Origin: Syntrophomonas sp. | Lineage (GTDB): Bacteria; Bacillota; Syntrophomonadia; Syntrophomonadales; Syntrophomonadaceae | Length of the DNA stretch: 64,000 nucleotides | NCBI GenBank assembly: GCA_016841425.1 | Contig: JAENZE010000014.1 | Coordinates: 1 to 64,000, forward strand | Reading direction: 5' to 3' | In this document: piece after piece, positions 1 to 64,000 of the stretch | Layout of the letters: each line of letters opens with the position of its first letter | Numbering within the stretch: the stretch's first letter is position 1 | Position numbers and translations under genes: made by a program | Notes under the pieces: model-generated | What the model was told of the DNA's origin: nothing | Database searches by the model: none | Seen by the model: the letters and a program-made list of their open reading frames with translations, nothing else

Positions 1-3
1 ACT

Positions 4-55
4 GGGAGCAAGTGTATTTATGCATACCCGTTTACCTAAATAGACTTTTTCAGTG
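4..55. repeat. Left copy of a 52-bp inverted repeat (partner 18751-18802)
   Basis: Bases 4-55 are the reverse complement of 18751-18802 with a single mismatch seen by eye. Similarity continues weakly outward on the 3' side (ctctcg versus gtctcg, then divergence). The repeat lies in noncoding DNA at both sites. It could be a MITE/REP-type dispersed element or the ends of a larger rearranged segment. Confidence 0.85.
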
Positions 56-90
56 CTCTCGATCCGTCCCCCTGTCTCTTGCTGCAATTA

Positions 91-702
91 TTATAACAGT
101 ATTGTTTTTGTTGCAATGTTATCACAAAAAACCCGGTCATGTTCAATAAAGAGTAGGGTCGGCTTATAGTAACTGAGCAGCTCTTCAATTTGCATTCTGG
201 ATATAACGTCAATGTAATTGAGGGGCTCATCCCAGATGTAAAGGTGGGCTGATTCGCATAAACTTCGGGCAATCATTACCTTTTTCTTCTGTCCATCACT
301 GAAATCCTTGATGTCCATGTTGAACATGCCTCTTGAAAAATCGAGCTTGCGAAGTATGGTTTTGAACAGGGTCTGGTCAATGCCGTAGTCTGTGGCGTAA
401 TCAGCAAGGTTACCGGCCAGCTCTGTAGTGTCCTGACTGATATACGAGATTTTCAGCCTGCTTCCCTTTCTTATTATGCCTTGATAGGGAATGGGTTCAC
501 CCAGGATAAGCCTGGCAATACTGGATTTGCCAGAACCGTTTTTCCCGCACAGAGCAACTCTGTCCTTCCTCCCTACCCTACCGATCGCAAAAATTGGTAG
601 AAACGATCCCTGTCCTTGCGGGAGTGGTAAGAAATATAAGAAGTGTTGTGGGAAATAGTTTATCTGAATGTCTTCTTCCTCTGCAACGTCCCCTATCTTC
701 AA
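91..702 (-). pseudogene. C-terminal half of an Lsa/Vga-type ABC-F protein (truncated)
   Basis: The last ~160 residues match the second ATPase domain of an antibiotic-resistance ABC-F (ribosome-protection) protein: Walker A GKNGSGKS at residues 53-60, signature-like FSDGQKKK near 134-141, Walker B LYIWDEP near 155-160, and an H-loop in IEHDR. ABC-F proteins are normally ~480-550 residues with two ATPase domains. Here the first domain and linker are missing, and the first ~40 residues (Phe/Pro-rich) do not look like ABC sequence. I read this as a 5'-truncated remnant whose annotated start is fortuitous. It ends close to an inverted-repeat copy at 4-55 and lies just downstream of the end of the giant surface protein, so rearrangement probably removed its front. 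It should not confer resistance unless the isolated domain has another role. Confidence 0.75.
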
Positions 703-782
703 ACAGGCTAGCCCTGAAGACCGTGTTCTTCAGGGCCAGCGATTCTTTCACTGTAATCATTTCTTTTGCTAGTACATCCATG

Positions 783-3700
783 CTACCAGGTGCATTCAGT
801 GGAATCCACATTGTTCTCGATGACGGGGTCATAACTTGTTGTGGTTACGGAAGCCGTATTGTACGCTGGAGATGTTGCCCGGAATACCTGGGCTGTAATG
901 GTAAAGGTCACCGAATCTCCGTTAACTAGCTGTCCAATATTGACATCAACAGTATTTCCGTGCACTTTATAGGTTGCCCCGCTGACACCGGATAAGTCAA
1001 TCAAGTCGAACTTTGTTCCTCTGGTCACACTATCTGTCACAGTGACGTTTTCAGCCAAATCTGGTCCATTATTGGTCACAGTTATGGTCCAGATAACGGT
1101 AGTGCTCATCGGATCATATTCTCCCGTCTTGGTGATACTGACATCTGCTACTCCCGGTGCCGCGGTTACGGTAAGGGTGGCCGCATTGGTCGTGGCCGAG
1201 CCTTCCGTATTGGTAAAGACCGCCCGGTATTGATATCCATTCATGTCCAGAGTGCTAACTCCGGCGGTGCAAGTGGCAAAAGTAGCTCCCTCAATTTCAC
1301 CCCAGTTAGACCCGCCATCAGTGCTCAACTGCCACTGGACGGCCGGTGCCGGACTGCCAGCAGCCGCTGCGCTAAAGCTCGCTGTCTGGCCCTCGATAAC
1401 CGTTTGATCCTGCGGCTGAGTCGTTACCTCGGGGGCTGCCAGGACCGCACTGACCGTCAGGGTAGCAGCCTCGCTGGTGACGGAACCGAGATAGTTGGAG
1501 AGTACAACCCGGTACTGGCAACCGTCCATCCCGTTAGTTGCCGGTGGTGTGGTATAAGTAGCTGAATCAGTCCCGGCAATATCTTTCCACTTCTTGCCAC
1601 CGTTAGTGCTTAGTTGCCATTGGAAATTAGGTTCCGGGTAACTGGTGTATTCTACTGTGAAGCTGGCCTGCTCTCCCTCTGCAACAGCCGCGTTTTGAGG
1701 TTGAGTGATTATTATGGGAGGCTGCTCATAAGTCCGGCTGAGACTATTGGAAGCAGTGTTCCAGTTTCCGGCTGCATCCTGGGCAGCATTTGCAGTAATA
1801 CCTATGGTAACCATACCACTAGTAGTTGGGGTCACATCAAAGGTATAGTCAGATCCGTCTGCTTTCAAGTTATCCACAGTGCCATTGCCTGCCGTTATAT
1901 CAGCTATCTCGAATCCGGTAACGGACTCACTGAAGGCAGCAGTTACCGGGATCGGTGAAGTGCTGGTTGGTTCAGAAGCTGTAGAAGACAGCGTTACCGT
2001 TGGGGCTGCGGTATCCTTAACCGCCGTATCCTGGGGAGCATGGCCGGTATTACCGGCGGCATCCTCTACCGACGCATCTGCGGTAACCGTCCCATCAGCC
2101 AGAGTACTGAGATCCAACGTTAGGTTAATGGGTGTACCGCCAGTTATAGACCCGCTGCCAGTGATTCCACTGATATTGTAGCTATAGCTGCCATCCTCAT
2201 TGCTGATAATGGTAACCGGCACGGCTTTCACATTGGCAATATTAATGTAGTCCGGCAGGTTTATAGTTACCGTGGGAGCAGTGGTATCAATCCACTTGGC
2301 GTACAGGATGATGTTTTCAGCCGGCATGGTAGTAAACGTATAGGTAGCAGTCAGAGCTGCATCACTGTACCAACCAGCAAAGGTGTATCCTGTCCTGGTC
2401 GGGGCAGTGGGCTCACTCACGGTGGTTCCATAATCCTGAGTAATTGCAGTTACCAAGCTGCCGCCGTTACTATTAAAGGTAATCGTGTATTGGTTGATCG
2501 TCCACTTCGCATACAGGGTCACATTGCTGCTGCCCATGGCAAAGGTTTGACCTGCAGTATAGCTGGTGCCACTGCCATTGGCTGCGGTGTTCCAACCGGC
2601 GAAGGTATAGCCGGTCTTGGTGAGACTCCCCGTGTTGCCCAGCACCGTTACGGTGTCGGTGATTTTATAGGTATTGCCGTCGACAGGTGCTGCACCTCCG
2701 GTATTGGTGTTGCCATCATAGGTCACGGTATAATTGATGGCCGTCCACTTCGCATACAGGGTCACATTACTGCTGCCCATGGCAAAGGTATCTCCACCAA
2801 CATAGCTGGTACCGCTGCCGTTGGCTGCCGTGTTCCACCCGGCGAAGGTATAACCGGTCTTGGTCAGATTTCCGGTATTGCCCAGCACCGTTACGGTGTC
2901 GGTGATTTTATAGGTATTGCCGTCGACAGGTGCTGCACCTCCGGTATTGGTGTTGCCATCATAGGTCACGGTATAATTGATGGCCGTCCACTTCGCATAC
3001 AAGGTGATGTTGGAAGTTACAGTATCCGTGGTGAAGTTCCAAGCAGTAGCATAGTTGGTATCTGTATACCAACCGCTAAAATTGTACCCGGTCCTGGTTG
3101 GGGCGGTGGGTTCAGTTGCTTTGCCACCATAAGCCACATTCTGAGAAGCTACTGCACTCCCTCCCTGAGAATCAAAGTTCACCGTGTACTGGTTGATCGT
3201 CCACTTCGCGTACAGAGTCACATTGGCAGCGCCCATTTTAAAGGTTTGGCCTTCAGTATAAGTTGTGCCAAGACCATCTGCCTGGGTGTTCCACCCGGCG
3301 AAGGTATAACCGGTCTTTACCAGGCTGCCGGTGTTACCCAGCACCGTCACGGTATCATTCTGGTAATAGGCTTTACCATCTGTGGGTACGCTCCCGTCGG
3401 TATTGCCGTTGCCATCGTAGGTCACGGTGTAGGTTGGCAGTTCCGTCCACTTGGCATACAGGGTGATGTTCTCAGCAGGCATGGTGGCGAAAGTATAGGC
3501 TGCAGTCAGGCCTGCATCGCTGTACCATCCAGCAAAGGTATATCCTGTCTTGGTCGGAGCAGCAGGCTCACTTACGCTGGTTCCATAATCCTGAGTGATA
3601 GCAGTTACTGAGCTGCCGCCGTTACTATTAAAGCTGATCGTGTATTGTTTGATCGTCCACTTGGCATACAGGTTCACATTGGCTGCGCCCATTTTAAAGG

Positions 3701-6700
3701 TTTGGCCTTCAGTATAAGTTGTGCCAAGACCATCTGCCTGGGTGTTCCACCCGGCGAAGGTATAACCGGTCTTTACCAGGCTGCCGGTGTTACCCAGCAC
3801 CGTCACGGTATCATTCTGGTAATAAGCAGTACCATCGGTGGGCACGCTGCCTCCGCTATTACCGTTGCCATCGTAAGTCACGGTGTAGGTCGGCAAAGCC
3901 GTCCACTGGGCATAGAGGGTAACGTTGCTGCTGCCCATGGCGAAGGTTTGGCCTGCAGTATAGCTGGTGCCACTGCCGTTAGCCGCCGTGTTCCAGCCGG
4001 TAAAGGTATAGCCGGTCTTTACCAGGCTGCCGGTGTTGCCCAGTACCGTCACCGTGGCGCCTTCCTCGTAGGTATTAGTGTCCACGGGTACTGACCCGCC
4101 GGTATTACCGTTGCCATTGTAGGTCACGGTGTATTGTGCAGGAGCATCGGCAACTCTGTAAGTCTGGAAAGCAAAATCGGAAATGAAATCAGCAGAACTC
4201 CAGCTCGAGGCTCCGGTGCATTTTAAAGCACTGCCTCCGGAATATAGATCAGAGCTGTTTCCAAGCCACGATACAGAAGAGTCTCCGCCTATGACAAAGG
4301 CATATTTGTGTCCTGCTATTAAATTGGCAGTTGGGGTATCAAACACAAATGTCACCCATGTCGAAAGAACTCCAAAGTCACGGGAAGTAGTCAGGCTTGC
4401 CAAGGGCGCTCCGCTCGGCGACCCGTTGTCAGTATCATAGATTCCCACAGACATATTATGATACTCACTAGTACTAGATCTGAGTAAAGCGGATACCGCA
4501 ATAAATGGTCCAGTGTTTTCGACTGTAAATGTCTGGGCAACCTTCGTCATATTATAGGGAGGATAAGTTATTAAGGAACCGTTCCCACTATTTGATGTTA
4601 GTTTAGCATCCTCACCAATAAGGTAATACATCACATTGTTATCAAAACTTGTGGACGCAGTATTGGGATGACCTGAAGCGTCGGTAATAACTCCAGCGGC
4701 AATGTCGGCAATGACCGAACCGCTGGATGTTATACCGGTTACTGTTACGGTGTATGTCGAACCGCTCCCGCTTACATTGACACTCTTGGTGCCTTCAGCC
4801 GTACCCGTGATATTTACATGGCTGCTGGTGAATCCGGTTACTGCTGCATTGAAAACAACTGTAAAATTGACTGTCGGATTAAGAGTCGGGTCGTTCTGGT
4901 TGTCGGCCCGGTTTATCGTCACCGTTAGAGCAAAGGCATCTACCACAATATTCTTATTAGCGCCCAGAGAGCCCGTTGCACCTGGAGCAGGCAAAGTTAA
5001 AACAGCTTCGTTGCCCGAGGCATCCTGGATAGTACCCCCATTCAGAATCAGGGCATTGGCTGAAGCATAGTCAAGATCAGAAGCAGTATTGCCTGCGGAT
5101 ACGGTATAGTTAAAGGTAAGAGTATTGGTGCCGGAACCTGATGAGTAATCCACTGTGGTCGTGGCCGGGCTGCCAGTGGAAAGGGTAAGCTGGGGAGTCC
5201 CGGTTACGATTACGTTCTCCGAGAAAGTTACCTGAATCGGGATCACCGCGCCGGCATTATAGGTCCCATCTTCCACTGAAGAGGTTACACTGGTAACTGC
5301 TGGTGCAGTGGTATCAGGAACAGGAACGGTCCTGAAAGTCTGGAAGGAGAAATCCCAAGGGGATAGGGATGTCCAGTAACTCATATAGCCATCCCCTCCG
5401 GCGTAACCCGCTGAACTGGATCCGACCCAGCGTAACAGCGGACTTCCATTCCCTACCTCATCCAGGGCCAGGGCATATTGCTCTCCAGCCTCCAAATATA
5501 CTGGTGTATCAAAATTAAAATCAACCCAATACCAGGGCCCCGTTGGTAGTAGAACAGTAAAGGTCTGGCTCGCTATGGGTTCTCCGGCCGGTGCGCCTCC
5601 GCTGGTATTATAAATCTCCACCAGCACATCTTGAGAAGAGGGATTAGCAGCTGTGAGCTGAGCCATAAACTTATTGAATTGACCGGACTCCACAACTGTA
5701 AAGGTCTGGGCCAGTTTTTGGTGAAAATCGCTCGGACCCGTTCCGGTTATTAAGTAGCCGGAGTTGTTCACAGAAGTCTGGAATGCGTCCAGTTCCTCCA
5801 TATTGTAATCCACGGTATTATCCGTGCTGGTTGAAGCAAAATTAGTGTTACCGGCAAGGTCCGTGACGCAGCCAGCATTGATATCGGCAATAACGGTCCC
5901 GCTTGTGGTCATCCCGCTGACAGCTGCATTATAGACAGCACCTGAACCGGTGATTTTGATAGTTTTGGTGCCGGCAGCAGTACCGCTGATGATAACATCT
6001 TCACCGGTAAATCCGGTGACTGGCTCAATGAATACCACCGTGAAGTTTATTGGTGAAGCATTAGCCGGGTCGGCTTGCCCGCTGGCCTGGTTGATGGTTA
6101 CCGTGGGAGCGGTCCTATCAACGGTATAAACCTCTCCCGAGGTATAGCTCTGGACGCCGGGGCCTCCCAGCGGAATGCCCCAAGCGTTTACTATCGAGTC
6201 ATTATCAGTTAGGTTAAGTCTTATCGTTCCACTCCCGGCACCGGTGTTTACAGTTACCGTACGGGTTGCACCGCTATCGGCTGAAACGCTGCTGACCGAT
6301 GCTCCACTAATAGCCCCGGTGGTTGTCAAAGTAAAATCATCTGTCCCCACCCCGGTCACTGAATCACTAAAGGTGACCGTGAAGTCGACCGTACTGGCAT
6401 TGGTTGGACTGGCACCAGCCCGGGTGATGGATGAGACAGCTGCCGGGATAACAAAATCCACGGTATTATCCGTGCTGGTCGAAGCAGAATTGGTATTACC
6501 GACAGCATCGGTGACGCCTCCAGCGGCTACGCTGGCAATCACGGTGCCGCTGGTGGTCATGCCGCTGACAGCTACATTATAGTTAGCACCTGAGCCAGTA
6601 ATATTGACAGTTTTGGTGCCGGCGGCAGTACCGCTGATGATAACATCTTCACTGGTAAATCCGGTGACTGCCTCACTGAACGTCACCGTGAAGTTTATTG

Positions 6701-8549
6701 GTGAAGCAGTAGTCGGGTCGGCTTGCCCGCTGGCTTTGTTGATGGTCACGGTGGGAGCGGTTTTATCAATACTATAAACCTCTCCCGAAGTATAGTTCTG
6801 GGTGCCGGCGCCTCCCAGCGGAATGCCGGCAGCATTTATTATCGAGTCATTATCACTTAGATCCAGCCTGACAGTTCCACTCCCGGAACCGGTGTTTACA
6901 GTCACCGTACGGGTTGCACCGCTATCCGCTGAAACGCTGCTGACCGAAGCCCCCGTAATGCCGGTGGTTGTCAAGGTAAAATCATCTGTTCCAACCCCGG
7001 TAACTGATTCACTGAAGGTGACCGTGAAGTCGACCGTACTGGCATTGGTTGGATTGGCACTTGCCCGGGTGATGGATGAGACAGTGGCTGAAGGCACTGC
7101 AGGGTTGAGAGTGATAAACGAAACCGAGGCATGGGGAATCTGAAACCCTGAATCACCCCATGATACTGTAGGATTGGTGGTGGTCGCACTGGTAAATGCC
7201 TTAGAAGCTACGCCGCAGTTAAAACCATTACCGATAATTTGACTTTTTTCGGAATAGCTTTCGGTATCAGAGACTCTGCTAATTTGGCTTGCCCAACCGT
7301 AAATGCCGTACCCCCCTGCATTAACACTAAGCGGGCCAATGGGTGCGTCGTCATCCATAATGTTCAGCAAATAATCTCCAGTCGCTCCCGTGACCGGGCT
7401 GGCCTGGTCAACGCCGCTGTAACTGGCGATATAGATTCTACCTGCGGTAGAAGTCCCTGTGACAGAGATGCTCACCGTATCACCACTGCGGCTGGCGATA
7501 TCACTTTCTTTCAGGTAGCCTATCCAGGTCTGGTGTTGGTTAGTGTTTTGCAAATAGGCCTGGGATAAGGTTTTGCCCCCATAAGTGGCAGTGAAGGTTT
7601 GCCCGGTGCCTTCGTTTTTGTCGTAGTTGCTGACCATTACCAGCAGCAACCGTTCCGTCCCGGCGGAGATTGTAAAAGAGGTACTTCTTGTTGTTATTGG
7701 AACAACCGGATTAAGTGTGATAAATGATACTGATTCATTGTATGAATTATCTGTCGCCAACCCCCAATTGACTGCTGGGTTAGTGGTACCAGCAGAAGAA
7801 AAATACCTGGAGGCGACACCTCCTATATGACCAGTAGCAGACCAGTAATCACTATGTTCTGTATAGCTTTCATTATCCCCATAACGGTATGTATCACCTG
7901 ACCAGGTATAAATGCCATAACCGCCCGCACTTACGTTGAGTGCTCCACCTGTCCCGGCGATAGGTACCAGGTCGTCATTGTTAATGAATATTCCGCCGTC
8001 ATCTGTAACCGGCGTGGTCTGGTTAACATTCTGGTAACTGGCGATAGAGGCAAAAACTGAGTCATGGGCGCCGGTAACGGATACCGTGACTGTATTGCCT
8101 GCAGCACGGGCAAGTCCGGCTTCATCCAGATAGCCGATCCAGGTCTGGTGCCATCCGTCATTTTGTAAATGAGCCTGGGTGAGCGGCACGCCTCCATAGG
8201 TGGCGCTGAAGGTTTGACCGGTAACGTTAGTATAGTAGTGGCATGAGATTGAGATGACGAGCAGCCGGTTGCTGCCTTCGGCAATCGTAAAACCGGTATA
8301 AGCGTCGGGATTGCCGGTAGTGCCTATCATTTGAGGGGTCATTGGCCAAGTCTGAAGAGGAGCCACCCCTGTCCAGGAGATTTGGGGTGAAGACGTCCAG
8401 TCATCAAGGGCTGTCACTGTTCCAGCCGCTAACACCGGCACAGGCACAGCCAGGCTCATCGCCAGTATGGCGATAACCAGAGCCAAAGGACTTATTAACT
8501 TCCAAAGTTTCTTTTCCTTCCATTGGGGGGGTAGTAATTTAGTAATCAT
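783..8549 (-). CDS. Giant secreted surface protein with Ig-like and InlB (Listeria-Bacteroides) repeats
   Basis: This 2588-residue protein starts after a clear GGGAGG ribosome site. Residues ~18-42 form a signal peptide (hydrophobic stretch ending VPVLAAG). Two copies of a ~200-residue module containing a GQTFxATYGG motif follow (~50-490), then several bacterial Ig-like units with the phrase [12 protein letters not shown] and DGATRTVTV-like strands (~490-950 and ~1085-1300). Two jelly-roll-like modules sit near ~925-1085 and ~1320-1470. About eight InlB B-repeat units with KTGYTFAGW and VTLYAKW motifs occupy ~1470-2090. Two more Ig-like units, two ITQPQ-type Ig domains with WQLSTxGG motifs, and a DUF11-like domain (~2470-2588) complete it. 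No LPXTG motif, S-layer homology domain or C-terminal membrane segment is visible, so it is either released or held non-covalently, or its C-terminus was lost. Its role is presumably adhesion. The adjacent LAL regulator may control it, but that is inference. Confidence 0.85.
2497..3000 (-). repeat. Near-identical tandem InlB-repeat DNA units
   Basis: Inside the surface-protein gene, two consecutive units of about 250 bp are almost identical at DNA level; compare 2500-2740 with 2745-2995, including the shared string encoding [15 protein letters not shown] second pair, around 3190-3440 and 3650-3900, is also close to identical. The units preserve frame, so unequal crossing-over would change protein length without breaking it. 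Confidence 0.8.
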
Positions 8550-9531
8550 ATAATTCCTCCCTCTTTTCTGATTAGATTTAAAATGAAATAATTAATTATT
8601 TACATTAATTCTCATCCCTCACAGCACCCACTCTTATCAGGAGAATATTTAAATTTCTTACCTCTCATATTATTAATTCCTTAAAATGGGGAAAACCTGC
8701 CCACATCCTTTTTTGCGCTAATTGAAAAACCTCTTCTACCACTTGTCGTTCCAGTGTATATAGCTATGGTGAAGAAACAATACTCTTCTTGATCGGGAAC
8801 ACAAAAATTTATAAAAACATACAATCCCGCATTACTTCATATCTTTCGAAAATATACAGCCCAGTGAACACACTAGTTAAGACGGACCTGTCTGATAACT
8901 AGTATGTAAACTCTTATTACCTAGGCAATAAGACCTATATCTTTAGACAATCTCCTTGTTAAACACAAAAACCGGCCTTCCGTGCCGGTTACGCTACTAG
9001 CTCCTGCCTGGCCCAGCGTCCACATCACGGCCAGGGAGTCATCGCCTCCACCTCGATGCATATTGTTTTTTATGTTTTCCTCTAGAGAATAACTCTTGGT
9101 TTACTGAACTCTTATCACCCCGCTTCTCTTCAGACCTGACAATCAAACGTTAAACAGTTTATTTCTGTCTGCTTGTTAAGTATGAAAGAACATAAAGTAT
9201 CCCAACTGAACTAAACAGGTAACTATTAGCAGCTTGCCTTTCCATCGTAAGCCCAAACTTCGGGCTCACTTTTCAGTTCACCTTCTGCAAACATAGTAAA
9301 TAATACCATTTAGTTACTTTTAGTATTTATATATACGTATTATTGGGGTAGCAGATATATACGGTATCTTTCATATTATTATAAAACCGGGAAACATGAA
9401 TCGTACCAAAGTACGTTTAGATGGAAGGACATCCGAAAAATCCCATCGTATGTTTCTTTCCGAAGGGGTCTGGATGATGGGCAGATTATGTATGAAACGA
9501 ACTGCGGTTTTCAAACTGTTCGTTTAAAACC
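8550..9531. other. Intergenic region and long leader upstream of the surface-protein gene
   Basis: Almost 1 kb separates the end of the LAL regulator from the start of the surface-protein gene, both on the minus strand. I see no convincing protein gene. The region holds a minus-strand terminator-like hairpin at 8967-8990 preceded by a GC-rich structured block at 8991-9062. AT-rich sequence follows downstream to the GGGAGG ribosome site near 8555. A further hairpin lies around 9408-9422 (gtac complementary pairs). The surface-protein promoter is probably here. Confidence 0.55.
8960..9062 (-). ncRNA. Candidate structured leader RNA ending in a terminator hairpin
   Basis: Read on the minus strand, this GC-rich block in an otherwise AT-rich gap contains a CCTGGCC/GGCCAGG stem (9029-9035 with 9007-9013) and a short GGAGG/CCTCC pairing. 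A strong hairpin AACCGGC/GCCGGTT (8984-8990 with 8970-8976) is followed by T-rich sequence. The layout of aptamer-like block then terminator, ~400 bp ahead of a large surface-protein gene, resembles an attenuator. I cannot match it to a known riboswitch class. The terminator may simply end the upstream regulator transcript. Confidence 0.35.
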
Positions 9532-12129
9532 TCAATCTAAAAGACCTGTATCACGGACCAGCTTGATACACTGGGCACGGTTTTTGACTCCGAGCTTGCT
9601 ATATATGTTGCCGGTATGGGTCTTAACGGTTCTAAGCTTGATATTCAAACTGGAGCATATTTCTTCATTGGTATAAGCCGCATACAGCAGTTCCAACACC
9701 TTAATCTCCTGCGCTGTTAAAAGATCTTTTATCCCGGCCGCAGCTACCGGGATGTTGGTGCCAGACAGCACCCGCAAGTCGGCCTGCGTTTGCTCGATCA
9801 GGTTCTTAGCGTAGGTGATCAGTTCTGGGTTTGCGCCCTCTTCTTTTCTTAACTGTCTGGCAGTTTGTTTTAAAATATTGATTATTATCGGTTCAAATTC
9901 ATCAATATAACTCCTGACAAAGCCTTCTTCTATACCTGTGGTGAGTGATTTTTCCATGTAGCTCACAGTACTGGAAAGTTCACTTCTTTTATATGCCAGC
10001 ACAGCCAGAAGGTTCAATATCTCTACCCTGCTGTGCGGTCTTGCCTCAGCTTCTGTGAATGATAGCAGTCTTGCCAGCAAAATCCCGGCATCGTCAGTAT
10101 GGTTTCTTGCTATTAAAATCCTGGCGTATACTATCAGTTCAAATTCTTTAATCCTGTTAATCTCGCTATATATGCTGAGTTTGCTAGAATCAATCCACTT
10201 GACTGCTATATCCATATCGCCTGTATCCAGATACAAACGGGTTCTGAAGGCATTAATTAAATAATTCCAGTGGATTTTGTTTATTTTTTGAAGTTCTTTT
10301 TCGCATTCATCGAGGACAGCAAAAGCTCCCGGCAAATCCCCACGGGCCCTTTTAATTCGGGCTAAGTCCACCATCACGGGGACAAGAGCTCCGGGACATT
10401 TGGCAGACCGAGCCTCTTCCAGGGCCTCCAGCAAATAAGGAATAGCCTCCTCAAGCCTGTTGTTTTCATATAGGTATGCGCCTGCCACAAGAGGGGCGTA
10501 TCCCGGATGTTTAGTAATCACTGTCCTTAATTTCCTGGCAATCTCAGAGAATTCATCATATCTTTCTCCAAATAAGATTGCCGTCTTGTAGATGGGACAA
10601 CGGTAGAAATAGATGTCTGAAGCGTTGAAATCAAAGTATTCCAACGTTTTATAATAACTATACTCATTTTCCCCAACATCCTTCATTATGGAGAATAACT
10701 CTTCCAACTTCCCTTCTCTCATTAGCATGTTGGCACTTGCCAAACTGAATAAAACTTTCGCATACAGTTTTCGGCCAGGGTCATCGATTTTAACAGCAAG
10801 TTCTTTGATCCTGTCAATCCATTTTTGTGACAAGTCAAAGCAGTTCAGTGAAGCGTAATAGTCCGCATATAAACCAGCAACATCAAGGCTATTTTCCCTG
10901 TGTGACTCAGGAAGCCGGGCTATCCAGGATATTGCTGTGTCATAATCATTTTTGCCGGCAAGATCAGCTAGCTGTGGTTCTATCAACATCAAGGCATTAT
11001 CATACATTTGCCCGCTTAAGTAATGCTCAATAGCCTGGGAAGTAAGTCCCTGCTCCTGGTACCAGGCCGCCGCCCTGGCATGCAGCTCCAGAATACTGGC
11101 GGGGTCTGATTTGTGAAGGAGCTCGTAAAGGAAATTCTTAAGGAGGTGGTGATATCTGTAAGTATTTTCATCATCTAAAGGAATGAGAAACTCGCTTCTT
11201 TCGCTTAAATCCTGCAGCATACGCCTCCCATTACTATCACCGGTTACCGCATCGCATAAAGATTCACAAAGCGTGTCCAGTACGGATGTTTTCAAAGCAA
11301 ACTTCTTTTTTGCAAGGGGCCAGGCTTCTATAACCTCGTCCTTGAGGTACTGATAGATGCCATGCCTGCAACGGGCAATTCTGGCTATCATGTCATTGCT
11401 GACACTGTCTTTCTCCATGGACATGGCTATGGTAACTAAAGCCGCAGCCCACCCTTCGGTATAGCTCTCAACCTTTTGGACTTCTCCGGTATCAAGCCGG
11501 AGGCCTCTTAACTCATAAAACTGTAAAATTTCTTCTTCCTGAAAGCGCAGGTCTTTTTCACCAACCTTGAGCATCTGTAGTTTAATCTCAAATTTGGCTA
11601 GTTCCAGTGCGGGGCTGGTCCTGCTTATTAGTATCAGGTGCATTCTGGGCGGGAGATATTTGATCAAATAAGACAGGCCCCGTAAAATTAACGGGTTGGT
11701 AATCAAATGGATGTCATCAATAATAAATAAGAAGTCCTGCTCCACACCCGTAAGCCTGTCAATAAGGATGTTTATCTGTATATTTGCTTTCAACAGTTCC
11801 TGTGATGTAAAAACATATTCTACATCTTTGTTGATGCCCGCTGCCATTTTGTCCAGAGCAGCGCATACATAACGCCAGAACAGCATGGGATTGTTGTCTT
11901 CAGGGTCAACTGACAACCAGGATGCAGGAAGATTGGAGTTTTCCAGCCATTCGATAACCACCGTGGTTTTGCCGTAACCTGCAGGTGCTGTAACCATGGT
12001 AAGCTTGCGATCTAGAGAGGTATTCAGTTTCTGATGAAGGCGCCGTCTAGAGACCAGGTACTGGTTAGCTTTCGGCATACTGTACTTGGTTTTTATCCAG
12101 CTGGTATCGTAATTTCTTGATATGGCCAT
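9532..12129 (-). CDS. MalT/LAL-family STAND ATPase regulator with LuxR-type C-terminal HTH
   Basis: This is a large ATP-dependent LuxR regulator (LAL/MalT type). The N-terminal STAND ATPase carries Walker A in TAPAGYGKTT and Walker B in FLFIIDDIHLI. A long TPR-like helical middle (~residues 380-780) is the usual sensor region. The C-terminal GerE helix-turn-helix begins LTAQEIKVLELL and contains EEICSSLNIKLRTVKTHTGN. The length of ~865 residues fits the family. I place the start at the ATG at 12129 because a GGTGG motif lies 8 bp upstream and the paralogue at 22489-24966 begins the same way; a TTG-initiated extension to 12156 is open but lacks a ribosome site. The gene is upstream of and co-directional with the giant surface-protein gene, a likely target. 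Its first ~390 codons are duplicated in the chimera downstream. Confidence 0.88.
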   Translation of the reverse strand: MAISRNYDTSWIKTKYSMPKANQYLVSRRRLHQKLNTSLDRKLTMVTAPAGYGKTTVVIEWLENSNLPASWLSVDPEDNNPMLFWRYVCAALDKMAAGINKDVEYVFTSQELLKANIQINILIDRLTGVEQDFLFIIDDIHLITNPLILRGLSYLIKYLPPRMHLILISRTSPALELAKFEIKLQMLKVGEKDLRFQEEEILQFYELRGLRLDTGEVQKVESYTEGWAAALVTIAMSMEKDSVSNDMIARIARCRHGIYQYLKDEVIEAWPLAKKKFALKTSVLDTLCESLCDAVTGDSNGRRMLQDLSERSEFLIPLDDENTYRYHHLLKNFLYELLHKSDPASILELHARAAAWYQEQGLTSQAIEHYLSGQMYDNALMLIEPQLADLAGKNDYDTAISWIARLPESHRENSLDVAGLYADYYASLNCFDLSQKWIDRIKELAVKIDDPGRKLYAKVLFSLASANMLMREGKLEELFSIMKDVGENEYSYYKTLEYFDFNASDIYFYRCPIYKTAILFGERYDEFSEIARKLRTVITKHPGYAPLVAGAYLYENNRLEEAIPYLLEALEEARSAKCPGALVPVMVDLARIKRARGDLPGAFAVLDECEKELQKINKIHWNYLINAFRTRLYLDTGDMDIAVKWIDSSKLSIYSEINRIKEFELIVYARILIARNHTDDAGILLARLLSFTEAEARPHSRVEILNLLAVLAYKRSELSSTVSYMEKSLTTGIEEGFVRSYIDEFEPIIINILKQTARQLRKEEGANPELITYAKNLIEQTQADLRVLSGTNIPVAAAGIKDLLTAQEIKVLELLYAAYTNEEICSSLNIKLRTVKTHTGNIYSKLGVKNRAQCIKLVRDTGLLD

Positions 12130-12600
12130 TGGTTTTACCACCTTTATCGGAAGCAAAGGGACGGTTCTTTTGCTTATTGCGCCTTGAATATCAGGTTAGG
12201 GGAAACGCTAAGAATTCTAGCTGCCTGCCGCTGCGTCACCTTTTCTATACTTTTACCCTTAAAAGCGCTTTGTCCCGCTGCTCCTTCCCGTAAACTCTTT
12301 ATCCCAGCAATGCTAAACCCAGCAATTATTTTCTTACTCTTCCCTTGCTTCTTCATCATTTAATCGCTTAATTCTATCCTCATCTAAACATGTGTATTCA
12401 TTCTCTGTTTTATTTAACTATATACACCTTTTAATAGCCGTTACATATTATCACAATGAAGCAATAGAACCGTCCGCTTGCTTCTGCTTATTATATATGC
12501 GTTTTGAAAATGGGGAAAATTGGGGTAGGGAGCAAGGTGACGGTTCTGCTGCTTCTTCTCTATTCTAAAAAGGACTAAGTGCCTACTCCTCCGTCCCTTT
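12130..12600. repeat. REP-like palindromes around a possible transposase scrap
   Basis: Short dispersed motifs of the type gacggttctNNtgctt and its complement occur at about 12155-12175, 12463-12490 and 12536-12560, in both orientations. Between them, on the minus strand (12174-12359), lies a 61-codon reading frame. Its end, VTQRQAARILSVSPN, resembles a transposase or resolvase HTH tail, possibly a REP-associated tyrosine transposase (RAYT). I interpret the block as a decayed REP/RAYT unit; the 61-codon frame is not counted as a functional gene. Confidence 0.45.
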
Positions 12601-12637
12601 ATGAACGACAAATTATCCGCCTGCTCCTGAAAATATG

Positions 12638-12668
12638 TTGACCCGACCCCTGGGGCCGGGTTTATACT
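12638..12668 (+). promoter_or_regulatory. MerR-type promoter with 19-bp spacer and internal dyad
   Basis: TTGACC at 12638-12643 and TATACT at 12663-12668 are separated by 19 bp, the over-long spacing typical of MerR-activated promoters. The spacer contains an imperfect 10+10 palindrome (acccgacccc / ggggccgggt, 12641-12661), the expected MerR-family operator. It lies 20 bp before a MerR-family gene, so autoregulation is very likely. Confidence 0.8.
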
Positions 12669-12688
12669 TAGCCTAAGGTGGGATAACG

Positions 12689-13501
12689 ATGAGTAAGATT
12701 AAAATCAGCGATTTTGTAAAACTTACCGGAAGTACGCTAAAAACTGTTAACTATTACCATAAGATAGGTCTGCTTCCTGAACCTGAGCGTTCTGCCGGCG
12801 GATATCGTTTATACGGACCGGAAGAGCTGAATCGCATGCGATTAATCAAATACTTGAAATCCCTGGGACTGAATCTCAAGCATATTAAAGAAATAATAGG
12901 GGATTTGAAAAACCCCAGAACTTCACGAGAAGTCTTACAATCCCTGCGTAATGAATTGTTAAATGAGAAAAAGACCCTGGAAGAACGACTGGCGAAAATT
13001 GATACTCTCTTAAATGAAGATGTACTGCTGCTGGATGAAAACGTCTTCGATTCTCCTTCTTTTCAAATGATTACCCGGATATTGGGGGCGGATCAAATTG
13101 ACCAGTATGCTCGTACCTGCCCGGAAATATACGATCAGCATCGTAAAGTGTATGGCATCCTGGATAATTTTCAGTGGGGTGAAGATTACCAGGAGGGCTT
13201 TGGTATTCTGGCCGAGTATTTTAAAAACCATCCCGAACAATATCAAAAAGCCTTGGAGTCAGGGGTTCAATGGGCCAGGATTTCCCATCTTAGCGAAGAC
13301 GATCCCCAAATTGAAGCTTTTGCACGTGAATCTGCTGCTCTCGTTAACAGCATGCCCCCGGTAAAGGAGCTGATATGCAATCATCCTGGAATGAAAAATC
13401 CTCTGGAAAGCTTATATAAGGAGATGGTCGCAGATGTGCTGTCACCAGCTCAATTAAAGTACCAGCAGCTTTTTAAAAAATTTCTCTCATCCCAGGACTG
13501 A
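12689..13501 (+). CDS. MerR-family transcriptional regulator with TipAS-like effector domain
   Basis: Residues 1-70 form a winged HTH of MerR type (KISDFVKLTGSTLKTVNYYHKIGLL, given here only by its hallmark: the YYxxIGLL and GGYRLYG segments). A dimerisation coiled coil follows at ~75-110 (KKTLEERLAKIDTLL). The C-terminal ~150 residues resemble the TipAS/antibiotic-binding helical domain. It starts after AAGGTGGG and is preceded by the 19-bp-spacer promoter described at 12638-12668. The methyltransferase-like gene begins 46 bp after its stop on the same strand and is probably in the same transcript. The inducer is unknown. Confidence 0.85.
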   Translation: MSKIKISDFVKLTGSTLKTVNYYHKIGLLPEPERSAGGYRLYGPEELNRMRLIKYLKSLGLNLKHIKEIIGDLKNPRTSREVLQSLRNELLNEKKTLEERLAKIDTLLNEDVLLLDENVFDSPSFQMITRILGADQIDQYARTCPEIYDQHRKVYGILDNFQWGEDYQEGFGILAEYFKNHPEQYQKALESGVQWARISHLSEDDPQIEAFARESAALVNSMPPVKELICNHPGMKNPLESLYKEMVADVLSPAQLKYQQLFKKFLSSQD

Positions 13502-13547
13502 TTAATAATTCATTCCTAAAAATAATCGGAGTCAGGAGGTAATACCT

Positions 13548-14225
13548 ATGGGTGATAACAAAAAATTATCCACGTTTAAAATCTATTTAGTGCCCGTAAT
13601 AATTATGATTGTGATGGGCCTTATATTATTTCTTCCCGCTGGCTCTTTAAAGTTCTGGGAAGCATGGATTTGGTGGTCGATAATTTCTGCAAATACACTT
13701 TTAATTACTATTTATTTTAATAAAAAAGATCCCGGACTTTTATCAAGAAGAATGAAGGTTAAAGAAAAAGAGCCACAACCTGGTATCCTACGTATGTTAT
13801 CGTTCTTATCATTATTCGCCTACTTAATTCCCGGGTTTGATTTCCGTTATCACTGGTCAGCTGTTCCGGTTTGGCTTATAGTTGCCGGTAATGTTCTGGT
13901 CCTTTTCGGATACTTATTCATCTTCCTGGTTTTTAAGGAAAACAGTTATGCTTCAACTATCATCCAGGTGGAGGAAGAACAACAGGTCATTATGACCGGC
14001 CCCTACGCTATGGTCCGACATCCGATGTATATGGGATTGTTAATAATGCAGTTATTTACTCCCCTGGCCCTTGGTTCTTATTGGGCATTAGTATTTTCTT
14101 TCCTTTTCGTACCGGTAATTATCTTCAGGATAAGGGGCGAAGAATCATTGCTTTTACGGGACCTGCCGGAGTACGCAGACTATTGTATTAAAACACGGTA
14201 TCGTTTGATTCCGTCAGTTTGGTAG
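13548..14225 (+). CDS. Isoprenylcysteine carboxyl methyltransferase-like membrane protein
   Basis: This 225-residue integral membrane protein has about five hydrophobic segments (~residues 10-30, 35-55, 80-100, 105-128, 165-190). The C-terminal half carries the ICMT/PEMT-type signature: GPYAMVRHPMYMGLL around 148-162 and a late RIRGEE segment, which in this superfamily bind S-adenosylmethionine at the membrane face. Bacterial members methylate small lipophilic substrates, but the substrate here is unknown. An AGGAGG site lies 6 bp before the ATG. It follows the MerR-family gene closely and is probably controlled by it. Confidence 0.8.
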   Translation: MGDNKKLSTFKIYLVPVIIMIVMGLILFLPAGSLKFWEAWIWWSIISANTLLITIYFNKKDPGLLSRRMKVKEKEPQPGILRMLSFLSLFAYLIPGFDFRYHWSAVPVWLIVAGNVLVLFGYLFIFLVFKENSYASTIIQVEEEQQVIMTGPYAMVRHPMYMGLLIMQLFTPLALGSYWALVFSFLFVPVIIFRIRGEESLLLRDLPEYADYCIKTRYRLIPSVW

Positions 14226-14325
14226 AGAGTTAGTTGAGCCTCCTTTTAGCGGCTATCCTGAGATGTTGTGCATTTTGAGTTAGTTGTAAATCTGCTGGGA
14301 GAGAATCAGAATGGAGGAATAAGTT

Positions 14326-14922
14326 GTGAACAAGCATAGCTCTAGAAACGATCAAATGCAGAATTTAGCTGAAAAGGTTTCTGAAAAAGCATTAAAAGAA
14401 GATTTCCCGATCGAATACCGCAGAGCTCAGCACCTGGTTCGGCAGCACGATCTGGTAGGGGCGATGATAGCCAAAGCTATGAAACAGGGAGATTTTGATA
14501 ATCTCGAGGGGACTGGAAAGCCGCTTAATCTGGATGAGAATCCCTTTGAGCCAGTAGAACTGCGCATGGTCCATAAAATACTCAAAGATAATGGTTATGC
14601 ACCCTACTGGATTGAACTGGGCAAAGAGATTGATGATCTTAGGGCAAATCTTTGCAAAGATGTGGAACATTTTAAACGTTATACCCAAATGGTTTTCAGC
14701 CGAAAGCTGAGCAGCAGGGCTAAAGAGCGATATGAATTAAAGAAGAACAATTTTTATGCCCAAGGCCGGGAACACCTGGCAAATATTTCAAGTAAGATTT
14801 TAGATTATAATCTTCATTGCCCCGTTTCCCTGGGTCGTTTCAATTTTAATGTAGATGATGAGATGATCAGCCTGGTTAAAGATATAGAAAATTTAATTGA
14901 GAACCAGCAAAAGCAAGAGTAA
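14326..14922 (+). CDS. DUF1992 (DnaJ-homologue subfamily C member 28-like) protein
   Basis: The protein starts at a GTG after AGGAGG-like sequence (ggaggaat, 14313-14320). It has the DUF1992 core, with a conserved GDFDNLEGTGKPL segment near residues 51-63 followed by the helical region around LRMVHKILKDNGYAP. Family members are small helical proteins annotated as DnaJ-related although they usually lack a J domain, and none is visible here. The function is unknown. It is separated from the methyltransferase-like gene by 100 bp and may have its own promoter. Confidence 0.75.
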   Translation: MNKHSSRNDQMQNLAEKVSEKALKEDFPIEYRRAQHLVRQHDLVGAMIAKAMKQGDFDNLEGTGKPLNLDENPFEPVELRMVHKILKDNGYAPYWIELGKEIDDLRANLCKDVEHFKRYTQMVFSRKLSSRAKERYELKKNNFYAQGREHLANISSKILDYNLHCPVSLGRFNFNVDDEMISLVKDIENLIENQQKQE

Positions 14923-15025
14923 CATCCGTCAGGCTCATATGATTCGTTCCGAGAATACAAACCTCGCAGGCCTGAGGGGCAGTGACTGATATTAGCTTCC
15001 AGGGGATATAAACTTACTGCACTTA

Positions 15026-15223
15026 CTAGCTTTGAGCCGGCTGCATCATCTGCTGTATTTGCTGCTGCAGTTGGGTTACATTCTGCATTTTAGCTTCACG
15101 CATCTGGATGAATAATTGTCTTACATCTGGTGGAGTGGAGATGTTGACCGCATGATGATTGTATTTCTCCTGCAGCATAATTTCTCCTGCGAGAGCATCC
15201 TGTAGCATGTCCAAAGTATTCAT
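15026..15223 (-). CDS. CotF-like spore coat protein (second of pair)
   Basis: This 65-residue helical protein resembles the coat protein F/ferritin-like small family of spore formers. It has a LQDALAGEIMLQEKYNHHA helix at the N-terminus and a Gln/Met-rich tail (QLQQQIQQMMQP). It lies 19 bp downstream of a related 66-residue gene with a GGAGG ribosome site. Such genes are made in the mother cell during sporulation, from family knowledge only; I see no sigma-E/K promoter I would insist on. Confidence 0.6.
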   Translation of the reverse strand: MNTLDMLQDALAGEIMLQEKYNHHAVNISTPPDVRQLFIQMREAKMQNVTQLQQQIQQMMQPAQS

Positions 15224-15242
15224 TATTTACCTGCCTCCTTCC

Positions 15243-15443
15243 TTAAACTATCCCCAGGCTGCTCATTTTCTGTGAGAGCGTGCCGTATTGGTTACGAGCA
15301 GCCTGCTCCATGCCCTTTAGCATCTGTTGGATCTTAGGATCTGTAATTTGCTGGGTCATATCGGCATACTTTTTGGCCATTTGCTCCTCCTGGAAAAGCA
15401 ATTCTTTAAACGCGTTGTTCATACGTTCCTGGTCAGTTAACAA
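15243..15443 (-). CDS. CotF-like small helical protein (first of pair)
   Basis: This 66-residue all-helical protein (DQERMNNAFKELLFQEEQMA at its start, DPKIQQMLKGMEQAA in the middle) is related in layout to the next gene downstream. Both fit the CotF/DUF2383-like family of Clostridia spore coat proteins. It begins 19 bp after the DUF421 gene with a GAGGTG ribosome site, so all three are likely co-transcribed. Confidence 0.6.
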   Translation of the reverse strand: MLTDQERMNNAFKELLFQEEQMAKKYADMTQQITDPKIQQMLKGMEQAARNQYGTLSQKMSSLGIV

Positions 15444-15462
15444 ATTTCATCACCTCTAACTT

Positions 15463-16155
15463 CTAAGTTTTAACAGAATAGTGAAAGGTACCAACCCGGT
15501 CAATAAGAGCCACATAGACATCTTCCACCCGGCGTATTCCATTCTTCCGCAATTGCTTCGTCAGCCATGATTCATCATGCCCAATTTGCCGTAAGTTTTC
15601 TTGGATCACTTGACCGTCGTTTATTAAAAGGTTGGGCAGCCCACCGTGAGGAGTAGGCAAATTAAGCTCAGCAGGAGTGGCCGGCTGAACATCGGATTTC
15701 TTCAATACACTTACATGGCCGCTGGTCTCCATCATTGCCACTTCTACCTCATTAATGTTCGGAGCATCGGAAACCCGCAGCTCTGATAAGAGCATTTCAA
15801 GGGGCAGGAGAGCTTTGCTCATATTTTGACGGATGACCTTTCCATGCGACATAACCACCACCGGCTGACCTATCAGATACCTGGCAAAGGTACGGTTTCT
15901 CACCACCAGGTAGGAAAGCAGATAGTGCATCATGTAGATGACTACTATAATAGTTATGGTGTTTACGAAATTAAGCCTGGAATCAAAAAGGGGTGAAGCT
16001 GTCACTCCACCCATCATCCAGAAGAAGGCGAAATCATAACCCGCAAACTGGCCCCCGGACCGGTGCGGCAGGACCTTTCCTTCAGCCCAGAGGAGAATGC
16101 CGACTAGAATAGTCCGTATTGCAAAACCCCAGGCGCCAAGTTGTTCAAGAAACGG
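15463..16155 (-). CDS. DUF421 (YetF-like) membrane protein; start codon unclear
   Basis: The ATG at 16017 gives 184 residues, but the same frame stays open to a TAA near 16157 and encodes the missing first DUF421 membrane segment (FAIRTILVGILLWAEGK, then an AGYDFAFFW motif). DUF421 proteins have 2-3 N-terminal membrane helices and a soluble YetF domain, seen here from IGQPVVVMSHGKVI onward. No ATG, GTG or TTG lies in the upstream open segment. The gene has therefore either lost its true 5' end, uses a rare initiator, or initiates internally at 16017 without the first helix. Family members occur in spore-forming bacteria and several are sporulation-associated, which fits the CotF-like neighbours. 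Confidence 0.65.
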   Translation of the reverse strand, partial: PFLEQLGAWGFAIRTILVGILLWAEGKVLPHRSGGQFAGYDFAFFWMMGGVTASPLFDSRLNFVNTITIIVVIYMMHYLLSYLVVRNRTFARYLIGQPVVVMSHGKVIRQNMSKALLPLEMLLSELRVSDAPNINEVEVAMMETSGHVSVLKKSDVQPATPAELNLPTPHGGLPNLLINDGQVIQENLRQIGHDESWLTKQLRKNGIRRVEDVYVALIDRVGTFHYSVKT

Positions 16156-16199
16156 GCCTTATATTACAAGGTGAAAAGTGAAAATATTGGGATCCATAA

Positions 16200-16385
16200 C
16201 TAAGGCATCATCAAAACTTCATCACAAGTATGAATACACATTTCCATGTGTGAAGCCCCCAAAGTTAGCATCTCCCGGGAACGCTGGTCAGGTATGCGGT
16301 TCGCGATGCTGCGGATTTCGTTGGCGATCTTCTCGCAATTGTCGCGACACTGCTGGACTCCTTGATTCATCGGCATAATGGTCAC
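16200..16385 (-). CDS. Small four-helix-type CxxxC protein (copy 2)
   Basis: This 61-residue protein has two CxxxC motifs placed symmetrically (CRDNCEK near residue 13 and CIHTCDE near residue 50), on predicted amphipathic helices. It has a good ribosome site (GGGAGGTGACC) just before the ATG. It is a paralogue of the next gene upstream, with the same two-CxxxC layout and the same length. I do not recognise a named family. The arrangement resembles small cysteine-bearing ferritin-like or copper/zinc-binding helical proteins, and the neighbours suggest a spore-associated role. Confidence 0.6.
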   Translation of the reverse strand: MTIMPMNQGVQQCRDNCEKIANEIRSIANRIPDQRSREMLTLGASHMEMCIHTCDEVLMMP

Positions 16386-16416
16386 CTCCCGTGTTTTATT
16401 TTATTTTAAGGTCTGA

Positions 16417-16596
16417 CTACGGCCTCTGCGTTATATAACTGCACTCGGTTATACACAGATCAATATGGTGGGCAGCTTCGAATAACATAGTCTTCATTTT
16501 GGCATTAGTTTCAGAATTACTCATTGAGCGAAGCTGTTGAGCCTGTTGGTTGCACTGATCGATACATTTCTGTACATCCTCTTTAGTTGACATCAT
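16417..16596 (-). CDS. Small CxxxC protein (copy 1)
   Basis: This 59-residue frame starts with tandem ATGs after GAAAGGGGAAAG and ends at TAG. It encodes MMSTKEDVQKCIDQCNQQA and later HHIDLCITECSY, so it has the same two-CxxxC helical hairpin as the gene immediately downstream. The two form a tandem pair 31 bp apart. The conserved pairing and the ribosome site support a real gene; its function is unknown. Confidence 0.6.
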   Translation of the reverse strand: MMSTKEDVQKCIDQCNQQAQQLRSMSNSETNAKMKTMLFEAAHHIDLCITECSYITQRP

Positions 16597-17183
16597 TCTT
16601 TCCCCTTTCAGGTTTCATAGTATGGGATTCTCATTTCCCAAAAAACCAATTATAGGTTTCCCGCTGAAAGAATTATTATGCAAAATAGCCCAGGTTCAAC
16701 GATTAACCTATCTATTTCAATCAAAAAAAAGCCGCTCCGCAAAACGCAGGATTGACTTTATTGCTCGACTTTCAGACTCGGCCAAAACATGATTGGCATG
16801 AGATTCTCCGAAGTATAGCGCGGTGCAATGTGACGGAAATCGGAAGCATCGAAGATTGAGGTTTGTCAAACCTTCCGGAAAGGTATCCCTTTCCTAATGA
16901 GCTGAATGGGATAAGCGTAACTTATTTCCATGCAGCCTAAACCAAGGGCTATCACCATTATTTACCTTAGATGCCTGCCGATGAATCAAACAGGATAATC
17001 TGACCATAAAACCCTTCATAAGACCAGCAATGATTTAATTACCCATATTTACCAAAAGGTAGTAAATTATTTAAGCCGAATAATTTACTATAAGGAGACG
17101 CTAATGGAAATTTTTTTAAAAACTGAAAAATTATTTAAAATTGTTGTTATCTTCCTACCAGTGACTTTAGAAAGGAGAACTTA
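16597..17183. other. Divergent intergenic region with stacked hairpins
   Basis: No gene is supported. The region includes two adjacent short hairpins, aggttt/aaacct (16859-16873) and ggaaagg/ccctttcc (16877-16894), inside a GC-richer block at ~16730-16960. AT-rich DNA leads up to AGAAAGGAG before the NlpC/P60 gene. The block may be a leader RNA for the wall hydrolase. I compared it from memory with the c-di-AMP (ydaO) riboswitch and do not see that consensus. Confidence 0.4.
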
Positions 17184-18425
17184 ATGCTGACATTACGTTG
17201 CAAGCAATTGTCTATTTGGTGCATATTAGCTTTGCTCATGGTTGCGCTAATACCTTTGCCAGTTCAAGCCAGTGATTATGGTACACAAGATTTAAACTTG
17301 GGCAGTCAAGGTTCAGCCGTCAGTCAATTGCAGAAAGATCTTACCGAACTAGACTTTTATACATATGGTATTGATGGATGGTTTGGTCCAAAAACTTACG
17401 ATGCTGTAGTGATTTTCCAAGAATCTCAAGGACTAAAAATGGATGGTATTGTTGGCCCGATAACCAAGGCAGCCCTGAATGTCGCTATAACGTCGGCTCA
17501 AGCTAGTGATTATGATACACAAGATCTAATCTTGGGCAGCCAAGGTTCAGCCGTCAGTCAGCTGCAGAAAGACCTTACCGAGCTAGGCTTTTATAAATAT
17601 GGTATTGATGGATGGTTTGGTCCAAAAACTTATGATGCTGTGATGAATTTTCAAAAATCCCAAGGATTAAAAGCGGATGGTATTGTTGGTCCGATAACCA
17701 AGGCAGCCCTGAATAAAGCATTAACAGGGACTGTGTCTCTCCCCCAGGTATCAGCCTCCGCCAAAGTACCCACTGCAGCCAGTATTAGTCATTATAATAG
17801 TCATGAAAAACCGGTAGTTGACTCTTTCCGTGTAAACTTTGACGGCAGCCTTGCTCAAACTCTGGTCGGACGTGCAATTTGGTATATGGAATATGGCTAT
17901 ATGAAGTATGGGCATACCAAATATGCTGCCACCGGTTATATTGACTGCTCTAATTTTGTTTCTTTAGTATACAAAGATTTCGGATATTCCATTACTTCGG
18001 CAGCCAAAAACTATGGCTCAGTAGGGGTTAAGGTTCAGGGTGTTTATGCAGCTAAAATCCCTGGAACATCTAAATACTCCTTGGTGGGCATGGAAAATTT
18101 AAAACCTGGCGATATATTCACCTTCTGGAATTCTGATGAGCCAGCCAGGACACACATAGGTCATGTAGCTATATACATGGGCGTAATTAACGGCAAACCT
18201 TGCATAATTAATACCTGCTCAGGAAACCCCACCGCTATAGGAATAATTAATGATTTTTCCTACTGGTATGGTTCAAGCCTAATAGAAGTGCGCAGAGTTT
18301 TACCGGCCAGCGCATTTACAGCAGGTAACAAAATTACCGATCAGGGACCGGTTATTCCAGCAATATATCAAATTAAACCGGACAAACCAATTGTGATGCC
18401 TAAAGACCTTGGTACCGGCTTCTAA
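17184..18425 (+). CDS. Secreted NlpC/P60-type peptidoglycan hydrolase with two PG-binding domains
   Basis: The 413-residue precursor has a signal peptide (~1-29, hydrophobic core then PVQASD). Two near-identical peptidoglycan-binding type 1 domains follow (~32-98 and ~108-175), each with LGSQGSAVSQLQKDL, GIDGWFGPKTYDAV and DGIVGPITKAALN segments. A linker leads to an NlpC/P60-like catalytic domain (~215-375) with the likely nucleophile in GYIDCSNFVSL and the histidine in HIGHVAIYMG. Such enzymes cleave stem-peptide bonds in cell-wall turnover or spore cortex processing. AAAGGAG precedes the ATG, and a strong terminator follows at 18460-18496. Confidence 0.88.
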   Translation: MLTLRCKQLSIWCILALLMVALIPLPVQASDYGTQDLNLGSQGSAVSQLQKDLTELDFYTYGIDGWFGPKTYDAVVIFQESQGLKMDGIVGPITKAALNVAITSAQASDYDTQDLILGSQGSAVSQLQKDLTELGFYKYGIDGWFGPKTYDAVMNFQKSQGLKADGIVGPITKAALNKALTGTVSLPQVSASAKVPTAASISHYNSHEKPVVDSFRVNFDGSLAQTLVGRAIWYMEYGYMKYGHTKYAATGYIDCSNFVSLVYKDFGYSITSAAKNYGSVGVKVQGVYAAKIPGTSKYSLVGMENLKPGDIFTFWNSDEPARTHIGHVAIYMGVINGKPCIINTCSGNPTAIGIINDFSYWYGSSLIEVRRVLPASAFTAGNKITDQGPVIPAIYQIKPDKPIVMPKDLGTGF

Positions 18426-18459
18426 AATCCTTTTGAAACCTATACGTCTCCTTAATAAC

Positions 18460-18496
18460 AAACCTCGCTAAATCGCAAGAAATAGCGAGGTTTTGT
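18460..18496 (+). terminator. Rho-independent terminator after the NlpC/P60 gene
   Basis: The stem aaacctcgcta/tagcgaggttt (18460-18470 with 18483-18493) is followed by a short T run, 35 bp after the stop codon. It could also act for minus-strand transcription from rph. Confidence 0.85.
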
Positions 18497-18843
18497 GTTG
18501 AAAAAAATTGGTGATGAAATATTGAAATGATCAATGATACTTCACAAAACATAATACTGGGTCGTCTCGCAGGCACCCTGACCGCATGCATCATCCTCCA
18601 AGTGGGGGGATCTCCTTACGTTTGTTTCCTCTCATCATAATACGATAATATCCGCTTTCTCTTTTTATTCTCTTATGTCTTGCCATTTTCTGTCACCCAA
18701 GGTTGATTATATAATCCTTCTCGGCCAAAGACAACGCAACCGTCCGAGACCACTGAAAAAGCCTATTTAGGTAAACGGGTATGCATAAATACACTTGCTC
18801 CCTGTCTATTTAGCTCCCCAGGAGGAAGGCAGCATCTTCCCCA
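18497..18843. other. Intergenic region with right copy of the 52-bp inverted repeat
   Basis: This gap between convergent genes contains no gene I can support. It carries the inverted-repeat copy at 18751-18802, with a ggacggttgcg REP-like string beside it near 18728-18745. Confidence 0.6.
18751..18802. repeat. Right copy of the 52-bp inverted repeat (partner 4-55)
   Basis: This is the reverse complement of bases 4-55 with one mismatch. It lies 40 bp beyond the stop of the rifampin-phosphotransferase-like gene. The 18.7-kb segment between the copies includes the surface-protein and regulator genes. Confidence 0.85.
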
Positions 18844-21645
<2,802 letters not shown>

Positions 21646-22163
21646 CTAGCCTATGATGTACCTTTTACATATATTATATATACCTTTCCACAAATCGCCT
21701 TAACACGCTATTGCATTATAGCAGTATCAAATGGGAACAAATAGTCTGCATTTACAATTTTTTGTATGCTACAATTAAATTGGAGGGGAAGTACTCAAGG
21801 AAGTAAATTGCAATCCAAAGATACAACAATCCAACCGATCATATATCCTCCGGCTCGTAATCATCTTTGTGGCATATACCTAATACCGCGCTTCCCATAT
21901 GTATAGAAATGAGACCCGGTTATTTGATCATATCCAGGTCTCTCTTTGGCCACCTTATATTCACTTTCCTTTCAGTATTTGCCTGCCACTATCAGTCAGC
22001 AGAGTATATGATGCTCCAGGCCTGGTTCCGAAAACTTGCATCTTCTTGCTCTTCCTGTTTTAACTCACAAAATGGAAGCCAATAGATGATAGAGAGGTGT
22101 AATGTGTCAATAATTCGCTCGTATTCTCCAATAAAACACTCTTCACGCAGCTCTTTGGAATAG

Positions 22164-22241
22164 ACTCTCGATTACGCTACCGTCTACAGTGAGGATGATA
22201 TTCAGTTCACGTTTAAGGACGGGGCGGTTATCCAAGCATAA
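22164..22241 (+). pseudogene. 3' scrap of a serine recombinase gene
   Basis: The frame reads TVYSEDDIQFTFKDGAVIQA then TAA, which resembles the final beta-strand of clostridial TnpX-like serine recombinases. A stop codon lies immediately upstream in frame. This suggests a former mobile element next to the present island. Confidence 0.45.
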
Positions 22242-22250
22242 AGTTCGCAA

Positions 22251-22406
22251 TTATTCATTTTCATTAAGTTTGTCTTTGCCGTTAAAGTCGTCTTCCTCGA
22301 ATTCCTTATTGAAGTCGTTCTCCTGCGCAGCTTTTTTGGCTTCATATCCATCCCTGCTGATTTCTGAAGATAGGAGCTCGCATGTATTCAAATTAACTGG
22401 AATCAT
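22251..22406 (-). CDS. Short acidic hypothetical protein
   Basis: This 51-residue frame begins MIPVNLNTCELLSSEISRDG and ends in a strongly acidic Asn/Glu/Asp-rich tail. Its amino-acid composition looks protein-like, but I see no clear ribosome site and it lies among element remnants. It may be a fragment. Confidence 0.3.
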   Translation of the reverse strand: MIPVNLNTCELLSSEISRDGYEAKKAAQENDFNKEFEEDDFNGKDKLNENE

Positions 22407-22488
22407 GTTTAATGCAGCCAGCAAAGATTTTAAGGATTTTACAAGATCAAAACGGACACGGATTTACCGATCGCTAGGTACGACCCCA

Positions 22489-24966
22489 TTAATTTAACAC
22501 CAGATAAGGCCCTAATTCATAATTGTGTACCTCTTCAATATCCTCCATTGTAGGATTCTGTTTTATCACCGTTAGATCGGTTAACGGGGAGTCGGCAGAA
22601 CCAACATTGATTCTTCCGCTGACAAAGTAGCTTACTCCGTTGACACTGGTGAATATGAAGCCGAAATTAGTATAAACTTCATTGCCTTCTCCATCATAGA
22701 CGGGATTGTCATCATCGTCTACGGCGATGTTCGATTCCCAAAGCGCGGTGATGTTCCCGACCGTGACGAGGCCATCTGCCCAGTACGTCCCGTACAGGCT
22801 TTGAAGCGACTGGTTGCAATCATCCGTACACCCGTCATAGTTGCCGGAGCCGATCAGCGAGCCTTCCGGCGCGTTCTCCGACATAACCGGAGAGCCGCTG
22901 TCGTATAGATACAGGGCTATCGGGTTCTCGGCATCGCCGGTCTTTTTCACCATGAAGTACTTATTCTGCATATAAAACACGTCAAGTACCAATTCGTCGC
23001 TTGTCGATGCGTCGTAGCAGTATGGGAAATCCTCGCTGCTGTAATCGAGTGTGTCGTTGGAATAATCCGCGACAGCCGAGTACATTGCGTTAAAGATCCC
23101 GCACTCATCGTATGGAATCCATTGCGCATACAGGGTAACAACATGAATTCCATCTCCGTCGATAGTATAATCTGCCACATCGGGAAGATTAAGGACAAAG
23201 TCGGAATCGAAACTGACTCCGGAACCGTCTGCATTGGTGTTCCAGCTGCCCAATGCATACTGCTGATCGGCAGATATACGGTGTGGCAGTTGCACCCAGC
23301 TGTTATAGTTAATTCCATAACGTTCAACTTCTGTTATCGTCTCTCCAAAGTTGTTTTTTTCACCGTTCGGGTCAAACGCGACTTCATACGACCACCAGGC
23401 GTAGAGAGTTAAATCGTTATCCGGCATTGTCGCCCCGTCGACTGTGAACCCCGTGTCGTAGTCGTCTGCTACGGTAAGCCAGCCCATGAAGTCGTAGCCC
23501 GCGTGGGTGACCGAGGGCGGCGCGGGAATCGGGTCGTCGGGGGCAAGCCTTATGGTAATCCCGCCTTGACCGCCGTTTGCGTCAAAGGTCAGATTATAAA
23601 AGCCCGGTGCAGGGATCCAGTTTGCCGTATAAGTCCTGTTTTCGGTTGAGCCTGTTGGAATCGTCACGTCCATCGTCGCTTCGGATAACCCCGTCCCTGT
23701 CCAGCCTGCAAACTCAAAGCCAGATCTGGTTGGATGATTGGTAATTGTAACATCGGGGCTTTCAACGGTATAGCTGCTCGGGTTTGCGCCTGAAGCAAGA
23801 TCAGCTAGTTGTGGTTCTATCAATATCAAGGCATGATCATACATTTGCCCGCTTAAGTAATGCTCAATAGCCTGGGAAGTAAGTCCCTGCTCCTGGTACC
23901 AGACCGCCGCCCTGACATGCATCTCCAGAAGACCGGCCGGGTCTGATTTGTGAAGTAGCTCGTAAAGGAAATTCTTAAGCAGATGGTGATACCTGTACGT
24001 ATTTTCATCATCTAAAGGTATGAGAAACTCGCTTCTTTCACTTAAATCCTGCAGCATATACCCCCCGTTGCTATCACCGGTTATCGCATCGCATAAAGAT
24101 TCGCAAAGCGTATCCAATACGGAGGTTTTCAAAGCAAATTTCTTTTTTTCAGGAGGCCATGCTTCTATAACCTCGTCCTTGAGGTACTGGTAGATGCCAT
24201 CCCTGCAGCGGGCAATTCTGGTTATCATGTCATTGCTGACACTGTCTCTCTCCATGGACATGGCTATGGTAACTAAAGCTGCCGCCCACCCTTCGGTATA
24301 GCTCTCAACCTTTTGGACTTCTCCGGTTTCAAGTCGGAGGCCTCTTAACCTATAGAACTGTGAAATTTCTTCCTCGCGAAAGCGCAGGTCTTTTTCACCA
24401 ATCTCGAGCATCTGCAGCTTAATCTCAAATTTAGCCAGTTCCAGTGCGGGTCTGGTCCTGCTTATGAGTATCAGGTGCATTCTGGGTGGGAGATATTTGA
24501 TCAAATAAGACAAGCCCCGTAAAATTAACGGGTTGGTAATCAAATGAATGTCATCAATAATGAATAAGAAGTCCTGCTCTACAATGGCAAGTCTGTCAAT
24601 AAGGATGTTTATCTGTATATCTGCTTTCAACAGTTCCTGTGATGTAAAAACATATTCCACATCTATATTGATGCCCTCCGCCATTTTATCCAGAGCAGCA
24701 CATGCATAACGCCAGAATAACATGGGATTGTTATCTTCAGTGTCAATGAACAACCATGCAGCGGGAAGATTGGAGTCTTCCAGCCATTCAACAAGCGCCG
24801 TGGTTTTACCGTAGCCTGCGGGTGCTGTAACCAGGGTGAGCTTACGATTCAGACAGCTATTCAGTTTCTGATGGAGGCGCCGTCTTGAAACCAGGTACTG
24901 GTTAGCTTTTGGCATACTATACTTGGTTCGTATCAAACTGGTATCGTAATTTTTTAATATGGCCAT
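22489..24966 (-). CDS. Chimeric protein: LAL/MalT STAND ATPase half fused to InlB-type surface repeats
   Basis: Residues 1 to ~390 are a close copy of the regulator at 9532-12129 (Walker A TAPAGYGKTT, Walker B FLFIIDDIHLI), matching up to the phrase EPQLADLA. The sequence then switches abruptly, near DNA position 23,790, to extracellular-type modules: InlB/Listeria-Bacteroides repeats with FEFAGWTG, YDFMGWLT and LYAWWS motifs. A C-terminal ~200-residue domain rich in Asp and aromatic residues ends NYELGPYLVLN. No signal peptide precedes the repeats, and the LuxR HTH is missing. The most likely origin is recombination between a duplicate regulator and a surface-protein gene, leaving a product that is probably non-functional or at least mislocalised. 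The ATG at 24966 has the same upstream GGTGG context as the parent. The frame is intact over 825 codons, so the fusion may be recent or maintained. Confidence 0.8.
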   Translation of the reverse strand: MAILKNYDTSLIRTKYSMPKANQYLVSRRRLHQKLNSCLNRKLTLVTAPAGYGKTTALVEWLEDSNLPAAWLFIDTEDNNPMLFWRYACAALDKMAEGINIDVEYVFTSQELLKADIQINILIDRLAIVEQDFLFIIDDIHLITNPLILRGLSYLIKYLPPRMHLILISRTRPALELAKFEIKLQMLEIGEKDLRFREEEISQFYRLRGLRLETGEVQKVESYTEGWAAALVTIAMSMERDSVSNDMITRIARCRDGIYQYLKDEVIEAWPPEKKKFALKTSVLDTLCESLCDAITGDSNGGYMLQDLSERSEFLIPLDDENTYRYHHLLKNFLYELLHKSDPAGLLEMHVRAAVWYQEQGLTSQAIEHYLSGQMYDHALILIEPQLADLASGANPSSYTVESPDVTITNHPTRSGFEFAGWTGTGLSEATMDVTIPTGSTENRTYTANWIPAPGFYNLTFDANGGQGGITIRLAPDDPIPAPPSVTHAGYDFMGWLTVADDYDTGFTVDGATMPDNDLTLYAWWSYEVAFDPNGEKNNFGETITEVERYGINYNSWVQLPHRISADQQYALGSWNTNADGSGVSFDSDFVLNLPDVADYTIDGDGIHVVTLYAQWIPYDECGIFNAMYSAVADYSNDTLDYSSEDFPYCYDASTSDELVLDVFYMQNKYFMVKKTGDAENPIALYLYDSGSPVMSENAPEGSLIGSGNYDGCTDDCNQSLQSLYGTYWADGLVTVGNITALWESNIAVDDDDNPVYDGEGNEVYTNFGFIFTSVNGVSYFVSGRINVGSADSPLTDLTVIKQNPTMEDIEEVHNYELGPYLVLN
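23800..24966 (-). repeat. Segmental duplication of the LAL regulator 5' half
   Basis: About 1.16 kb here is highly similar at DNA level to 10,970-12,129, in the same orientation. Similarity includes the start-codon context and stops at gcaagatcagctag. It is a substrate for deletion or inversion with the copy about 13 kb away. Confidence 0.85.
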
Positions 24967-25254
24967 TGGTTTTACCACCCTTATCCAATACGCAACAAAG
25001 GTAACAGGATTTATTAATTTGAATATTTGATAAGTAATTTTATCTCATGAAACCTTTGCCCTACTAATAAAGTCGCCTATAATTCATTTAAATTATCTTG
25101 TTCCACATTCAGCAGGCATTCACCTGCGTAATATATTACAATTTAGAATAAATTTACATAATTGGGCTAACTAAATTTTCAATGTTAGAGGCAAATGAAA
25201 GTGCCTCTATTACTGATTTTAACTAGCTCAACTTATAAAAAAGTCTTAATGGAT

Positions 25255-25300
25255 GACAAAGAAAAGACGGTATCCGAAAAACCTAATCGAATACCGTCTT
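25255..25300 (-). terminator. Minus-strand terminator, probably the ancestral tmRNA terminator
   Basis: On the minus strand, the stem aagacggtat/ataccgtctt (25291-25300 with 25264-25273) is followed by TTTTCTTTG. It lies 49 nt beyond the left att-like repeat. If the island were absent it would sit 49 nt after the tmRNA 3' end. Confidence 0.65.
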
Positions 25301-25348
25301 ATATCTAATATGAAGAAATGTTCGATAAATAGGCCTTTCGTTAAAAGC

Positions 25349-25360
25349 TGGTGGAGGCGG
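25349..25360. other. Left att-like site (12-bp copy of the tmRNA 3' end)
   Basis: tggtggaggcgg at 25349-25360 is identical to 63059-63070, which encodes the last 12 nt of tmRNA including CCA. Sequence to the left carries a terminator suited to tmRNA. Sequence to the right continues the serine recombinase frame to a stop and terminator (see findings). I therefore call it the left junction of the 37.7-kb island. Confidence 0.75.
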
Positions 25361-25421
25361 AGCCTATCATATGGAATCAATCGCGGATAGACGGGATCTC
25401 TATGAGCTTTTTGGTTGATGG

Positions 25422-25447
25422 AAAGGGAGGCCGCAGCCTCCCTTTTT
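25422..25447 (+). terminator. Strong terminator just inside the left island end
   Basis: The stem aaagggaggc/gcctcccttt with a cgca loop is followed by T5. It has no plus-strand gene upstream in this arrangement. In an excised circle it would lie 4 bp after the recombinase stop codon. Confidence 0.85.
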
Positions 25448-25482
25448 AAAGTCCTGGTAATCAAATTTCTTCTTCTTACTCT

Positions 25483-25536
25483 TCAACATCTCCAGCATCC
25501 TTTTGTGGCTTTGGGTGAAATTTTAAGACTAGCCAT
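25483..25536 (-). pseudogene. Truncated RelE/ParE-like toxin start
   Basis: The ATG at 25536 overlaps the end of the antitoxin gene, as in phd/relE pairs. It encodes MASLKISPKAT, typical of RelE/ParE toxin N-termini, then diverges and stops after 17 codons. The remaining ~75 codons of a toxin are missing. Confidence 0.5.
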
Positions 25537-25783
25537 TCTTTACCCCCAGGTCTGCCTCCAGTTCATCAATGCTTAGCCATCCATGTTCGCGCCCTTCCTT
25601 CTTACCTCTGGCAAGTTCAGCAAGCAATTTTAAGGTTGCCTGCGTTCTTTCATATTCCTGTATATCCATAACTACATAGCGACTACGCCCGTTTATTGTT
25701 AAAAACACGGGTGAACCCACCTCTATGTTGCGTAAAACTTCGTTATATTTCCTTAAATCAGAGATTGGCTTAATAGTGGGCAT
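25529..25783 (-). CDS. Phd/YefM-family antitoxin
   Basis: This 84-residue protein has the Phd/YefM fold: an N-terminal DNA-binding part (PTIKPISDLRKYNEVLRNI), the central VGSPVFLTINGRSRYVVMD segment, and an acidic C-terminal tail that would wrap a toxin (SIDELEADLG). It starts after AGAAGGGAG. Its partner is reduced to a 17-codon remnant overlapping its 3' end, so it is now an orphan antitoxin. It may still bind its own promoter or neutralise related toxins elsewhere. Confidence 0.82.
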   Translation of the reverse strand: MPTIKPISDLRKYNEVLRNIEVGSPVFLTINGRSRYVVMDIQEYERTQATLKLLAELARGKKEGREHGWLSIDELEADLGVKNG

Positions 25784-25978
25784 AGCATATCTCCCTTCTA
25801 TTTTGACTGTTGTTATTGTAAGCCGAATTGATAGCTGTCACTGATCAATCACTACAGAACGATACTAACCTCGAAGTTGCTAAACATCCTGGATGCAGAT
25901 GAGTCAGGATTTTCAAAATACTGCCCCGGTCTTATTATCTTTTTGGTCATATAGTGTAAATATGAATCATTCCTATCA

Positions 25979-26674
25979 CTATTCCTCTAAGGGGGATTCA
26001 TATTGCCCCGATCTACGGAGGGCAAAGGCAACATCAAAATTTTCAATAATAGTTAGCTTAAAGCGTCTTTCCTTATACCCTTCCTTTATGGGCCGAGAAC
26101 CCTTAGTCATGTATGAAATTGATAATAGCGCGGGATTAAAATGGCCATTCTTTACGAAATTCTTCGGTCTTCTTCCACCTAAAAAGTTAGGTTTTATCTC
26201 ATGGACAATTCCCACAAATTGGGCAAGCAACATTGGATAAATAACAAGCTTTTTTACTTCAACAAATGTAATTAAGCTTTGATTGTTTACCGCTTTCCAT
26301 TCTTTCCTCTTATCTTTCTCTGGCAATGCGCCATTTTTAATTACAGCCACATCTACGACATAAACGCCATAATCAAATGTATAACTACTGAAGACAGGTA
26401 GGTTGCAGTGAATTTCTATATTTATATTTCCTTTACTTGCTTCAAACCAAGAAAAATTCCAAGGGCGTCCGTTTGCCGATGTTTTAACCTTAAAATATCT
26501 GCCCTGTAAATTATGTGGTGTAAGCGTATATCCTTTAGATTTATAATGTTCAGCGGTCCCAACAACAGCCGCCAGCTCAAGTAGCTGGGTTTCTCTTTTG
26601 GATATTTGTTCAAACTGAACATGGTAGTGTTTAATAAAGCGCTTTAACCTCTGCGTGATAGCATTAATATCCAT
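25979..26674 (-). CDS. Gabija-linked protein with PD-(D/E)xK-like motif
   Basis: I do not recognise a named family for these 231 residues. The centre has a hydrophobic strand with Asp (YGVYVVDVAVI, ~109-119), followed ~34 residues later by FVEVKK (~148-153), which is the spacing and form of a PD-(D/E)xK nuclease core. The start codon overlaps the preceding stop by one base (TAATG), so it is translationally coupled to the gene upstream and is the last gene of the gajA-gajB cluster. It may be a nuclease or regulator accessory to the defence system. The nuclease reading is inference from one motif pair. Confidence 0.6.
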   Translation of the reverse strand: MDINAITQRLKRFIKHYHVQFEQISKRETQLLELAAVVGTAEHYKSKGYTLTPHNLQGRYFKVKTSANGRPWNFSWFEASKGNINIEIHCNLPVFSSYTFDYGVYVVDVAVIKNGALPEKDKRKEWKAVNNQSLITFVEVKKLVIYPMLLAQFVGIVHEIKPNFLGGRRPKNFVKNGHFNPALLSISYMTKGSRPIKEGYKERRFKLTIIENFDVAFALRRSGQYESPLEE

Positions 26675-27093
26675 TAGTCTCTACCTACCAAAAATAATAC
26701 TATTTCCTGCAATGAATAAAGTTCGATTATTTCATAGATTTCTAAATTGCGGAGTAATTCTTCAAAGTGTCTCAGAAATGTTCTAATTTCATTGTATTCT
26801 TCTGAATCACATCCATACAAATGGCCTCCCATCTTAATATGAGAAATATTGTTTTGTCTACAAAGAGAAAGTGAATTATCCAAAATCCAAAACTGCGTTT
26901 TGCTTTTAGCCCAAAGTTTTCGTACACATGCTAAAAACACTAGCTGATCACGTAATTCATCAGTAAATCTTACTCCCGCTTCCTTAATTATGTCATTAGC
27001 TACTGCATAGATAGATTGGCCATAACCGTTAATCTCCTCACGAAGTGAAAATGGTAAGGAATTCAAGAAATCTTGAGTGTAGTTTTTGGGCAA
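26674..27093 (-). CDS. Gabija-linked small protein of unknown function
   Basis: This helical protein of ~139 residues begins PKNYTQDFLNSLPFSL and ends LQEIVLFLVGRD, with no recognised domain. I place the start at the TTG at 27093 because GGAGGGGG lies ~8 bp upstream; a further in-frame TTG at 27108 overlaps that site. It sits 52 bp after gajB and overlaps the next gene by one base, so it belongs to a four-gene unit. It could be a partner or inhibitor of the nuclease-like neighbour. Confidence 0.6.
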   Translation of the reverse strand: MPKNYTQDFLNSLPFSLREEINGYGQSIYAVANDIIKEAGVRFTDELRDQLVFLACVRKLWAKSKTQFWILDNSLSLCRQNNISHIKMGGHLYGCDSEEYNEIRTFLRHFEELLRNLEIYEIIELYSLQEIVLFLVGRD

Positions 27094-27145
27094 ACCTTCC
27101 CCCTCCAAAAAATATAATCTACTATATAACCACTAGAAGTTCCTT

Positions 27146-28984
27146 TCATAGAAGACCCCATTTCTGGAGAAACAACGAGGGATCTCCTTTCGGGTACATG
27201 ATAGTAATTTTCTTTTTTGCACGAGTCATTGCAACGTAAAGAAGCCGCCTGTCCTCCTCCTCTTCAAAATTATACGGCACGCATTTGCTGTTTTTTCCCT
27301 CATGAATTGGCTCTCCATTTCCTGATAAAAGGGGTATAATCACATGATCGAACTCACGCCCTTTAGCTTGAAAAGCGTTGAGTATAAATAGTCCTCTAGG
27401 TGGTTTTTTTATATATAAATAACCTGATTGCAACAATGAGTTCTCCATGGGAGTAACCAAATCACTAATAACATTAGCTCCATATGCTTGTGCTGTTTTT
27501 GCAATAGACCGTATATAAAATATAGTTTCATAATCTGGATGAGAATTTCCGGCGGCCAGGAGTTTGGCAACGTCTGGAAGGAGTGTCAATGTCATAGTAA
27601 AACTTTCTGGACAATTAACCTCCAACTTTCCCCAAAAAGGCTTTAATAAATCCGATACCCTTGACCATGGTCCGTTAGGTTCGCGGTTTCTTTTTATTGT
27701 CTTTTTACCAAATTCAGCATTGATGTCATGGTTCGGGTAGCCACCCGGTAATAATAGATCATTCATTACTCCAGCAATCCACTGCCTTATTCCATCGCCA
27801 TCCTCACACATATACAGATCATATATGTAATTCCTTAATATTTCTTCCGGACCATCGGAACTAATGGCTTTACAAGAAAAATATTTTCCTCTTCCATTTG
27901 ATGGCTTCTTGCAAAGACTAGACTTAAGAAATGAAGAAAGCGTATTATATTGGCAAATTACGGCAATTGTCCCTTCCTGTTCTTTAATTACTTCCCAACG
28001 CAATTTATCACGAATTGGCCCCAGATCTCCTTCATACCTTCCTTCATCCAGAGTAACGAAGTTTATAAATGGCTGTTTTTTTCCTGGTTTAAGTGCTCCT
28101 CCTTTTAAACTATCCTTCCGAAGATCTATAAAAAAAGCTGCCATACCTGTCTGCGAACGATGCGGAGTAGATAATGTTGTCCTAGCTAATGCTGGTATAC
28201 TCCATTTTTCAGCTACTTCCTCTGCTCTTTTCATATCAGCATTTCTCCAAGTGTGAATAGTCTGATATCGATCATAAAAAACTACAACACGTTCAGGACT
28301 CCACTTTTGCAGAAAATCCCACTGACAGCAGTCAGAATCTTGAAATTCATCAAGAATTACTAAGGGGTATTTAGTCTTTAGCCATTTAATTGTATAACTT
28401 GAGAAGGAAAGCAGATGGCGAGCTAGTGGCGCAAAATCCCCGTAATGAGGTCTGCCTTTGCGCATGCTTTTTATAGCCATTTTCCTATACTTGTTGCGTA
28501 TTTCCAATGAAACAGTGTCATTTGACCCACACAATGGCTCGCACATTCTCTCAACGTCTGCTTTTTTTATTTTTGCTAGCTTCGTTGCTTGCTTTCGTTC
28601 ATTTATTGAGCATGGTGTAGCAGGTGTGGGAATGCCCCATACTCCCCCCCGCTTATTGAGAAGCTCAAAGAAAAAAGCATGATAATTTTGGACTTCAATC
28701 GCAGCGACCTGATCTTTAGTCATCCATCCTTGTCGAACATAATTTCGAATTTCATTTTCAATTTGTACCCGCGCATTTTTTGAAAACGTTAAAAATAGGG
28801 CCGGAGTGGTTTTTGAAACAAGCCCAGAACGGTGTGCCCTCAAAGCTAAATATACACCAGTGAATGTCTTCCCTGTTCCAGGGGCTGCTTCAACCATAAT
28901 TCGAGGGTAAAGCTCCAGCATGTCGCCAACTTTTCGCTGACCGTCATCTACAGGAACTGCTTTAATCTTTGTCGGTAAGTTCAA
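27146..28984 (-). CDS. gajB: UvrD/PcrA-like helicase, GajB of a Gabija-type defence system
   Basis: This 612-residue superfamily 1 helicase has Walker A EAAPGTGKT (32-40), motif II VILDEFQDSD (~212-221), a PHRS-containing motif IV region (~272-275) and the C-terminal motif VI LYVAMTRAKKK (~573-583). Gabija GajB proteins are UvrD-like and partner the GajA nuclease. This one is somewhat longer than the ~500-residue reference. Translation starts at TTG after AGGAGGGG, and the gene overlaps the 3' end of gajA by 23 bp, so the two are coupled. Known Gabija complexes sense nucleotide depletion and DNA ends and cleave phage DNA. The helicase could instead belong to a stand-alone OLD/UvrD pair of similar type. 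Confidence 0.85.
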   Translation of the reverse strand: MNLPTKIKAVPVDDGQRKVGDMLELYPRIMVEAAPGTGKTFTGVYLALRAHRSGLVSKTTPALFLTFSKNARVQIENEIRNYVRQGWMTKDQVAAIEVQNYHAFFFELLNKRGGVWGIPTPATPCSINERKQATKLAKIKKADVERMCEPLCGSNDTVSLEIRNKYRKMAIKSMRKGRPHYGDFAPLARHLLSFSSYTIKWLKTKYPLVILDEFQDSDCCQWDFLQKWSPERVVVFYDRYQTIHTWRNADMKRAEEVAEKWSIPALARTTLSTPHRSQTGMAAFFIDLRKDSLKGGALKPGKKQPFINFVTLDEGRYEGDLGPIRDKLRWEVIKEQEGTIAVICQYNTLSSFLKSSLCKKPSNGRGKYFSCKAISSDGPEEILRNYIYDLYMCEDGDGIRQWIAGVMNDLLLPGGYPNHDINAEFGKKTIKRNREPNGPWSRVSDLLKPFWGKLEVNCPESFTMTLTLLPDVAKLLAAGNSHPDYETIFYIRSIAKTAQAYGANVISDLVTPMENSLLQSGYLYIKKPPRGLFILNAFQAKGREFDHVIIPLLSGNGEPIHEGKNSKCVPYNFEEEEDRRLLYVAMTRAKKKITIMYPKGDPSLFLQKWGLL

Positions 28985-30929
28985 ATATATCCCCTCCTGG
29001 GGTTACCTGACCAGTCATCACCTTAACAATTCTATTATAAAGGCTTGTTATTGGTGCGGGAAAAACCTTGTTCTGAACCATAGTTTCAGCGATTATTCTC
29101 ATATCCTTTTGGCTTTTACAAGAATGTGGTTGATGTAAAGCAGCATATAAAAAGGCTTTTTGAAGATCTTCCTGGCATATTGAGTTATCTTGGCATTTTA
29201 TATCACCAAGTGAAAATTCAGCAAGATTTGAAGGAAAGTTTACGGGAAGTAGCTCTTGAAAGGGCTTTTCTATGTTTTTCTTAACAAAGTCTTTCCAACT
29301 ATCATTGTTTAACTCATGACCAGCATCTTGGTAACATCTAATTATCGCTTGATATAGGATATCTACAGGCACATAATATAAAAGCATTACCTCCATATCA
29401 CATCCTGTACAGAAGGATAATAGAGATTTCTTTGGCATACAAATAACATGCTCAGCGGATTTTTTTGATAATTCATATAGATCAACTTTCTTATGTGCGT
29501 CAGGGTCTTCCACCTCTTTTTTGGGGACATCATAATCAAGTAAAGCAAGTGTAGTAATCCCTAAAGCCCTAAGATTACGTGCATGCCTCCAAACTTTTTC
29601 ATTGCCACCCGCATTAACAATAGTAAGACCCAAGAAAAATGGATTATTAACCGGTTTTTTACCCAAAGCATTGAATACTATAGGTAAAAAGCCTTCTTCA
29701 CTTGCCCCCTCCACAATAAGTGCATGTTGAGCTAATAAAGCGCCAGCGTAAAGGTCACGATATTGTTCTAGAGCTTTTCTATAAACTGGTTCTAAAGTCG
29801 AACCTACTCTAACTTGTGTTGATTGTCGTGAACGGCTGGTATTTCGTGATACCCTACATATCGGATTTGCGCCATGAAGTTCTCCAATGAAAGCAGGAGA
29901 ATGAGTGGTAATGAACACCTGACCCGTTCTTTTAGCATTTTTAGTGGTTATCTCATTAAAAAACCATTTAGCCAGGGAAGGTTCAAGGTTTTGCTCTGGT
30001 TCTTCTATGGCAACGATTAGGGAGGAATCTTCTTCGCTTAAAGCAGCTGAAATTTGGGTAAGGAGCATCAAATTTTGTGCTCCATCTCCCAGTAAAGAAA
30101 AGGGAATTATATTTTCTTGGGTTTCGGACTTTTTTTTCAATCCTACTGATGTGGCGGTTTTAAAGCGTGCTATGTTGGCATCAAGGAAAGTCAAGGTAAA
30201 ACTATCAAATCCCCCAACTAATTCAGGAGACATGAACCCCTCTAGATTATTTAAAGCATTTTTAACGCTATCCAATTCGACTAAGCTTGATTTATTCGTT
30301 TCTAAAATGCCCATTAAGTTTCTAAGTTCTCTTATTACTTCTTTTTCTTTCAATGCCTTAGAAAAAAGACTCTGCCTAGCTAACGATAGTTCAAAAGCGG
30401 GGTTGCGATTCGTTCCATAGTAACGAAAGTTAATTGCCTCTCTATCCTGATATGTAAAAACGCCTTTTTTGTTGATCATTTCATCTATTATAATTACTTC
30501 AGTCTCAGCAATTTCTAATTCCTGATTCCAATCAGCTATAAGTTTTACTGCCAACAACTCTTCGGTTTTATCAGGTGGATCTTCCCCGGGTTCAATTATT
30601 ACGGTTTCAATAATTTCTCCCTTATGCTTCCAACAAGATACTTTATCTGCAAATCTAAGGATAATATCATTGTTTGGATTTTCTCCTAAATGCACCCAAG
30701 CTGTAATTTCTATTGGTTCGTTTATGTTTCCATTATGAAAATCAAAAACTGATATTGCATCGTCCCGCTGCAGCCGAATGGTTGGATCAAACAACAACTT
30801 AATAGCAGTTAAAATAGTTGTTTTACCACTATTATTGGGACCCACCAAAACATTTACTTCTTGATTGGGTAAAAACCATAATTCATATAAACTTCTAAAA
30901 TTATTGATTTTTAATGCCCGAATATACAT
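28962..30929 (-). CDS. gajA: OLD-family ATPase/TOPRIM nuclease, GajA of a Gabija-type defence system
   Basis: The protein has 655 residues. The N-terminal ABC/RecF-like ATPase starts at residue 1 (RALKINNFRSL) with Walker A VGPNNSGKTT (29-38), a signature-like LLGDGAQNLM (~278-287), Walker B IVAIEEPEQNLEP (~304-316) and a THSPAFIGEL segment. The C-terminal TOPRIM domain has the glutamate in LIVEGASEEGFLP (~401-413) and the acidic pair in LALLDYDVP (~460-468). This is class 2 OLD architecture, as in Gabija GajA. It is longer than the usual ~580 residues, mostly by C-terminal extension. AGGAG lies before the ATG, and the gene is first in a four-gene minus-strand unit. Confidence 0.85.
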   Translation of the reverse strand: MYIRALKINNFRSLYELWFLPNQEVNVLVGPNNSGKTTILTAIKLLFDPTIRLQRDDAISVFDFHNGNINEPIEITAWVHLGENPNNDIILRFADKVSCWKHKGEIIETVIIEPGEDPPDKTEELLAVKLIADWNQELEIAETEVIIIDEMINKKGVFTYQDREAINFRYYGTNRNPAFELSLARQSLFSKALKEKEVIRELRNLMGILETNKSSLVELDSVKNALNNLEGFMSPELVGGFDSFTLTFLDANIARFKTATSVGLKKKSETQENIIPFSLLGDGAQNLMLLTQISAALSEEDSSLIVAIEEPEQNLEPSLAKWFFNEITTKNAKRTGQVFITTHSPAFIGELHGANPICRVSRNTSRSRQSTQVRVGSTLEPVYRKALEQYRDLYAGALLAQHALIVEGASEEGFLPIVFNALGKKPVNNPFFLGLTIVNAGGNEKVWRHARNLRALGITTLALLDYDVPKKEVEDPDAHKKVDLYELSKKSAEHVICMPKKSLLSFCTGCDMEVMLLYYVPVDILYQAIIRCYQDAGHELNNDSWKDFVKKNIEKPFQELLPVNFPSNLAEFSLGDIKCQDNSICQEDLQKAFLYAALHQPHSCKSQKDMRIIAETMVQNKVFPAPITSLYNRIVKVMTGQVTPGGDIFELTDKD

Positions 30930-31059
30930 TTTGCTCTCCTAGAAATTGCTACTTATTTCCAAGTATTCTGAAATTATTTGTATAATTCCTGCAAATTCCG
31001 TAAAAGATTTAGAAAAATAAAACAAGCCGCCATTTAACATATTAAAGATGCCCCTAGCC

Positions 31060-31116
31060 AGCTTAGATAATAATTATGTCGAGCGCTCAATCAAGCCCTT
31101 TGTTATTGGGCGTTAA
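31060..31116 (+). pseudogene. IS66 transposase scrap
   Basis: The frame reads LDNNYVERSIKPFVIGR before a stop, matching the conserved C-terminal catalytic region (DNN...ER.IKPFVIGRK) of IS66-family transposases. Nothing else of the element remains in the gap 30930-31146. It marks an old insertion between the Gabija unit and the peptide-maturation cluster. Confidence 0.75.
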
Positions 31117-31146
31117 AAGGTCCAGTTTCAATAATGAGTTTGAACT

Positions 31147-32457
31147 TTAATCATTGAATAACTCCATTTTATAAGGATAATCATATGATTTAATTTTCTC
31201 GAAAAGATGCTGCCTTCTATTAATATCAAACTCCTTCCGGAAATGGAATATTATCTCTTTTAAGTAACTCAGAGGTAAGTCGTTTAGTCCTGTTTCCTTA
31301 CAAGCAAAAACATGCCTTTCTGCTGTCTTTAGTTTTTCAGGCAGTTCATCATATAGGTCTGCACCTATCATATAGTCCAATATTTTTATGTTGACTTGAT
31401 CAAAAGGCACCTTTATTGCATACTCGAAGCACTCATTGATAGTCCTCTCTGTTTCCATGGGAGCTCCCAATATAAAATTCCCCACCGTATATATCCCTAT
31501 TTCATCAGCATATTGGATTAATTCCGCAGCTCTTGCTGGATCTATTTTTTTTCTATAAAAGTGAAGAATATCATGATTTACTGACTCAATTCCCATACTT
31601 ATTACTGATACGTTTGCCTTCTTGGCAATATCTATAAAGTCGAAATCTATATTAGCCCAGCTGCTAAGTGCTAATTTCATTCCTTCAGAAATTCTTTCAG
31701 TTTTAAGGCTATGTAATATATTCTTTGCTCTCTTAAGGTTAAAGGTAAAATTATCATCACAAATCCAAATATTAGTATATTTATTTGCTGCAATTTCCTT
31801 AAATTCTTTAATAACATATTCTATCGAATGTTCCCGATATTGACCTAACCATCCTTTTCTCTGGCAAAACCTGCAAGTATTCATGCATCCACGGCTGGTT
31901 TGTATAAGTGTTGATTTTGCTAAATTAGGCTTTCTTTTAATAGTACCACCATGTTCAGCATAACTAGACAAGATGCTACGATCTGGGAAAGGCAGATCAT
32001 CTAAATTATTGTCTCTATCTTTTAATAAATCAGTTACGACTTGCTTATCATTCAATAAGCAATCAATAACGTAAACGATGCTGGGTTCAGCTTCATGATT
32101 AATCACAATATCAATATTTGGAATAGCCCGCGGTAATAAGATGCAGTCATTTCCAACAGCAATAGTTTGTATTTTTCTATTATTTCGTTTAATATATTCC
32201 GCTATATTTTCACCGTTATAAATATTTAGTGCTCTTTTTAGCGGGAAACTATCAAATTCAATAATGACCACATCGATTGTTTTCAAAAGCTCAGCTAATT
32301 CGTTCAGCTCAAAATTCTCAATTGAATAATCTTTTAATATTACAGCATGCCCTACCTGTTTTAAAATGGTTGCTAAATATAATAAATTTAAAGAAAACCC
32401 AAATCGCCAGTCCTTAAGATTATCCGGTGACGGATAAATTAATAATATATTAGCCAA
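31147..32457 (-). CDS. B12-binding-type radical SAM enzyme
   Basis: The 436 residues fall into an N-terminal cobalamin-binding-like Rossmann domain (NILLIYPSPD at the start, then a VVIIEFDSF strand) and a radical SAM barrel. The [4Fe-4S] motif is CMNTCRFC at ~190-197 and a conserved NFILGAPMET stretch follows. The classical DxHxxG cobalamin motif is not obvious, so it may not bind B12 even though the fold is of that class. Relatives perform methylations or rearrangements in natural-product and RiPP pathways. The gene start overlaps the toroid gene by 8 bp, and it is the last gene of the cluster. Its likely substrate is the 44-residue precursor peptide or a small molecule made by the neighbours. 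Confidence 0.82.
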   Translation of the reverse strand: MANILLIYPSPDNLKDWRFGFSLNLLYLATILKQVGHAVILKDYSIENFELNELAELLKTIDVVIIEFDSFPLKRALNIYNGENIAEYIKRNNRKIQTIAVGNDCILLPRAIPNIDIVINHEAEPSIVYVIDCLLNDKQVVTDLLKDRDNNLDDLPFPDRSILSSYAEHGGTIKRKPNLAKSTLIQTSRGCMNTCRFCQRKGWLGQYREHSIEYVIKEFKEIAANKYTNIWICDDNFTFNLKRAKNILHSLKTERISEGMKLALSSWANIDFDFIDIAKKANVSVISMGIESVNHDILHFYRKKIDPARAAELIQYADEIGIYTVGNFILGAPMETERTINECFEYAIKVPFDQVNIKILDYMIGADLYDELPEKLKTAERHVFACKETGLNDLPLSYLKEIIFHFRKEFDINRRQHLFEKIKSYDYPYKMELFND

Positions 32458-33265
32458 AATCTAATATCCCACTCCTCATAACTTCTGACATCGCATACAT
32501 TCCCCAGGAAGCTCCATCTTCTATTTCATGGTATTTCCAAATACCATTATTTAATTGGTTGCTTATTATCCATTCAAATGCCCTTGCAAGTACTCGTTCC
32601 GGCACAAGTTCAGAATATTGTAACAATCCCAGAACAGCCAGGCTAGTACAATATATGTCTGACTCTATAGGATGCTCTAACCAGGGCGCAAAACCTCCAT
32701 CATTTCTCTGGTTAGAGATTAACCACTCTACCAAGTCGGTAATTAAATTTATATCATCAGGATAATAATCATTTTTATTAAATGCTAATAACGTATAAGC
32801 TGCTTTATAGGTTAAGGTATTTTTTTCTTTTTGGCATAATTGCTCCAACAAATATAAACTATGTTGGTCAGCAAGTTCCGGTAATAAATAGAACAAAACC
32901 CCAGTTACTGGTATTCTGTAAATATCCCGATATGACCTCCCCCATAAACCTTCTGAATTCCTTTGAATCTTCAAGAATTCTATCCCCATATTTATGTTCC
33001 GCTCAAATGTATTTTCATCAACGCTTTTTAAAAAAAATGTATTCCACATTGTATCAACTATACTTATCCAACCCCCATCAGAATTTTGATTATCTAAACA
33101 CCTTTCAATTATGTTAGTGGGTATTGAATTCTTTGATATTCCACTTAACATTAACAGTGATGATGTCTTGCTTATTCTTTTCAATTCAATTTCCTTTTCA
33201 TTCATCTCAATTATCATATTTTGAAGAGAAGCCGCTGTTTTTATTAAATACTTTAAGTTATGCAT
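32450..33265 (-). CDS. Alpha/alpha-toroid protein (prenyltransferase/squalene-cyclase-like repeats)
   Basis: This 271-residue helical protein has QW-like repeats: NQNSDGGWISIVDTMW (~70-85), RNSEGLWGRSY, NQRNDGGFAPWLEHP and NQLNNGIWKYHE. These are the hallmark of the terpene-cyclase/prenyltransferase alpha-alpha barrel. It is about half the size of squalene-hopene cyclases and lacks an evident DxDD motif, so catalysis as a terpene cyclase is unlikely. It may bind a hydrophobic substrate or peptide. Start and stop overlap both neighbours by 8 bp, indicating tight co-translation. Confidence 0.72.
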   Translation of the reverse strand: MHNLKYLIKTAASLQNMIIEMNEKEIELKRISKTSSLLMLSGISKNSIPTNIIERCLDNQNSDGGWISIVDTMWNTFFLKSVDENTFERNINMGIEFLKIQRNSEGLWGRSYRDIYRIPVTGVLFYLLPELADQHSLYLLEQLCQKEKNTLTYKAAYTLLAFNKNDYYPDDINLITDLVEWLISNQRNDGGFAPWLEHPIESDIYCTSLAVLGLLQYSELVPERVLARAFEWIISNQLNNGIWKYHEIEDGASWGMYAMSEVMRSGILDFG

Positions 33266-34415
33266 TATTCTGCTCCCTCTTTATTTTTATTTCCGAAAAT
33301 TGAGTATCTCGAAATATGGGGTTTATGTTCCTTATGTTTTGCAGGCCTGTTAGCCACATAAAAAGACGCTCTACTCCTAATCCAAATCCGGATAACAAAA
33401 TATCAGAATACGGTATCATATTTATATACCACCTGAGTTGTTTTTCTACCCCAGCAAGTCTAAACTTGCTTTCCAAGATATTTAAATCACTTTGTTTTTC
33501 ATTACCTTCAGCTATTTCTCCAACCTTTGGAACCAATAGATTGTAAGAAAGAGAATAATTACTATCAACAGGTTTTGCAATCCATGATGCTATTTTTCTC
33601 GGGAACTCAACTACAAAAGTTGGTAAATTTCCCGCAATTTCTCGCTCGAATTTACCAAGACCTTTACTATATAAACTGTACTGGTCTTCAAGTTTTTTAT
33701 AGTCTATTATAGGGAAATTTGATTTTTCAATAAGGCTTGAATCCACTTTAAGCAGGTAACTAAAGGGGCTGATAGCCCATTCTGATACGACAAATTTTAT
33801 TAGGCATTCTAGTTCAAACATAGATTGATTCATGTCACAATTAGCCTTAACCATTTCCAACATATCAAATTCTGCTAGATGTCTGTTAGTATGGGAAGGC
33901 TCTGCTCTATAACATTTCTGTAAACAATAAGCTTTTGATAACTGGGCAGCATAAAGATTAAGATAAAGGGCGTTGCTCGAGGAAAGCCGGGCTGGATTTC
34001 CAAAAAAGTCAAGAAAGAAAGTCTCATCTTTGTTTTGTCCATAGTGTACTGAGGGTACTCTAACTTCAATATATCCATTATTATTTGCATAAAGCCTTAA
34101 AAGATGAAGCAAATAGGAATATGCTTGTAAAATATCTAATTGCTGCTCATCCCATAAGGATTCACTTTTTTTTGGCAGATGATTCTGAAGCTGGATTATC
34201 CTAAATTCATTATCTGCCAAATTAACTTGGAATTCACAATAGTCCCCTTTTCTTATTTTTTTTACTTTATTAAACACAGTAATATCAATCGAATCTTTAC
34301 TACAAACAAGTGAGTTTTCTTCATTGTTGGATAATAGTGTAATAAAAATAATTCCACCCAGGTTTCTTACCCCTGAGACTCGTCCGTCTAAGGTATTATT
34401 TGATTCGTTTATCAT
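33258..34415 (-). CDS. AsnRS/AspRS-like class II aminoacyl-tRNA synthetase paralogue
   Basis: This 385-residue protein begins with an OB-fold-like region (residues ~8-80, VSGVRNLGGIIFITLL) followed by a class IIb catalytic core. Motif 2 reads CYRAEPSHTNRHLAEFDMLE (~168-187) and motif 3 reads GFGLGVERLFMWLTGL (~346-361), so the ATP-binding arginines appear intact. It is shorter than AsnRS (~430) and the OB domain is divergent. A housekeeping synthetase would not normally lie inside such a cluster, so I infer it makes an aminoacyl-adenylate, aminoacyl-tRNA or amide for pathway use, as asparagine synthetase A does. It overlaps the upstream gene by 20 bp and the downstream one by 8 bp. Confidence 0.8.
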   Translation of the reverse strand: MINESNNTLDGRVSGVRNLGGIIFITLLSNNEENSLVCSKDSIDITVFNKVKKIRKGDYCEFQVNLADNEFRIIQLQNHLPKKSESLWDEQQLDILQAYSYLLHLLRLYANNNGYIEVRVPSVHYGQNKDETFFLDFFGNPARLSSSNALYLNLYAAQLSKAYCLQKCYRAEPSHTNRHLAEFDMLEMVKANCDMNQSMFELECLIKFVVSEWAISPFSYLLKVDSSLIEKSNFPIIDYKKLEDQYSLYSKGLGKFEREIAGNLPTFVVEFPRKIASWIAKPVDSNYSLSYNLLVPKVGEIAEGNEKQSDLNILESKFRLAGVEKQLRWYINMIPYSDILLSGFGLGVERLFMWLTGLQNIRNINPIFRDTQFSEIKIKREQNNA

Positions 34416-35619
34416 TTATTTTTCTCCAATATAGTATTTTCCCGCTTTTTGATTGTTTTACAATATCAAAGCCGAGTCTTATATTAAGAGCATGAACAGC
34501 AGTATTATCCATGAATGTTTTGGCATCTACATAGCTAAATTTATTATAAACTGTTCTGATTAATAAATCCGCATAGCCTTTACCACGGTACTTTCGTGGG
34601 ATTAATATCTCCTCAATAATCGCCCCCTGGTTGGATCTGCCACCTTCTCGAATATAACCAACAATATTATTGTTGTTGTCCTCAGCAATATAAATATGGC
34701 GTTCATCTCTTATATTAGTTTTTATTACGTCTAGCTTCTGATCTAAAGCCAGAAATTTTCTATCCTGTGCACTGAGCTCAGTAAAAATTTCGAACAGCTT
34801 CGTACGATCCTCTCTAGCTACTCTTCTTATCCAAACTTTTTCAAGAAATAGTCTTTTGAAATTATTTCTCAAAATATTTTCCCGGTCTTCATCGGTCACA
34901 TCAAGTTTATCTATCATTTCAGTCTCTGCTTGGTATATATCTACTGATGGCTGGGAAAATGGATAGTCTGAACCAAACAATACCCGGTGCCCGCCCAGCA
35001 TATTTGTCATTTTGCTGATTACCTTACTATCCGAAATGGTTGAGGTATCAAAATAAAGATCTTCATATGATTTGAATTCAGGAACAACTAGATCTAATAC
35101 TTCTTCTCCGGTGAATGGCCATTTTCTACCGGAATGAGCCAGAATTATTTTAAGATGTGGAAATTCATTTTTGATATGGTGAATCCGTTCTATCCGTTCA
35201 CTCATATGAGGGTGTATATACAGGAACTTGCCTTTGTCCTGCAGATACTCATAAACAGGAAAATATGCTCTAATATCAACGTTCCGGCTTATGTAAAAAT
35301 GTTCTTTTAGACCAAACACCTGATTTAGTTCGAGTTCATCAAGGTCAAGCTGTTCATCAAGTAAATAAAAGGGAATAAAAAGTTCACGGTTCATTTCGTA
35401 GGCAGTATGTATATAATTGTTGGCTTGATAAATATCCACTTCTTCTAGAGGAAATGGAAAGATTAATGCCTTATAAATGTTATTTTTTACAGCGATTTTA
35501 ATATATTTTTCCCAGGTATTTTCTATAATCGAATTGTAAGCAGGTAGATCCCTGTTTTCATTTTTAATTTTAACCATGAATTTCTTTTTTCCTATGTGTA
35601 CATGAGTATCAAAAATCAT
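34396..35619 (-). CDS. Fusion of amidohydrolase-2 TIM barrel and GNAT acetyltransferase
   Basis: Residues 1-~255 form an amidohydrolase-related TIM barrel, with FDTHVHIG at 3-10, HPHMSER near 137, ILAHSGRKW near 155 and LFGSDYPFSQP near 215. These are the expected metal and catalytic positions of the ACMSD-type amidohydrolase-2 family. Residues ~260-407 are a GNAT N-acyltransferase with the acetyl-CoA motif RKYRGKGYADLLIR near 345 and a C-terminal LNIRLGF segment. The two domains are in one continuous frame. The gene starts 3 bp after the membrane coiled-coil gene. A combined hydrolysis/decarboxylation and acetylation role on the cluster's product is plausible but unproven. Confidence 0.82.
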   Translation of the reverse strand: MIFDTHVHIGKKKFMVKIKNENRDLPAYNSIIENTWEKYIKIAVKNNIYKALIFPFPLEEVDIYQANNYIHTAYEMNRELFIPFYLLDEQLDLDELELNQVFGLKEHFYISRNVDIRAYFPVYEYLQDKGKFLYIHPHMSERIERIHHIKNEFPHLKIILAHSGRKWPFTGEEVLDLVVPEFKSYEDLYFDTSTISDSKVISKMTNMLGGHRVLFGSDYPFSQPSVDIYQAETEMIDKLDVTDEDRENILRNNFKRLFLEKVWIRRVAREDRTKLFEIFTELSAQDRKFLALDQKLDVIKTNIRDERHIYIAEDNNNNIVGYIREGGRSNQGAIIEEILIPRKYRGKGYADLLIRTVYNKFSYVDAKTFMDNTAVHALNIRLGFDIVKQSKSGKILYWRKINDKRIK

Positions 35620-35622
35620 ATG

Positions 35623-37104
35623 TTAATCCCTCTCACTCAAAGCCTTATCATCAAGCATGCCTTGTATTTCTTGAATAAGTTCCATATTACCAGGGAAACC
35701 TCGCCCATCTAATTCACTTAGCTCTTCCTTGAGTCTGTTAAGGAATATATCCTTTTCTTTTTTGTAAGTAATCATTTTTACAGATTTTTTTAGCAGTGTT
35801 TGTATATCTTCACTTTGACGCTCGTCCATAATTTTAGCCATACTCTTATAATATGTAGCACGAGCTTGATCCCAATAAGTATTGAAATCAGGGTTCTTAT
35901 CTTCTACGAAAGATAGATGATTTTCTGCCTCGTCTAGCAAGTTTCCTATTTCCTTTTTTGTGCTTTCAGGGTTCAAATCCACCTGATTATTATTCAAGTG
36001 CCCTATCTTTAATTTAACTAAATCAATCAACACAACTGCCAGATTACTTCGGGCCTGAATTTGATCGTTTTCTCCTCTTAGTTTCAATGATTTATAGTAG
36101 TATTCTCTTGATTTTTCTAGTATATCAACCAATTGTGCTTCATTATATTTTTGCTGATATTTTTCAAATTTCGTATGATATAATTCACCCATAAAGTGGT
36201 ATAGATATGGTTCAATAGCCGAATTAGGTTTAAACAAATTTCTATTTTCGTTAAATTGATATATCTTTTCAGCATCTTTTAATTTTTCTTCATCAATAGA
36301 GTCTGGATCAGAAACTAGTTCATGAGCTATAATTACTTCCAGCCATGCAGTCTCTTCATGTTCAGCAATTACTGAATCAGTAATATTCTCAAGAGTTTTT
36401 TGGTCTTCATCATCATTTAAATTCAACTTAAACGAAATATTTGAAGAGTTAGTCTTTTTTGATTCAAACTTCTTCTCAACCCATTCAGCATGTTTTTTCT
36501 TTTTCAGTAAGAAGTCTACTTTCGATTCGAGGTCCAAATATTTTCTAATTGCTTCCGTCATTTCTGTCCTTTGTTTCTTTATTTGGTTAATATAGTTGTT
36601 ATTATCTTCCTTCATTTTTCTCTCTTGTTCTTGAATTTCGATAAAATATTTATCAATATCTTCCCTCATAACGTCTAAACGCGAACTATAATCTTCAAAT
36701 TGCTTCTGGTAGCTTCGCCAGCCTATTAATGCAATAATAGCAATTAATACCGCAATAGCAGTAAATAATGAAGCGTAAAAGTTATTTAACGTAGAAACAG
36801 ACAAATTATTTTCGTGGTTATAATCGTTATATTTTTGAATCTCCTCTAATGTTTGCCGCATCTCTTCATACTGATCTTTACTCAAAAAGACTTTTCCAGT
36901 ATCTGAATTATTAAAAGTAGTTTCTACATTAAAAGTCATTATCCGTTCTTTCACTGACTCTTTACCAACTCCCCATATAAACCATAAAAAATACCCGAAA
37001 TAAAATATACCCATAAATATTAAAATTATAATTACTATTTCCCATATATTGGTATGTTTTAATATCTGGCAGCTTCTTTTTTCTGTGTTCTCCCCCTTAT
37101 CCAT
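35623..37104 (-). CDS. Membrane-anchored coiled-coil/TPR-like protein
   Basis: This 493-residue protein has two membrane helices (~16-48, IWEIVIIILIFMGIFYFGYF; and ~108-130, ASLFTAIAVLIAIIALIGW). A short segment between them is probably outside the membrane. A long charged coiled coil (~131-215) and a helical TPR-like C-terminal half (~235-490) follow. I know no named family. In the cluster it is immediately downstream of the precursor peptide gene and could be an immunity, sensor or scaffold protein. No ATPase or permease motif supports an exporter. Confidence 0.7.
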   Translation of the reverse strand: MDKGENTEKRSCQILKHTNIWEIVIIILIFMGIFYFGYFLWFIWGVGKESVKERIMTFNVETTFNNSDTGKVFLSKDQYEEMRQTLEEIQKYNDYNHENNLSVSTLNNFYASLFTAIAVLIAIIALIGWRSYQKQFEDYSSRLDVMREDIDKYFIEIQEQERKMKEDNNNYINQIKKQRTEMTEAIRKYLDLESKVDFLLKKKKHAEWVEKKFESKKTNSSNISFKLNLNDDEDQKTLENITDSVIAEHEETAWLEVIIAHELVSDPDSIDEEKLKDAEKIYQFNENRNLFKPNSAIEPYLYHFMGELYHTKFEKYQQKYNEAQLVDILEKSREYYYKSLKLRGENDQIQARSNLAVVLIDLVKLKIGHLNNNQVDLNPESTKKEIGNLLDEAENHLSFVEDKNPDFNTYWDQARATYYKSMAKIMDERQSEDIQTLLKKSVKMITYKKEKDIFLNRLKEELSELDGRGFPGNMELIQEIQGMLDDKALSERD

Positions 37105-37198
37105 TTTAGACCTCTTCCCTTCACTATAAGTCCCCTGGACAAACTAGGAGCCCGACTTGCATCGACCTCCTAGTAAAACATAATTATCTTAATATAGT

Positions 37199-37333
37199 TT
37201 AGTTACAGTTGCAGTTAGTACAGCCAAAACACCATTTTCCATCACCAAATTCTTCCCATATCTCCTTGGAAAAGTTCATTTCCTGTTCTTCCTCAAACAC
37301 TGGCGTTTGGTATTCCTTTTTATTGCCTTCCAT
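37199..37333 (-). CDS. Cys-rich RiPP precursor peptide candidate
   Basis: This 44-residue frame begins one base after the stop of the PqqD-like gene, with GGGGGTG upstream. The first ~33 residues are an acidic leader (MEGNKKEYQTPVFEEEQEMN, then an amphipathic FSKEIWEEF stretch and GDGK). The last 11 are WCFGCTNCNCN, with four cysteines spaced CxxCxxCxC among Gly, Thr and Asn. Leader plus compact Cys/Asn core, next to an RRE protein and a SPASM radical SAM enzyme, is the standard layout of sacti-/ranthipeptide-type RiPPs. No known precursor family (SCIFF, Clo7bot) matches exactly. The mature product is unknown. Confidence 0.8.
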   Translation of the reverse strand: MEGNKKEYQTPVFEEEQEMNFSKEIWEEFGDGKWCFGCTNCNCN

Positions 37334-37334
37334 G

Positions 37335-37622
37335 CTATTCACCCCCTGTAATTAATATTTCTTTATCCAGCCATGTTTGCAGCAAATTCTTAAAGTCAAT
37401 CATCATTGTATCTTTCTCTCCTTGATACATATCATTAAACAATGTAAATACTTTATTGGCATCCCTTTTGCCATCAAACAGCGCCAGCATATCATAGCTG
37501 ACCTCATTCAATCGGTAGATGCTTCCATCTTCAATGTTGAATAGATAATATTTTATATCATTAAATTCACCTTTAAACAAGCTATAACTGCTGCTAAGAG
37601 CATAGACCTTATTCTCCATCAA
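37335..37622 (-). CDS. PqqD-like RiPP recognition element (RRE) protein
   Basis: The 95 residues match the PqqD winged-helix fold: a beta-strand part (YYLFNIEDGSIYRLNEVS), then YDMLALFDGKRDANKVFTLF, and a final helix FKNLLQTWLDKEILI. RRE proteins bind the leader of the precursor and deliver it to the modifying enzyme. It lies between the SPASM enzyme (17 bp upstream) and the precursor (1 bp downstream), as expected for a discrete RRE. Confidence 0.8.
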   Translation of the reverse strand: MMENKVYALSSSYSLFKGEFNDIKYYLFNIEDGSIYRLNEVSYDMLALFDGKRDANKVFTLFNDMYQGEKDTMMIDFKNLLQTWLDKEILITGGE

Positions 37623-37639
37623 TCAACTTACCTCAATTC

Positions 37640-38653
37640 CTATTTCCAGCATTGGGGATCTTCAGCCATATAGCTCCCGTTAACAGAATAAGCAATGGCT
37701 CGACATCCTCCACAATTCTGCAGCAAAGTACATTCTTTGCATTTTCCGGTCAATAGTTTTTTGTTTCTTATTTGCCAAAGTACATCTGATGTATACCAAA
37801 TCTTATAGATTCCATCTGAAAATATGTTACCTAAAGGTATTTCCAATCGCCGACAAGGAAGAATGGTGCCATCATGCAGTATACATAAACTGGTAAATCC
37901 TACCGGGCAAAAGCCTCCTATATCTTCATTTATAAGCGTCCAGAGGGGACGAGATACACGAATTTTTAAATCTGAATTTTTTTCGACTTTTTCTTTTTTA
38001 TGATAAATTTTATTGTATATTTCGTGTAAATTTTCTGGTGATATAAACAGCTTCTCTATATCATTCTCACTCATGGGAGTAACCCGTTCTATAGTAATTG
38101 CATCAACACCCAGTTCGTTGGCTAGATCTATAACATTCAACACATCATTTTGATTCAATTTATGCAGGGTAAACATTATGGAAACATAAAATCCATACCT
38201 CTTCAATAATTTAATACCATTTACAGCTTGTAAAAAGCTTCCCGTTCCCCTGATCTGGTCATGAATGCGTGCATTTGATCCATCAATGGACACCTGTATT
38301 TCACTTAGCTTGCCAAAGCGAGCAAGTTTAATTGCTATACTGTCATCGATTAACGTTCCATTTGTTAATATTCCTATCCGTCCGAAATATTCTGAATTGT
38401 CAAAGAATTCGATTAAATCCACTAAATTACTCTTACTAGTAAAAGGTTCTCCTCCCGTCAGAGAAATCCTTCCAATTTTTCTCCATTTTTTTAAAGTATT
38501 TTCCATTGTTTCTGCAATAAATAACATTTTTTCCCTGGACAGTTCATTAGTATTGTAATGATTCTGGTAGCAATGGATACAACGCAAATTACACTTTACA
38601 ACGAAGTGCCATTGAAAATAAAACTCGTTTTCTACAGCCTTAGCATCGTACAT
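37640..38653 (-). CDS. SPASM-domain radical SAM peptide maturase
   Basis: This 337-residue enzyme has the radical SAM cluster motif CNLRCIHC at ~21-28, the SAM-binding GGEPF (~67-71) and a SIDGSNARIHD segment. A C-terminal SPASM domain supplies cysteines FCPVGFTSLC, ILPCRR, CKECTLLQNCGGCRA and PQCW for auxiliary [4Fe-4S] clusters. SPASM enzymes form thioether or carbon-carbon crosslinks on ribosomal peptides. The adjacent RRE and Cys-rich peptide make it the probable crosslinking enzyme. It starts 32 bp after the SEFIR gene and could be co-transcribed with it. Confidence 0.88.
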   Translation of the reverse strand: MYDAKAVENEFYFQWHFVVKCNLRCIHCYQNHYNTNELSREKMLFIAETMENTLKKWRKIGRISLTGGEPFTSKSNLVDLIEFFDNSEYFGRIGILTNGTLIDDSIAIKLARFGKLSEIQVSIDGSNARIHDQIRGTGSFLQAVNGIKLLKRYGFYVSIMFTLHKLNQNDVLNVIDLANELGVDAITIERVTPMSENDIEKLFISPENLHEIYNKIYHKKEKVEKNSDLKIRVSRPLWTLINEDIGGFCPVGFTSLCILHDGTILPCRRLEIPLGNIFSDGIYKIWYTSDVLWQIRNKKLLTGKCKECTLLQNCGGCRAIAYSVNGSYMAEDPQCWK

Positions 38654-38685
38654 TTAATAACCTCCGAAGTGTCTGATATTCAAGC

Positions 38686-39660
38686 CTAATTTAGCCACTG
38701 CATTATATTCGTCCATATTTCCCTTAATATTGCTTCAGGAGTATTCGCTTCATTATTCCCATACATATTCATGGTCATTTCCAAAATAAGTGATTTATCT
38801 TTTATAGCATTACAAGTAATAATCTCATTCGTGGAATTATCACTGTCAGAGATGTGGCTGCCATAGGCTAAATTTATGGTATCCGTTTTAGAATAGAAAC
38901 CATTCCCCAGCCATATCTTAAAACCATATTGCTGGCGACCATTGATATATATCTTACATATTGCCTTTCTGCTGTTTACATTTTCGAAATCATACTCAAA
39001 ATTGGAATTCTTTATCTTTGTTTGCTCTAACAGATTTAAAAGCCCATCCCTGATTTGAATGAAACTATCCCTCATAAATCTATTTTTATCTATATCAGTT
39101 ATTTCCCGAAAATCAGGTATTAGCCCATCGAAATGATTAAATGCTGGTTTATTAGCTGTCCCAATCTTTTTGGGTATTAAGTTAGGTTTCTCTCCCAGGG
39201 GAGATTTTTCAATTAAATCAATTCTATGTATCCGGTGTAAAAGTTCATTAAATTTTTCATCAAATTCACTCTTATTAGAAAAATCTATATAATGAACCCC
39301 TTTAAGGTAAAAAGGAATTGCGTTGTCTTTTCCACCTGTATACTTCATAATGGGAATAATTTTTTGCAGGTTTTCTTGGATAAAAGGTACTAAAAGTGCA
39401 GTTTCGAAGCCAACTCCACCCTGAAATTCATCAGCTTTTGCAGCATATTCTGGAGTGAGGACAATAACCGTGAAGTCAGTGCTCCTTATTTTATCTATCA
39501 TCATATTGTAAAGATTTACTGTACCTTTTTGAGTTTCAAACGCATCTGCAGTAGCATCTACTCCGTTTTCCCTAAGTAAATTCACTAGCCCGAGAACCCA
39601 CTCCTGGTGTTCTTTACTGTCCCAGCTGTAACTGACAAAGGCACTGGGAACTTTGTTCAT
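38686..39660 (-). CDS. SEFIR/TIR-domain defence effector
   Basis: Residues 1-~140 form a SEFIR-type TIR-fold domain: FVSYSWDSKEHQEWVLGL at the start, a GVDATADAF strand, then TVIVLTPEYAAKAD. The remaining ~170 residues are an uncharacterised alpha/beta region (IRDGLLNLLEQTK onward). Bacterial SEFIR proteins are known anti-phage effectors that deplete NAD+. The gene follows the AbiGi-like gene by 20 bp and precedes the radical SAM gene by 32 bp. An abortive-infection role is likely; its trigger is unknown. Confidence 0.8.
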   Translation of the reverse strand: MNKVPSAFVSYSWDSKEHQEWVLGLVNLLRENGVDATADAFETQKGTVNLYNMMIDKIRSTDFTVIVLTPEYAAKADEFQGGVGFETALLVPFIQENLQKIIPIMKYTGGKDNAIPFYLKGVHYIDFSNKSEFDEKFNELLHRIHRIDLIEKSPLGEKPNLIPKKIGTANKPAFNHFDGLIPDFREITDIDKNRFMRDSFIQIRDGLLNLLEQTKIKNSNFEYDFENVNSRKAICKIYINGRQQYGFKIWLGNGFYSKTDTINLAYGSHISDSDNSTNEIITCNAIKDKSLILEMTMNMYGNNEANTPEAILREIWTNIMQWLN

Positions 39661-39679
39661 AACTCTCCCTCCCCTGCGT

Positions 39680-40498
39680 TTAAAAATCCGATTCTATTCT
39701 CTCCATTGAAATAATTTTGGTACATAACATACCCTTATCCTCAACTGATAATTGGTATCCACACATTTCGTCCAAATTCATAATGATATTTACCATCTGC
39801 CGCACTTCACTATCTTGACTAACTATAATATATTGAATAATTTTTTCGTTAATAGGTAGTTTGCATATTTCAAGTTTTTTATTTAATTCATTTAAGGCTT
39901 CTATATCAATAAATAAATCTCTTGATAGAAATCGAGGTACATCTGCAAACATTAATGGAACTTGTTCTGGTACAAATCTCCATTCCCGTTCATCATAAAA
40001 GCATATCTTTTTCCCAGCAAAGCTCTTTTTTCGCCAATTTTTTCCCTCATATGATTTTAGATAAAAAATTGCATCCAAAGCCTCGCCGTGCAAATAATCT
40101 AAATCCATCAATTCCTTGATTGGTTTTTCATTAAGAGGGTGATATTTTTTTAGGGCAGCATAGCTGTAATTTATATATTTTGTTGTTTTTGATTTTGAAG
40201 AAACATAGGTCACTGGCTGTAAATTTAATCTCTGAGCCAATTCCTTATTAATACCTATTCCATACCTACCATACTCATTAGCATGTTGATTTATTAAACT
40301 CAGTGGAATATCACAAAAACATACCATCGGACTAGCCGAGTTTCTAAGCTCACTTGCGGGATAAACATTTAAGAAATCCCTTTTTTCCATGCAATACCGG
40401 GGATAAAACCCATTTTCTAAAATACTCTTAACAATATTTATACTGCTCGTAAAATGAAATAATGCGTTTGCACTAACGGCCATATTATCACCTACCAT
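39680..40498 (-). CDS. AbiGi-family abortive infection protein
   Basis: The 272 residues carry the features of the AbiGi family: LFHFTSSINIVKSILENGF at the N-terminus, then FYPRYCMEK, MVCFCDIPLS with NEYGRYGIGI, and CFYDEREWRFVP. The pattern is reminiscent of an ADP-ribosyltransferase-like or nucleic-acid-modifying fold, but the family is described mainly as the AbiG component AbiGi. Its usual partner AbiGii is not present; the next gene is a SEFIR protein. It starts 33 bp after brxL, so it may share the BREX transcript. Confidence 0.75.
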   Translation of the reverse strand: MVGDNMAVSANALFHFTSSINIVKSILENGFYPRYCMEKRDFLNVYPASELRNSASPMVCFCDIPLSLINQHANEYGRYGIGINKELAQRLNLQPVTYVSSKSKTTKYINYSYAALKKYHPLNEKPIKELMDLDYLHGEALDAIFYLKSYEGKNWRKKSFAGKKICFYDEREWRFVPEQVPLMFADVPRFLSRDLFIDIEALNELNKKLEICKLPINEKIIQYIIVSQDSEVRQMVNIIMNLDEMCGYQLSVEDKGMLCTKIISMERIESDF

Positions 40499-40531
40499 CT
40501 CATTAGATCGTACCTAAGCGTTTTTCGTTTC

Positions 40532-42571
40532 TTACACCGCCCCCAGCGCTTTAAATACGGAATCTATTGGATCAGAATAAAATATCGGCTGGATTTTTAT
40601 CAGCAGCTCGGGTGGTACGGTCTGGAGGTCGGCTACTGATACGGCTGGAATCAGTACCCGTTTAGCTCCGGCATCTACGCAGACCTGCAGGACATTGGCG
40701 AAATCAGAGATTTTTTCTATTGTTCCCGATACAGTAATTTTTCCTAAAATAACCAGGCTCTCCTGAACCGGTCTTTCCAGGGCGCTGGAACAGAGGCCAA
40801 TGAATTCAGCCAGGGCCAGCTCGGAACTCATTCCAATACCCTGCAGGTCTGAGGCATGCATTAAGTAATCTCTGGTCTTGGTACTGATACCTGCACTAAC
40901 ATTTTTACAGTTAGCGGTAAAATACCGGAAAGCGGTATCAATGGCTTCCTTGACCTCTTTACGTGAACCCAGTCCAGTTCTCTCAAATTTACCTGTACCT
41001 GAAACGGCCTGATTCTCCAGCTTAAAAACGCCGATCATCCCGGAGTCTCCTTTTCCAACCACATAGACATGTCCGGGTTTGCCTAATCCCTCGGGAATCA
41101 GTTTTCCACCGCCCTGTTCAGGTACAGCTACAAATTCTTCCTGCAAACTTTCACGGTCGATATATGAGAAATGAACATCATAGAACTCCATGCCACCTAT
41201 TTTTTTGAGCTGTTCCTTGACCCTGCGCCGGCCAATAAGTGCATACTGCAGTATTTCAGCAACATCATCCCGGGTGAACTCTCCATGCGGATAGAGCAGT
41301 TTCATCAAGCCGGATACGGTCTTGCGCACTGCAATAACATCCCGCTGATTAAGGTTATTACCCAGTTTAAAATAGCGGTCAATTGCATCAGCAAAATTGT
41401 GCTTACGCATTTCCCGCAGATACTCAGCCAGGTAGTCTACTATAAATCCATAATTATTAGTAATTAACTCAGGGCGCATCTTCGGGATTTCCCATCCGGG
41501 CAGATAGTAATGCATACGATCAAAAAAGGCGCTGTCATTAGCCATTTCTTCAGGAAATGGTGCAAAGAGATGGGAAGTCTTCAGGAGAAAATCCAGGCTT
41601 TCATTAATATTGCCTACAAAAACCATAGAAGCATTGGCGTTTTTCTCTTCCTTGCCCCGGGCAAAGGAACCTGACGCCATATAATCCTTCATTATTTGAA
41701 TACCGTCTTTATCTTTAAATTTGATACCGGCAACTTCATCAAATGCCACACAATCCCAAAGTCCTACCAGCCCGATGGATCGAGATGCCATATTGTAGAA
41801 TAGATTAGCAACCGTAGTCTGCCCTCCTGATACCAGGATAGAATTAGGCGAGATTTCTTTATAAATATGTGATTTTCCCGTCCCCCTTGGGCCCAGTTCA
41901 CATAGGTTATAGTTATTTTCCACCAGCGGTACCAACCGCAAGATTATGTGCCACTTAACTTCAGGTTCAAACTGGGTAGGTTCCAATCCGGTGGAACGAA
42001 TTAACACATCCATCCATTCATCTTTAGTGAAATTTTTACGTCCCTCCAGGATCTCATCTAAGTCCATATTAGGCATTTGAATAGGTTTGAGGCTTTCAAT
42101 GCGGAAGGGATTATTGTTACGATTCTCTTCATCATAAAAATATTCCATCTTTAGTATGACCCATATACCACCGGCCAGAAGCTTGTCATACTTTTTAACA
42201 TAATCAGGGTTAACCGCTACTCCTTTTAGCCCCAGATTGGAGAATTCAGCTTCATAAATATCACGTTTTTCATTCAGTTTGACCGTTAGCTTGTCTATAA
42301 CTGTATACTGGCCTAGTTCCTTAATATGTGACTTAACTTTTTCAGCTTCATCTGGACGGACGAAATTATCAGCCAGGATTTTCTTAACTCGTTCTACTCC
42401 CTCAAGAATAGCTTCGTCATCATCCGTAGCACAGTACATACCGAGAAGATATTCGAGCACGTAGGTAGGTACATTGGCCCCCTGTTTTATCATATTGGTC
42501 AGATCTTTGCGTACTACCCGGCCTGCAAAATACTGGTTCAGTTTCGTATCCAGATTTATCTCATCCATCAT
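40532..42571 (-). CDS. brxL: BREX type 1 Lon-like protein BrxL
   Basis: This 679-residue protein has an AAA+ core (Walker A ELGPRGTGKSH at ~227-237, VAFDEVAGI Walker B) and a C-terminal Lon-protease-like domain (~540-670; GIGMSSELALAEFI, then ITVSGTIEKISDF and RVLIPA). BrxL is the last gene of type 1 BREX and forms DNA-bound hexamer barrels that help exclude phage. An 84-bp gap separates it from pglZ, filled by a palindromic repeat at 42595-42673 that might affect read-through. The AbiGi gene follows 33 bp on. Confidence 0.9.
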   Translation of the reverse strand: MMDEINLDTKLNQYFAGRVVRKDLTNMIKQGANVPTYVLEYLLGMYCATDDDEAILEGVERVKKILADNFVRPDEAEKVKSHIKELGQYTVIDKLTVKLNEKRDIYEAEFSNLGLKGVAVNPDYVKKYDKLLAGGIWVILKMEYFYDEENRNNNPFRIESLKPIQMPNMDLDEILEGRKNFTKDEWMDVLIRSTGLEPTQFEPEVKWHIILRLVPLVENNYNLCELGPRGTGKSHIYKEISPNSILVSGGQTTVANLFYNMASRSIGLVGLWDCVAFDEVAGIKFKDKDGIQIMKDYMASGSFARGKEEKNANASMVFVGNINESLDFLLKTSHLFAPFPEEMANDSAFFDRMHYYLPGWEIPKMRPELITNNYGFIVDYLAEYLREMRKHNFADAIDRYFKLGNNLNQRDVIAVRKTVSGLMKLLYPHGEFTRDDVAEILQYALIGRRRVKEQLKKIGGMEFYDVHFSYIDRESLQEEFVAVPEQGGGKLIPEGLGKPGHVYVVGKGDSGMIGVFKLENQAVSGTGKFERTGLGSRKEVKEAIDTAFRYFTANCKNVSAGISTKTRDYLMHASDLQGIGMSSELALAEFIGLCSSALERPVQESLVILGKITVSGTIEKISDFANVLQVCVDAGAKRVLIPAVSVADLQTVPPELLIKIQPIFYSDPIDSVFKALGAV

Positions 42572-42594
42572 TCCCGCCTCGCTTTCGGTGCATA

Positions 42595-42673
42595 GGGGTC
42601 AGGCCTGACATTAACATTTACTTAATGGTAAATATCAACACTGACATTAGGTATCAATGTCAGGCCAGACCCC
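42595..42673. repeat. REP-like palindrome between pglZ and brxL
   Basis: ggggtcaggcctgacatt (42595-42612) and aatgtcaggccagacccc (42656-42673) pair with one mismatch, and ctgacatt/aatgtcag gives an alternative smaller hairpin. The outer motif ggggtcagg recurs at 60618-60659, so it is a dispersed repeat. It fills the only sizeable gap inside the BREX core. Confidence 0.8.
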
Positions 42674-42676
42674 ATA

Positions 42677-45229
42677 TTAAAAATCAAAATCAGAACTAAT
42701 CGCCAGATTTATCTGGAAAGGTATTTTGTCCTCATTCAGTTCAGTTTCAACATCCTTTATTATCAAGAAATAATCCTTATTTTTATTATATTTTCCAGTC
42801 TGCAAAGTCAGCCGCACTTTGTAAGTCCTATCTCCAGCTTTATCAGAAGTTTTGTCAGCAATTATGGTCTCTCGGCTGCTCAAAACATTACCATTATCAT
42901 CTTCTATATAAATCACAACTGTTCGAGGAATATTCCGGTCATCTACCCTTTCGGTCTGGAAAAACTCCAGGCTGAATAAATTGTTGGTGATCTTGCGTGA
43001 CTCATTCAGCAGTTTTACTTTGACCTTGCTGGCTTCTTTTTTCTTCAGGTTTGATCCCCGTTCTGCTTTATATTTAATCAAGGGAATTACTAATTCCTGT
43101 AGAGATGCACCACCGTGAACAAAATTGGCTCCTGCTCCCTGTACCTTGAAGCGTATGGCCGCCCGGGGAACGTATACCACCGGCTGCCCGGCCGATGATT
43201 TTAGATACTCAGGTTTAAACATCATTAAGGCATCACTTTCCATTTCCTGATAACTCAGCATATAACGGCGGGTTTCTTCAATTGCTCCCAGAGTTTCTTT
43301 TTTGATTTTATCGCTTTCAACCAGCGGGTCCCGTTTATATAGGAATCCATGGTCAGCAGTAAGATATATATTTACCCCGCTCAAATCATCCCGAATAATG
43401 CGGATCAAACGGTAAATCTCTTTCTCAGTCTGCTGCACCGCACCAAAAACTTTGATTTCAGTAGCTGCTTTATCGCCGATAGCATCAATGCTGTCGTGGT
43501 AAATATAGATCAATTTTTTGCCTTTAACCAGTTCGCGGCGTTCTTCTTTATTCATATCAATAATATTCTTGTAATGGGCTGCAGCAGCCTCAGGCACATA
43601 TTGTTTTAATATCTTTTCCCGCTCCTGTAGACTGTCGGTTCTATTGCCATCAGCCATAACCCGCTCATTCTCCAAGCTGATTTCCTGATGGGGTAAAAGG
43701 GCTGCCATCCCATATTTAGTAGCGGAAGGCAAAACTCCCATCATGGTATCCATTTTAGCCGTACCGGCAGTTTCAGCATTGAGCCTGCCTGCTATATCTA
43801 CTGCTGATTCATACCTCAGCGCATCGGAGATTATGACAAAACAGCGCTCACCTGATTCCATAAAGGGAGCCAGTTCCCGCTTGTAAAAACCCTGCTGGCT
43901 GGTAACACCGTCTATTTTTAGGTCACTGCCTGTATAATTGTTTATAGCTGCTGACCAGGCGGTTCCCAATCCTTCCAGGAACCAATTGCTATATATGTTC
44001 TCCACCTTTGTACGAAGCAGTTTTAGTACTTCTACCGGGTTCTGATCATAATACCAGTAAAACTGGCGGTAATAGTAATCAATATTATAATAATCACTGG
44101 CATAACCTTCCCACAGCTGCTGAATATTGAGCCCCGGTATGTCCGGATGCTTTTTGTGATACTGCTGTATTTTAATAAGATTATAAATTGCTTCATAAAT
44201 ACTTTGATACTTTTCATACCAGTGTTTGCTGCGCCGGATTTCAATCAGACCCAGGCACTGTTCATAATTTTGGATTTCATTATGGATGGATTCCACTATA
44301 TAATGCAGAACCTTTTTATCAAAGACTTCGAAAATATCACACTCGCTTAAAGATTCTATACTCACCGAATCCAGCCGCTCAGCAATATTCAAGGCTGCAT
44401 CTATGCTGGCTGCTAACTGTTCATAAGCTTTCTTATCGGCCTGGTGGTTCATCCAGCTATCAACGAAGAAAATGCAGTTAGCTTTTCCCTGGGCAGACAG
44501 ATATTCTTTAAGAGGGCTGAGCTGACTGTCATCCAAAACCCGGCTGAGACTGTTAATTAGAATATGAGATGCCAACTTATGTAAGGAGGACTCCTCCCGA
44601 GTATACCCGAAATATTTATTCACATGCTTCCAAAAAACCTGACTATCCATAAGCCGGCTGATTTCAGATAAATAGCGATTATTATCTTCTTCCAAACTTC
44701 CTCCCAGGACCTTTTTAAATACCTGGAGCTGGTCGGGATATTTCAAGCCACATAAAATCGACATCATAGCCAACTCCAACCCAGCTTCATCATAGCCGTT
44801 AACTCCATAACCAGCCAGCTTTTTACGGCGTTCATTGCTGTTGAAGAACTTCTGATAATCTTTAACCAGGGGTTTAAGGGTCTTATTTATCCCCAGTTCT
44901 TCCATCTGCAGGGCCAGCCGGTCAGCAGAAAATTCGTAGGAATATAACACTATATCGATCAACCAGTTGTCTTCATCCCTGGCTGGTCGGTTATTGGCAT
45001 AAATCAGATAGTTGGATTCAGTATCCTCTGTCTCCAGGAGATATTTAGTACAAAAATAGTTAGTCTCAGTAAGACGATGCAGCTTGGCATTTTCCAGCTG
45101 CAGTTCGTCAATCAGGTCAGCAAACTGACCTTCAGTATCATACCAAAAGATTATTTTACGTTTTTCTCCGGCTTTCAGATTGGCTGAAAATTTGCTCTCC
45201 AGGTTCTGTTTTATAAGTTCCAGTTCCAT
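42677..45229 (-). CDS. pglZ: BREX type 1 PglZ
   Basis: This 850-residue PglZ has an alkaline-phosphatase-superfamily core: FVIISDALRYESAVD at ~460-474 (metal-binding Asp), TKYGMAALLP, and YLTADHGFLYKRD at ~619-631. PglZ is the other gene that defines BREX with BrxC/PglY; it joins the methyltransferase complex. The N-terminal ~400 residues are helical, as usual, and the length fits type 1. It begins 14 bp after pglX. Confidence 0.92.
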   Translation of the reverse strand: MELELIKQNLESKFSANLKAGEKRKIIFWYDTEGQFADLIDELQLENAKLHRLTETNYFCTKYLLETEDTESNYLIYANNRPARDEDNWLIDIVLYSYEFSADRLALQMEELGINKTLKPLVKDYQKFFNSNERRKKLAGYGVNGYDEAGLELAMMSILCGLKYPDQLQVFKKVLGGSLEEDNNRYLSEISRLMDSQVFWKHVNKYFGYTREESSLHKLASHILINSLSRVLDDSQLSPLKEYLSAQGKANCIFFVDSWMNHQADKKAYEQLAASIDAALNIAERLDSVSIESLSECDIFEVFDKKVLHYIVESIHNEIQNYEQCLGLIEIRRSKHWYEKYQSIYEAIYNLIKIQQYHKKHPDIPGLNIQQLWEGYASDYYNIDYYYRQFYWYYDQNPVEVLKLLRTKVENIYSNWFLEGLGTAWSAAINNYTGSDLKIDGVTSQQGFYKRELAPFMESGERCFVIISDALRYESAVDIAGRLNAETAGTAKMDTMMGVLPSATKYGMAALLPHQEISLENERVMADGNRTDSLQEREKILKQYVPEAAAAHYKNIIDMNKEERRELVKGKKLIYIYHDSIDAIGDKAATEIKVFGAVQQTEKEIYRLIRIIRDDLSGVNIYLTADHGFLYKRDPLVESDKIKKETLGAIEETRRYMLSYQEMESDALMMFKPEYLKSSAGQPVVYVPRAAIRFKVQGAGANFVHGGASLQELVIPLIKYKAERGSNLKKKEASKVKVKLLNESRKITNNLFSLEFFQTERVDDRNIPRTVVIYIEDDNGNVLSSRETIIADKTSDKAGDRTYKVRLTLQTGKYNKNKDYFLIIKDVETELNEDKIPFQINLAISSDFDF

Positions 45230-45243
45230 AATTCCTCCGCAGT

Positions 45244-48200
45244 CTACTTTATTTTAGCCAGCAGTTCATCAAATTTGGCATAATTGACTTTAACCCCGTC
45301 ATCCAGGTCTAGATCAATACGCATGTCTGCATAATGGTGAATAATTTCTTCATATTTTTTTAGTTCCAAGATCTGTTTGTCCAGTTTGGCTATGTTTTTA
45401 ATCGCAGTACGGGCGGCTTTACTCCCAGCTTCTTCATCTATGATTCTCTGCAGGTGCTGCTTCTCCACTTCCAGGGCTTCCTGCAGACGATGCAGATACT
45501 CGGTTCGGACAGTGGCAATGGTATCCTGCTGATATCGGTGCAGGTAAATCAAGCAGTTGAAAGCCTTTTCCTTTCCCGAGGTAAACATCCAGTAGATAGG
45601 ACGTTTTTTATAGGTCTGGATATGATCCTTATAAAAGTCATTTACGAAATAACGACGAATGCTGTCCCGGGCACTTTCACTGGCTTTACGTCCCAGGGTA
45701 TCAGCTATTAAATCAAGGTTCTCTTCCAGTTTTTCCGTACCAAAAGTAAGCCGGACGAAGTCAACAAAGCGGGTAACAATATCATCTTTGAAATAATCCT
45801 CAACCAGCACCGGGATCACATTATCCCGGTCAGCCGCAAAAGTATTATACTGAGCAGAGTCAAATTCACCCCCGGCAAAGACCAGACCCTCTTTATCCAG
45901 GGAATAACGTCCCAGCATACAGCCGACCCCATAGGATATGTATTCCTTGATAGTATCGTGCAGAAGCAGGGCTTCCAGTTCTTCCTCTGCCCTGTCCCCC
46001 CCATAGCGGTAATAAGGATTGCAAGTAAGGGTGATCTCTGACAGCGGAACTTCTGGAGTCAGCTCATCCTGCAGCCCATAGGCTTCGATGAAGATGCGGT
46101 TGTTCTCCTCCTCCAACCGTTGCATCTCCAGAGTCATCTCTCGCCAGTGATTCCGGAGATCATTGTAGGTTTCGTGTATAGTTGATTGGTGGTATTCAGG
46201 TTTTAATAATGGAAGTATGCTAAAATCCCAGGATGTCTCATAGGAATCCCAGTCAGATTTTGCCAAAGAAATCAAATTGTCTATTTCTTTATAGAAAAAT
46301 CTATTCTTGCTTAGCACTTCATATAAAGGAATTGGTAAACGTATTACATCAGCAATTTGAAGATTAATGGTTGGATTAAGTAATTTTAATATAATCATTG
46401 ATGGAGCCGAATTTAGACATGCAAGAATATATTTTCTTTTTTCTCTAGTGCTAAAAACTCCTGGTCCCCCGGAGTCGTATAAACAACCTTCTGGTAACCA
46501 TCTCATACTGAATGGTCCACTTGTAATATATGAGAATCCAACAGATGGTAGAAAATAATAATCAATGTTAACTATAGTTCTTGTATAGGACTTGTTTATG
46601 GTCTTCGCAAACTCAATAACATCCCTCCCAGAATATTCCCAATTTATATAAAACTCCATAAATCCATACCATTTTCTATTTCCTCCGCCTTTACTATACG
46701 GAAACCATTTGGCATGTGAAGCTAACGCTTCATCAGCATTTTTTGCACCTCTAAATACTTTTTCATTATTAACCTCAGGCCAAAACCTAAGAAATCTTTC
46801 GTTATTAGATGTAGTCATTCCTCGTTTAACATCAGCAAATTCCCCCAGGGGAATACCATTTTCAAAGCTAGCCAAAAGCCTCTCACTCACCCAATACACA
46901 ATCGGCGAGCCAGGAATTTTTTTGAAATCGATGGCGGATACTCTATACGGCTTAAAACGATTTGCTTTGAGTTCCGCTTCTTTATCTGCTTCACAGTTAC
47001 CGGCTACGAGACGTAAGTAAGCTCCTTTATATTCTGCATTTTGAGCATTTTCTATCACAAAAGCAGTAGTAGAAACCACTTCTCCGCCTATACTGTCAAA
47101 TGCCCTTGCACCTAAGTGAACCATTGATAGAATAGTTTTACGATTCAAGATCTCTTCTCGCAGTTTTTCAAAGGATGATAAAAACATCCAACTCTGCATT
47201 GTAATCATCGCTTCTAATCCATGTTTAACTGCTAAATCTAAATTGCGTTCAATAAACATGGCAAATAAGTCAGATTTGCCATCTGGATAGTTATCCTGCG
47301 CAAAAACTTTTATCCTTTCATTCATACTCCTATTACCCATATAAGGAGGATTGGCTATCACCACATGGTATTTGGGACTGAGATAATCCACCTGTCTGAG
47401 TGCCTGCAGCACTTTCTGATGGGTTTTGTTCAAGAACAGATTGTCAGCTACGTTCTTGGATTCGAGCAACTGCAGAATATCATTTACATCACTCAACTCA
47501 GGTCTAATCAAAGAGCCGAAATTATCGGCTTCTTCAAACTGCCCGAGAGTGGGGAATAGACTTGCAGTAAACAGGTCAATACCTATTTCTTCTTTATAGT
47601 TTTTCAGTTCATCCTTATCAAACTGTATATTTTCCAGTACACAGATGTTAGGCTGCACCGGCTTGCGGAAAAAGCGACGGTATTTCTGGCGGGCTTTCAT
47701 CACCAGGGCAAAGGCAGCCAGCTCTCCGGCGCGTTCATCAATTTCAATGCCATAGAGGTTTTTCTCCAGAATCAGACCCGGTACCTCAGTAAGGAGATAA
47801 CCTTCTTCTTCATAGATAGCATATAAGAGGTCAAAAGCGTAAACCAGCATATGACCTGAACCACAGGCAGGATCACAAATCTTAATTTCTTCAGGTGATG
47901 TAATTTTAAGAAAGTCGAATTCTTCCTGTTCCGGCTTTATGTAATACTCCATCTTTTCAATCAGCTTCGATTCGGGGTGGTTCAGCATCCACAGCCGTCC
48001 CAGGGAATTTTCCACCAGGTAGCGCACTATCCAGTGGGGAGTAAAAAGCTGAGTAGCGGCGGGGATGTTTTCTTTATTGATTTTTACGTTTTTCTTCAGA
48101 TCAGCAAAGACCTGGTCTTTCTTTTCCGATATATAATACTGATAAAGCCAGCCTATTATCTCTACATCCCTCCAGTCTGCTTCCGGTATAAATTCAGTAT

Positions 48201-48780
48201 TAACCATGGTTTGGAGAAACGAACCTTCTTTCAGCAGGTTATCAGGAAAGAGTATTTCTGAATGATCTTCAATTTTCTCAAACAAAAACGGAAAACATTC
48301 ATTCAGGCTGTTGCACTGCTTGATCAGCATATATTTAAACAGTTCATTGTTGTCATTTTTCTCTTTAAAATCAAACACTATCTCCCGCTCTATATCCAAA
48401 TCAACATTAAGAGCTTCCCGTAAGATATCAGGTTCAACGCTGCCGGGCAAAGTGGAAGATAATACTCTTACCCCGGTGGGCAGGAAATTATTGATTTCCA
48501 TAAACCGCAAAGCGCAGAAGCGGTTAAACCAGGTGTAAGCGGCCTCTTCCATCACTTGTGAATAACCTTTGGTATGTATCTGCTTGATCAGATTATTGCG
48601 CTGTTTTACCTGGACATTACTCAAGGGCTTCCCATTTATGTATATGGCATCACTGGCTTCGATCTGAGCTTCTTTTACCTTGTCCTCAGTAATACCGATC
48701 TCATAAGCTTTTTGCTTTACTCTCTCTATAAGTTCATTACGGGCATTAACCGCGAAATTCTTCAAGATGGATTTATTCAT
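45244..48780 (-). CDS. pglX: BREX type 1 adenine methyltransferase PglX
   Basis: The 1178-residue protein has SAM-binding motif CDPACGSGHMLVYAF (~300-314) and catalytic NPPYMGN (~478-484), marking an N6-adenine DNA methyltransferase, followed by a large C-terminal target-recognition and coiled region. PglX methylates one strand of a non-palindromic site, so BREX can tell host from phage. All motifs appear intact and I see no frame interruption, unlike the phase-variable pglX genes of some strains. It starts 41 bp after brxC. Confidence 0.93.
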   Translation of the reverse strand: MNKSILKNFAVNARNELIERVKQKAYEIGITEDKVKEAQIEASDAIYINGKPLSNVQVKQRNNLIKQIHTKGYSQVMEEAAYTWFNRFCALRFMEINNFLPTGVRVLSSTLPGSVEPDILREALNVDLDIEREIVFDFKEKNDNNELFKYMLIKQCNSLNECFPFLFEKIEDHSEILFPDNLLKEGSFLQTMVNTEFIPEADWRDVEIIGWLYQYYISEKKDQVFADLKKNVKINKENIPAATQLFTPHWIVRYLVENSLGRLWMLNHPESKLIEKMEYYIKPEQEEFDFLKITSPEEIKICDPACGSGHMLVYAFDLLYAIYEEEGYLLTEVPGLILEKNLYGIEIDERAGELAAFALVMKARQKYRRFFRKPVQPNICVLENIQFDKDELKNYKEEIGIDLFTASLFPTLGQFEEADNFGSLIRPELSDVNDILQLLESKNVADNLFLNKTHQKVLQALRQVDYLSPKYHVVIANPPYMGNRSMNERIKVFAQDNYPDGKSDLFAMFIERNLDLAVKHGLEAMITMQSWMFLSSFEKLREEILNRKTILSMVHLGARAFDSIGGEVVSTTAFVIENAQNAEYKGAYLRLVAGNCEADKEAELKANRFKPYRVSAIDFKKIPGSPIVYWVSERLLASFENGIPLGEFADVKRGMTTSNNERFLRFWPEVNNEKVFRGAKNADEALASHAKWFPYSKGGGNRKWYGFMEFYINWEYSGRDVIEFAKTINKSYTRTIVNIDYYFLPSVGFSYITSGPFSMRWLPEGCLYDSGGPGVFSTREKRKYILACLNSAPSMIILKLLNPTINLQIADVIRLPIPLYEVLSKNRFFYKEIDNLISLAKSDWDSYETSWDFSILPLLKPEYHQSTIHETYNDLRNHWREMTLEMQRLEEENNRIFIEAYGLQDELTPEVPLSEITLTCNPYYRYGGDRAEEELEALLLHDTIKEYISYGVGCMLGRYSLDKEGLVFAGGEFDSAQYNTFAADRDNVIPVLVEDYFKDDIVTRFVDFVRLTFGTEKLEENLDLIADTLGRKASESARDSIRRYFVNDFYKDHIQTYKKRPIYWMFTSGKEKAFNCLIYLHRYQQDTIATVRTEYLHRLQEALEVEKQHLQRIIDEEAGSKAARTAIKNIAKLDKQILELKKYEEIIHHYADMRIDLDLDDGVKVNYAKFDELLAKIK

Positions 48781-48821
48781 CTGCGTATCACCTTTCTAAT
48801 CCGGATATATGATGTATACTG

Positions 48822-51800
48822 CTACTTGAATCTTATAATTTTGTTTCCATTTATGAGTGCCTTGAGCTTTTGTCTTAGCTGATCAATATACTTATCTACA
48901 TCCTGCTCGGTTTCCAGCTTATGATGTACTGCCAGTTCTTTATATTCCAGTACATGAAAGGCTGGTTCTTTAACTTCAGTTTTACCGCTATGATCTTTTT
49001 CCTTATTCCTGGTGATAGCCTCATCGATTTCGGCCTGCACCTGATCCCTATAAGTCGTGCTCTGTACTATGGCCGCATCCAGGCGCTCAAAATTCTGGCT
49101 ATTCTCTATATAGTGATATTTTTCCGTATACCACTTTTCGATTTTCTCCCGGAAATGCTGCTGTTGCTGTTCACTCAGACCGTAAGAACCTGCTGCACTT
49201 ATTAAAACATCATGGTCCTGCTGAACAGCAGCCCTGCTCGCATTTTTCTTTTCCTGCAGCAGTTCATCAAAACGCTTCTCCAGCCAGGCAGTCAGGTCGG
49301 GAATTTGAATAATTTTCTTATATGGTGCCGGATCATCAATAATAGCCTGGAGTTCAGCAGTTTTACTGATAAATTCGTCTTCCTGCAGATAGGTCCGATT
49401 GGTATTGATACGCTTTATCATGTCCAGACCTTTATCAAATATATCCTTTTGATTGGCAAAGAAACCCTCTACCAACCTCATATCTTCATCCCAATCCAGA
49501 AGGTCATCCTGATATTCTTTAAGTTTACCCAGCAGAATTATATGATCATTTTTGCAGTGTTCTATTTCTTTAAATATAGACAAACCCTGTTCGATCAAAG
49601 CTTCACCCGGATATTCTTTCCCTTTATACTGGCTAAGATATTTCTCATGCAGCTCCAGGCTCTTTTCCCTGAATTTGTCCAACAGGTAGTTTATCAGTCC
49701 ATCTTCATCCACCGGTAGGTTTATTTCATTGAATAGTTCTTTACTTAGTTCACGCGCTACCTTGAGCTGTTTTTCATCTATACTGATCCGTTTTTTTATG
49801 ATAAGTTTTTCTACTTCCGTCTTTTTACGCAGATAGGCTGGAATATTCTGATCCGCAGGTTCCAGGTAGCTGCCCTGGTAAAGCAGTCGCAATTTTTGCT
49901 GCTTAAAAAGTCGAGCTATTAATCCGGCTATATCGATTTCCCGCCAGCCATAGGGATCGGTTTCAAATTTATCCAGCAGGTTTTTCATGGTGATCTGTAA
50001 ATGCTTGGCATCCTGCAGATCTATATATGACATAATTTCTTCTGAGGCCAAATGATTAGGATCTGAACTCTGCCCCATCAGAGTGATTTGCTCTATTTCC
50101 GTGTTAAGAATTTCCCTTATATCATTATCACTATCCAGAAACTCAGTGATATAAGGAAGTTTAAAATATACGCTTTCAACCAGTAATTTAAACCCGCTGT
50201 TAATGCGTTCTCTGGAGTTCGAACCGGAAGGTTCTATTTTTTCGCCGCTGGCATAATAGGTACCCTTAATAATAGCCTCTTGCAACATGTTTTTCGCTCT
50301 TTTCCTGCGTTGGGCGGCTTCCTCTTGTTTCTCAATAACTATTTTCTTCAGGCTGGCGGGCATATTCTCCTGTTTTTTAACTTTGTCAAAACGCTCAATC
50401 TTTAGAGCTTCCTGCATCTCTTCAAAATAATCACTGTAATCGTCCAAACGAATGATCAGATCGTTGCTTCCCGCAGAAGCCATTTTGAGCTCAGCTTCAG
50501 CTGCGTCATAGTCATCAGAGGCCCGGGTAAGCAGCCGCAGTCCAATTCGAGCAGTCTGGTTGCCCAGGTTACTTTCATCTATTTTCCGGTTGAAAGGAAT
50601 CGGATAACGTTTATTATACTGATACTTCTGGTCATCATAGATATCATTAAAAATATATTTGCCAATAGCATCAACAACAGCAGAAACATCAATCAGCGTG
50701 TTTTTTATTTCCCGATTGACATCCTGTTCATCATCAGTTAAGAAGCGGTACTCATCCGCATTTTTCTGGACATAATTCTGGGATATCAGCCGGTTCAGGG
50801 ACTGTTTGATGGCAGTCTTGAGGATCAATTTATCGTCATTTATACTGGAAAGCATGAGGGTGGCAATGTTATCCAGATTAGCTGGAATATCGCCAATATA
50901 TCGTATTAAAAAGAGCAGTTTCAATACATCAACATCATAAGGTTCAAGTCCGTATCCCTGGCTGGCACTCTCTGCTGAACGAGTAATAACCCGCTGGATG
51001 CTTCCATCTAGAAATTCGTGCACGGAGTCGTAAAAAGAGTGAAAAGGAACCAGGACTCCCGGTTCATAGTCAGCCACTTTCTTGGCGGCATCCTGGAAGG
51101 CAGACAGCATGGAACGTTCCCCTTCAGATAAGTGTTTTCCGCTGGCTCCATGCCGCCGTATCTGGTTAAAGACCTCCTGCAAGAGTCGAAATTGATAAGG
51201 TACAAAGGGATAAGTGGCTATGAACTCTTCCTCACTATTGTAGCCCTGGAGATCCAGAACGGTTCCTTCGGAAAAATGAATCAGGTTTTTTAATACGGCT
51301 GAATTTTCATGGTAAATGAGACTCAGTTTATCCTTACCAAAGTCGTTTTTTTCTAAAATCCTTTTCTTTATAACCTCATCTACCGATGCGGAAGATAAAC
51401 TTAATCTGGTTTTGAAACGACCCTGTATCTTGGAGAAATCGTTACCTTTTACAGGGGTAACCGAGTCAATATCCTCCTGAGAGGTAACGATAACCCAGGC
51501 TTTACCTTTACAGTGTGTCCCCAGATCCTCGGCTACTGTCTGCAAATTGATCATCAGGTCGGTATCATCCCCAATATACTGTCCGATTTCATCTACCAAA
51601 AATACCAGGTGAAAATTCTTTCCCTTACTATCTATATAATCTTTAACATCTCTAGCAAATTGTTCGATGCTGATATTAGGACCGTTATTATGATTAAACC
51701 AGTTTCTGGCACTTTGTTCTGACATCCCGGTGCTTTTGATTAAGGCTTCAACTACAGCATCCTCATCAAAAAGAAAACAGCTGCGACGGTCCAGCCAGGG

Positions 51801-52379
51801 TTCTCCTTTTACCGAGGCAAAAAAGTCCTGGTATTTTTCCAATACCCCTTCCTTGCTCAGATATTTTTCTAACTCTGCAACTTTTAGGTCGTCACCATAA
51901 TAACCCAGGTGGTCGTAAAACACCTTGACAAACACTTTTAAAATCGCATGTTTATCTGTTTTTATTCCCATGGGGCTTTTAGAATCGATGTTAAATAAAA
52001 TGGTCTCAGATTGTAAACGGGCTGTGCGCTGCATATCAGCATAGACTACGGAATCCGCTACCTTTTCCTCAAATAATTCAATCGGCTTTCGGCCTTTTAT
52101 TTCTTTATTCTCTAACAGATATGAAAGTATTTTGAGAAAGTGCGATTTACCTGAACCAAAGAATCCGGAAATCCACACTCCCATTTCATCGGTAAATCCG
52201 TCTATACCTTTTTGATAGTTTTGATAAAATAGGGAAAGCCGTTTTGAAAGTTCCCGGGTAACTACGTATTCCTCTAATTCCTGAAAACGAGTTTCTTCAT
52301 CATCCTGAGCTACCTTTATAACCCCTCTGATTTCCCTAGTGATACTTTTGTTGAACATTTCCCCAACCAGCATTGCCAT
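48822..52379 (-). CDS. brxC: BREX type 1 ATPase BrxC
   Basis: This 1185-residue protein is a STAND/AAA-type P-loop protein with Walker A ISGFFGSGKSHFLK at ~68-81 and the LVDEIGQYIG Walker B region at ~259-268. Long helical and coiled regions follow, ending near residue 1185 in LKALINGNKII. BrxC (DUF499/PglY-like) is essential for BREX. It follows brxB by 15 bp. Confidence 0.92.
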   Translation of the reverse strand: MAMLVGEMFNKSITREIRGVIKVAQDDEETRFQELEEYVVTRELSKRLSLFYQNYQKGIDGFTDEMGVWISGFFGSGKSHFLKILSYLLENKEIKGRKPIELFEEKVADSVVYADMQRTARLQSETILFNIDSKSPMGIKTDKHAILKVFVKVFYDHLGYYGDDLKVAELEKYLSKEGVLEKYQDFFASVKGEPWLDRRSCFLFDEDAVVEALIKSTGMSEQSARNWFNHNNGPNISIEQFARDVKDYIDSKGKNFHLVFLVDEIGQYIGDDTDLMINLQTVAEDLGTHCKGKAWVIVTSQEDIDSVTPVKGNDFSKIQGRFKTRLSLSSASVDEVIKKRILEKNDFGKDKLSLIYHENSAVLKNLIHFSEGTVLDLQGYNSEEEFIATYPFVPYQFRLLQEVFNQIRRHGASGKHLSEGERSMLSAFQDAAKKVADYEPGVLVPFHSFYDSVHEFLDGSIQRVITRSAESASQGYGLEPYDVDVLKLLFLIRYIGDIPANLDNIATLMLSSINDDKLILKTAIKQSLNRLISQNYVQKNADEYRFLTDDEQDVNREIKNTLIDVSAVVDAIGKYIFNDIYDDQKYQYNKRYPIPFNRKIDESNLGNQTARIGLRLLTRASDDYDAAEAELKMASAGSNDLIIRLDDYSDYFEEMQEALKIERFDKVKKQENMPASLKKIVIEKQEEAAQRRKRAKNMLQEAIIKGTYYASGEKIEPSGSNSRERINSGFKLLVESVYFKLPYITEFLDSDNDIREILNTEIEQITLMGQSSDPNHLASEEIMSYIDLQDAKHLQITMKNLLDKFETDPYGWREIDIAGLIARLFKQQKLRLLYQGSYLEPADQNIPAYLRKKTEVEKLIIKKRISIDEKQLKVARELSKELFNEINLPVDEDGLINYLLDKFREKSLELHEKYLSQYKGKEYPGEALIEQGLSIFKEIEHCKNDHIILLGKLKEYQDDLLDWDEDMRLVEGFFANQKDIFDKGLDMIKRINTNRTYLQEDEFISKTAELQAIIDDPAPYKKIIQIPDLTAWLEKRFDELLQEKKNASRAAVQQDHDVLISAAGSYGLSEQQQQHFREKIEKWYTEKYHYIENSQNFERLDAAIVQSTTYRDQVQAEIDEAITRNKEKDHSGKTEVKEPAFHVLEYKELAVHHKLETEQDVDKYIDQLRQKLKALINGNKIIRFK

Positions 52380-52394
52380 CCCTCCACAACTCGT

Positions 52395-52970
52395 CTACTT
52401 TATTAACTGAAAAGCACGATAGTAATTATCATCATTAAAACGATTAAACAGCCTTAAGGATTGTCCATCGTAAGTTCCCGGGAAAAACATAATAACGGGT
52501 ACCCGGTCCAATACATGGAATAAATTATTTAGTATATTATGCGAACGCATAAATGGATAAACTTTACCTACTCCGGTTATAAAAACTACATCACCGGGTT
52601 TCTGGTCATATTCCATTCTGGCAATATATGCATCAGGGCTGGCGATATTGGCCAGGGCCTCAAAAAGCCTGTCCCTGCCTTTATTCGCCTCCATCTCAGC
52701 TACCTGATCAATAATGTTTTTATCTCGTGCAATATCCAGTAGGATTTCAAACAGGTCATATTCTATGATCCTACGGTTGGAAGCTTCAAAGCTAAACTCT
52801 TTTTTAATATGCTTCACGTAGTCTCGGACCAGGAGTTCTTCGGCAGGATCATAATCAAATATGTAAAAACCGATTTCATTTCCCAGCCCTTTATTCTGAA
52901 TAAAAGCCTCTGATTGAATTTTAGGTATAATCTGATCCAGGCGTTCTTTTATATTTGGCATGTTCAACAT
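52395..52970 (-). CDS. brxB: BREX type 1 BrxB (DUF1788)
   Basis: The 191 residues match the DUF1788 family: KERLDQIIPKIQSEAF at the start, FYIFDYDPAEELLVRDYV, DVVFITGVGKVYPFMRSH and VIMFFPGTYDGQSLRLF. BrxB is a small partner needed by type 1 BREX. It begins 9 bp after brxA. Confidence 0.92.
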   Translation of the reverse strand: MLNMPNIKERLDQIIPKIQSEAFIQNKGLGNEIGFYIFDYDPAEELLVRDYVKHIKKEFSFEASNRRIIEYDLFEILLDIARDKNIIDQVAEMEANKGRDRLFEALANIASPDAYIARMEYDQKPGDVVFITGVGKVYPFMRSHNILNNLFHVLDRVPVIMFFPGTYDGQSLRLFNRFNDDNYYRAFQLIK

Positions 52971-52979
52971 CTCCTAGTA

Positions 52980-53582
52980 TTATATTGTTATGCCCAGAGA
53001 TTTTAGCAGAGCAAGTTCCCCCGCTGCCTCTATATACCGGATTACATCAGTATCAAGCCCAGGTCTGTGCAGGGTACAACCATCGCGATCATCCAGTATG
53101 CCGGCTTCGGTGAGCATTCTTAGCAATACCTGTTTTAATTTCTTGATAGTATCGTCTCGCCAGCGGGCAACGTCTTCGCTTTGCTCCCGTTTTTCCAGGA
53201 AAAACTCGTTCATGTCCTTTTTATCCAAGGCCAGGTTATTGGCAGCAAATTTTTCTCCGACAACCTCGTTTACGAATTCCATTACAAGTCGATTGGACTT
53301 CACAATGGCATAAAGGTTAATAATTTTTGCAGTTTCAGAAGGTTTTTCCAGCAGGTACTGCAGCATGTTTTCATCTAGTACCTGTAACCTTTTCAGTGCT
53401 GCTCTTACCCTTTTGGGTATACTTTTTTCCGTTGCATATTGGAAGAGATTATTATTTATTACCTCTTCCAGTATTTCTTTATCATTTAATCCGTTCAATT
53501 TAAGTCTTGCCACCTGCCTGGTTTCATAAAACAGAAAAGGCTCTCCGGTTAAGGAGGCATTGTATTTCAAGGTTTTTTTCAC
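52980..53582 (-). CDS. brxA: BREX type 1 BrxA (DUF1819)
   Basis: This DUF1819 protein, ~200 residues long, is a small DNA-binding helical protein: KYNASLTGEPFLFYETRQVA near the start, later QYLLEKPSETAKIINLYAI and VVGEKFAAN. The frame is open to a GTG at 53591, but I choose the GTG at 53582. GGAG lies 8 bp before it, whereas only one base separates GGAG from the earlier GTG, and family members start close to the KYNA motif. It is the first gene of the BREX core; the CoiA-like gene ends 67 bp upstream. Confidence 0.9.
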   Translation of the reverse strand: MKKTLKYNASLTGEPFLFYETRQVARLKLNGLNDKEILEEVINNNLFQYATEKSIPKRVRAALKRLQVLDENMLQYLLEKPSETAKIINLYAIVKSNRLVMEFVNEVVGEKFAANNLALDKKDMNEFFLEKREQSEDVARWRDDTIKKLKQVLLRMLTEAGILDDRDGCTLHRPGLDTDVIRYIEAAGELALLKSLGITI

Positions 53583-53649
53583 CGCACACACTCCGAATTA
53601 TTTTTATATGGTCAATCACCCTTTTTATTATAGCTTACTCTCTTGCCTA

Positions 53650-54792
53650 TCAGCCATTTCTCAAACAGTTCTTACAGGTTCCTATTCGCACATTTAGATT
53701 ATCAATTACGGGCATTTCACTGCTTTCTACCATTCGACCACAGATTTTGCATTCAAATAACCCGTTTAAAGGATTCGAGAAGCTGTTTCCCCAGCTGTTT
53801 GATTCATATGAGTCAGTTTTTTGCTTGTCTGTATTGTTATTTTTAGGCTTATATGTTAATGAAACTGGATGACTTTTTTTCTGAGCCGACCTTCTTTTTT
53901 CTTCTTCTTGTTTTATGATCTGTTGCTGCCTCTCAAAATCATCATTAAGGACTTTCAAAACCCTCTTAGCCTCTCTGTATTGTTCTCCCAATACTTTCTC
54001 TTCTTCAAAATACCATACTATCCCCAAATGCTTCGTGAGGTTAAATGTTACGTCATGTAATTTACCGGATACAACTTCACGGTAATCGTGCAGAGTAGTG
54101 CATGATGCTTTATTAGTTAGTGCCCTTACTATTTTTAGAAGCTCATTATTTATATCCAAATACATTAAGGAACCCAGTGAACTCAAGTCCGTGGGCAGAG
54201 AACGCCTAAGTCTTCCCTTAACAATTTTTTCATACCAGTCACCTATATAGAACTTATCTATGCCTGTTGTTTGTATGAGGAGATTATCTGGGAAGTTTAC
54301 TTTTAAATAACCGTCCTGTTCATTATATCGTTCGGCTGAGATAAGCCAATTTGATTTAATAATGTTTTCTTCATAAAAATCTATCTTGTCTTGAATTTGC
54401 TTTTTCTTTTCTAATCCACAATAGAAATTAACTGCCCAATTGACATCTTTATCAAAACTAAGAAACACATCTGTTATAAGTCCGGGCGTGTGTTGGTATT
54501 CTATCTCTACTCTCCATTTATCGCCATACTTGGTTTGCATGAAGTCATACAGCATTTTTTTGCCTAACATATGTTCTTCGGATTCATGATTCCCAGGACA
54601 ATTACTATAGTGCTTATGTGCAAAATGATGGATCATTACCGGACCGAACTTGCATATTATTGGTTCCTTACAAATTGGACATAGAGCTTTTGCATTACAC
54701 ATGTCTCTAAATTCTTCTTTGCGGTTGTCCCACTGTTTATCGGTGGATATTACTTTTTCTCCATTCAATAATGCTGTGAGCATAATACTCAT
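53650..54792 (-). CDS. CoiA-like protein with N- and C-terminal zinc fingers
   Basis: This 380-residue protein begins with a CoiA-type zinc finger (CPICKEPIICKFG near 38-50, then HHFAHK near 55-60) and a nuclease-like core (SEEHMLGKKMLYDF near 71-84, GLITDVFLSF near 104-113). A Lys/Gln-rich linker follows, then a final zinc ribbon FECKICGRMVES ... GTCKNC. CoiA family proteins act in competence and are predicted PD-(D/E)xK enzymes. It is the first gene ahead of brxA in the same direction, so it may be an accessory BREX gene. I see no BrxR/WYL regulator. Confidence 0.65.
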   Translation of the reverse strand: MSIMLTALLNGEKVISTDKQWDNRKEEFRDMCNAKALCPICKEPIICKFGPVMIHHFAHKHYSNCPGNHESEEHMLGKKMLYDFMQTKYGDKWRVEIEYQHTPGLITDVFLSFDKDVNWAVNFYCGLEKKKQIQDKIDFYEENIIKSNWLISAERYNEQDGYLKVNFPDNLLIQTTGIDKFYIGDWYEKIVKGRLRRSLPTDLSSLGSLMYLDINNELLKIVRALTNKASCTTLHDYREVVSGKLHDVTFNLTKHLGIVWYFEEEKVLGEQYREAKRVLKVLNDDFERQQQIIKQEEEKRRSAQKKSHPVSLTYKPKNNNTDKQKTDSYESNSWGNSFSNPLNGLFECKICGRMVESSEMPVIDNLNVRIGTCKNCLRNG

Positions 54793-55144
54793 CCTATTCC
54801 ATGCTTAGTAAATAACCATCTGTAGGTACTAAATATTACAGAACAGCTGGTTAACACTATATAATGCCATTTTCCACATTATAATGTTTTCTCTCTTTAT
54901 TTACCAAATTCCTCTATATTGCCGAATCTGCGAGATTATTGTTATCTTTCCAGTAAGAAAAATGAAAAAGATTTTATATCAGTAATACATTGTATTAGAT
55001 GATAAATTGACTATCAGAGAAAATTTCTTCCATTCTGCAGATATGCTGTATAGTTTCATATTCTAATTAACCTACAGAAAGAATTGAAAAAAATAACCAG
55101 GAGCCTATAAGTATGCTCTTGGCTATTTTTATTATGTTATAAAC
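54793..55144. other. AT-rich intergenic region upstream of the CoiA/BREX unit
   Basis: I see no gene in these 350 bases. The AT-rich composition and position make it the likely place for the promoter of the minus-strand CoiA-BREX transcript. A pair of complementary strings (gagcctataagtatgctc, 55101-55118) forms a hairpin followed by a T-rich tract that could end plus-strand transcription. Confidence 0.45.
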
Positions 55145-55534
55145 TCATTTATGTACCCAGTTTTCTTTTTCGAATACATCCTTAATCTTTTTATAAACTT
55201 CTCCCGGTGTTGCAGAATAGACTCGATGAATCCCTTTTTCGAACACCCGTTCGTTCTCGCTGATTATACTTGGGGATATCATTGAATCAACAAATCTCCC
55301 AATTATTGAGTCCGCTAAGTATACTCGGGTTAGTCCAACATCTTGTTTGGGGGCTGGGAATAATATTAGGCCGGCATATGTGCATGCTGAACATAATTTG
55401 TCGACTCGAACATCTGTGAGTCTGCCTATCTCAAAAAAGGTTTTAAGCTCATCCCTGGTAAATAATCTAAAATCTTCACCAGCATCCACCAAGTCCTGGG
55501 CCAATTTTACTGCTCTTGTGTAGTCATTTGCCAA
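55145..55534 (-). CDS. Hypothetical protein
   Basis: The 129 residues form a mixed alpha/beta protein with RLFTRDELKTFFEIGRLTD and ENERVFEKGIHRVYSATPG segments and no recognised family. An AGGAGG site lies before the ATG. It follows the HTH gene by 105 bp on the same strand and may be its partner in control of the island. Confidence 0.55.
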   Translation of the reverse strand: MANDYTRAVKLAQDLVDAGEDFRLFTRDELKTFFEIGRLTDVRVDKLCSACTYAGLILFPAPKQDVGLTRVYLADSIIGRFVDSMISPSIISENERVFEKGIHRVYSATPGEVYKKIKDVFEKENWVHK

Positions 55535-55639
55535 TGCACAAAGACCTCCTTCATTATTTAATTTGTTTAAGCTATCTAAACGGGTCGTAATATTTGTGCA
55601 ACTGTGAAGGAGTGTTTCCCCGATATAAATGAATTCATC

Positions 55640-56047
55640 TCATGAGTGTTTGTACTTATTTTCACCATGCCTTTTTAGCAAATATTTCCATTCATCGTTG
55701 TCCCTTTTCTCTAATTCATTCAATTTTTCTTTCAAATACAACGTTTTTTTATAAGGGCCACCGTATTTTTTCTCAAAAAACGCTATTTCATCACTTAGAA
55801 TATCTAATTCGTCATCCCTGTTTATTTTTTGATGTTGGCCATGTTCTTCGCACCACATCCTTACGACATCCGTTACTGAAATAAGTTCATCCGTTTGAGC
55901 ACGCCACATAACATTCTCGTCAATACTTATCGCCACAGGAGTTATTATCTTGATGTCCATAAAACGCCCTTGGGAGATCCACAGAAATATCGTATTTTCT
56001 GAAACCCCGAAATACTTAGCTAATTCCTGCACTTTATATCTGCGCAC
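55640..56047 (-). CDS. Small HTH (MerR/excisionase-like) DNA-binding protein
   Basis: Residues 3-30 make a MerR/excisionase-type helix-turn-helix (VQELAKYFGVSENTIFLWIS). The rest is charged and helical, ending EKRDNDEWKYLLKRHGENK. At 135 residues it is longer than typical Xis proteins. It could be the recombination-directionality factor of the island or a regulator of the downstream defence genes. GGGAGAG precedes the ATG. Confidence 0.6.
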   Translation of the reverse strand: MRRYKVQELAKYFGVSENTIFLWISQGRFMDIKIITPVAISIDENVMWRAQTDELISVTDVVRMWCEEHGQHQKINRDDELDILSDEIAFFEKKYGGPYKKTLYLKEKLNELEKRDNDEWKYLLKRHGENKYKHS

Positions 56048-57145
56048 ACTCTCCCCTCCATTCTTACTTTCTCGTCATAATTACTTCTATGAGTATACCT
56101 ATTAAATTCAACCATGTCAATATTTGTCTTATTTGTTAATATTTTGTCATATTTTACTCTATTCTGGTTAATAAGTGTCTGTATTGCATATTTTTCTGTT
56201 TTACAATAGGGAGCATTCCTGTAATGCTTAACATAGGTCTTTGAAAAAAGAGACGCCGTTCAATACAATTGAAACCCCAACGAAAGCATTACCCTAAAGG
56301 AACTGAAATAGCCGAGCTGTTGTTGGAAGATAAAGCCGCTATGCTCCCTCTACCGACCAAACCTTTTGATATTGGGTCGTACAATAAATACGCAAAGTCC
56401 GTTATGACGGCAATTTTTATTCAGCTTCTCCACAGGTAGTTGGTAAAGAGATAGACATAAAACTGGGGGTACATCAGGTTGATATTGTTAATGAGCAATA
56501 TCAGTAAGACACAAGCGACTGTATGGTCAGGAACAGAAAATAATGGACTGGCCTGCCCTATCTTAGTACCTTAGCCAAAGGCCCAATGCCTTGAAATACA
56601 CCGGCAATATATACACCTGGTCTAGGGCCTGCTATGATGTTTTTCCTGAAAGCAGGTGAGTACAGATGAAAGAACTGATTAAAGACTACTGCAAGCAATT
56701 GCGCTGGGGAAACCCTAGTAAAAAACTATCCCGATATTACAGCGGATACCCATGAAAAGTTTCTGGTTAAACTTTTGGAAACGGAAGTGAAAAGACGAGA
56801 GTTAAACCGTAAAAATCGCACAGAGCCAGCTTCGATGTCATTAAAACCTTTAATGGCTATAGCCTTGATCATATAGAAATACCAGCTTCTATCTCGGTAG
56901 ATGTTTTGAAAACTGCCGCATTGCTGAAAAGAAAGGAAAATTTGATACTTTACGGACCGGTAAAACCCATATGGCTACCGCCATCGGGGTGGAAGCATGT
57001 AAGCAAGGAAAGAGGTGCCAAAAATATTTCTCTCTTACCATTTCATACTAGAAGTCTTGTCTGGCTACTGAACTGCAAATGGTGCTACAACATCATAAAA
57101 TGTAATATGTATCCTACCTCAAAGGTAGGATCTAGCTTATTTGCC
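56048..57145 (+). pseudogene. Decayed IS21-family element (istA and istB scraps)
   Basis: At ~56270-56480 the plus strand keeps a piece of the IstA transposase (KHYPKGTEIAELLLEDKAAM, then LPTKPFDIG and YNKYAKS). At ~56666-57070 it keeps pieces of the IstB ATPase: MKELIKDYCKQLRWG, ITADTHEKFLVKLLETEVK, and a Walker-A-like LILYGPV followed by a frameshift into a KTHMATAIGVEACKQG sequence. Frames are broken at several points and no terminal repeats are clear. The first ~200 bases are AT-rich and empty. Confidence 0.75.
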
Positions 57146-57814
57146 CTATTCGAAAACCACGTCTAATCTATCTACTACTGCTATATCCGAGTTATAGACG
57201 GTAATTTTAATAATCAGGCTTTTTCCATTTTCCCAAACTACGCGACTCCCGTCTTTCATTACAACACAGGATATTGTGTAAAGCAGACATTTGTATCTAG
57301 GTATATTCCAATCCGATTTTGCAAACTGGCAATCAAATGGCTCAGGTCCACCCCAAAGATGTTCGCCATGTGCACCGAATGCTTCGAGTATACGGGTTAC
57401 GACCTTTGCGGGATAATATCTGTTTCCCCATTTATTGAATCCTTCTTCCATTTGCGTAATAGCTTTATCGCGTATATTTTCCCATATGGTTACAGGCCGC
57501 TCAAGCTTAAACTCGTCGGCAAGCCACTCTAAGTCTCCTACCGTCATAGAATCGTATTCATTCAAATATTCATCGTTATCTCCCATAATAATATCTACTT
57601 TTTCTTCATTTACTGAGACATGGCCGCTTCTTTTTAAGTAACCTTTATCTGTAATGAATAGAGTGTATGGCTGTTTAAAGTCTACAAAAGTTTTATTATT
57701 TAATTGGCAGTTTTCATACCCATGAACATATGACACTTGGGACGATTCCGCATACTTTCTCAGAAGAGTAATTAGTCTTTGGGAATAATAAATATAATCT
57801 TGATTATTTTTCAT
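57146..57814 (-). CDS. Hypothetical protein
   Basis: The 222 residues have no recognised domain. The N-terminal part (IYYSQRLITLLRKYAESSQ) is helical, and the C-terminal part is beta-rich with WGGPEPFDCQFAKSDWNIP and a VWENGKSLIIKITVYNSD segment. It starts after GGAGATG and lies between two IS21 remnants, so it may be a passenger gene of the island. Confidence 0.55.
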   Translation of the reverse strand: MKNNQDYIYYSQRLITLLRKYAESSQVSYVHGYENCQLNNKTFVDFKQPYTLFITDKGYLKRSGHVSVNEEKVDIIMGDNDEYLNEYDSMTVGDLEWLADEFKLERPVTIWENIRDKAITQMEEGFNKWGNRYYPAKVVTRILEAFGAHGEHLWGGPEPFDCQFAKSDWNIPRYKCLLYTISCVVMKDGSRVVWENGKSLIIKITVYNSDIAVVDRLDVVFE

Positions 57815-58649
57815 AATCTGACATCTCCTTTGATTTTAATTGATTTGGATTTATCCAGTATTAATGCATAAATAAATTAAATATTAATCACTATTCACCT
57901 CCTCAAGGCATTTCAAAACAAAAAAACAAACTAAGCGAATATATGTATACTAATAAAAGAAAAATTAGAAAATCAAGTAATTTTTGAATTAAGTTAAGGC
58001 AAAAATGTTAACGGTTGTTAAAGATAAATCGTTCCTCCCAAGTCTAAGCCCAAAGGAGATAGCATTATGTAGGTTACCCCAGGATGACTGGCAAAAACTG
58101 CCCGCCCGATAGTAAACACGAATATATTTAGATATCCAGATGGCTTGATCTATCTCGAACTTCAGTCTTGAAGAAATGGAACAGCTACTTGGAAGTAAGA
58201 AAGACCAGGAGCAATAAACTTGATAAACATTATGAGCTAATCAGGTCCTGGTTAATCAGATTTCCGGACATGACCAGCGCTCAGGTTTTGGACTGGTTGC
58301 GGGAACGAAAGATAGATGAAGGCGTTAGCGAAGAACAGTCAGAAACTACGTTAATTGAGTGAGAGAGGAGTGTGGTATTCCCCAAGTTAAATACATACGG
58401 TAATACGAAACACTTGACGAATTATCTACCGGGCTGCAAATGCAGATGAATTTTGGACAAATCACCTTACGCAGTTAATAATAAAGGAATCGTGGGAAGT
58501 TGGTGCCCCATTATGCGATTCCTAGCCAAATATATCACTTATGTAGGGCCGCTCCTCAATTAAGAGGAGGCGGCTCTATCGCATCTATAATTTGTGCTCT
58601 ACTTCTCGGACTCTTGCAGAAGTATTATTGTATAACGTCTTATTATCCT
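57815..58649. other. Intergenic region with IstA N-terminal remnant
   Basis: Apart from the IstA fragment at 58168-58362 the region holds no gene I can support. The first ~200 bases are very AT-rich and probably carry the promoter of the minus-strand hypothetical gene. Confidence 0.5.
58168..58362 (+). pseudogene. Second IS21 IstA fragment (N-terminal HTH part)
   Basis: The frame reads KWNSYLEVRKTRSNKLDKHY and then SWLIRFPDMTSAQVLDWLRE, which matches the N-terminal region of IS21 IstA transposases. It ends after 64 codons, where a full transposase has ~400-500. Confidence 0.7.
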
Positions 58650-59129
58650 TCACTTCGATCTACATCGTTTTTCAATTAATTTGCCCCTAGGCTGTAGCCT
58701 TCTTTCGTTAGAAATTATGTGGTTTAACAATTGGGTTATCGAGATATCCTCATCGATAGCCCTGTGAGCCAGATACTTTTGGTTTTCTGGTTCCAGTTCA
58801 TAGCTCTTGCGTCGGTTGACCAGGGCACAAGCTACTTTGGTTTGGTTTGGTTTGGTTTGTTGCCCTTCGCACTCAGCGCAATATGTGCCGTACCCCTTGC
58901 TGCGAACATATCGGTATTCCACCTCACTGTGTATATCCTCCCAATCATTATCCGCTGATAACTTATAAATCGCGAATTGTTGATGGCATTTGAAACACTC
59001 AACCCGTAGTTCCCGGTTTTCCTCGTTATACTTATACGAGGAAAACCGGGTTTTTATGGTTTCCGGGATATTAACAATATCGCCATTTACCATTTTCACA
59101 AATTTACGGCTTTTTTTAATGTTTTGCAT
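58650..59129 (-). CDS. Zinc-finger-like hypothetical protein with a slippery pentanucleotide tract
   Basis: The 159 residues include a CxxC...CxxC pair (CFKCHQQF near 48-55 and YCAECEGQ near 83-90), suggesting a zinc-binding domain, followed by a basic tail with RAIDEDISITQLLNHIIS. The coding DNA contains a (TTTGG) tandem tract at 58836-58859, right after the second CxxC. A change of one unit would shift the frame. The gene lies 36 bp upstream-adjacent to the tyrosine recombinase on the same strand and may assist it. Confidence 0.6.
   Translation of the reverse strand: MQNIKKSRKFVKMVNGDIVNIPETIKTRFSSYKYNEENRELRVECFKCHQQFAIYKLSADNDWEDIHSEVEYRYVRSKGYGTYCAECEGQQTKPNQTKVACALVNRRKSYELEPENQKYLAHRAIDEDISITQLLNHIISNERRLQPRGKLIEKRCRSK
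58836..58859. repeat. Pentanucleotide tandem repeat (TTTGG)4.8 in a coding region
   Basis: Four full TTTGG units plus TTTG lie inside the gene at 58650-59129, encoding TKPNQTK on the minus strand. Five-base units are not a multiple of three, so slippage would switch the downstream frame. Confidence 0.85.
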
Positions 59130-59165
59130 AATAGTTATTCCCCCTTATATTGGATTTTAATAAAG

Positions 59166-60083
59166 TTACTTTCTGTCTTTTATATAAACAGAAATTATAT
59201 CGCTTCTGTTTTTTCCATGTCCAAGCCATTTGCTCACTTCTTCCCCGGCTTCCTTCTTGGATAAACCCTGGGCTCTTAGTTCATCCCAATGCTTTTGCGC
59301 GGCCATTTTGCGAACGCTATGAATGGACGTTAGCGGATACTTATCTTTAATACCTACAGCGGTCATAGCACGAAGCAAATAGCGGTTTATGCTATCAGCC
59401 TTGATTCCAAAGACCTTATCGCCCCGAGCCCTTTCAATCAGGCTCTTCAGAAAAGGCAAATCTGCGGGCCTTACATCCACCCATCTCTCTCGACCGCCCT
59501 TCCCTTTGATGTGTATTTTCATTGCAACAGTATCGATATCGTCTACTATGCAACTCGATAATTCAGCGGCGCGATGCCCGTATATGCCAGATAATTCAAC
59601 TGCGCCCACAGCACGGGATTTGGAAGTACGCCCGTATTCCCGTATTTTCTCGAAATCAGACGGGTCCATGCTTTGCACACGTTGCAATACATTCGCTTTC
59701 TCTGATTCTGGAGCTTTTACATTACCCCGCCATTCCACGGTAACCTTGAAATACCGATTTACCAGGTCCTCCATTTTGCCGATACGGCTGACATAGTTAT
59801 TCAACGTATAGCGGCTTGAGGTTTTGGATTTTTCTTCAAGAAATTTATTCCAGTGTTCCGCGGTAATATCCTCGGCCATACGAACGCCAGGATACGCTGT
59901 TTTAAGGTACTGGTGCATTTGATGTGATAGTTTACAGAGATTTTTTCTCTCTGGAAAGCTGAATACTTTGCCTTTAGTTTGACCAGCATGTTTCAGAGCA
60001 TGCTTATCCATTTGGGTCCTGAACCCCCCTTCTATGGCACTATTAAACTGATACTTGATATTATGTCGTGACATTATCATCAC
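59166..60083 (-). CDS. Tyrosine recombinase/integrase
   Basis: This 305-residue phage-integrase-family protein has an N-terminal SAM-like DNA-binding domain (~30-130) and a catalytic domain with the full set: Arg in GIYGHRAAEL (~168-177), Lys in IKGKGGRERW (~194-203), HxxR in SIHSVRKMA (~255-263), His in WLGHGKN (~287-293) and Tyr in VYIKD (~301). The length fits simple integrases. No att repeat for it was found. The island ends point instead to the serine recombinase, so this gene may belong to a nested or older element. GGAGTGATG precedes the start. Confidence 0.87.
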   Translation of the reverse strand: MMIMSRHNIKYQFNSAIEGGFRTQMDKHALKHAGQTKGKVFSFPERKNLCKLSHQMHQYLKTAYPGVRMAEDITAEHWNKFLEEKSKTSSRYTLNNYVSRIGKMEDLVNRYFKVTVEWRGNVKAPESEKANVLQRVQSMDPSDFEKIREYGRTSKSRAVGAVELSGIYGHRAAELSSCIVDDIDTVAMKIHIKGKGGRERWVDVRPADLPFLKSLIERARGDKVFGIKADSINRYLLRAMTAVGIKDKYPLTSIHSVRKMAAQKHWDELRAQGLSKKEAGEEVSKWLGHGKNRSDIISVYIKDRK

Positions 60084-60537
60084 TCCTTTTATTGTTTATT
60101 AGTATCAGGTGATGGTTGCGATTGTTTCAAAACCTCATAGGTTCCGAAACAATCGCAACCATCCGGCCATCTTCCAGAGTCACAAGGCAGAGCCAAATTA
60201 GGGCTGACATCTTATTGCAAAACCATGAAAACGGGCCGTTCCCAATATGACCATAGGCTATAAAAAGATTAATCCATAAATCAAGTATATTTTTGAAAGC
60301 GAGGGGAACCTTTTTCCCAGTGAAAAGACTATCTCCAAATACCGATGGTAGCTGGATGTCTAAATGAGTGGAACCCTGATTTAACCCATACTAATTAATA
60401 CCCCTCAAATAGTGTTAGGCTATTTTAATGATTTTCATATTCTGCTGAATAGCTGCTAACCGTGGTTCCATGGCAATAGGAATATCTGTTTTTACCTTAA
60501 AAAGCAATAATTATTAGGTTGAAGGGTTATTCTGGCC

Positions 60538-60592
60538 GGCAAAGAGGAACTGCGCGTGTGTCTGAGCGACACCCGCGCAGTTCCTCTTTGCC
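60538..60592. repeat. Long near-perfect hairpin (25-bp arms, 5-nt loop)
   Basis: Arm 60538-60562 and arm 60568-60592 are complementary with one mismatch, loop tgagc. No T run follows, so a simple terminator is less likely. It may be a transposon end, a recombination site or a replication/transfer-associated structure. Confidence 0.8.
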
Positions 60593-60617
60593 TTGCTAGA
60601 TATATGCCCATGCCGAA

Positions 60618-60660
60618 GGGGTCAGGATTAAAGGCGCTGGGGCACCTTTAATCCTGACCT
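60618..60660. repeat. REP-like palindrome ggggtcagg family
   Basis: ggtcaggattaaagg (60620-60634) and cctttaatcctgacc (60645-60659) are perfectly complementary. The outer ggggtcagg matches the palindrome at 42595-42673 in the BREX operon. Confidence 0.8.
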
Positions 60661-61215
60661 GACAAACGGCTGCAAAAAAAATATCATCGGGGCAATACAA
60701 GTTTCAGTAAATATACAAGCCCCCACAAGGCGAGTACAATGTTAGCACGCACTCCTCCCCAAAATATGAAAGAAGCTATTGTGCGGAGACCAAAATTAAC
60801 TTGGTCCAATATCGATGCCTGGAAAACTGCAAATCTTTAGGAATTCTGTGGGAGATTTGTGCGGAACAATTACTTAAACATAATATCCCATGTACCGCTC
60901 CAGTTCCAGGCATAACAACAATGCAATGTGTGTAAAACCTTTATCGTCTTTTTAAAATCCTAACTGGGATGAACCTATGGTAAATAAAGAAACTTACAAG
61001 AATCAAGTATAAATTCTTAAGTTTTGCAATTTGTCCCAGTAATACTTGACTTGAGCTAGAAATATCTGGTACAAAAGAATATAAGAGCAGGCATTATTTT
61101 TAGTAGGAGAGCAGTTTACACACAAAATAGCTGGAGTTCATGTGATCGTAACGATAATCTTCTTACATTCTTAAAACTGAATACCTTATTAGTGAAAGAA
61201 AAGTGAAATGAAAGT

Positions 61216-61267
61216 AAAAAGTAAGTCGGTTAACCCTTGCCGCTATAAGGGTTAGTACTTACTTTTT
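61216..61267. terminator. Cruciform terminator before the recombinase operon
   Basis: aaaaagtaagt...aaccctt pairs with aagggtt...acttactttttt (61216-61238 with 61247-61267). T runs on both strands make it a bidirectional terminator that isolates the recombinase unit from the left. Confidence 0.65.
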
Positions 61268-61338
61268 TCATTTTCACTATCTTCAAATTGCCTGACTTAT
61301 AAAAACAGAAGGGGGGTTTGCATGGAGGTGGTGCCTAA

Positions 61339-61560
61339 ATGGCCAAGCTAATTAAGTTTGAAGCATCAGTTTCCCGAACTGAACTGACAGAAGCTAATTA
61401 TTCCACAAACAAGGTAAACATTCTGGAAAGCAGAGATTTCCGGGACGAGCAGGAGGAGGAAAGATTTCTTCTCCCAGCCTTGCGATTATTGGCAGCCCTG
61501 CACAAGATCCATCTGCAGGAGGCTGCCGATCAAAAATCTAATAGAAAGGAGAAATGCTGA
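61339..61560 (+). CDS. Small recombinase-linked hypothetical protein
   Basis: This 73-residue protein begins MAKLIKFEASVSRTELTEAN and ends in a Lys/Gln-rich tail, with no recognised domain. GGAGGTG lies ~9 bp before the ATG. Its stop lies just before the recombinase ATG at 61563, so the two are co-translated. It may help the recombinase or control its direction. Confidence 0.65.
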   Translation: MAKLIKFEASVSRTELTEANYSTNKVNILESRDFRDEQEEERFLLPALRLLAALHKIHLQEAADQKSNRKEKC

Positions 61561-61562
61561 TT

Positions 61563-63188
61563 ATGAATGCAGCAGTATATGCCAGGTACAGCAGTGACAA
61601 TCAAAATGACCAGTCTATAGACGCTCAATTAAACGCTATACACGATTATGCAAACAGAAATCAAATAACTGTAGTAAAAACCTATATCGATCGCGCTAAA
61701 TCGGCTACAACCGATAAACGGCCTGAATTCCAGCGAATGATCAGCGACTGCAAAATGGGCCTTTTTGACGCGGTAATAGTGCACAAACTAGACAGGTTCG
61801 CGCGAAATCGGTATGATTCCGCGCACTATAAGTATCAGATTAAAAAATGCGGACTAAAGCTTATAAGTGTTTTGGAACGCCTGGATGACAGCCCGGAATC
61901 CATTATGATGGAGTCGGTGCTGGAGGGAATGGCTGAATATTACAGCCGTAATCTGGCCCGAGAAGTGATGAAGAATATGAAGGAATGTGCCCATAAGTGC
62001 AGGCATTTAGGAGGAAGACCTCCTATAGGATACGATGTTAATCCCGAAACAAAACAATATGAGATAAATGAATATGAAGCTGAGATCGTTAAGACAATCT
62101 TTGCTATGTATTTAAACGGTGATGGTTATTCCCGAATAGTAAATTGCCTTAATGCCCAAGGTTATCGCACTAAGATTGGCCGACCCTTTACCGTCAACAG
62201 CATGCACGATATTCTGTCCAACGAAAAATATTCGGGAACCTATGTCTTTAATAGAACTACATCTAAAGATGCCAATAACAAGCGTAATAATCATCGATCC
62301 AAAAATGAAGAGGATATCATCAAAATCCCTGGAGGTATGCCAGCTATAATCTCGGAAGCAGAATATCAAAAGGTTAAGGACAAAATGGAGCAGAACAGGC
62401 ACAGAGCTGGAGCATATAAGGCCAAAGAGATATATCTTCTGTCAGGTCTGATTTTCTGCGGCGAGTGTGGGCAGGCTCTGGTTGGCAATTCCAGACGAGC
62501 AGGCCGCAGTAAGGAATTATATGTAACCTATCGCTGCAACAACCGATATAGAACACGCACCTGCGATAACAAGGAAATCAGACGGGAGTATATAGAAGCA
62601 TATGTATTGAGTCAATTGGAGGCCAAAATATTTAATGAAAAAAGACTGCCCCAATTGGCCAAACAGTTTAATAAATATATGCAGCAGCAGAACAGTGATA
62701 TTACCGTTAAAGCAGGTGCTCTGAATGGCCAGATCAGCCGACTGAATAAAGAAATAGCTGATATAATCCGTATAGTACGACAAGGCTGCTCTTCGCCATC
62801 CCTGGTGAGTGAATTGGAAAAGGCGGAAAAAGAAAAAGCTGGACTGGAAGTCCAACTCAAGCAGATTCTAAATTCTCAAAGTACTATACACATCGATGAA
62901 CAAACTCTTAAGAATGTTCTGGCAAATCATTGGGACGCTGTTATTAACAGAAATATCTCCGAATGCAAGCCCTTCATCGATCAATATGTTGAAAAAGTCC
63001 TAGTTTATGGAGACTATGTCAAAGTAGTCTTCCATCTCTACATAGACCTTGTTTCATTTGGTGGAGGCGGGGGGAGTCGAACCCCCGTCCGAAAGAATGA
63101 CCAGCCAGGTGTCTCCGAGCGCAGTTCGTGTTTTGAGTTTCGCTCAGCCGGCGCCCACGAACAGGCTCCTTCGAGCTATCCCCGATAA
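61563..63188 (+). CDS. Large serine recombinase running through the att junction into antisense tmRNA
   Basis: The protein has a resolvase-type catalytic domain (YARYSSDNQ near residue 6, catalytic Ser; later AVIVHKLDRFARNRYDS), a recombinase domain (GRPFTVNSMHDILSNEKYSG) and a zinc ribbon (FCGECGQALVG ... YRCNNR). A coiled coil (QISRLNKEIADIIRIVRQG) leads to a terminal strand KVVFHLYIDLVSF. From codon ~500 the frame reads GGGGGSRTPVRKNDQPG, which is the antisense of the tmRNA 3' half, and it stops after 541 codons. I choose the ATG at 61563 because AAGGAG is 11 bp upstream, while it is only 2 bp before the ATG at 61554. On a circle joined at the 12-bp repeats, the same frame would end after 521 codons. 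It is the probable integrase of the 37.7-kb island. Confidence 0.88.
   Translation: MNAAVYARYSSDNQNDQSIDAQLNAIHDYANRNQITVVKTYIDRAKSATTDKRPEFQRMISDCKMGLFDAVIVHKLDRFARNRYDSAHYKYQIKKCGLKLISVLERLDDSPESIMMESVLEGMAEYYSRNLAREVMKNMKECAHKCRHLGGRPPIGYDVNPETKQYEINEYEAEIVKTIFAMYLNGDGYSRIVNCLNAQGYRTKIGRPFTVNSMHDILSNEKYSGTYVFNRTTSKDANNKRNNHRSKNEEDIIKIPGGMPAIISEAEYQKVKDKMEQNRHRAGAYKAKEIYLLSGLIFCGECGQALVGNSRRAGRSKELYVTYRCNNRYRTRTCDNKEIRREYIEAYVLSQLEAKIFNEKRLPQLAKQFNKYMQQQNSDITVKAGALNGQISRLNKEIADIIRIVRQGCSSPSLVSELEKAEKEKAGLEVQLKQILNSQSTIHIDEQTLKNVLANHWDAVINRNISECKPFIDQYVEKVLVYGDYVKVVFHLYIDLVSFGGGGGSRTPVRKNDQPGVSERSSCFEFRSAGAHEQAPSSYPR
63059..63070. other. Right att-like site inside the tmRNA 3' end
   Basis: These 12 bases encode the tmRNA 3' terminus (CCGCCTCCACCA on the minus strand) and repeat at 25349-25360. 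The island joins tmRNA here without damaging the mature RNA. Confidence 0.75.
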
Positions 63189-63409
63189 GTTTCCCCTATA
63201 AGCCCCTCGAGAAAGAAGGCTTTAGGGTACCCTCACTAAGTGACGCCCTGCACTGAGCCGTGAGGATACTCAGCCGGACGAGCCGCTTAAGCGGCTAGTG
63301 CAAAATTATCTTCTGCAGTTATTTGTGTTTTTCGCCTTTTTATCGAGCTGGCGACAACTCGGCTCGCTGCCCAACTCACCTATTCCCCCGTCGAAACCTT
63401 TACGCCCCC
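63059..63409 (-). tRNA. ssrA: tmRNA (transfer-messenger RNA, ssrA)
   Basis: On the minus strand the RNA starts GGGGGCGTAAAGGTTTCGAC and ends with a GTTCGACTCCC T-loop arm and CGCCTCCACCA. The 5' GGGGGCG pairs with 3' CGCCTCC. The tag reading frame lies at about 63290-63325 and ends AEDNFALAA followed by TAA, as expected for a proteolysis tag. The resume codon upstream of ITAEDN is not certain. tmRNA with SmpB rescues stalled ribosomes. In this window it lacks a nearby terminator because the island separates it from the hairpin at 25255-25300; maturation by 3' RNases would still give a correct end. CCA is encoded. Confidence 0.95.
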
Positions 63410-63486
63410 TTGTGGTTTGTATAACTGCACCGAAGGTTGTTTTAAGTGTCTTGGAATACTGATTTTACACCCTGTTTGATTTATTG

Positions 63487-63960
63487 TCAACTAGACCGGC
63501 CGCGCTCCTTTACAGCTCTTTCTATATCGCGTTTGGCATCGCGGCTGGCTATGTCTTCCCGTTTGTCATACATCTTTTTACCTACGGCTACGGCCAGGTC
63601 CATTTTGGCCAGACCGTTTTTGAAGTAAATTTTTAAGGGTATCAGAGTATAACCCTTTTCCTGCTGCAGACCCAGCAGACGGTTTATTTCCCGCCTGTGC
63701 AGCAATAGTTTTTTGGGTCTTAATGGATCATGGTTAAATAAATTGCCCTTTTCATAGGGGCTGATATGAAAGTTGTTCACCCATACCTCGCCGCCCTTAA
63801 CTACTGCATAGGCATCCTGCAGGTTACCTTTTCCCGCGCGCAGAGATTTTACTTCTGTGCCCTTTAGGGCCATGCCGGCTTCAAAGGCTTCTTTTATATG
63901 ATAATTGTGTCTTGCTTTCCGGTTTTCTACCACCGGTTTTATTCCGGTTTTCTTAGGCAT
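63487..63960 (-). CDS. smpB: SsrA-binding protein SmpB
   Basis: This 157-residue SmpB has [20 protein letters not shown] near 18-36, [17 protein letters not shown] and the basic C-terminal tail [15 protein letters not shown]. It binds the tRNA-like domain of tmRNA and brings it to stalled ribosomes. It starts after GAGGTG, and its gene is directly upstream of ssrA in the same direction, with 77 bp between, the common arrangement in Firmicutes. Confidence 0.97.
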
Positions 63961-64000
63961 GATGCACCTCTATAATAGTTTTTAACTGTTCAGGATAATA

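Follow-up and report, generated by a model that had tools for sequence, protein, structure and literature searches.

A radical SAM peptide-maturation cluster in a Syntrophomonas defence island, with orphan relatives of its precursor in phages

Results

Eight tightly packed open reading frames (ORFs), all on the minus strand at 31147-38653 of a 64,000-nucleotide stretch of a Syntrophomonas sp. contig (the window), form a RiPP-type radical SAM (rSAM) operon, and relatives of its precursor peptide occur as orphan genes in phages. We propose, with a probability of about 0.5, that the cluster yields a non-secreted modified peptide of fixed structure that acts in phage-host conflict, and that phages contribute copies of the sister peptide themselves. 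This reading is based in part on a peptide core that is far more conserved than the leader or the enzymes.

All eight ORFs listed in a preliminary description of this DNA were recovered (Table 1), and the cluster lies within a defence island, as that description held, adjoining SEFIR, AbiGi, BREX, and Gabija genes, all of which were confirmed by PADLOC; the BREX operon is full. The near-contiguous spacing claimed behind brxL, AbiGi, and SEFIR was measured at 33, 19, and 32 bp, followed by 17 bp between the SPASM rSAM enzyme and the RiPP recognition element (RRE) and an 8-bp overlap of the RRE and precursor ORFs. The gap behind the precursor, described as the largest, indeed spans 94 bp; after it come a 3-bp gap and overlaps of 20, 8, and 8 bp. 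The cluster ends before Gabija, with 217 bp between the B12-type rSAM gene and GajA. A strong promoter and terminator separating the cluster from SEFIR had been named as evidence against a link with its neighbours; no promoter-like or terminator-like site was found on the minus strand of the SEFIR-rSAM gap. The SEFIR-to-peptide genes are likely read as a single transcript, which bSEFIR and AbiGi probably share. The G+C content was 33.5% in the peptide cluster versus 40.5% in BREX, which fits separate acquisition.

Table 1. Features of the peptide cluster and its defence neighbours in the window
Feature	Position	Strand	Evidence
Gabija-like GajA/GajB	27146..30929	-	PADLOC 1.4e-51 and 5.6e-43
B12-type radical SAM enzyme, 436 aa	31147..32457	-	PF04055 3.9e-21
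Alpha/alpha-toroid protein, 271 aa	32450..33265	-	squalene-cyclase-like domain 2.8e-7
AsnRS-derived adenylating enzyme (predicted), 385 aa	33258..34415	-	PF00152 9.5e-34
Amidohydrolase-GNAT fusion, 407 aa	34396..35619	-	PF04909 1.5e-13, PF00583 8.5e-7
Membrane coiled-coil/TPR-like protein (accessory), 493 aa	35623..37104	-	no Pfam match
Hairpin-forming gap after precursor (ACTAGGAG...CTCCTAGT)	37105..37198	-	z -2.9
Precursor peptide	37199..37342	-	leader motif YQTPVFEE...MNF, core WCFGCTNCNCN
PqqD-like RRE, 95 aa	37335..37622	-	PF05402 9.4e-7
Radical SAM/SPASM peptide maturase, 337 aa	37640..38653	-	PF04055 8.8e-23, PF13186 5e-9
bSEFIR	38686..39660	-	PADLOC 8.5e-54
AbiGi	39680..40498	-	PADLOC 6.6e-53
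BREX operon (brxL, pglZ, pglX, brxC, brxB, brxA)	40532..53591	-	PADLOC

The arrangement is not due to chance, as the cluster is found again at other loci together with a conserved precursor. Homologous clusters with the near-invariant core WCFGC(T/S)NC(N/S)C (group A) were found in Clostridia, Aminicenantes, Hydrogenedens, Bacilli, and a phage-like contig. Group A comprises seven contigs, namely the window, G108, L013, L014, L015, L016, and the phage-like contig G445, some of them short (L013 spans only 3.2 kb); G445 carries a full cluster with tail and terminase genes. L012 was rejected as an independent case, being 99.995% identical to the window. A larger sister group, with the core CRQCSSCHGCR, spans bacteria and archaea; its clusters usually combine the toroid protein with an asparagine synthetase and a glycosyltransferase. 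No transporter, peptidase, or immunity gene was seen in any group-A cluster. The reference plasmid and phage collections yielded no homologous cluster, and in reference plasmids the amidohydrolase, AsnRS-like, and rSAM queries matched distant or housekeeping proteins only.

The hallmarks of an rSAM-type RiPP locus were present: an RRE and a SPASM rSAM enzyme (PF05402, PF04055, and PF13186), and, next to this maturase, a short precursor divided into a conserved leader and a distinct core. Pfam found the domains called in the preliminary description (SPASM rSAM, RRE, amidohydrolase-GNAT, AsnRS-like, and toroid), and the B12-binding domain of the second rSAM enzyme weakly (0.025, below Pfam's cut-off). 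The SPASM enzyme was 58 to 61% identical to maturases adjoining the same core peptide (clade support, 100/97), and the RRE and the B12-type enzyme were 44% and 55% identical, respectively, to their G108 homologues. Matches of the SPASM protein to pVip (2e-19) and of the second rSAM enzyme to PDC-M51A reflect general radical-SAM similarity. The membrane coiled-coil/TPR-like protein (25% identity to its G108 homologue; E, 2e-19) was present in three of the seven group-A contigs (window, G108, and L013) and absent from L015, L016, and G445, all of which retain the amidohydrolase-GNAT fusion.

The AsnRS-like protein is not the cell's AsnRS, as it scored 143.7 bits with TIGR00457 (cut-off, 342.6) and the true AsnRS, at 630.7 bits, is encoded elsewhere; the L016 homologue lacks the N-terminal domain. 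Of all partners, the toroid protein was retained most widely (18 fetched loci across groups A and B). Its predicted structure (pLDDT, 94.8) matched the squalene-hopene cyclase fold with a Z score of 26 over 257 residues at 15% identity. The DxDD catalytic motif was absent from all 18 homologues, and a search of the toroid alignment for LanC-like zinc ligands returned no invariant Cys.

The precursor gene is present as a single copy in the genome and encodes 44 aa from an inner ATG, the 44-mer of the preliminary description, or 47 codons from a GTG start. Its core, which has four Cys residues, is shared unchanged by G108, L013, and the phage-like contig, and mean identity within group A was 88% for the core versus 45% for the leader and 54% for the rSAM enzyme. 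Core codons of the window and G108 differed only synonymously, which indicates purifying selection on the core. The gap behind the precursor forms a hairpin, and at the same place in G108 an unrelated sequence also folds (z, -8.6); a hairpin was strong in two group-A loci and not clear in others, and it could be an expression-balancing element.

Sister-group precursors were carried by 65 IMG/VR phage contigs, none of which encoded a maturase, and often adjoined terminase, portal, or head genes. The phage copies retained the leader, a part for which the search had not selected, and 48 of 49 distinct phage leaders exceeded the 99th percentile of shuffles. Codon changes between phage and host were 7 synonymous and 0 nonsynonymous for one pair (L110-L036) and 21 synonymous and 2 nonsynonymous for another (L108-L020). 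All orphans had the sister core; none was found with the group-A core of the window, and of eight matches of the group-A core pattern in viral contigs, seven were chance reading frames and only L067 was real. Single-protein viral scans with the AsnRS-like protein, the amidohydrolase, the rSAM pair, and the group-A precursor pair gave no match. Precursor queries had no significant match in reference phages and plasmids, and the orphans have therefore been seen in uncultured viral contigs alone.

The wider family repeatedly has defence genes as neighbours: in L021, BREX and the sister maturase are divergently oriented, and family cassettes adjoin Hma/DUF499-DUF1156 (L022, L028, L032, and L037), DrmD (DISARM-like; L017), or type I or IIG restriction genes (L029, L031, and L036). 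ACGX control loci, in contrast, had few defence neighbours, in a comparison that set about 25 loci against an imperfect control of 17. Recurrence with defence genes thus held for the wider family, whereas most group-A contigs lie outside defence islands. Defence scans of G108, L013 (3.2 kb), L014, and L015 showed no defence system; a PD-T4-6 match at L015:2236-3753 was disregarded as an apparent PASTA-domain artefact. The L016 cluster sits behind a kinase/vWA/PP2C set. BREX shared a contig with two of the seven group-A clusters, some on short contigs: those of the window and of G445, where it lies 19 kb away and is of another subtype. An fvmX3-analog match (E, 0.018) was also recorded.

Discussion

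The cluster resembles sactipeptide, ranthipeptide, and ACGX (TIGR04340) loci in combining a SPASM rSAM enzyme, an RRE, and a short Cys-rich precursor in one operon, but adds the AsnRS-like, toroid, B12-type rSAM, and amidohydrolase-GNAT proteins and lacks an exporter. TIGR04340 was the best NCBIfam match of the window rSAM enzyme (170.5 bits), far below the cut-off of 400; the window precursor has no ACGX repeats, true ACGX precursors (L040-L058) differ, and the cluster falls in a separate clade (100/100). FxSxx-COOH peptides of the VMAP and FtsH ternary conflict systems are modified by a SPASM rSAM enzyme and were proposed to be toxins or signals (Kaur 2020, PMC7159879); the window precursor lacks FxSxx, however, and no MoxR/vWA was present in the cluster or its scanned immediate neighbours. 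In PesC, an AS-like peptide nitrile/amide synthetase, an asparagine-synthetase-type enzyme activates the C-terminal carboxylate of a RiPP (PMC13060819); the sister group carries an enzyme of this type, whereas the window has an AsnRS-derived class II enzyme and no MNIO. The toroid shares its fold with squalene-hopene cyclase and class II terpene cyclases but is a single domain. If these assignments hold, the AsnRS-derived enzyme, terpene-cyclase-fold toroid, and two radical SAM enzymes would be a previously unseen combination. The available portions of Hourigan 2025 (PMC12715929) and Gao 2024 (PMC11118758) report RiPP genes close to RM, BREX, and further defence genes, but concern other RiPP families and do not mention a phage precursor that stands alone and pairs with a maturase of the host.

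From these sequences we infer a chemistry, a site of action, and a role for the peptide. The RRE would bind the YxxP leader, and the SPASM enzyme would cross-link the Cys-rich core. The AsnRS-derived enzyme may adenylate a carboxylate, most probably that of the C-terminus or of an Asp/Glu side chain, a part that asparagine synthetase would play in the sister group. The B12-type rSAM enzyme and the amidohydrolase-GNAT fusion could attach further groups, and the toroid could cyclise or hold the peptide. The product would work inside the cell during phage-host conflict, either as a cofactor or as an alarm, here probably via the membrane TPR protein. In the sister group, phage-carried precursors would be processed by the host maturase, and phages would thereby hijack or titrate the pathway. 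In its fullest form, which we hold at slightly below even odds, host islands mature a fixed Cys-rich peptide, while unrelated phages carry an orphan precursor that matches the host subtype, with leader and core under purifying selection, and whose processing by the host maturase blocks or diverts the pathway of the host, a mimicry between phage and host immunity at the level of peptides.

A possible, if doubtful, alternative is that the core is trimmed to a redox or metal cofactor of the PQQ or mycofactocin type for a neighbouring enzyme, the defence location being hitch-hiking; defence islands accumulate mobile genes of any role. The near-invariant core, the four-Cys spacing, which could bind iron-sulfur or metal, the combination of rSAM enzyme, RRE, and short precursor with a sister-group glycosyltransferase, as in mycofactocin, and the several group-A loci outside defence islands are all consistent with a cofactor. 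However, the clusters lack a dedicated oxidoreductase, defence neighbours recur, and orphan precursors sit in phage packaging modules; moreover, curated mycofactocin and PQQ cut-offs were not reached (PqqE, 89.7 in the window, which is not listed as a member), and core and partners differ. It is improbable that the peptide mainly serves phages, as a late gene or in superinfection exclusion, with cellular clusters being domesticated or prophage-derived. The 65 orphans in head and packaging regions and the complete cluster beside tail genes in a phage-like contig would suit such a moron, but most cellular loci lie outside prophages by gene content, and the orphan-bearing phages lack maturases, so that the phage depends on host enzymes.

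The preliminary description had also considered a bacteriocin with a stabilising effect on the island. A secreted bacteriocin or toxin of this kind would be favoured by the RiPP-type genes, the mobile context, and the known co-localisation of lanthipeptide clusters with defence genes (PMC12715929). We regard this as very unlikely because group-A clusters lack an exporter, leader peptidase, or immunity gene, and because the core is near-invariant across phyla, unlike that of arms-race bacteriocins. Equally slight are the chances of another of its proposals, that the cluster forms one unit with BREX, AbiGi, and SEFIR and signals to SEFIR or AbiGi. The 19- to 33-bp gaps in one direction, and BREX on the phage-like contig of the closest full cluster and divergent from the L021 sister maturase, would agree with it, but no other fetched homologue has SEFIR or AbiGi beside it, BREX is missing from most group-A loci, the G+C content differs, and the G445 BREX is distant and of another subtype.

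If a peptide of fixed structure does act in phage-host conflict, modified ribosomal peptides would join the molecules of that conflict, and the clusters would define a concrete natural-product family with a new enzyme set. The orphan relatives suggest that phages and hosts engage in a peptide-based exchange not described before; the open-access literature searched yielded no account of such a RiPP precursor in a phage, and the link to phages may be of a new kind. With a RiPP precursor but no maturase of their own, phages must use the enzymes of the host or interfere with them, which is testable.

Gene content and surroundings of the peptide cluster

All eight peptide-maturation genes named in the preliminary description were present as described, at short intervals behind defence genes (brxL-33 bp-AbiGi-19 bp-bSEFIR-32 bp-cluster). 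Neither terminator-like nor promoter-like sites that might divide the cluster from SEFIR were found on the minus strand of the gap between SEFIR and the radical SAM (rSAM) gene, and a single transcript carrying SEFIR and the peptide cluster is therefore plausible. The G+C content was 33.5% in the cluster versus 40.5% in BREX-AbiGi-SEFIR, which suggests that the two were acquired separately. A Gabija-like GajA/GajB pair, absent from the preliminary description, adjoins the cluster 217 bp downstream. The genome containing the window is 3.58 Mb, and a MAG contig labelled Anaerovorax odorimutans (L012) was 99.995% identical to the window across 21 kb.

Features of the window, related loci and viral contigs
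Sequence	Position	Feature
Window	31147-38653	Cluster (minus strand), in order: SPASM rSAM (maturase); PqqD-like RRE; 47-codon precursor; membrane coiled-coil/TPR-like protein; amidohydrolase-GNAT fusion; AsnRS-like protein; toroid; B12-type rSAM
Window	27146-30929	GajA/GajB pair
L010 (G108)	997-2993	Three-Cys-motif-partner-like gene pair (by eye)
L067	34-50 kb	Tail genes
L067	52.1-58.2 kb	Group-A cluster
L067		Recombinases
L067	77.1-91.8 kb	BREX operon
L067	101.9 kb	Terminase
L017 (group B)	10402-11142	DNA methylase-type gene (PF01555) immediately after precursor
L018 (group B)	4527-5240	DNA methylase-type gene immediately after precursor
L025	11057-11230	Divergent precursor SITCSKCHHCR, first core cysteine missing
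L099 (viral)	2706-2855	Orphan group-B precursor gene
L021 (group B)		BREX divergent from maturase
L022, L028, L032, L037 (group B)		Hma-type or DUF499/DUF1156 systems
L017 (group B)		DrmD-like helicase
L024 (group B)		HEC-01-like ATPase
L029, L031, L036 (group B)		Type I or IIG restriction

Relatives of the cluster

In 84,980 species genomes scanned, 47 loci were found; their precursors and partners were then inspected. Group A has the window-type precursor core or a near variant. Its member in G108, a genome of another family in the same phylum, has a maturase 62% identical to that of the window and an identical core (WCFGCTNCNCN), and shares the RRE, precursor, membrane protein, amidohydrolase, toroid and B12-type rSAM; it lacks the AsnRS-like gene and has a beta-propeller, a second SPASM-GNAT protein and a methyltransferase in addition. 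This cluster is followed by a three-Cys-motif-partner-like pair, the larger protein of which weakly matched the defence candidate PDC-M30A (7e-12). Two Aminicenantes contigs, one Hydrogenedens MAG and one Bacilli MAG held further members. In the rSAM tree, group A formed a single clade (100/97) nested inside a larger one, itself split from the ACGX maturases (100/100); the branching order cuts across phyla, and the cluster therefore moves horizontally.

The eighth group-A sighting, found by a core-pattern scan of viral contigs, was on the 133-kb phage-like contig L067 (IMGVR_UViG_3300001567_000262). There the rSAM, RRE, precursor, amidohydrolase-GNAT, AsnRS-like (249 bits), toroid and B12-type rSAM genes, the last split across two frames, keep the window's order without the membrane protein, so that by gene content the conserved cluster consists of these seven genes, with the membrane protein accessory. 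This phage-like contig (G445; L067, L138-L141) carries both a complete group-A cluster and a full BREX operon.

Relatives of the maturase in the sister kind, group B, occurred at about two dozen loci in Desulfobacterota, Chloroflexota, Actinomycetota, Bacillota, Bacteroidota and archaea, 18 of which had a precursor ending C(R/K)QCS(S/G)CH(G/S)CR or a near variant. The maturase was usually accompanied by the toroid, a GT4 glycosyltransferase and an asparagine synthetase, together with one of two further proteins: a metallo-beta-lactamase protein of ~1000 residues or a protein of ~600 residues that belongs to no known family. One sub-branch (L031, L033, L034) had extra radical SAM proteins, a PHP-type protein and a kinase-like P-loop protein, and L033 also, by eye, an HD/dGTPase-like gene.

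A carboxylate-activating enzyme is common to both groups, AsnRS-derived in group A and AsnB-type in group B. From a characterised AsnB-type enzyme, with which a RiPP C-terminus is amidated and then dehydrated (PMC13060819), we infer C-terminal or side-chain activation. The cell's own AsnRS is encoded elsewhere in the genome and is distinct from the AsnRS-like protein, whose homologue in Bacilli no longer has the N-terminal domain. The predicted toroid model (pLDDT 94.8) matched the squalene-hopene cyclase fold (Z 26), but the toroid lacks the DxDD motif.

Conservation of the core and orphan phage precursors

Mean identity of core, leader and maturase was 88%, 45% and 54% in group A and 81%, 34% and 50% in group B, and core codons of the window, G108 and L067 differed only synonymously. 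This fits one fixed product rather than a diversifying bacteriocin, a role further disfavoured by the absence of an exporter, leader peptidase or immunity gene beside any group-A cluster seen.

Matches to a nucleotide pattern of the group-B core lay in 66 viral contigs (IMG/VR, L071-L136), all but one of which (65/66) encoded a full precursor according to an HMM built from cellular precursors and three viral ones. No maturase was found in these contigs, either in the stretches examined or in the 34 longer records searched whole. Same-strand genes beside the precursor frequently encoded terminase, portal and head proteins belonging to several unrelated families. The search selected for the core, not the leader; 48 of 49 distinct phage leaders scored above the 99th percentile of shuffles with a leader-only profile of cellular precursors, and 48 of 49 held a Y..P motif. 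Conserved leaders on phage contigs missing the maturase suggest that the phage peptide may be processed by host enzymes. Precursors of phage L110 and Bacteroidales L036 differed by 7 synonymous and 0 nonsynonymous codons across 39 codons, those of phage L108 and L020 by 21 and 2; judged by precursor sequence, particular phages pair with particular hosts. No orphan with the window's own core was found in viral contigs, and the argument thus applies to the window by kinship with group B only. A methyltransferase family lay beside or near the orphan in L098, L120 and L127, and a ~111-residue family, ParB-like by eye, adjoined it in L095, L118, L119 and L128.

Defence neighbours and possible role

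The proposed coupling to SEFIR and AbiGi did not recur, neither being found beside any other fetched homologue. Recurrence with defence genes in general held for group B, repeatedly near such genes; most group-A loci had no defence neighbours by the scans made. The 66 large flanking proteins of both groups matched 92 PADLOC families (E up to 1e-30) versus 8 for 57 flanking proteins of control ACGX maturases, which we take as a qualitative enrichment, since families overlap, one protein can give several matches and the control genomes come from other habitats.

From the protein families, on which every step depends, the RRE would bind the precursor leader, the SPASM enzyme would cross-link the core, the AsnRS-like enzyme would activate a carboxylate, the B12-type rSAM and amidohydrolase-GNAT would be tailoring enzymes, and the toroid may be a scaffold or cyclase. 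The product is probably kept inside the cell and acts via cluster proteins. SPASM-modified peptides have already been linked to conflict systems (Kaur 2020, PMC7159879), and two papers (PMC12715929, PMC11118758) report other RiPP families that co-localise with defence genes; neither this enzyme set nor its core nor orphan phage precursors of such a core were found described in the open-access literature searched.

Rival readings are that the product is a PQQ-like cofactor, its defence location reflecting hitch-hiking, or that the peptide is a phage-side moron. The case for a role of the cluster in phage-host conflict is built on its location, the phage-like contig L067 and the sister-group precursor genes carried by phages.

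Follow-up and report, generated by a model that had tools for sequence, protein, structure and literature searches.

Among described peptide pathways, the PQQ and mycofactocin cofactor systems combine a discrete PqqD/RRE protein with a SPASM enzyme and use a peptide that is fixed across phyla, while the peptide of the ACGX system (TIGR04340) contains ACGX repeats. Ranthipeptides and sactipeptides (SCIFF/CteB, PapB, SkfB) have a short Cys-rich precursor with a C-terminal core, encoded beside a radical SAM (rSAM)/SPASM enzyme. The solved maturases of these two groups carry a fused N-terminal RRE (PMC8172795), an arrangement that is typical of ranthipeptide and sactipeptide maturases and not universal. 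In lasso peptides, YxxP is a characterized RRE recognition motif, and PqqD-like RREs are tied to W/Y/LxxP-type motifs (PMC12710340, PMC13381572).

Here we describe a peptide gene cluster in a 64,000-nucleotide window (the whole stretch of DNA that was analysed) from Syntrophomonas sp. The cluster shares with the PQQ and mycofactocin systems a discrete PqqD-like RRE, a SPASM enzyme and a peptide fixed across phyla, but differs from them in core and tailoring enzymes, and its rSAM enzyme scores under both family cut-offs. A short Cys-rich precursor beside an rSAM/SPASM enzyme is held in common with ranthipeptides and sactipeptides, whereas the RRE is discrete rather than fused, the core has the spacing C-x2-C-x2-C-(1-2)-C and the maturase falls under PapB-type model cut-offs (78 bits against 340 for the PapB model). 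The top NCBIfam match of the enzyme is the ACGX-system model TIGR04340, which aligns over the full length but, at 170.5 bits, lies far under the 400-bit cut-off, and the precursor core is devoid of ACGX repeats. Lasso peptide systems (TbiB1 with a YxxP leader) are closest by PqqD profile, have the YxxP motif in common and have an AsnB homologue, as do the clusters called type B below; however, the core described here is Cys-rich without lasso features and an rSAM enzyme is present. No B2 leader peptidase or lasso cyclase was found in the window cluster, the AsnB-like protein being confined to type B. Finally, a downstream toroid protein is modelled with the same fold as class II terpene cyclases (squalene-hopene cyclase) but is a single 270-aa domain and has no D-x-D-D motif.

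Results

The precursor gene occupies positions 37199..37333 of the minus strand and is translated as MEGNKKEYQTPVFEEEQEMNFSKEIWEEFGDGKWCFGCTNCNCN followed by a stop codon. The initial annotation had described a 44-codon frame, starting one base after the stop of a PqqD-like gene, with an acidic leader and a C-terminal WCFGCTNCNCN (CxxCxxCxC), and translation and coordinates bear this out: the peptide has 44 aa, an acidic leader with YxxP and MxF elements and a C-x2-C-x2-C-x-C core, its ATG lies at 37333 and the upstream stop ends at 37335. A good ribosome-binding site, cagggggtgaatagcATG, is in place, and such sites were also found in relatives of the gene. Among the 637 ORFs of at least 25 aa in the window, this frame is the only one with a C-terminal Cys motif of this sort. 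The peptide falls within none of the NCBIfam, Pfam or PHROGs families; NCBIfam matches of the precursors to cytochromes and ParB were weak and were rejected as chance. As it is missing from all the family libraries used, the precursor has probably been overlooked in current annotation.

Immediately upstream, the PqqD-like gene (37335..37622, minus strand; Pfam PqqD, E=9.4e-07) encodes a predicted leader-binding RRE protein. A profile of 11 homologues had the lasso RRE TbiB1 (5v1u, E=8e-08) as its top solved structure. Because of this match and because YxxP is a known RRE motif, we infer on good grounds, by analogy, that the PqqD-like protein binds the YxxP leader. The adjacent maturase gene (37640..38653, minus strand) encodes 337 aa with Radical_SAM (8.8e-23) and SPASM (5e-09) domains, of which the radical SAM domain begins at residue 18, the RRE being a separate protein. 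The enzyme has CX3CX2C and seven SPASM cysteines that do not vary among the aligned maturases. The nearest solved relatives are SkfB (3.3e-24, the best), a sulfatase-maturing enzyme, 5wgg, 5v1q and PqqE; SkfB, 5wgg, 5v1q and PqqE represent maturases of the sactipeptide, ranthipeptide and PQQ types.

Homologous loci were defined by an rSAM/SPASM enzyme with at least 40% identity, which gave 14 loci in addition to the window, 15 in all. Apart from the contig of the window itself, a scan with the rSAM enzyme (one genome per species) detected 11 loci at 40-59% identity; L016 and L017, with weak rSAM matches (20-25%) and no such peptide, were left out. A precursor profile added L040 (from G047) and L041 (from G348), each with its own rSAM and PqqD genes, and the precursor alignment led to a 133-kb contig of the viral set, L042, which likewise carries its own rSAM and PqqD genes. 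The rSAM scan itself matched nothing in the phage and plasmid records or in the viral contigs. The order rSAM, PqqD-like RRE, short Cys peptide is common to all 15 loci; in the 11 from the rSAM scan the peptide lies just 3' of the rSAM gene, with space for a PqqD-like gene between them. The alignment of extracted PqqD frames covered 11 of the 15 loci, all except L008, L010, L011 and L013; in L013 the frame was detected by tblastn. The short frame, for which a search beside rSAM homologues had been proposed, was kept at every rSAM/PqqD pair examined, neither absent nor broken by stop codons in relatives.

The hosts include Bacillota, Chloroflexota, Hydrogenedentota, Aminicenantes, KSB1 and deltaproteobacterial lineages, and most are represented by MAGs. 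The precursor family is rare and patchy: among 299 genomes from the same phylum as the window the profile gave two strong matches, in each sampled set of 68-400 genomes from other phyla it gave one or two, query genome included, and the precursor was missing from both same-genus genomes searched. Further profile matches in G280, G109, G143, G065, G056, G079 and G127 (E 5e-4 to 0.01) were treated as chance, since they covered part of the profile and lay mostly within long frames.

All 15 aligned precursors have Met1, Y8, P11, C35, C38, C41 and C43, and F21 is nearly invariant; Y-x2-P and the four cysteines are therefore common to all. Three close pairs gave dN of 0.038-0.057 and dS of 0.88-1.23 (dN/dS 0.04-0.05), a substitution pattern that indicates purifying selection on the precursor. 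Two core types were distinguished. The type A core, WCFGCTNCNCN, is found in the window, L040 and L042 and, slightly changed, in L005 and L006; the type B core, VC[RK]QCS[SG]CH[GS]CR, is found in ten loci. A branch with support of 98/100 separates the two types in the rSAM tree, and thus enzyme and core have evolved together. The type B ending CHGCR (L007-L015) resembles a C[RG]GCRA Cys motif in the SPASM domain of the cognate enzymes, a likeness that is perhaps a sign that the peptide binds Fe-S, or else a coincidence.

Mean identity within the two types was 0.89 and 0.88 for the core and 0.53 and 0.40 for the leader, as rough values from ungapped comparison. In bacteriocin-like RiPPs, the leader is usually kept while the core varies. 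The LPP family is one example, its N-terminus being conserved and its C-termini varying greatly (PMC13381572). The present family has the opposite pattern, with a core more conserved than its leader, and in this it is closer to carrier and cofactor peptides; such constancy of the core suggests that its function is fixed as well.

The 94-nt gap 3' of the precursor gene holds a stable hairpin (37132..37174, minus strand; -23.6 kcal/mol, z -3.1, equalled by 0 of 200 shuffles). It has no T-run and is not a canonical terminator; an attenuator or processing site is possible, and its position between the precursor and the downstream genes is as expected if the precursor is produced in excess. Beyond it, also on the minus strand, lies a gene for a predicted membrane protein of 493 aa (35623..37104) with two hydrophobic segments and a helical remainder, which matches no family, has a homologue in L040 only and gave a poor fold model (pLDDT 54). 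It is followed by an amidohydrolase-GNAT fusion (34396..35619, minus strand), recognized by family match and predicted to act as a tailoring enzyme in type A clusters; amidohydrolase homologues occur in L006, L040 and L042, the GNAT fusion being seen in the window. An AsnRS paralogue (33258..34415, minus strand), in which motifs 2 and 3 of class II are intact, is found in the window and L042 only (36% identity), and contig C11 of the same genome carries a separate AsnRS-like frame.

The gene for the alpha/alpha toroid protein (32450..33265, minus strand) is present at each of the 13 loci whose downstream sequence is long enough. Its model (pLDDT 94) superposes on squalene-hopene cyclase 2sqc with Z 26.6 and 2.7 A over 259 residues. 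None of 13 homologues has D-x-D-D, and ordinary class II cyclase chemistry is therefore unlikely; the invariant residues R30, D63, R113, D114, Y153, K154, H198 and H246 suggest an enzyme. Next to it is a B12-binding-type radical SAM enzyme, a methylase as predicted by family match (31147..32457, minus strand), with homologues in L006, L040 and L042; in the metagenome contig L042 this gene (11429-12741) is broken into two frames at about 12136 by a frameshift or sequencing error. Most type B clusters encode an AsnB-like protein, and in several there is also a large protein that contains a metallo-beta-lactamase domain, in place of which L008 and L014 have a protein of 560-580 aa without family match. 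The type B loci L015 and L041 also share a glycosyltransferase, a second radical SAM protein and a small P-loop kinase-like protein, and the L015 neighbourhood has PHP and HD/dGTPase-like proteins.

In the window, the peptide cluster is preceded by a complete BREX set (BrxA, BrxB, BrxC, PglX, PglZ, BrxL; 40532-53591), from which AbiGi and SEFIR proteins separate it, and is followed by a GajA/GajB (Gabija-like) pair (27146-30929); the cluster shares its strand with both groups. The region looks like an integrated island, because the BREX end is near a large serine recombinase beside tmRNA and SmpB genes, and insertion at ssrA is likely. The recombinase ORF (61554-63409) overlaps the 3' end of the tmRNA gene and adjoins SmpB. 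No att repeat of at least 14 nt was found inside the window. Elsewhere in the window, two large proteins (9532-12156 and 22489-24978) with very similar N-termini (KNYDTSxIxTKYSMPKANQYLVSRRRLHQKLN...VTAPAGYGKTT) are probable paralogous MalT/LuxR-type regulators.

Discussion

The general features of rSAM/RRE RiPPs are present in this family: a leader-core precursor lies beside a maturase and an RRE at all 15 loci, and the maturase has CX3CX2C and SPASM cysteines. The short gene is very probably the RiPP-type precursor of the neighbouring RRE and rSAM proteins. From its neighbours, a SPASM enzyme and an RRE protein, the initial annotation had taken the gene to encode a new precursor type, and its occurrence at 15 loci, the evidence of purifying selection, the YxxP motif and the lack of a curated-family match uphold this view.

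We infer each reaction of the pathway, and its biological function as well, as follows. The PqqD-like RRE would bind the YxxP part of the leader and bring the C-terminal Cys-rich core to the SPASM rSAM enzyme, which would form radical-derived bonds on the core. Thioethers from cysteines to neighbouring residues, as in ranthipeptides and sactipeptides, are the most likely candidates for these bonds, and we put the chances of thioether chemistry at about even. The toroid, the B12-rSAM enzyme, the amidohydrolase-GNAT fusion and the AsnRS paralogue (AsnB in type B) would act next, as tailoring enzymes on the whole peptide or on part of it. Among the scanned cluster genes none was recognized as coding for an exporter, a leader peptidase or an immunity protein, although exporter or peptidase genes may be located elsewhere in the genome. 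Given this and the fixed core, a cofactor-like, metal-binding or carrier-like peptide or an excised small molecule ranks above a diversifying bacteriocin as the product. A cofactor- or carrier-like role in particular is suggested tentatively.

Alternatively, the Cys/Asn or Cys/Arg C-terminus could serve as a pearlin-like carrier for a small molecule, which would be built up by the AsnRS paralogue, AsnB and other cluster enzymes and then cut off. The hyperconserved C-terminus, the many enzymes of small-molecule type and the intact motifs 2 and 3 of the AsnRS paralogue would fit such a scaffold, and there are pathways in which a scaffold peptide is accompanied by an AsnB-like amidotransferase (PMC12715798). 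However, a PEARL (PF04738-type) enzyme was not found among the scanned cluster proteins and the AsnRS paralogue is limited to the window and L042, leaving this reading rather unlikely.

It is less probable still that the product is an ordinary secreted bacteriocin of the sactipeptide or ranthipeptide type. While the solved enzyme nearest to the rSAM/SPASM protein is SkfB and the core is Cys-rich, that core is hyperconserved across phyla rather than diversified, and a transporter, protease or immunity gene was likewise unrecognized in the scanned cluster genes.

We regard as equally improbable a role in phage defence of the modified peptide together with the variable downstream proteins (the membrane protein or, in type B, the metallo-beta-lactamase-type protein). 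The window cluster does lie on the same strand between BREX, AbiGi, SEFIR and Gabija genes, and PADLOC matches adjoin L011, L013, L015 and L042. A family-wide link to defence islands was nonetheless rejected as no better than the matched control: at a PADLOC threshold of 1e-20, about 9 of 76 flanking proteins matched against about 7 of 132 in 9-14 kb segments taken at random from these genomes (Fisher p ~0.11), both counts being approximate and taken from family tallies. RiPP clusters often adjoin defence genes in any case (PMC12715929), and known effectors are absent among the cluster proteins. PADLOC on the cluster genes gave only rSAM superfamily cross-matches, to pVip and PDC-M51A, and no match for the precursor, RRE, toroid or AsnRS-like protein. 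More doubtful again is an intracellular peptide cofactor or metal/redox module, made by the rSAM and terpene-cyclase-fold enzymes as part of anti-phage immunity, whose product, in contrast to secreted RiPP antibiotics, would work within the cell. Finally, a chance frame, which the short length and lack of a family match might suggest, is refuted by presence beside every homologous rSAM/PqqD pair examined and by low dN relative to dS; on this comparative evidence the 44-codon frame is a real gene.

Conclusion

The pathway that contains this gene is a new variant within the rSAM/RRE kind of RiPP, and no earlier description of it was found in the open-access literature that was searched. With its own RRE and maturase, the short peptide represents an uncatalogued family of probable RiPP precursors that extends over several phyla of mostly uncultured bacteria. 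The family links a predicted RiPP pathway to unusual enzymes, among them a terpene-cyclase-fold toroid, an AsnRS paralogue and an amidohydrolase-GNAT fusion.

Follow-up and report, generated by a model that had tools for sequence, protein, structure and literature searches.

A serine recombinase gene with a predicted attachment site in its 3΄ end and the exchange of its C-terminal tail at ssrA in Syntrophomonas sp.

Integrase genes that overlap their attachment sites

The directionality of serine integrases is attributed to a directionality factor and the coiled coil. Mx8 IntP is a tyrosine integrase, and the SSV-type integrases are tyrosine recombinases of archaeal viruses, the genes of which are cut near the 5΄ end. 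For Mx8, attP is described as lying inside the integrase gene, and the C-terminal end of IntP as being replaced on integration (Tojo et al. 1996; Magrini et al. 1999; PMC4383910, PMC6070905), and the integrated form is reported there to be still active, with altered specificity (PMC6070905). The gene of the SSV-type fuselloviral integrases is described as spanning attP and being split on integration (PMC4383910). In Dehalococcoides, DsiB is described as a CcrB-type serine recombinase located at ssrA, the gene of which overlaps the att site and has its stop codon beyond the island; its authors speculated that DsiB is fully functional only on the circle or with the 3΄ fragment of a neighbouring island (McMurdie et al. 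2011, PMC3146451).

The window, by which we mean the whole stretch of 64,000 nucleotides analyzed here, contains a recombinase gene at ssrA that resembles each of these systems in part. As described for Mx8 IntP, attP would lie in the integrase gene and integration would change the C-terminus, whereas the window enzyme is a large serine recombinase and what is exchanged is a short tail that follows the catalytic, DNA-binding and coiled-coil domains. The SSV-type integrases share a gene extending across attP but differ in being of the tyrosine type and cut near the 5΄ end. With DsiB, the window locus shares both the ssrA target and the att-overlapping serine recombinase gene; however, the native tail was neither identified nor compared in that study, whereas here it was identified, is conserved, is predicted to fold, and is found in both states in near-identical relatives. 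The integrase of Moorella phage MCACPph1 (OR602863.1) is a 45% identical recombinase with an ssrA core; it is carried on a 20-kb phage genome, whereas the window recombinase is carried on a defence island. The integrated tail of MCACPph1 is GGGGGSRTPVRR, and joining its left end gives PLSIISLSKREEVYNLVQ. Mx8 IntP and the study of McMurdie et al. (2011) are precedents for the tail swap itself. Within an incomplete coverage of the literature, we found no paper on serine integrases that identifies a native tail as conserved and encoded across attP.

The island, its recombinase and the joined reading frame

The coordinates of the features are summarized in Table 1. The recombinase matched PF00239, PF07508 and PF13408 (Pfam; Resolvase, Recombinase and zinc ribbon, respectively) and contains the motif YARYSSDNQ, in which S10/S11 is invariant, while the Pfam search for a tyrosine recombinase catalytic domain in this protein returned serine recombinase domains only. 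A catalytic-serine Resolvase domain, a Recombinase domain, a zinc ribbon and a coiled coil are all present, as in large serine recombinases. PDB matches included the SprA and TP901-1 integrases, and the structural matches agree with this class. The best NCBIfam match was the SCCmec CcrB equivalog NF047343, yet it scored 195 bits against a cut-off of 900 bits. A 305-aa protein (59166-60083), which is also encoded in the island at a distance of 1.5 kb from the serine recombinase, shows weak similarity to XerA/XerC tyrosine recombinases.

Table 1. Features of the recombinase gene, the island and its target gene in the window
Feature	Coordinates	Strand	Basis
Large serine recombinase ORF, integrated state (541 aa + stop)	61563..63188	+	translation; Pfam; AlphaFold
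Recombinase layout: Resolvase, Recombinase, Zn_ribbon_recom, coiled coil, final beta hairpin, GGGG linker, antisense-tmRNA tail			
Replacement recombinase 3΄ end from antisense ssrA; tail predicted disordered	63071..63188	+	translation; AlphaFold
Core direct repeat TGGTGGAGGCGG, 12 bp, ssrA side	63059..63070	+	sequence; pattern scan
Second core copy, distal element end	25349..25360	+	sequence; pattern scan
ssrA (tmRNA), target gene, intact after insertion	63059..63409	-	ARAGORN
Mobile element, 37.7 kb, recombinase at ssrA-proximal end	25361..63058	.	core repeats; PADLOC and Pfam
Probable displaced ssrA terminator, inverted repeat AAGACGGTAT...ATACCGTCTT	25264..25301	-	read by eye
Native recombinase 3΄ end, (G)AYHMESIADRRDLYELFG + stop once joined to 63059/63060	25361..25418	+	in-frame joint; profile; homologue
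Hairpin terminator just past native stop	25422..25447	+	RNA fold; G020 hairpin at same place

In the core next to ssrA, the recombinase frame reads the GGG linker, and the same bases are antisense to the 3΄ end of the tmRNA, the tag of which is AEDNFALAA (ARAGORN). Four occurrences of this 12-mer were found in the whole 3.58-Mb assembly, namely the two element cores and two unrelated places. An intact target gene, a directly repeated copy of its 3΄ end on the opposite side of the element and an adjoining integrase gene are the marks of an island targeted to a tRNA or tmRNA gene. The island encodes a BREX operon (BrxA, BrxB, BrxC, PglX, PglZ and BrxL), a Gabija-like pair and other defence-like genes. 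The Gabija-like pair (27146-30929) lies beside the BREX genes and consists of a GajA-like OLD/TOPRIM ATPase (28962-30929) and a GajB-like UvrD helicase (27146-28984). A match to the Viperin model (pVip, 37640-38653) and a bSEFIR match (38686-39660) together occupy 37640-39660, between the BREX operon and a block of radical SAM, tRNA-synthetase-class-II-like and amidohydrolase/GNAT genes.

Insertion appears to have separated ssrA from its own terminator. The inverted repeat at the probable displaced terminator has a T-rich run on the tmRNA strand and is now 37.7 kb away from ssrA; this candidate was not among the calls of the consensus terminator scan. In another genome of the same genus (G019), an uninterrupted ssrA is directly followed by a terminator-like hairpin and T-run. 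The left flank of the window had no counterpart in the other genomes of the genus examined. A fragment matching part of the tmRNA tag region (95% over ~98 nt) was noted elsewhere in the genome, with no tmRNA gene call (G000:C5:89189-89287, L266; G021:C23, L263).

The original prediction held that the recombinase frame crosses the right junction into antisense tmRNA, and the coordinates, the translation and ARAGORN agree on this point: residues 500-541, GGGGGSRTPVRKNDQPGVSERSSCFEFRSAGAHEQAPSSYPR, are encoded by the antisense strand of ssrA. It also held that the same frame would continue to a stop at 25416-25418 if the cores were joined, with a strong terminator shortly afterwards. The sequence agrees with the first of these statements, since the joined ORF stays in frame (...SF followed by GGGGAYHMESIADRRDLYELFG), encodes 521 aa and ends with TGA at that position. 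A hairpin (AAAGGGAGGC-CGCA-GCCTCCCTTT) does begin at 25422, and the fold energy of the 34 nt from 25419 was -20.2 kcal/mol, although the consensus terminator scan did not include it in its calls; once the element is integrated, this hairpin lies 37.7 kb from the recombinase. However, the original claim that frame, stop and terminator would hardly coincide by chance was overstated, because 18 codons remain open by chance with a probability of (61/64)^18 = ~0.42 and the scan passed over the hairpin. The frame and stop alone are weak evidence for a native tail. The case goes beyond chance because the joined peptide is homologous to the native C-termini of relatives and because the tail, stop and hairpin are conserved in an element of the same genus.

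The circle joint of the element is predicted to read ...TTTCATTTGGTGGAGGCGGAGCCTATCATATGG. No contig or read contained this joint for the window element, and unflanked forms were seen for relatives. One candidate for a circular form, L018/L131 (G063:C43, in a MAG labelled Anaerovorax odorimutans), was rejected: its recombinase runs off the contig end, but its left flank is integrated. This contig was 99.96-99.99% identical to the window element and left flank over the two stretches compared (~13.7 kb in total), and, lying in a genome with a different tmRNA, it is probably misbinned or derived from the same population.

Native tails and the two states of the gene among relatives

Two scans, one of genomes and one of IMG/VR, supplied the relatives (80 loci each). 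The 3΄ end of the recombinase gene overlapped a tRNA or tmRNA gene in 25 of the 75 complete relatives from the genome scan (15 tmRNA and 10 tRNA) and did not in the other 50. We generated a native-tail profile from 19 C-termini of relatives located away from tRNA/tmRNA genes, and used 20,000 translated stretches as controls. The joined tail of the window scored 16.4 bits, a value that none of the 20,000 controls reached (99.9th percentile, 5.7 bits), whereas the integrated tail scored -2.3 bits. Other joined tails above the 99.9th percentile were those of G020 from the same genus (8.2 bits), Paenibacillus L024 (7.8 bits) and L021 (6.4 bits). The joined tail of MCACPph1 matched weakly, its 4.1 bits lying within the top 0.5% of controls, and the tail of G022, window-like by eye, scored at chance level in both profiles.

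Relatives located away from tRNA/tmRNA genes have other ends than the integrated window enzyme, and many of these ends combine a strand with a basic-plus-hydrophobic RR..L..L motif. The closest native homologue is Sporomusa L019, with the C-terminus ADAYHFSAEISRRKLLRLLLKAA, and the Ruminococcus relatives have TIRRGDLYELF-like ends (L076, ETISIRRGDLYELFDSR; L057, VKIRRGELYGLF). In the relatives, tails of the GGGGGSRTPV type were antisense tRNA or tmRNA sequence, and the case that would have spoken against the original prediction, such a tail away from a target gene of this kind, did not occur among them; the tRNA or tmRNA gene was confirmed by ARAGORN wherever the contig was long enough, several IMG/VR prophage records ending at the ORF. 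One relative, L015 on an Aneurinibacillus plasmid (49% identity), ends right after the hairpin of the protein and has no tail, so the tail is not required by every member.

Within the genus, an attL-like copy in G020 (C1:91397, minus strand) encodes a 22-residue tail, GGGGAYRFETIIDRTELYGLCK, of the same length as that of the window; its stop occupies the same codon, and a hairpin comes next. Past the hairpin there is no alignable sequence (22/60 bases), and deeper inside, an antitoxin-like region can be aligned (86%). In this genus, the same core was also observed to precede tails of a second type, (A)Y(P/S)FVCRN.VK..(K/T)D (G020:C18:12500, L013; G021:C88:95993, L120; and L009). The G020:C18 tail KYPFVCRNEVK..., which lies beside a 90%-identical recombinase remnant, was considered as a native tail and assigned to this second type instead.

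These comparisons bear on whether the two cores belong together. The left core at 25349 might mark an older or different island, and the joined frame would then fit by chance or represent the tail of a different recombinase; tandem ssrA islands do occur in the genus and its relatives (G020, L021), and the empty site of the source strain was not among the genomes compared. However, the tail fits the subfamily of the window recombinase itself, the only other genomic cores are unrelated, and the 37.7 kb between the cores make up a single coherent defence island that ends with the recombinase. We give this alternative a slight chance only, and treat the cores as the two ends of a single element.

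Both states of the gene were found in pairs of relatives in IMG/VR. L164 and L166 had no mismatches in the 1479 nt up to the core, after which L164 continues with GGGGPYLTQSTISLANYRRNVNK and a stop, and L166 with antisense tmRNA. L194 and L193 had no mismatches in 1477 nt and show the same split between an own tail and antisense tmRNA. L190, which is free, and L192, which is inserted at tRNA-Arg, differed at 26 of 1478 nt, and joining L192 to its own distal repeat gives the tail NGTPSPYPDIYATIKR with a stop, identical to that of free L190. Further joined tails, each with a stop, were obtained for L157 (tRNA-Gly; NGAGNSYHILCTTSLEDYRR), L178 (DGGGAYYFISTIDISYYRHLLTKC), L200 (VGGGEPCLIISLSIELKELYRR), L030 (DGGGEPYQSKITTDISGYRHKIYSR) and L153 (GGGEPYTISLTTNISSHRHNIH), and the same kind of end appeared at tRNA-Gly, tRNA-Arg and tmRNA targets. 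Scored with a profile of the free forms, joined tails were far higher than control peptides (Mann-Whitney test, P = 3e-9), a value to be taken as indicative because, among several candidate repeats, the longest or the one matching the tDNA end was taken by eye. Three of the 19 joined tails (G062, L077 and L069) were unlike any native tail, and the repeats used for them may be wrong partners. A scan of IMG/VR for the core plus GCnTAy found two recombinase joints in 80 loci, both already found among the relatives.

The joint, the homology of native tails and the paired states thus all place attP in frame within an integrase gene, with both forms meaningful. The profile homology and paired states also bear out the proposal that the free form encodes a native 521-residue enzyme, while after integration the tail is changed and the gene is without its terminator. 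At the level of sequence, the tail is conserved coding sequence and both forms of the gene occur in near-identical relatives. The arrangement is not unique to the window island: it applies to a family at many tRNA and tmRNA genes. Large serine recombinases were observed at genes for tRNA-Ala, Gln, Ser, Arg, Pro, Glu and Gly (L026, L034, L060, L061, L067, L068, L077, L082, L157 and L192).

We considered the possibility that the similarity of tail peptides merely reflects conserved recombinase-binding arms of attP. In the L164 subfamily, attP has 10-bp inverted arms, ATTGTGGATT...AATCCACAAT, in coding sequence on either side of the core, which encode I-V-D before it and S-T-I after it, and part of the tail conservation in this subfamily is accordingly due to DNA binding. 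In the predicted attP of the window, inverted-repeat arms were not above shuffles. However, the Y-R motif and the RR.DLYELF segments lie outside the L164-type arms and use many different codons (for the arginine of the Y-R motif, AGA, AGG, CGT, CGG and CGC), the window and Sporomusa tails share the motif although only 18/57 bases are identical, and the native tails of the profile come from elements away from tRNA/tmRNA genes. The position of the motif outside the arms, the varied arginine codons and the low base identity indicate that the tail is kept as a protein, so an origin at the DNA level alone is largely refuted and very improbable. Between the window and G020 tails, the counts for the three codon positions were 13, 12 and 12 of 19; given that there is no synonymous excess, dN/dS is uninformative for this pair.

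Predicted structure of the tail and possible consequences of its exchange

In the AlphaFold model of native L019 (assessed by block), the tail forms a third strand (residues 510-517, pLDDT 87) and a terminal helix (518-528, pLDDT 70), whereas the integrated tail of the window (approximately residues 501-541) has pLDDT values of 26-33. The native tail of this close relative is therefore predicted to be folded and the integrated tail of the window to be disordered. SprA of SPbeta, Bxb1, LI and phiC31 have the same large serine recombinase architecture as the window enzyme and were its best structural matches (Z up to 19), with rmsd values of 13-17 over 440-475 residues, a global deviation so large that the domain arrangement is not readable from these alignments. 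For these solved integrases (SprA/YokA, Bxb1, LI and phiC31), the alignments extended from residue 1 to approximately 492-512, that is, to about the core, and the structural aligner gave no match for the native tail, although a counterpart could still exist. Because the alignments stop before the tail, both forms would keep the whole known fold, and the exchanged part would be an add-on behind the glycine linker.

These observations suggest the following mechanism. The attP would lie in frame inside the 3΄ end of the element's own recombinase gene, in the linker that connects the final beta hairpin of the conserved fold with a strand-plus-helix tail at the C-terminus, and because of this position the tail would be replaced on insertion into ssrA. 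In the circular form, the gene would read through the core into the tail, the stop and the terminator, giving the native 521-residue enzyme. Crossover at the end of ssrA would cut the gene and move the tail and terminator to the far end of the island, and antisense tmRNA would complete the frame, giving the 541-residue enzyme with an unstructured tail. After insertion, ssrA would lack its own terminator and be transcribed antisense into the recombinase gene, which would lack a terminator as well; excision, which we infer for the window's own element, would restore the native gene. We regard this exchange, with its inferred consequences, as very probably the best overall explanation, and the structural switch of the C-terminus in itself as nearly certain.

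The functional effect of the exchange is much less secure. An alternative is that the overlap is passive, attP lying in the gene end as a result of integrase-attP proximity and genome compactness, with a tail that is real but dispensable and no switch. The tail-less relative L015, the wide differences between the tails of subfamilies and the lack of an aligned counterpart in solved integrases are consistent with this alternative. Furthermore, integrated forms either stop almost immediately in the tRNA (GGGGGT followed by a stop, in L040) or continue for tens of residues, and such variable length indicates that the replacement sequence is under no evident constraint. On the other hand, the strand and the RR..L..L or Y-R motif persist although the codons vary, and the tail is predicted to fold, which argues for a role of the tail in one state at least. 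Considering the one tail-less relative and the limitless variation of replacement tails, passive overlap is nearly as likely as a functional switch: we place it somewhat below an even chance, and a real functional effect of the tail swap at a little short of even.

If the exchange does have an effect, a switch between integration and excision activity, as the original prediction suggested, is plausible. Since neither form lacks any of the catalytic, DNA-binding or coiled-coil parts, the integrated enzyme, without its cap, would probably remain capable of excision when a directionality factor is present. The missing tail and terminator, together with convergent transcription from ssrA, might lower or bias recombinase output in the integrated state. 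The antisense-tmRNA tail itself might instead be functional and selected to alter the integrated enzyme; it is always present in integrated copies and is unlike the native tail. However, its length and sequence follow the host tRNA or tmRNA and the frame, and it is predicted to be disordered, and we consider this explanation very improbable.

More tentatively, a core in the linker before a strand-helix cap may serve as a general sensor of the integration state throughout a large serine-integrase clade. Each insertion at a tRNA or tmRNA gene would strip the cap and leave an enzyme that is poor at integration or reintegration, or dependent on the directionality factor; excision would re-arm it, and in tandem arrays the left end of a neighbour could supply the cap. 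If the gene product does differ between the free and integrated states, an additional DNA-encoded layer of control would operate in many of the phages and islands that occupy tRNA and tmRNA genes. Prophage-derived database entries for these integrases would then carry a wrong C-terminus of antisense tRNA or tmRNA, and cloning them as genome-engineering tools would require the correct protein to be rebuilt across attP. The speculation made for DsiB in 2011 is now directly testable.

Tandem islands were also observed at tRNA/tmRNA genes (L244, L193/L237 and L132), in which cores with in-frame tails follow one another, so that an upstream recombinase can borrow the left-end tail of its neighbour.
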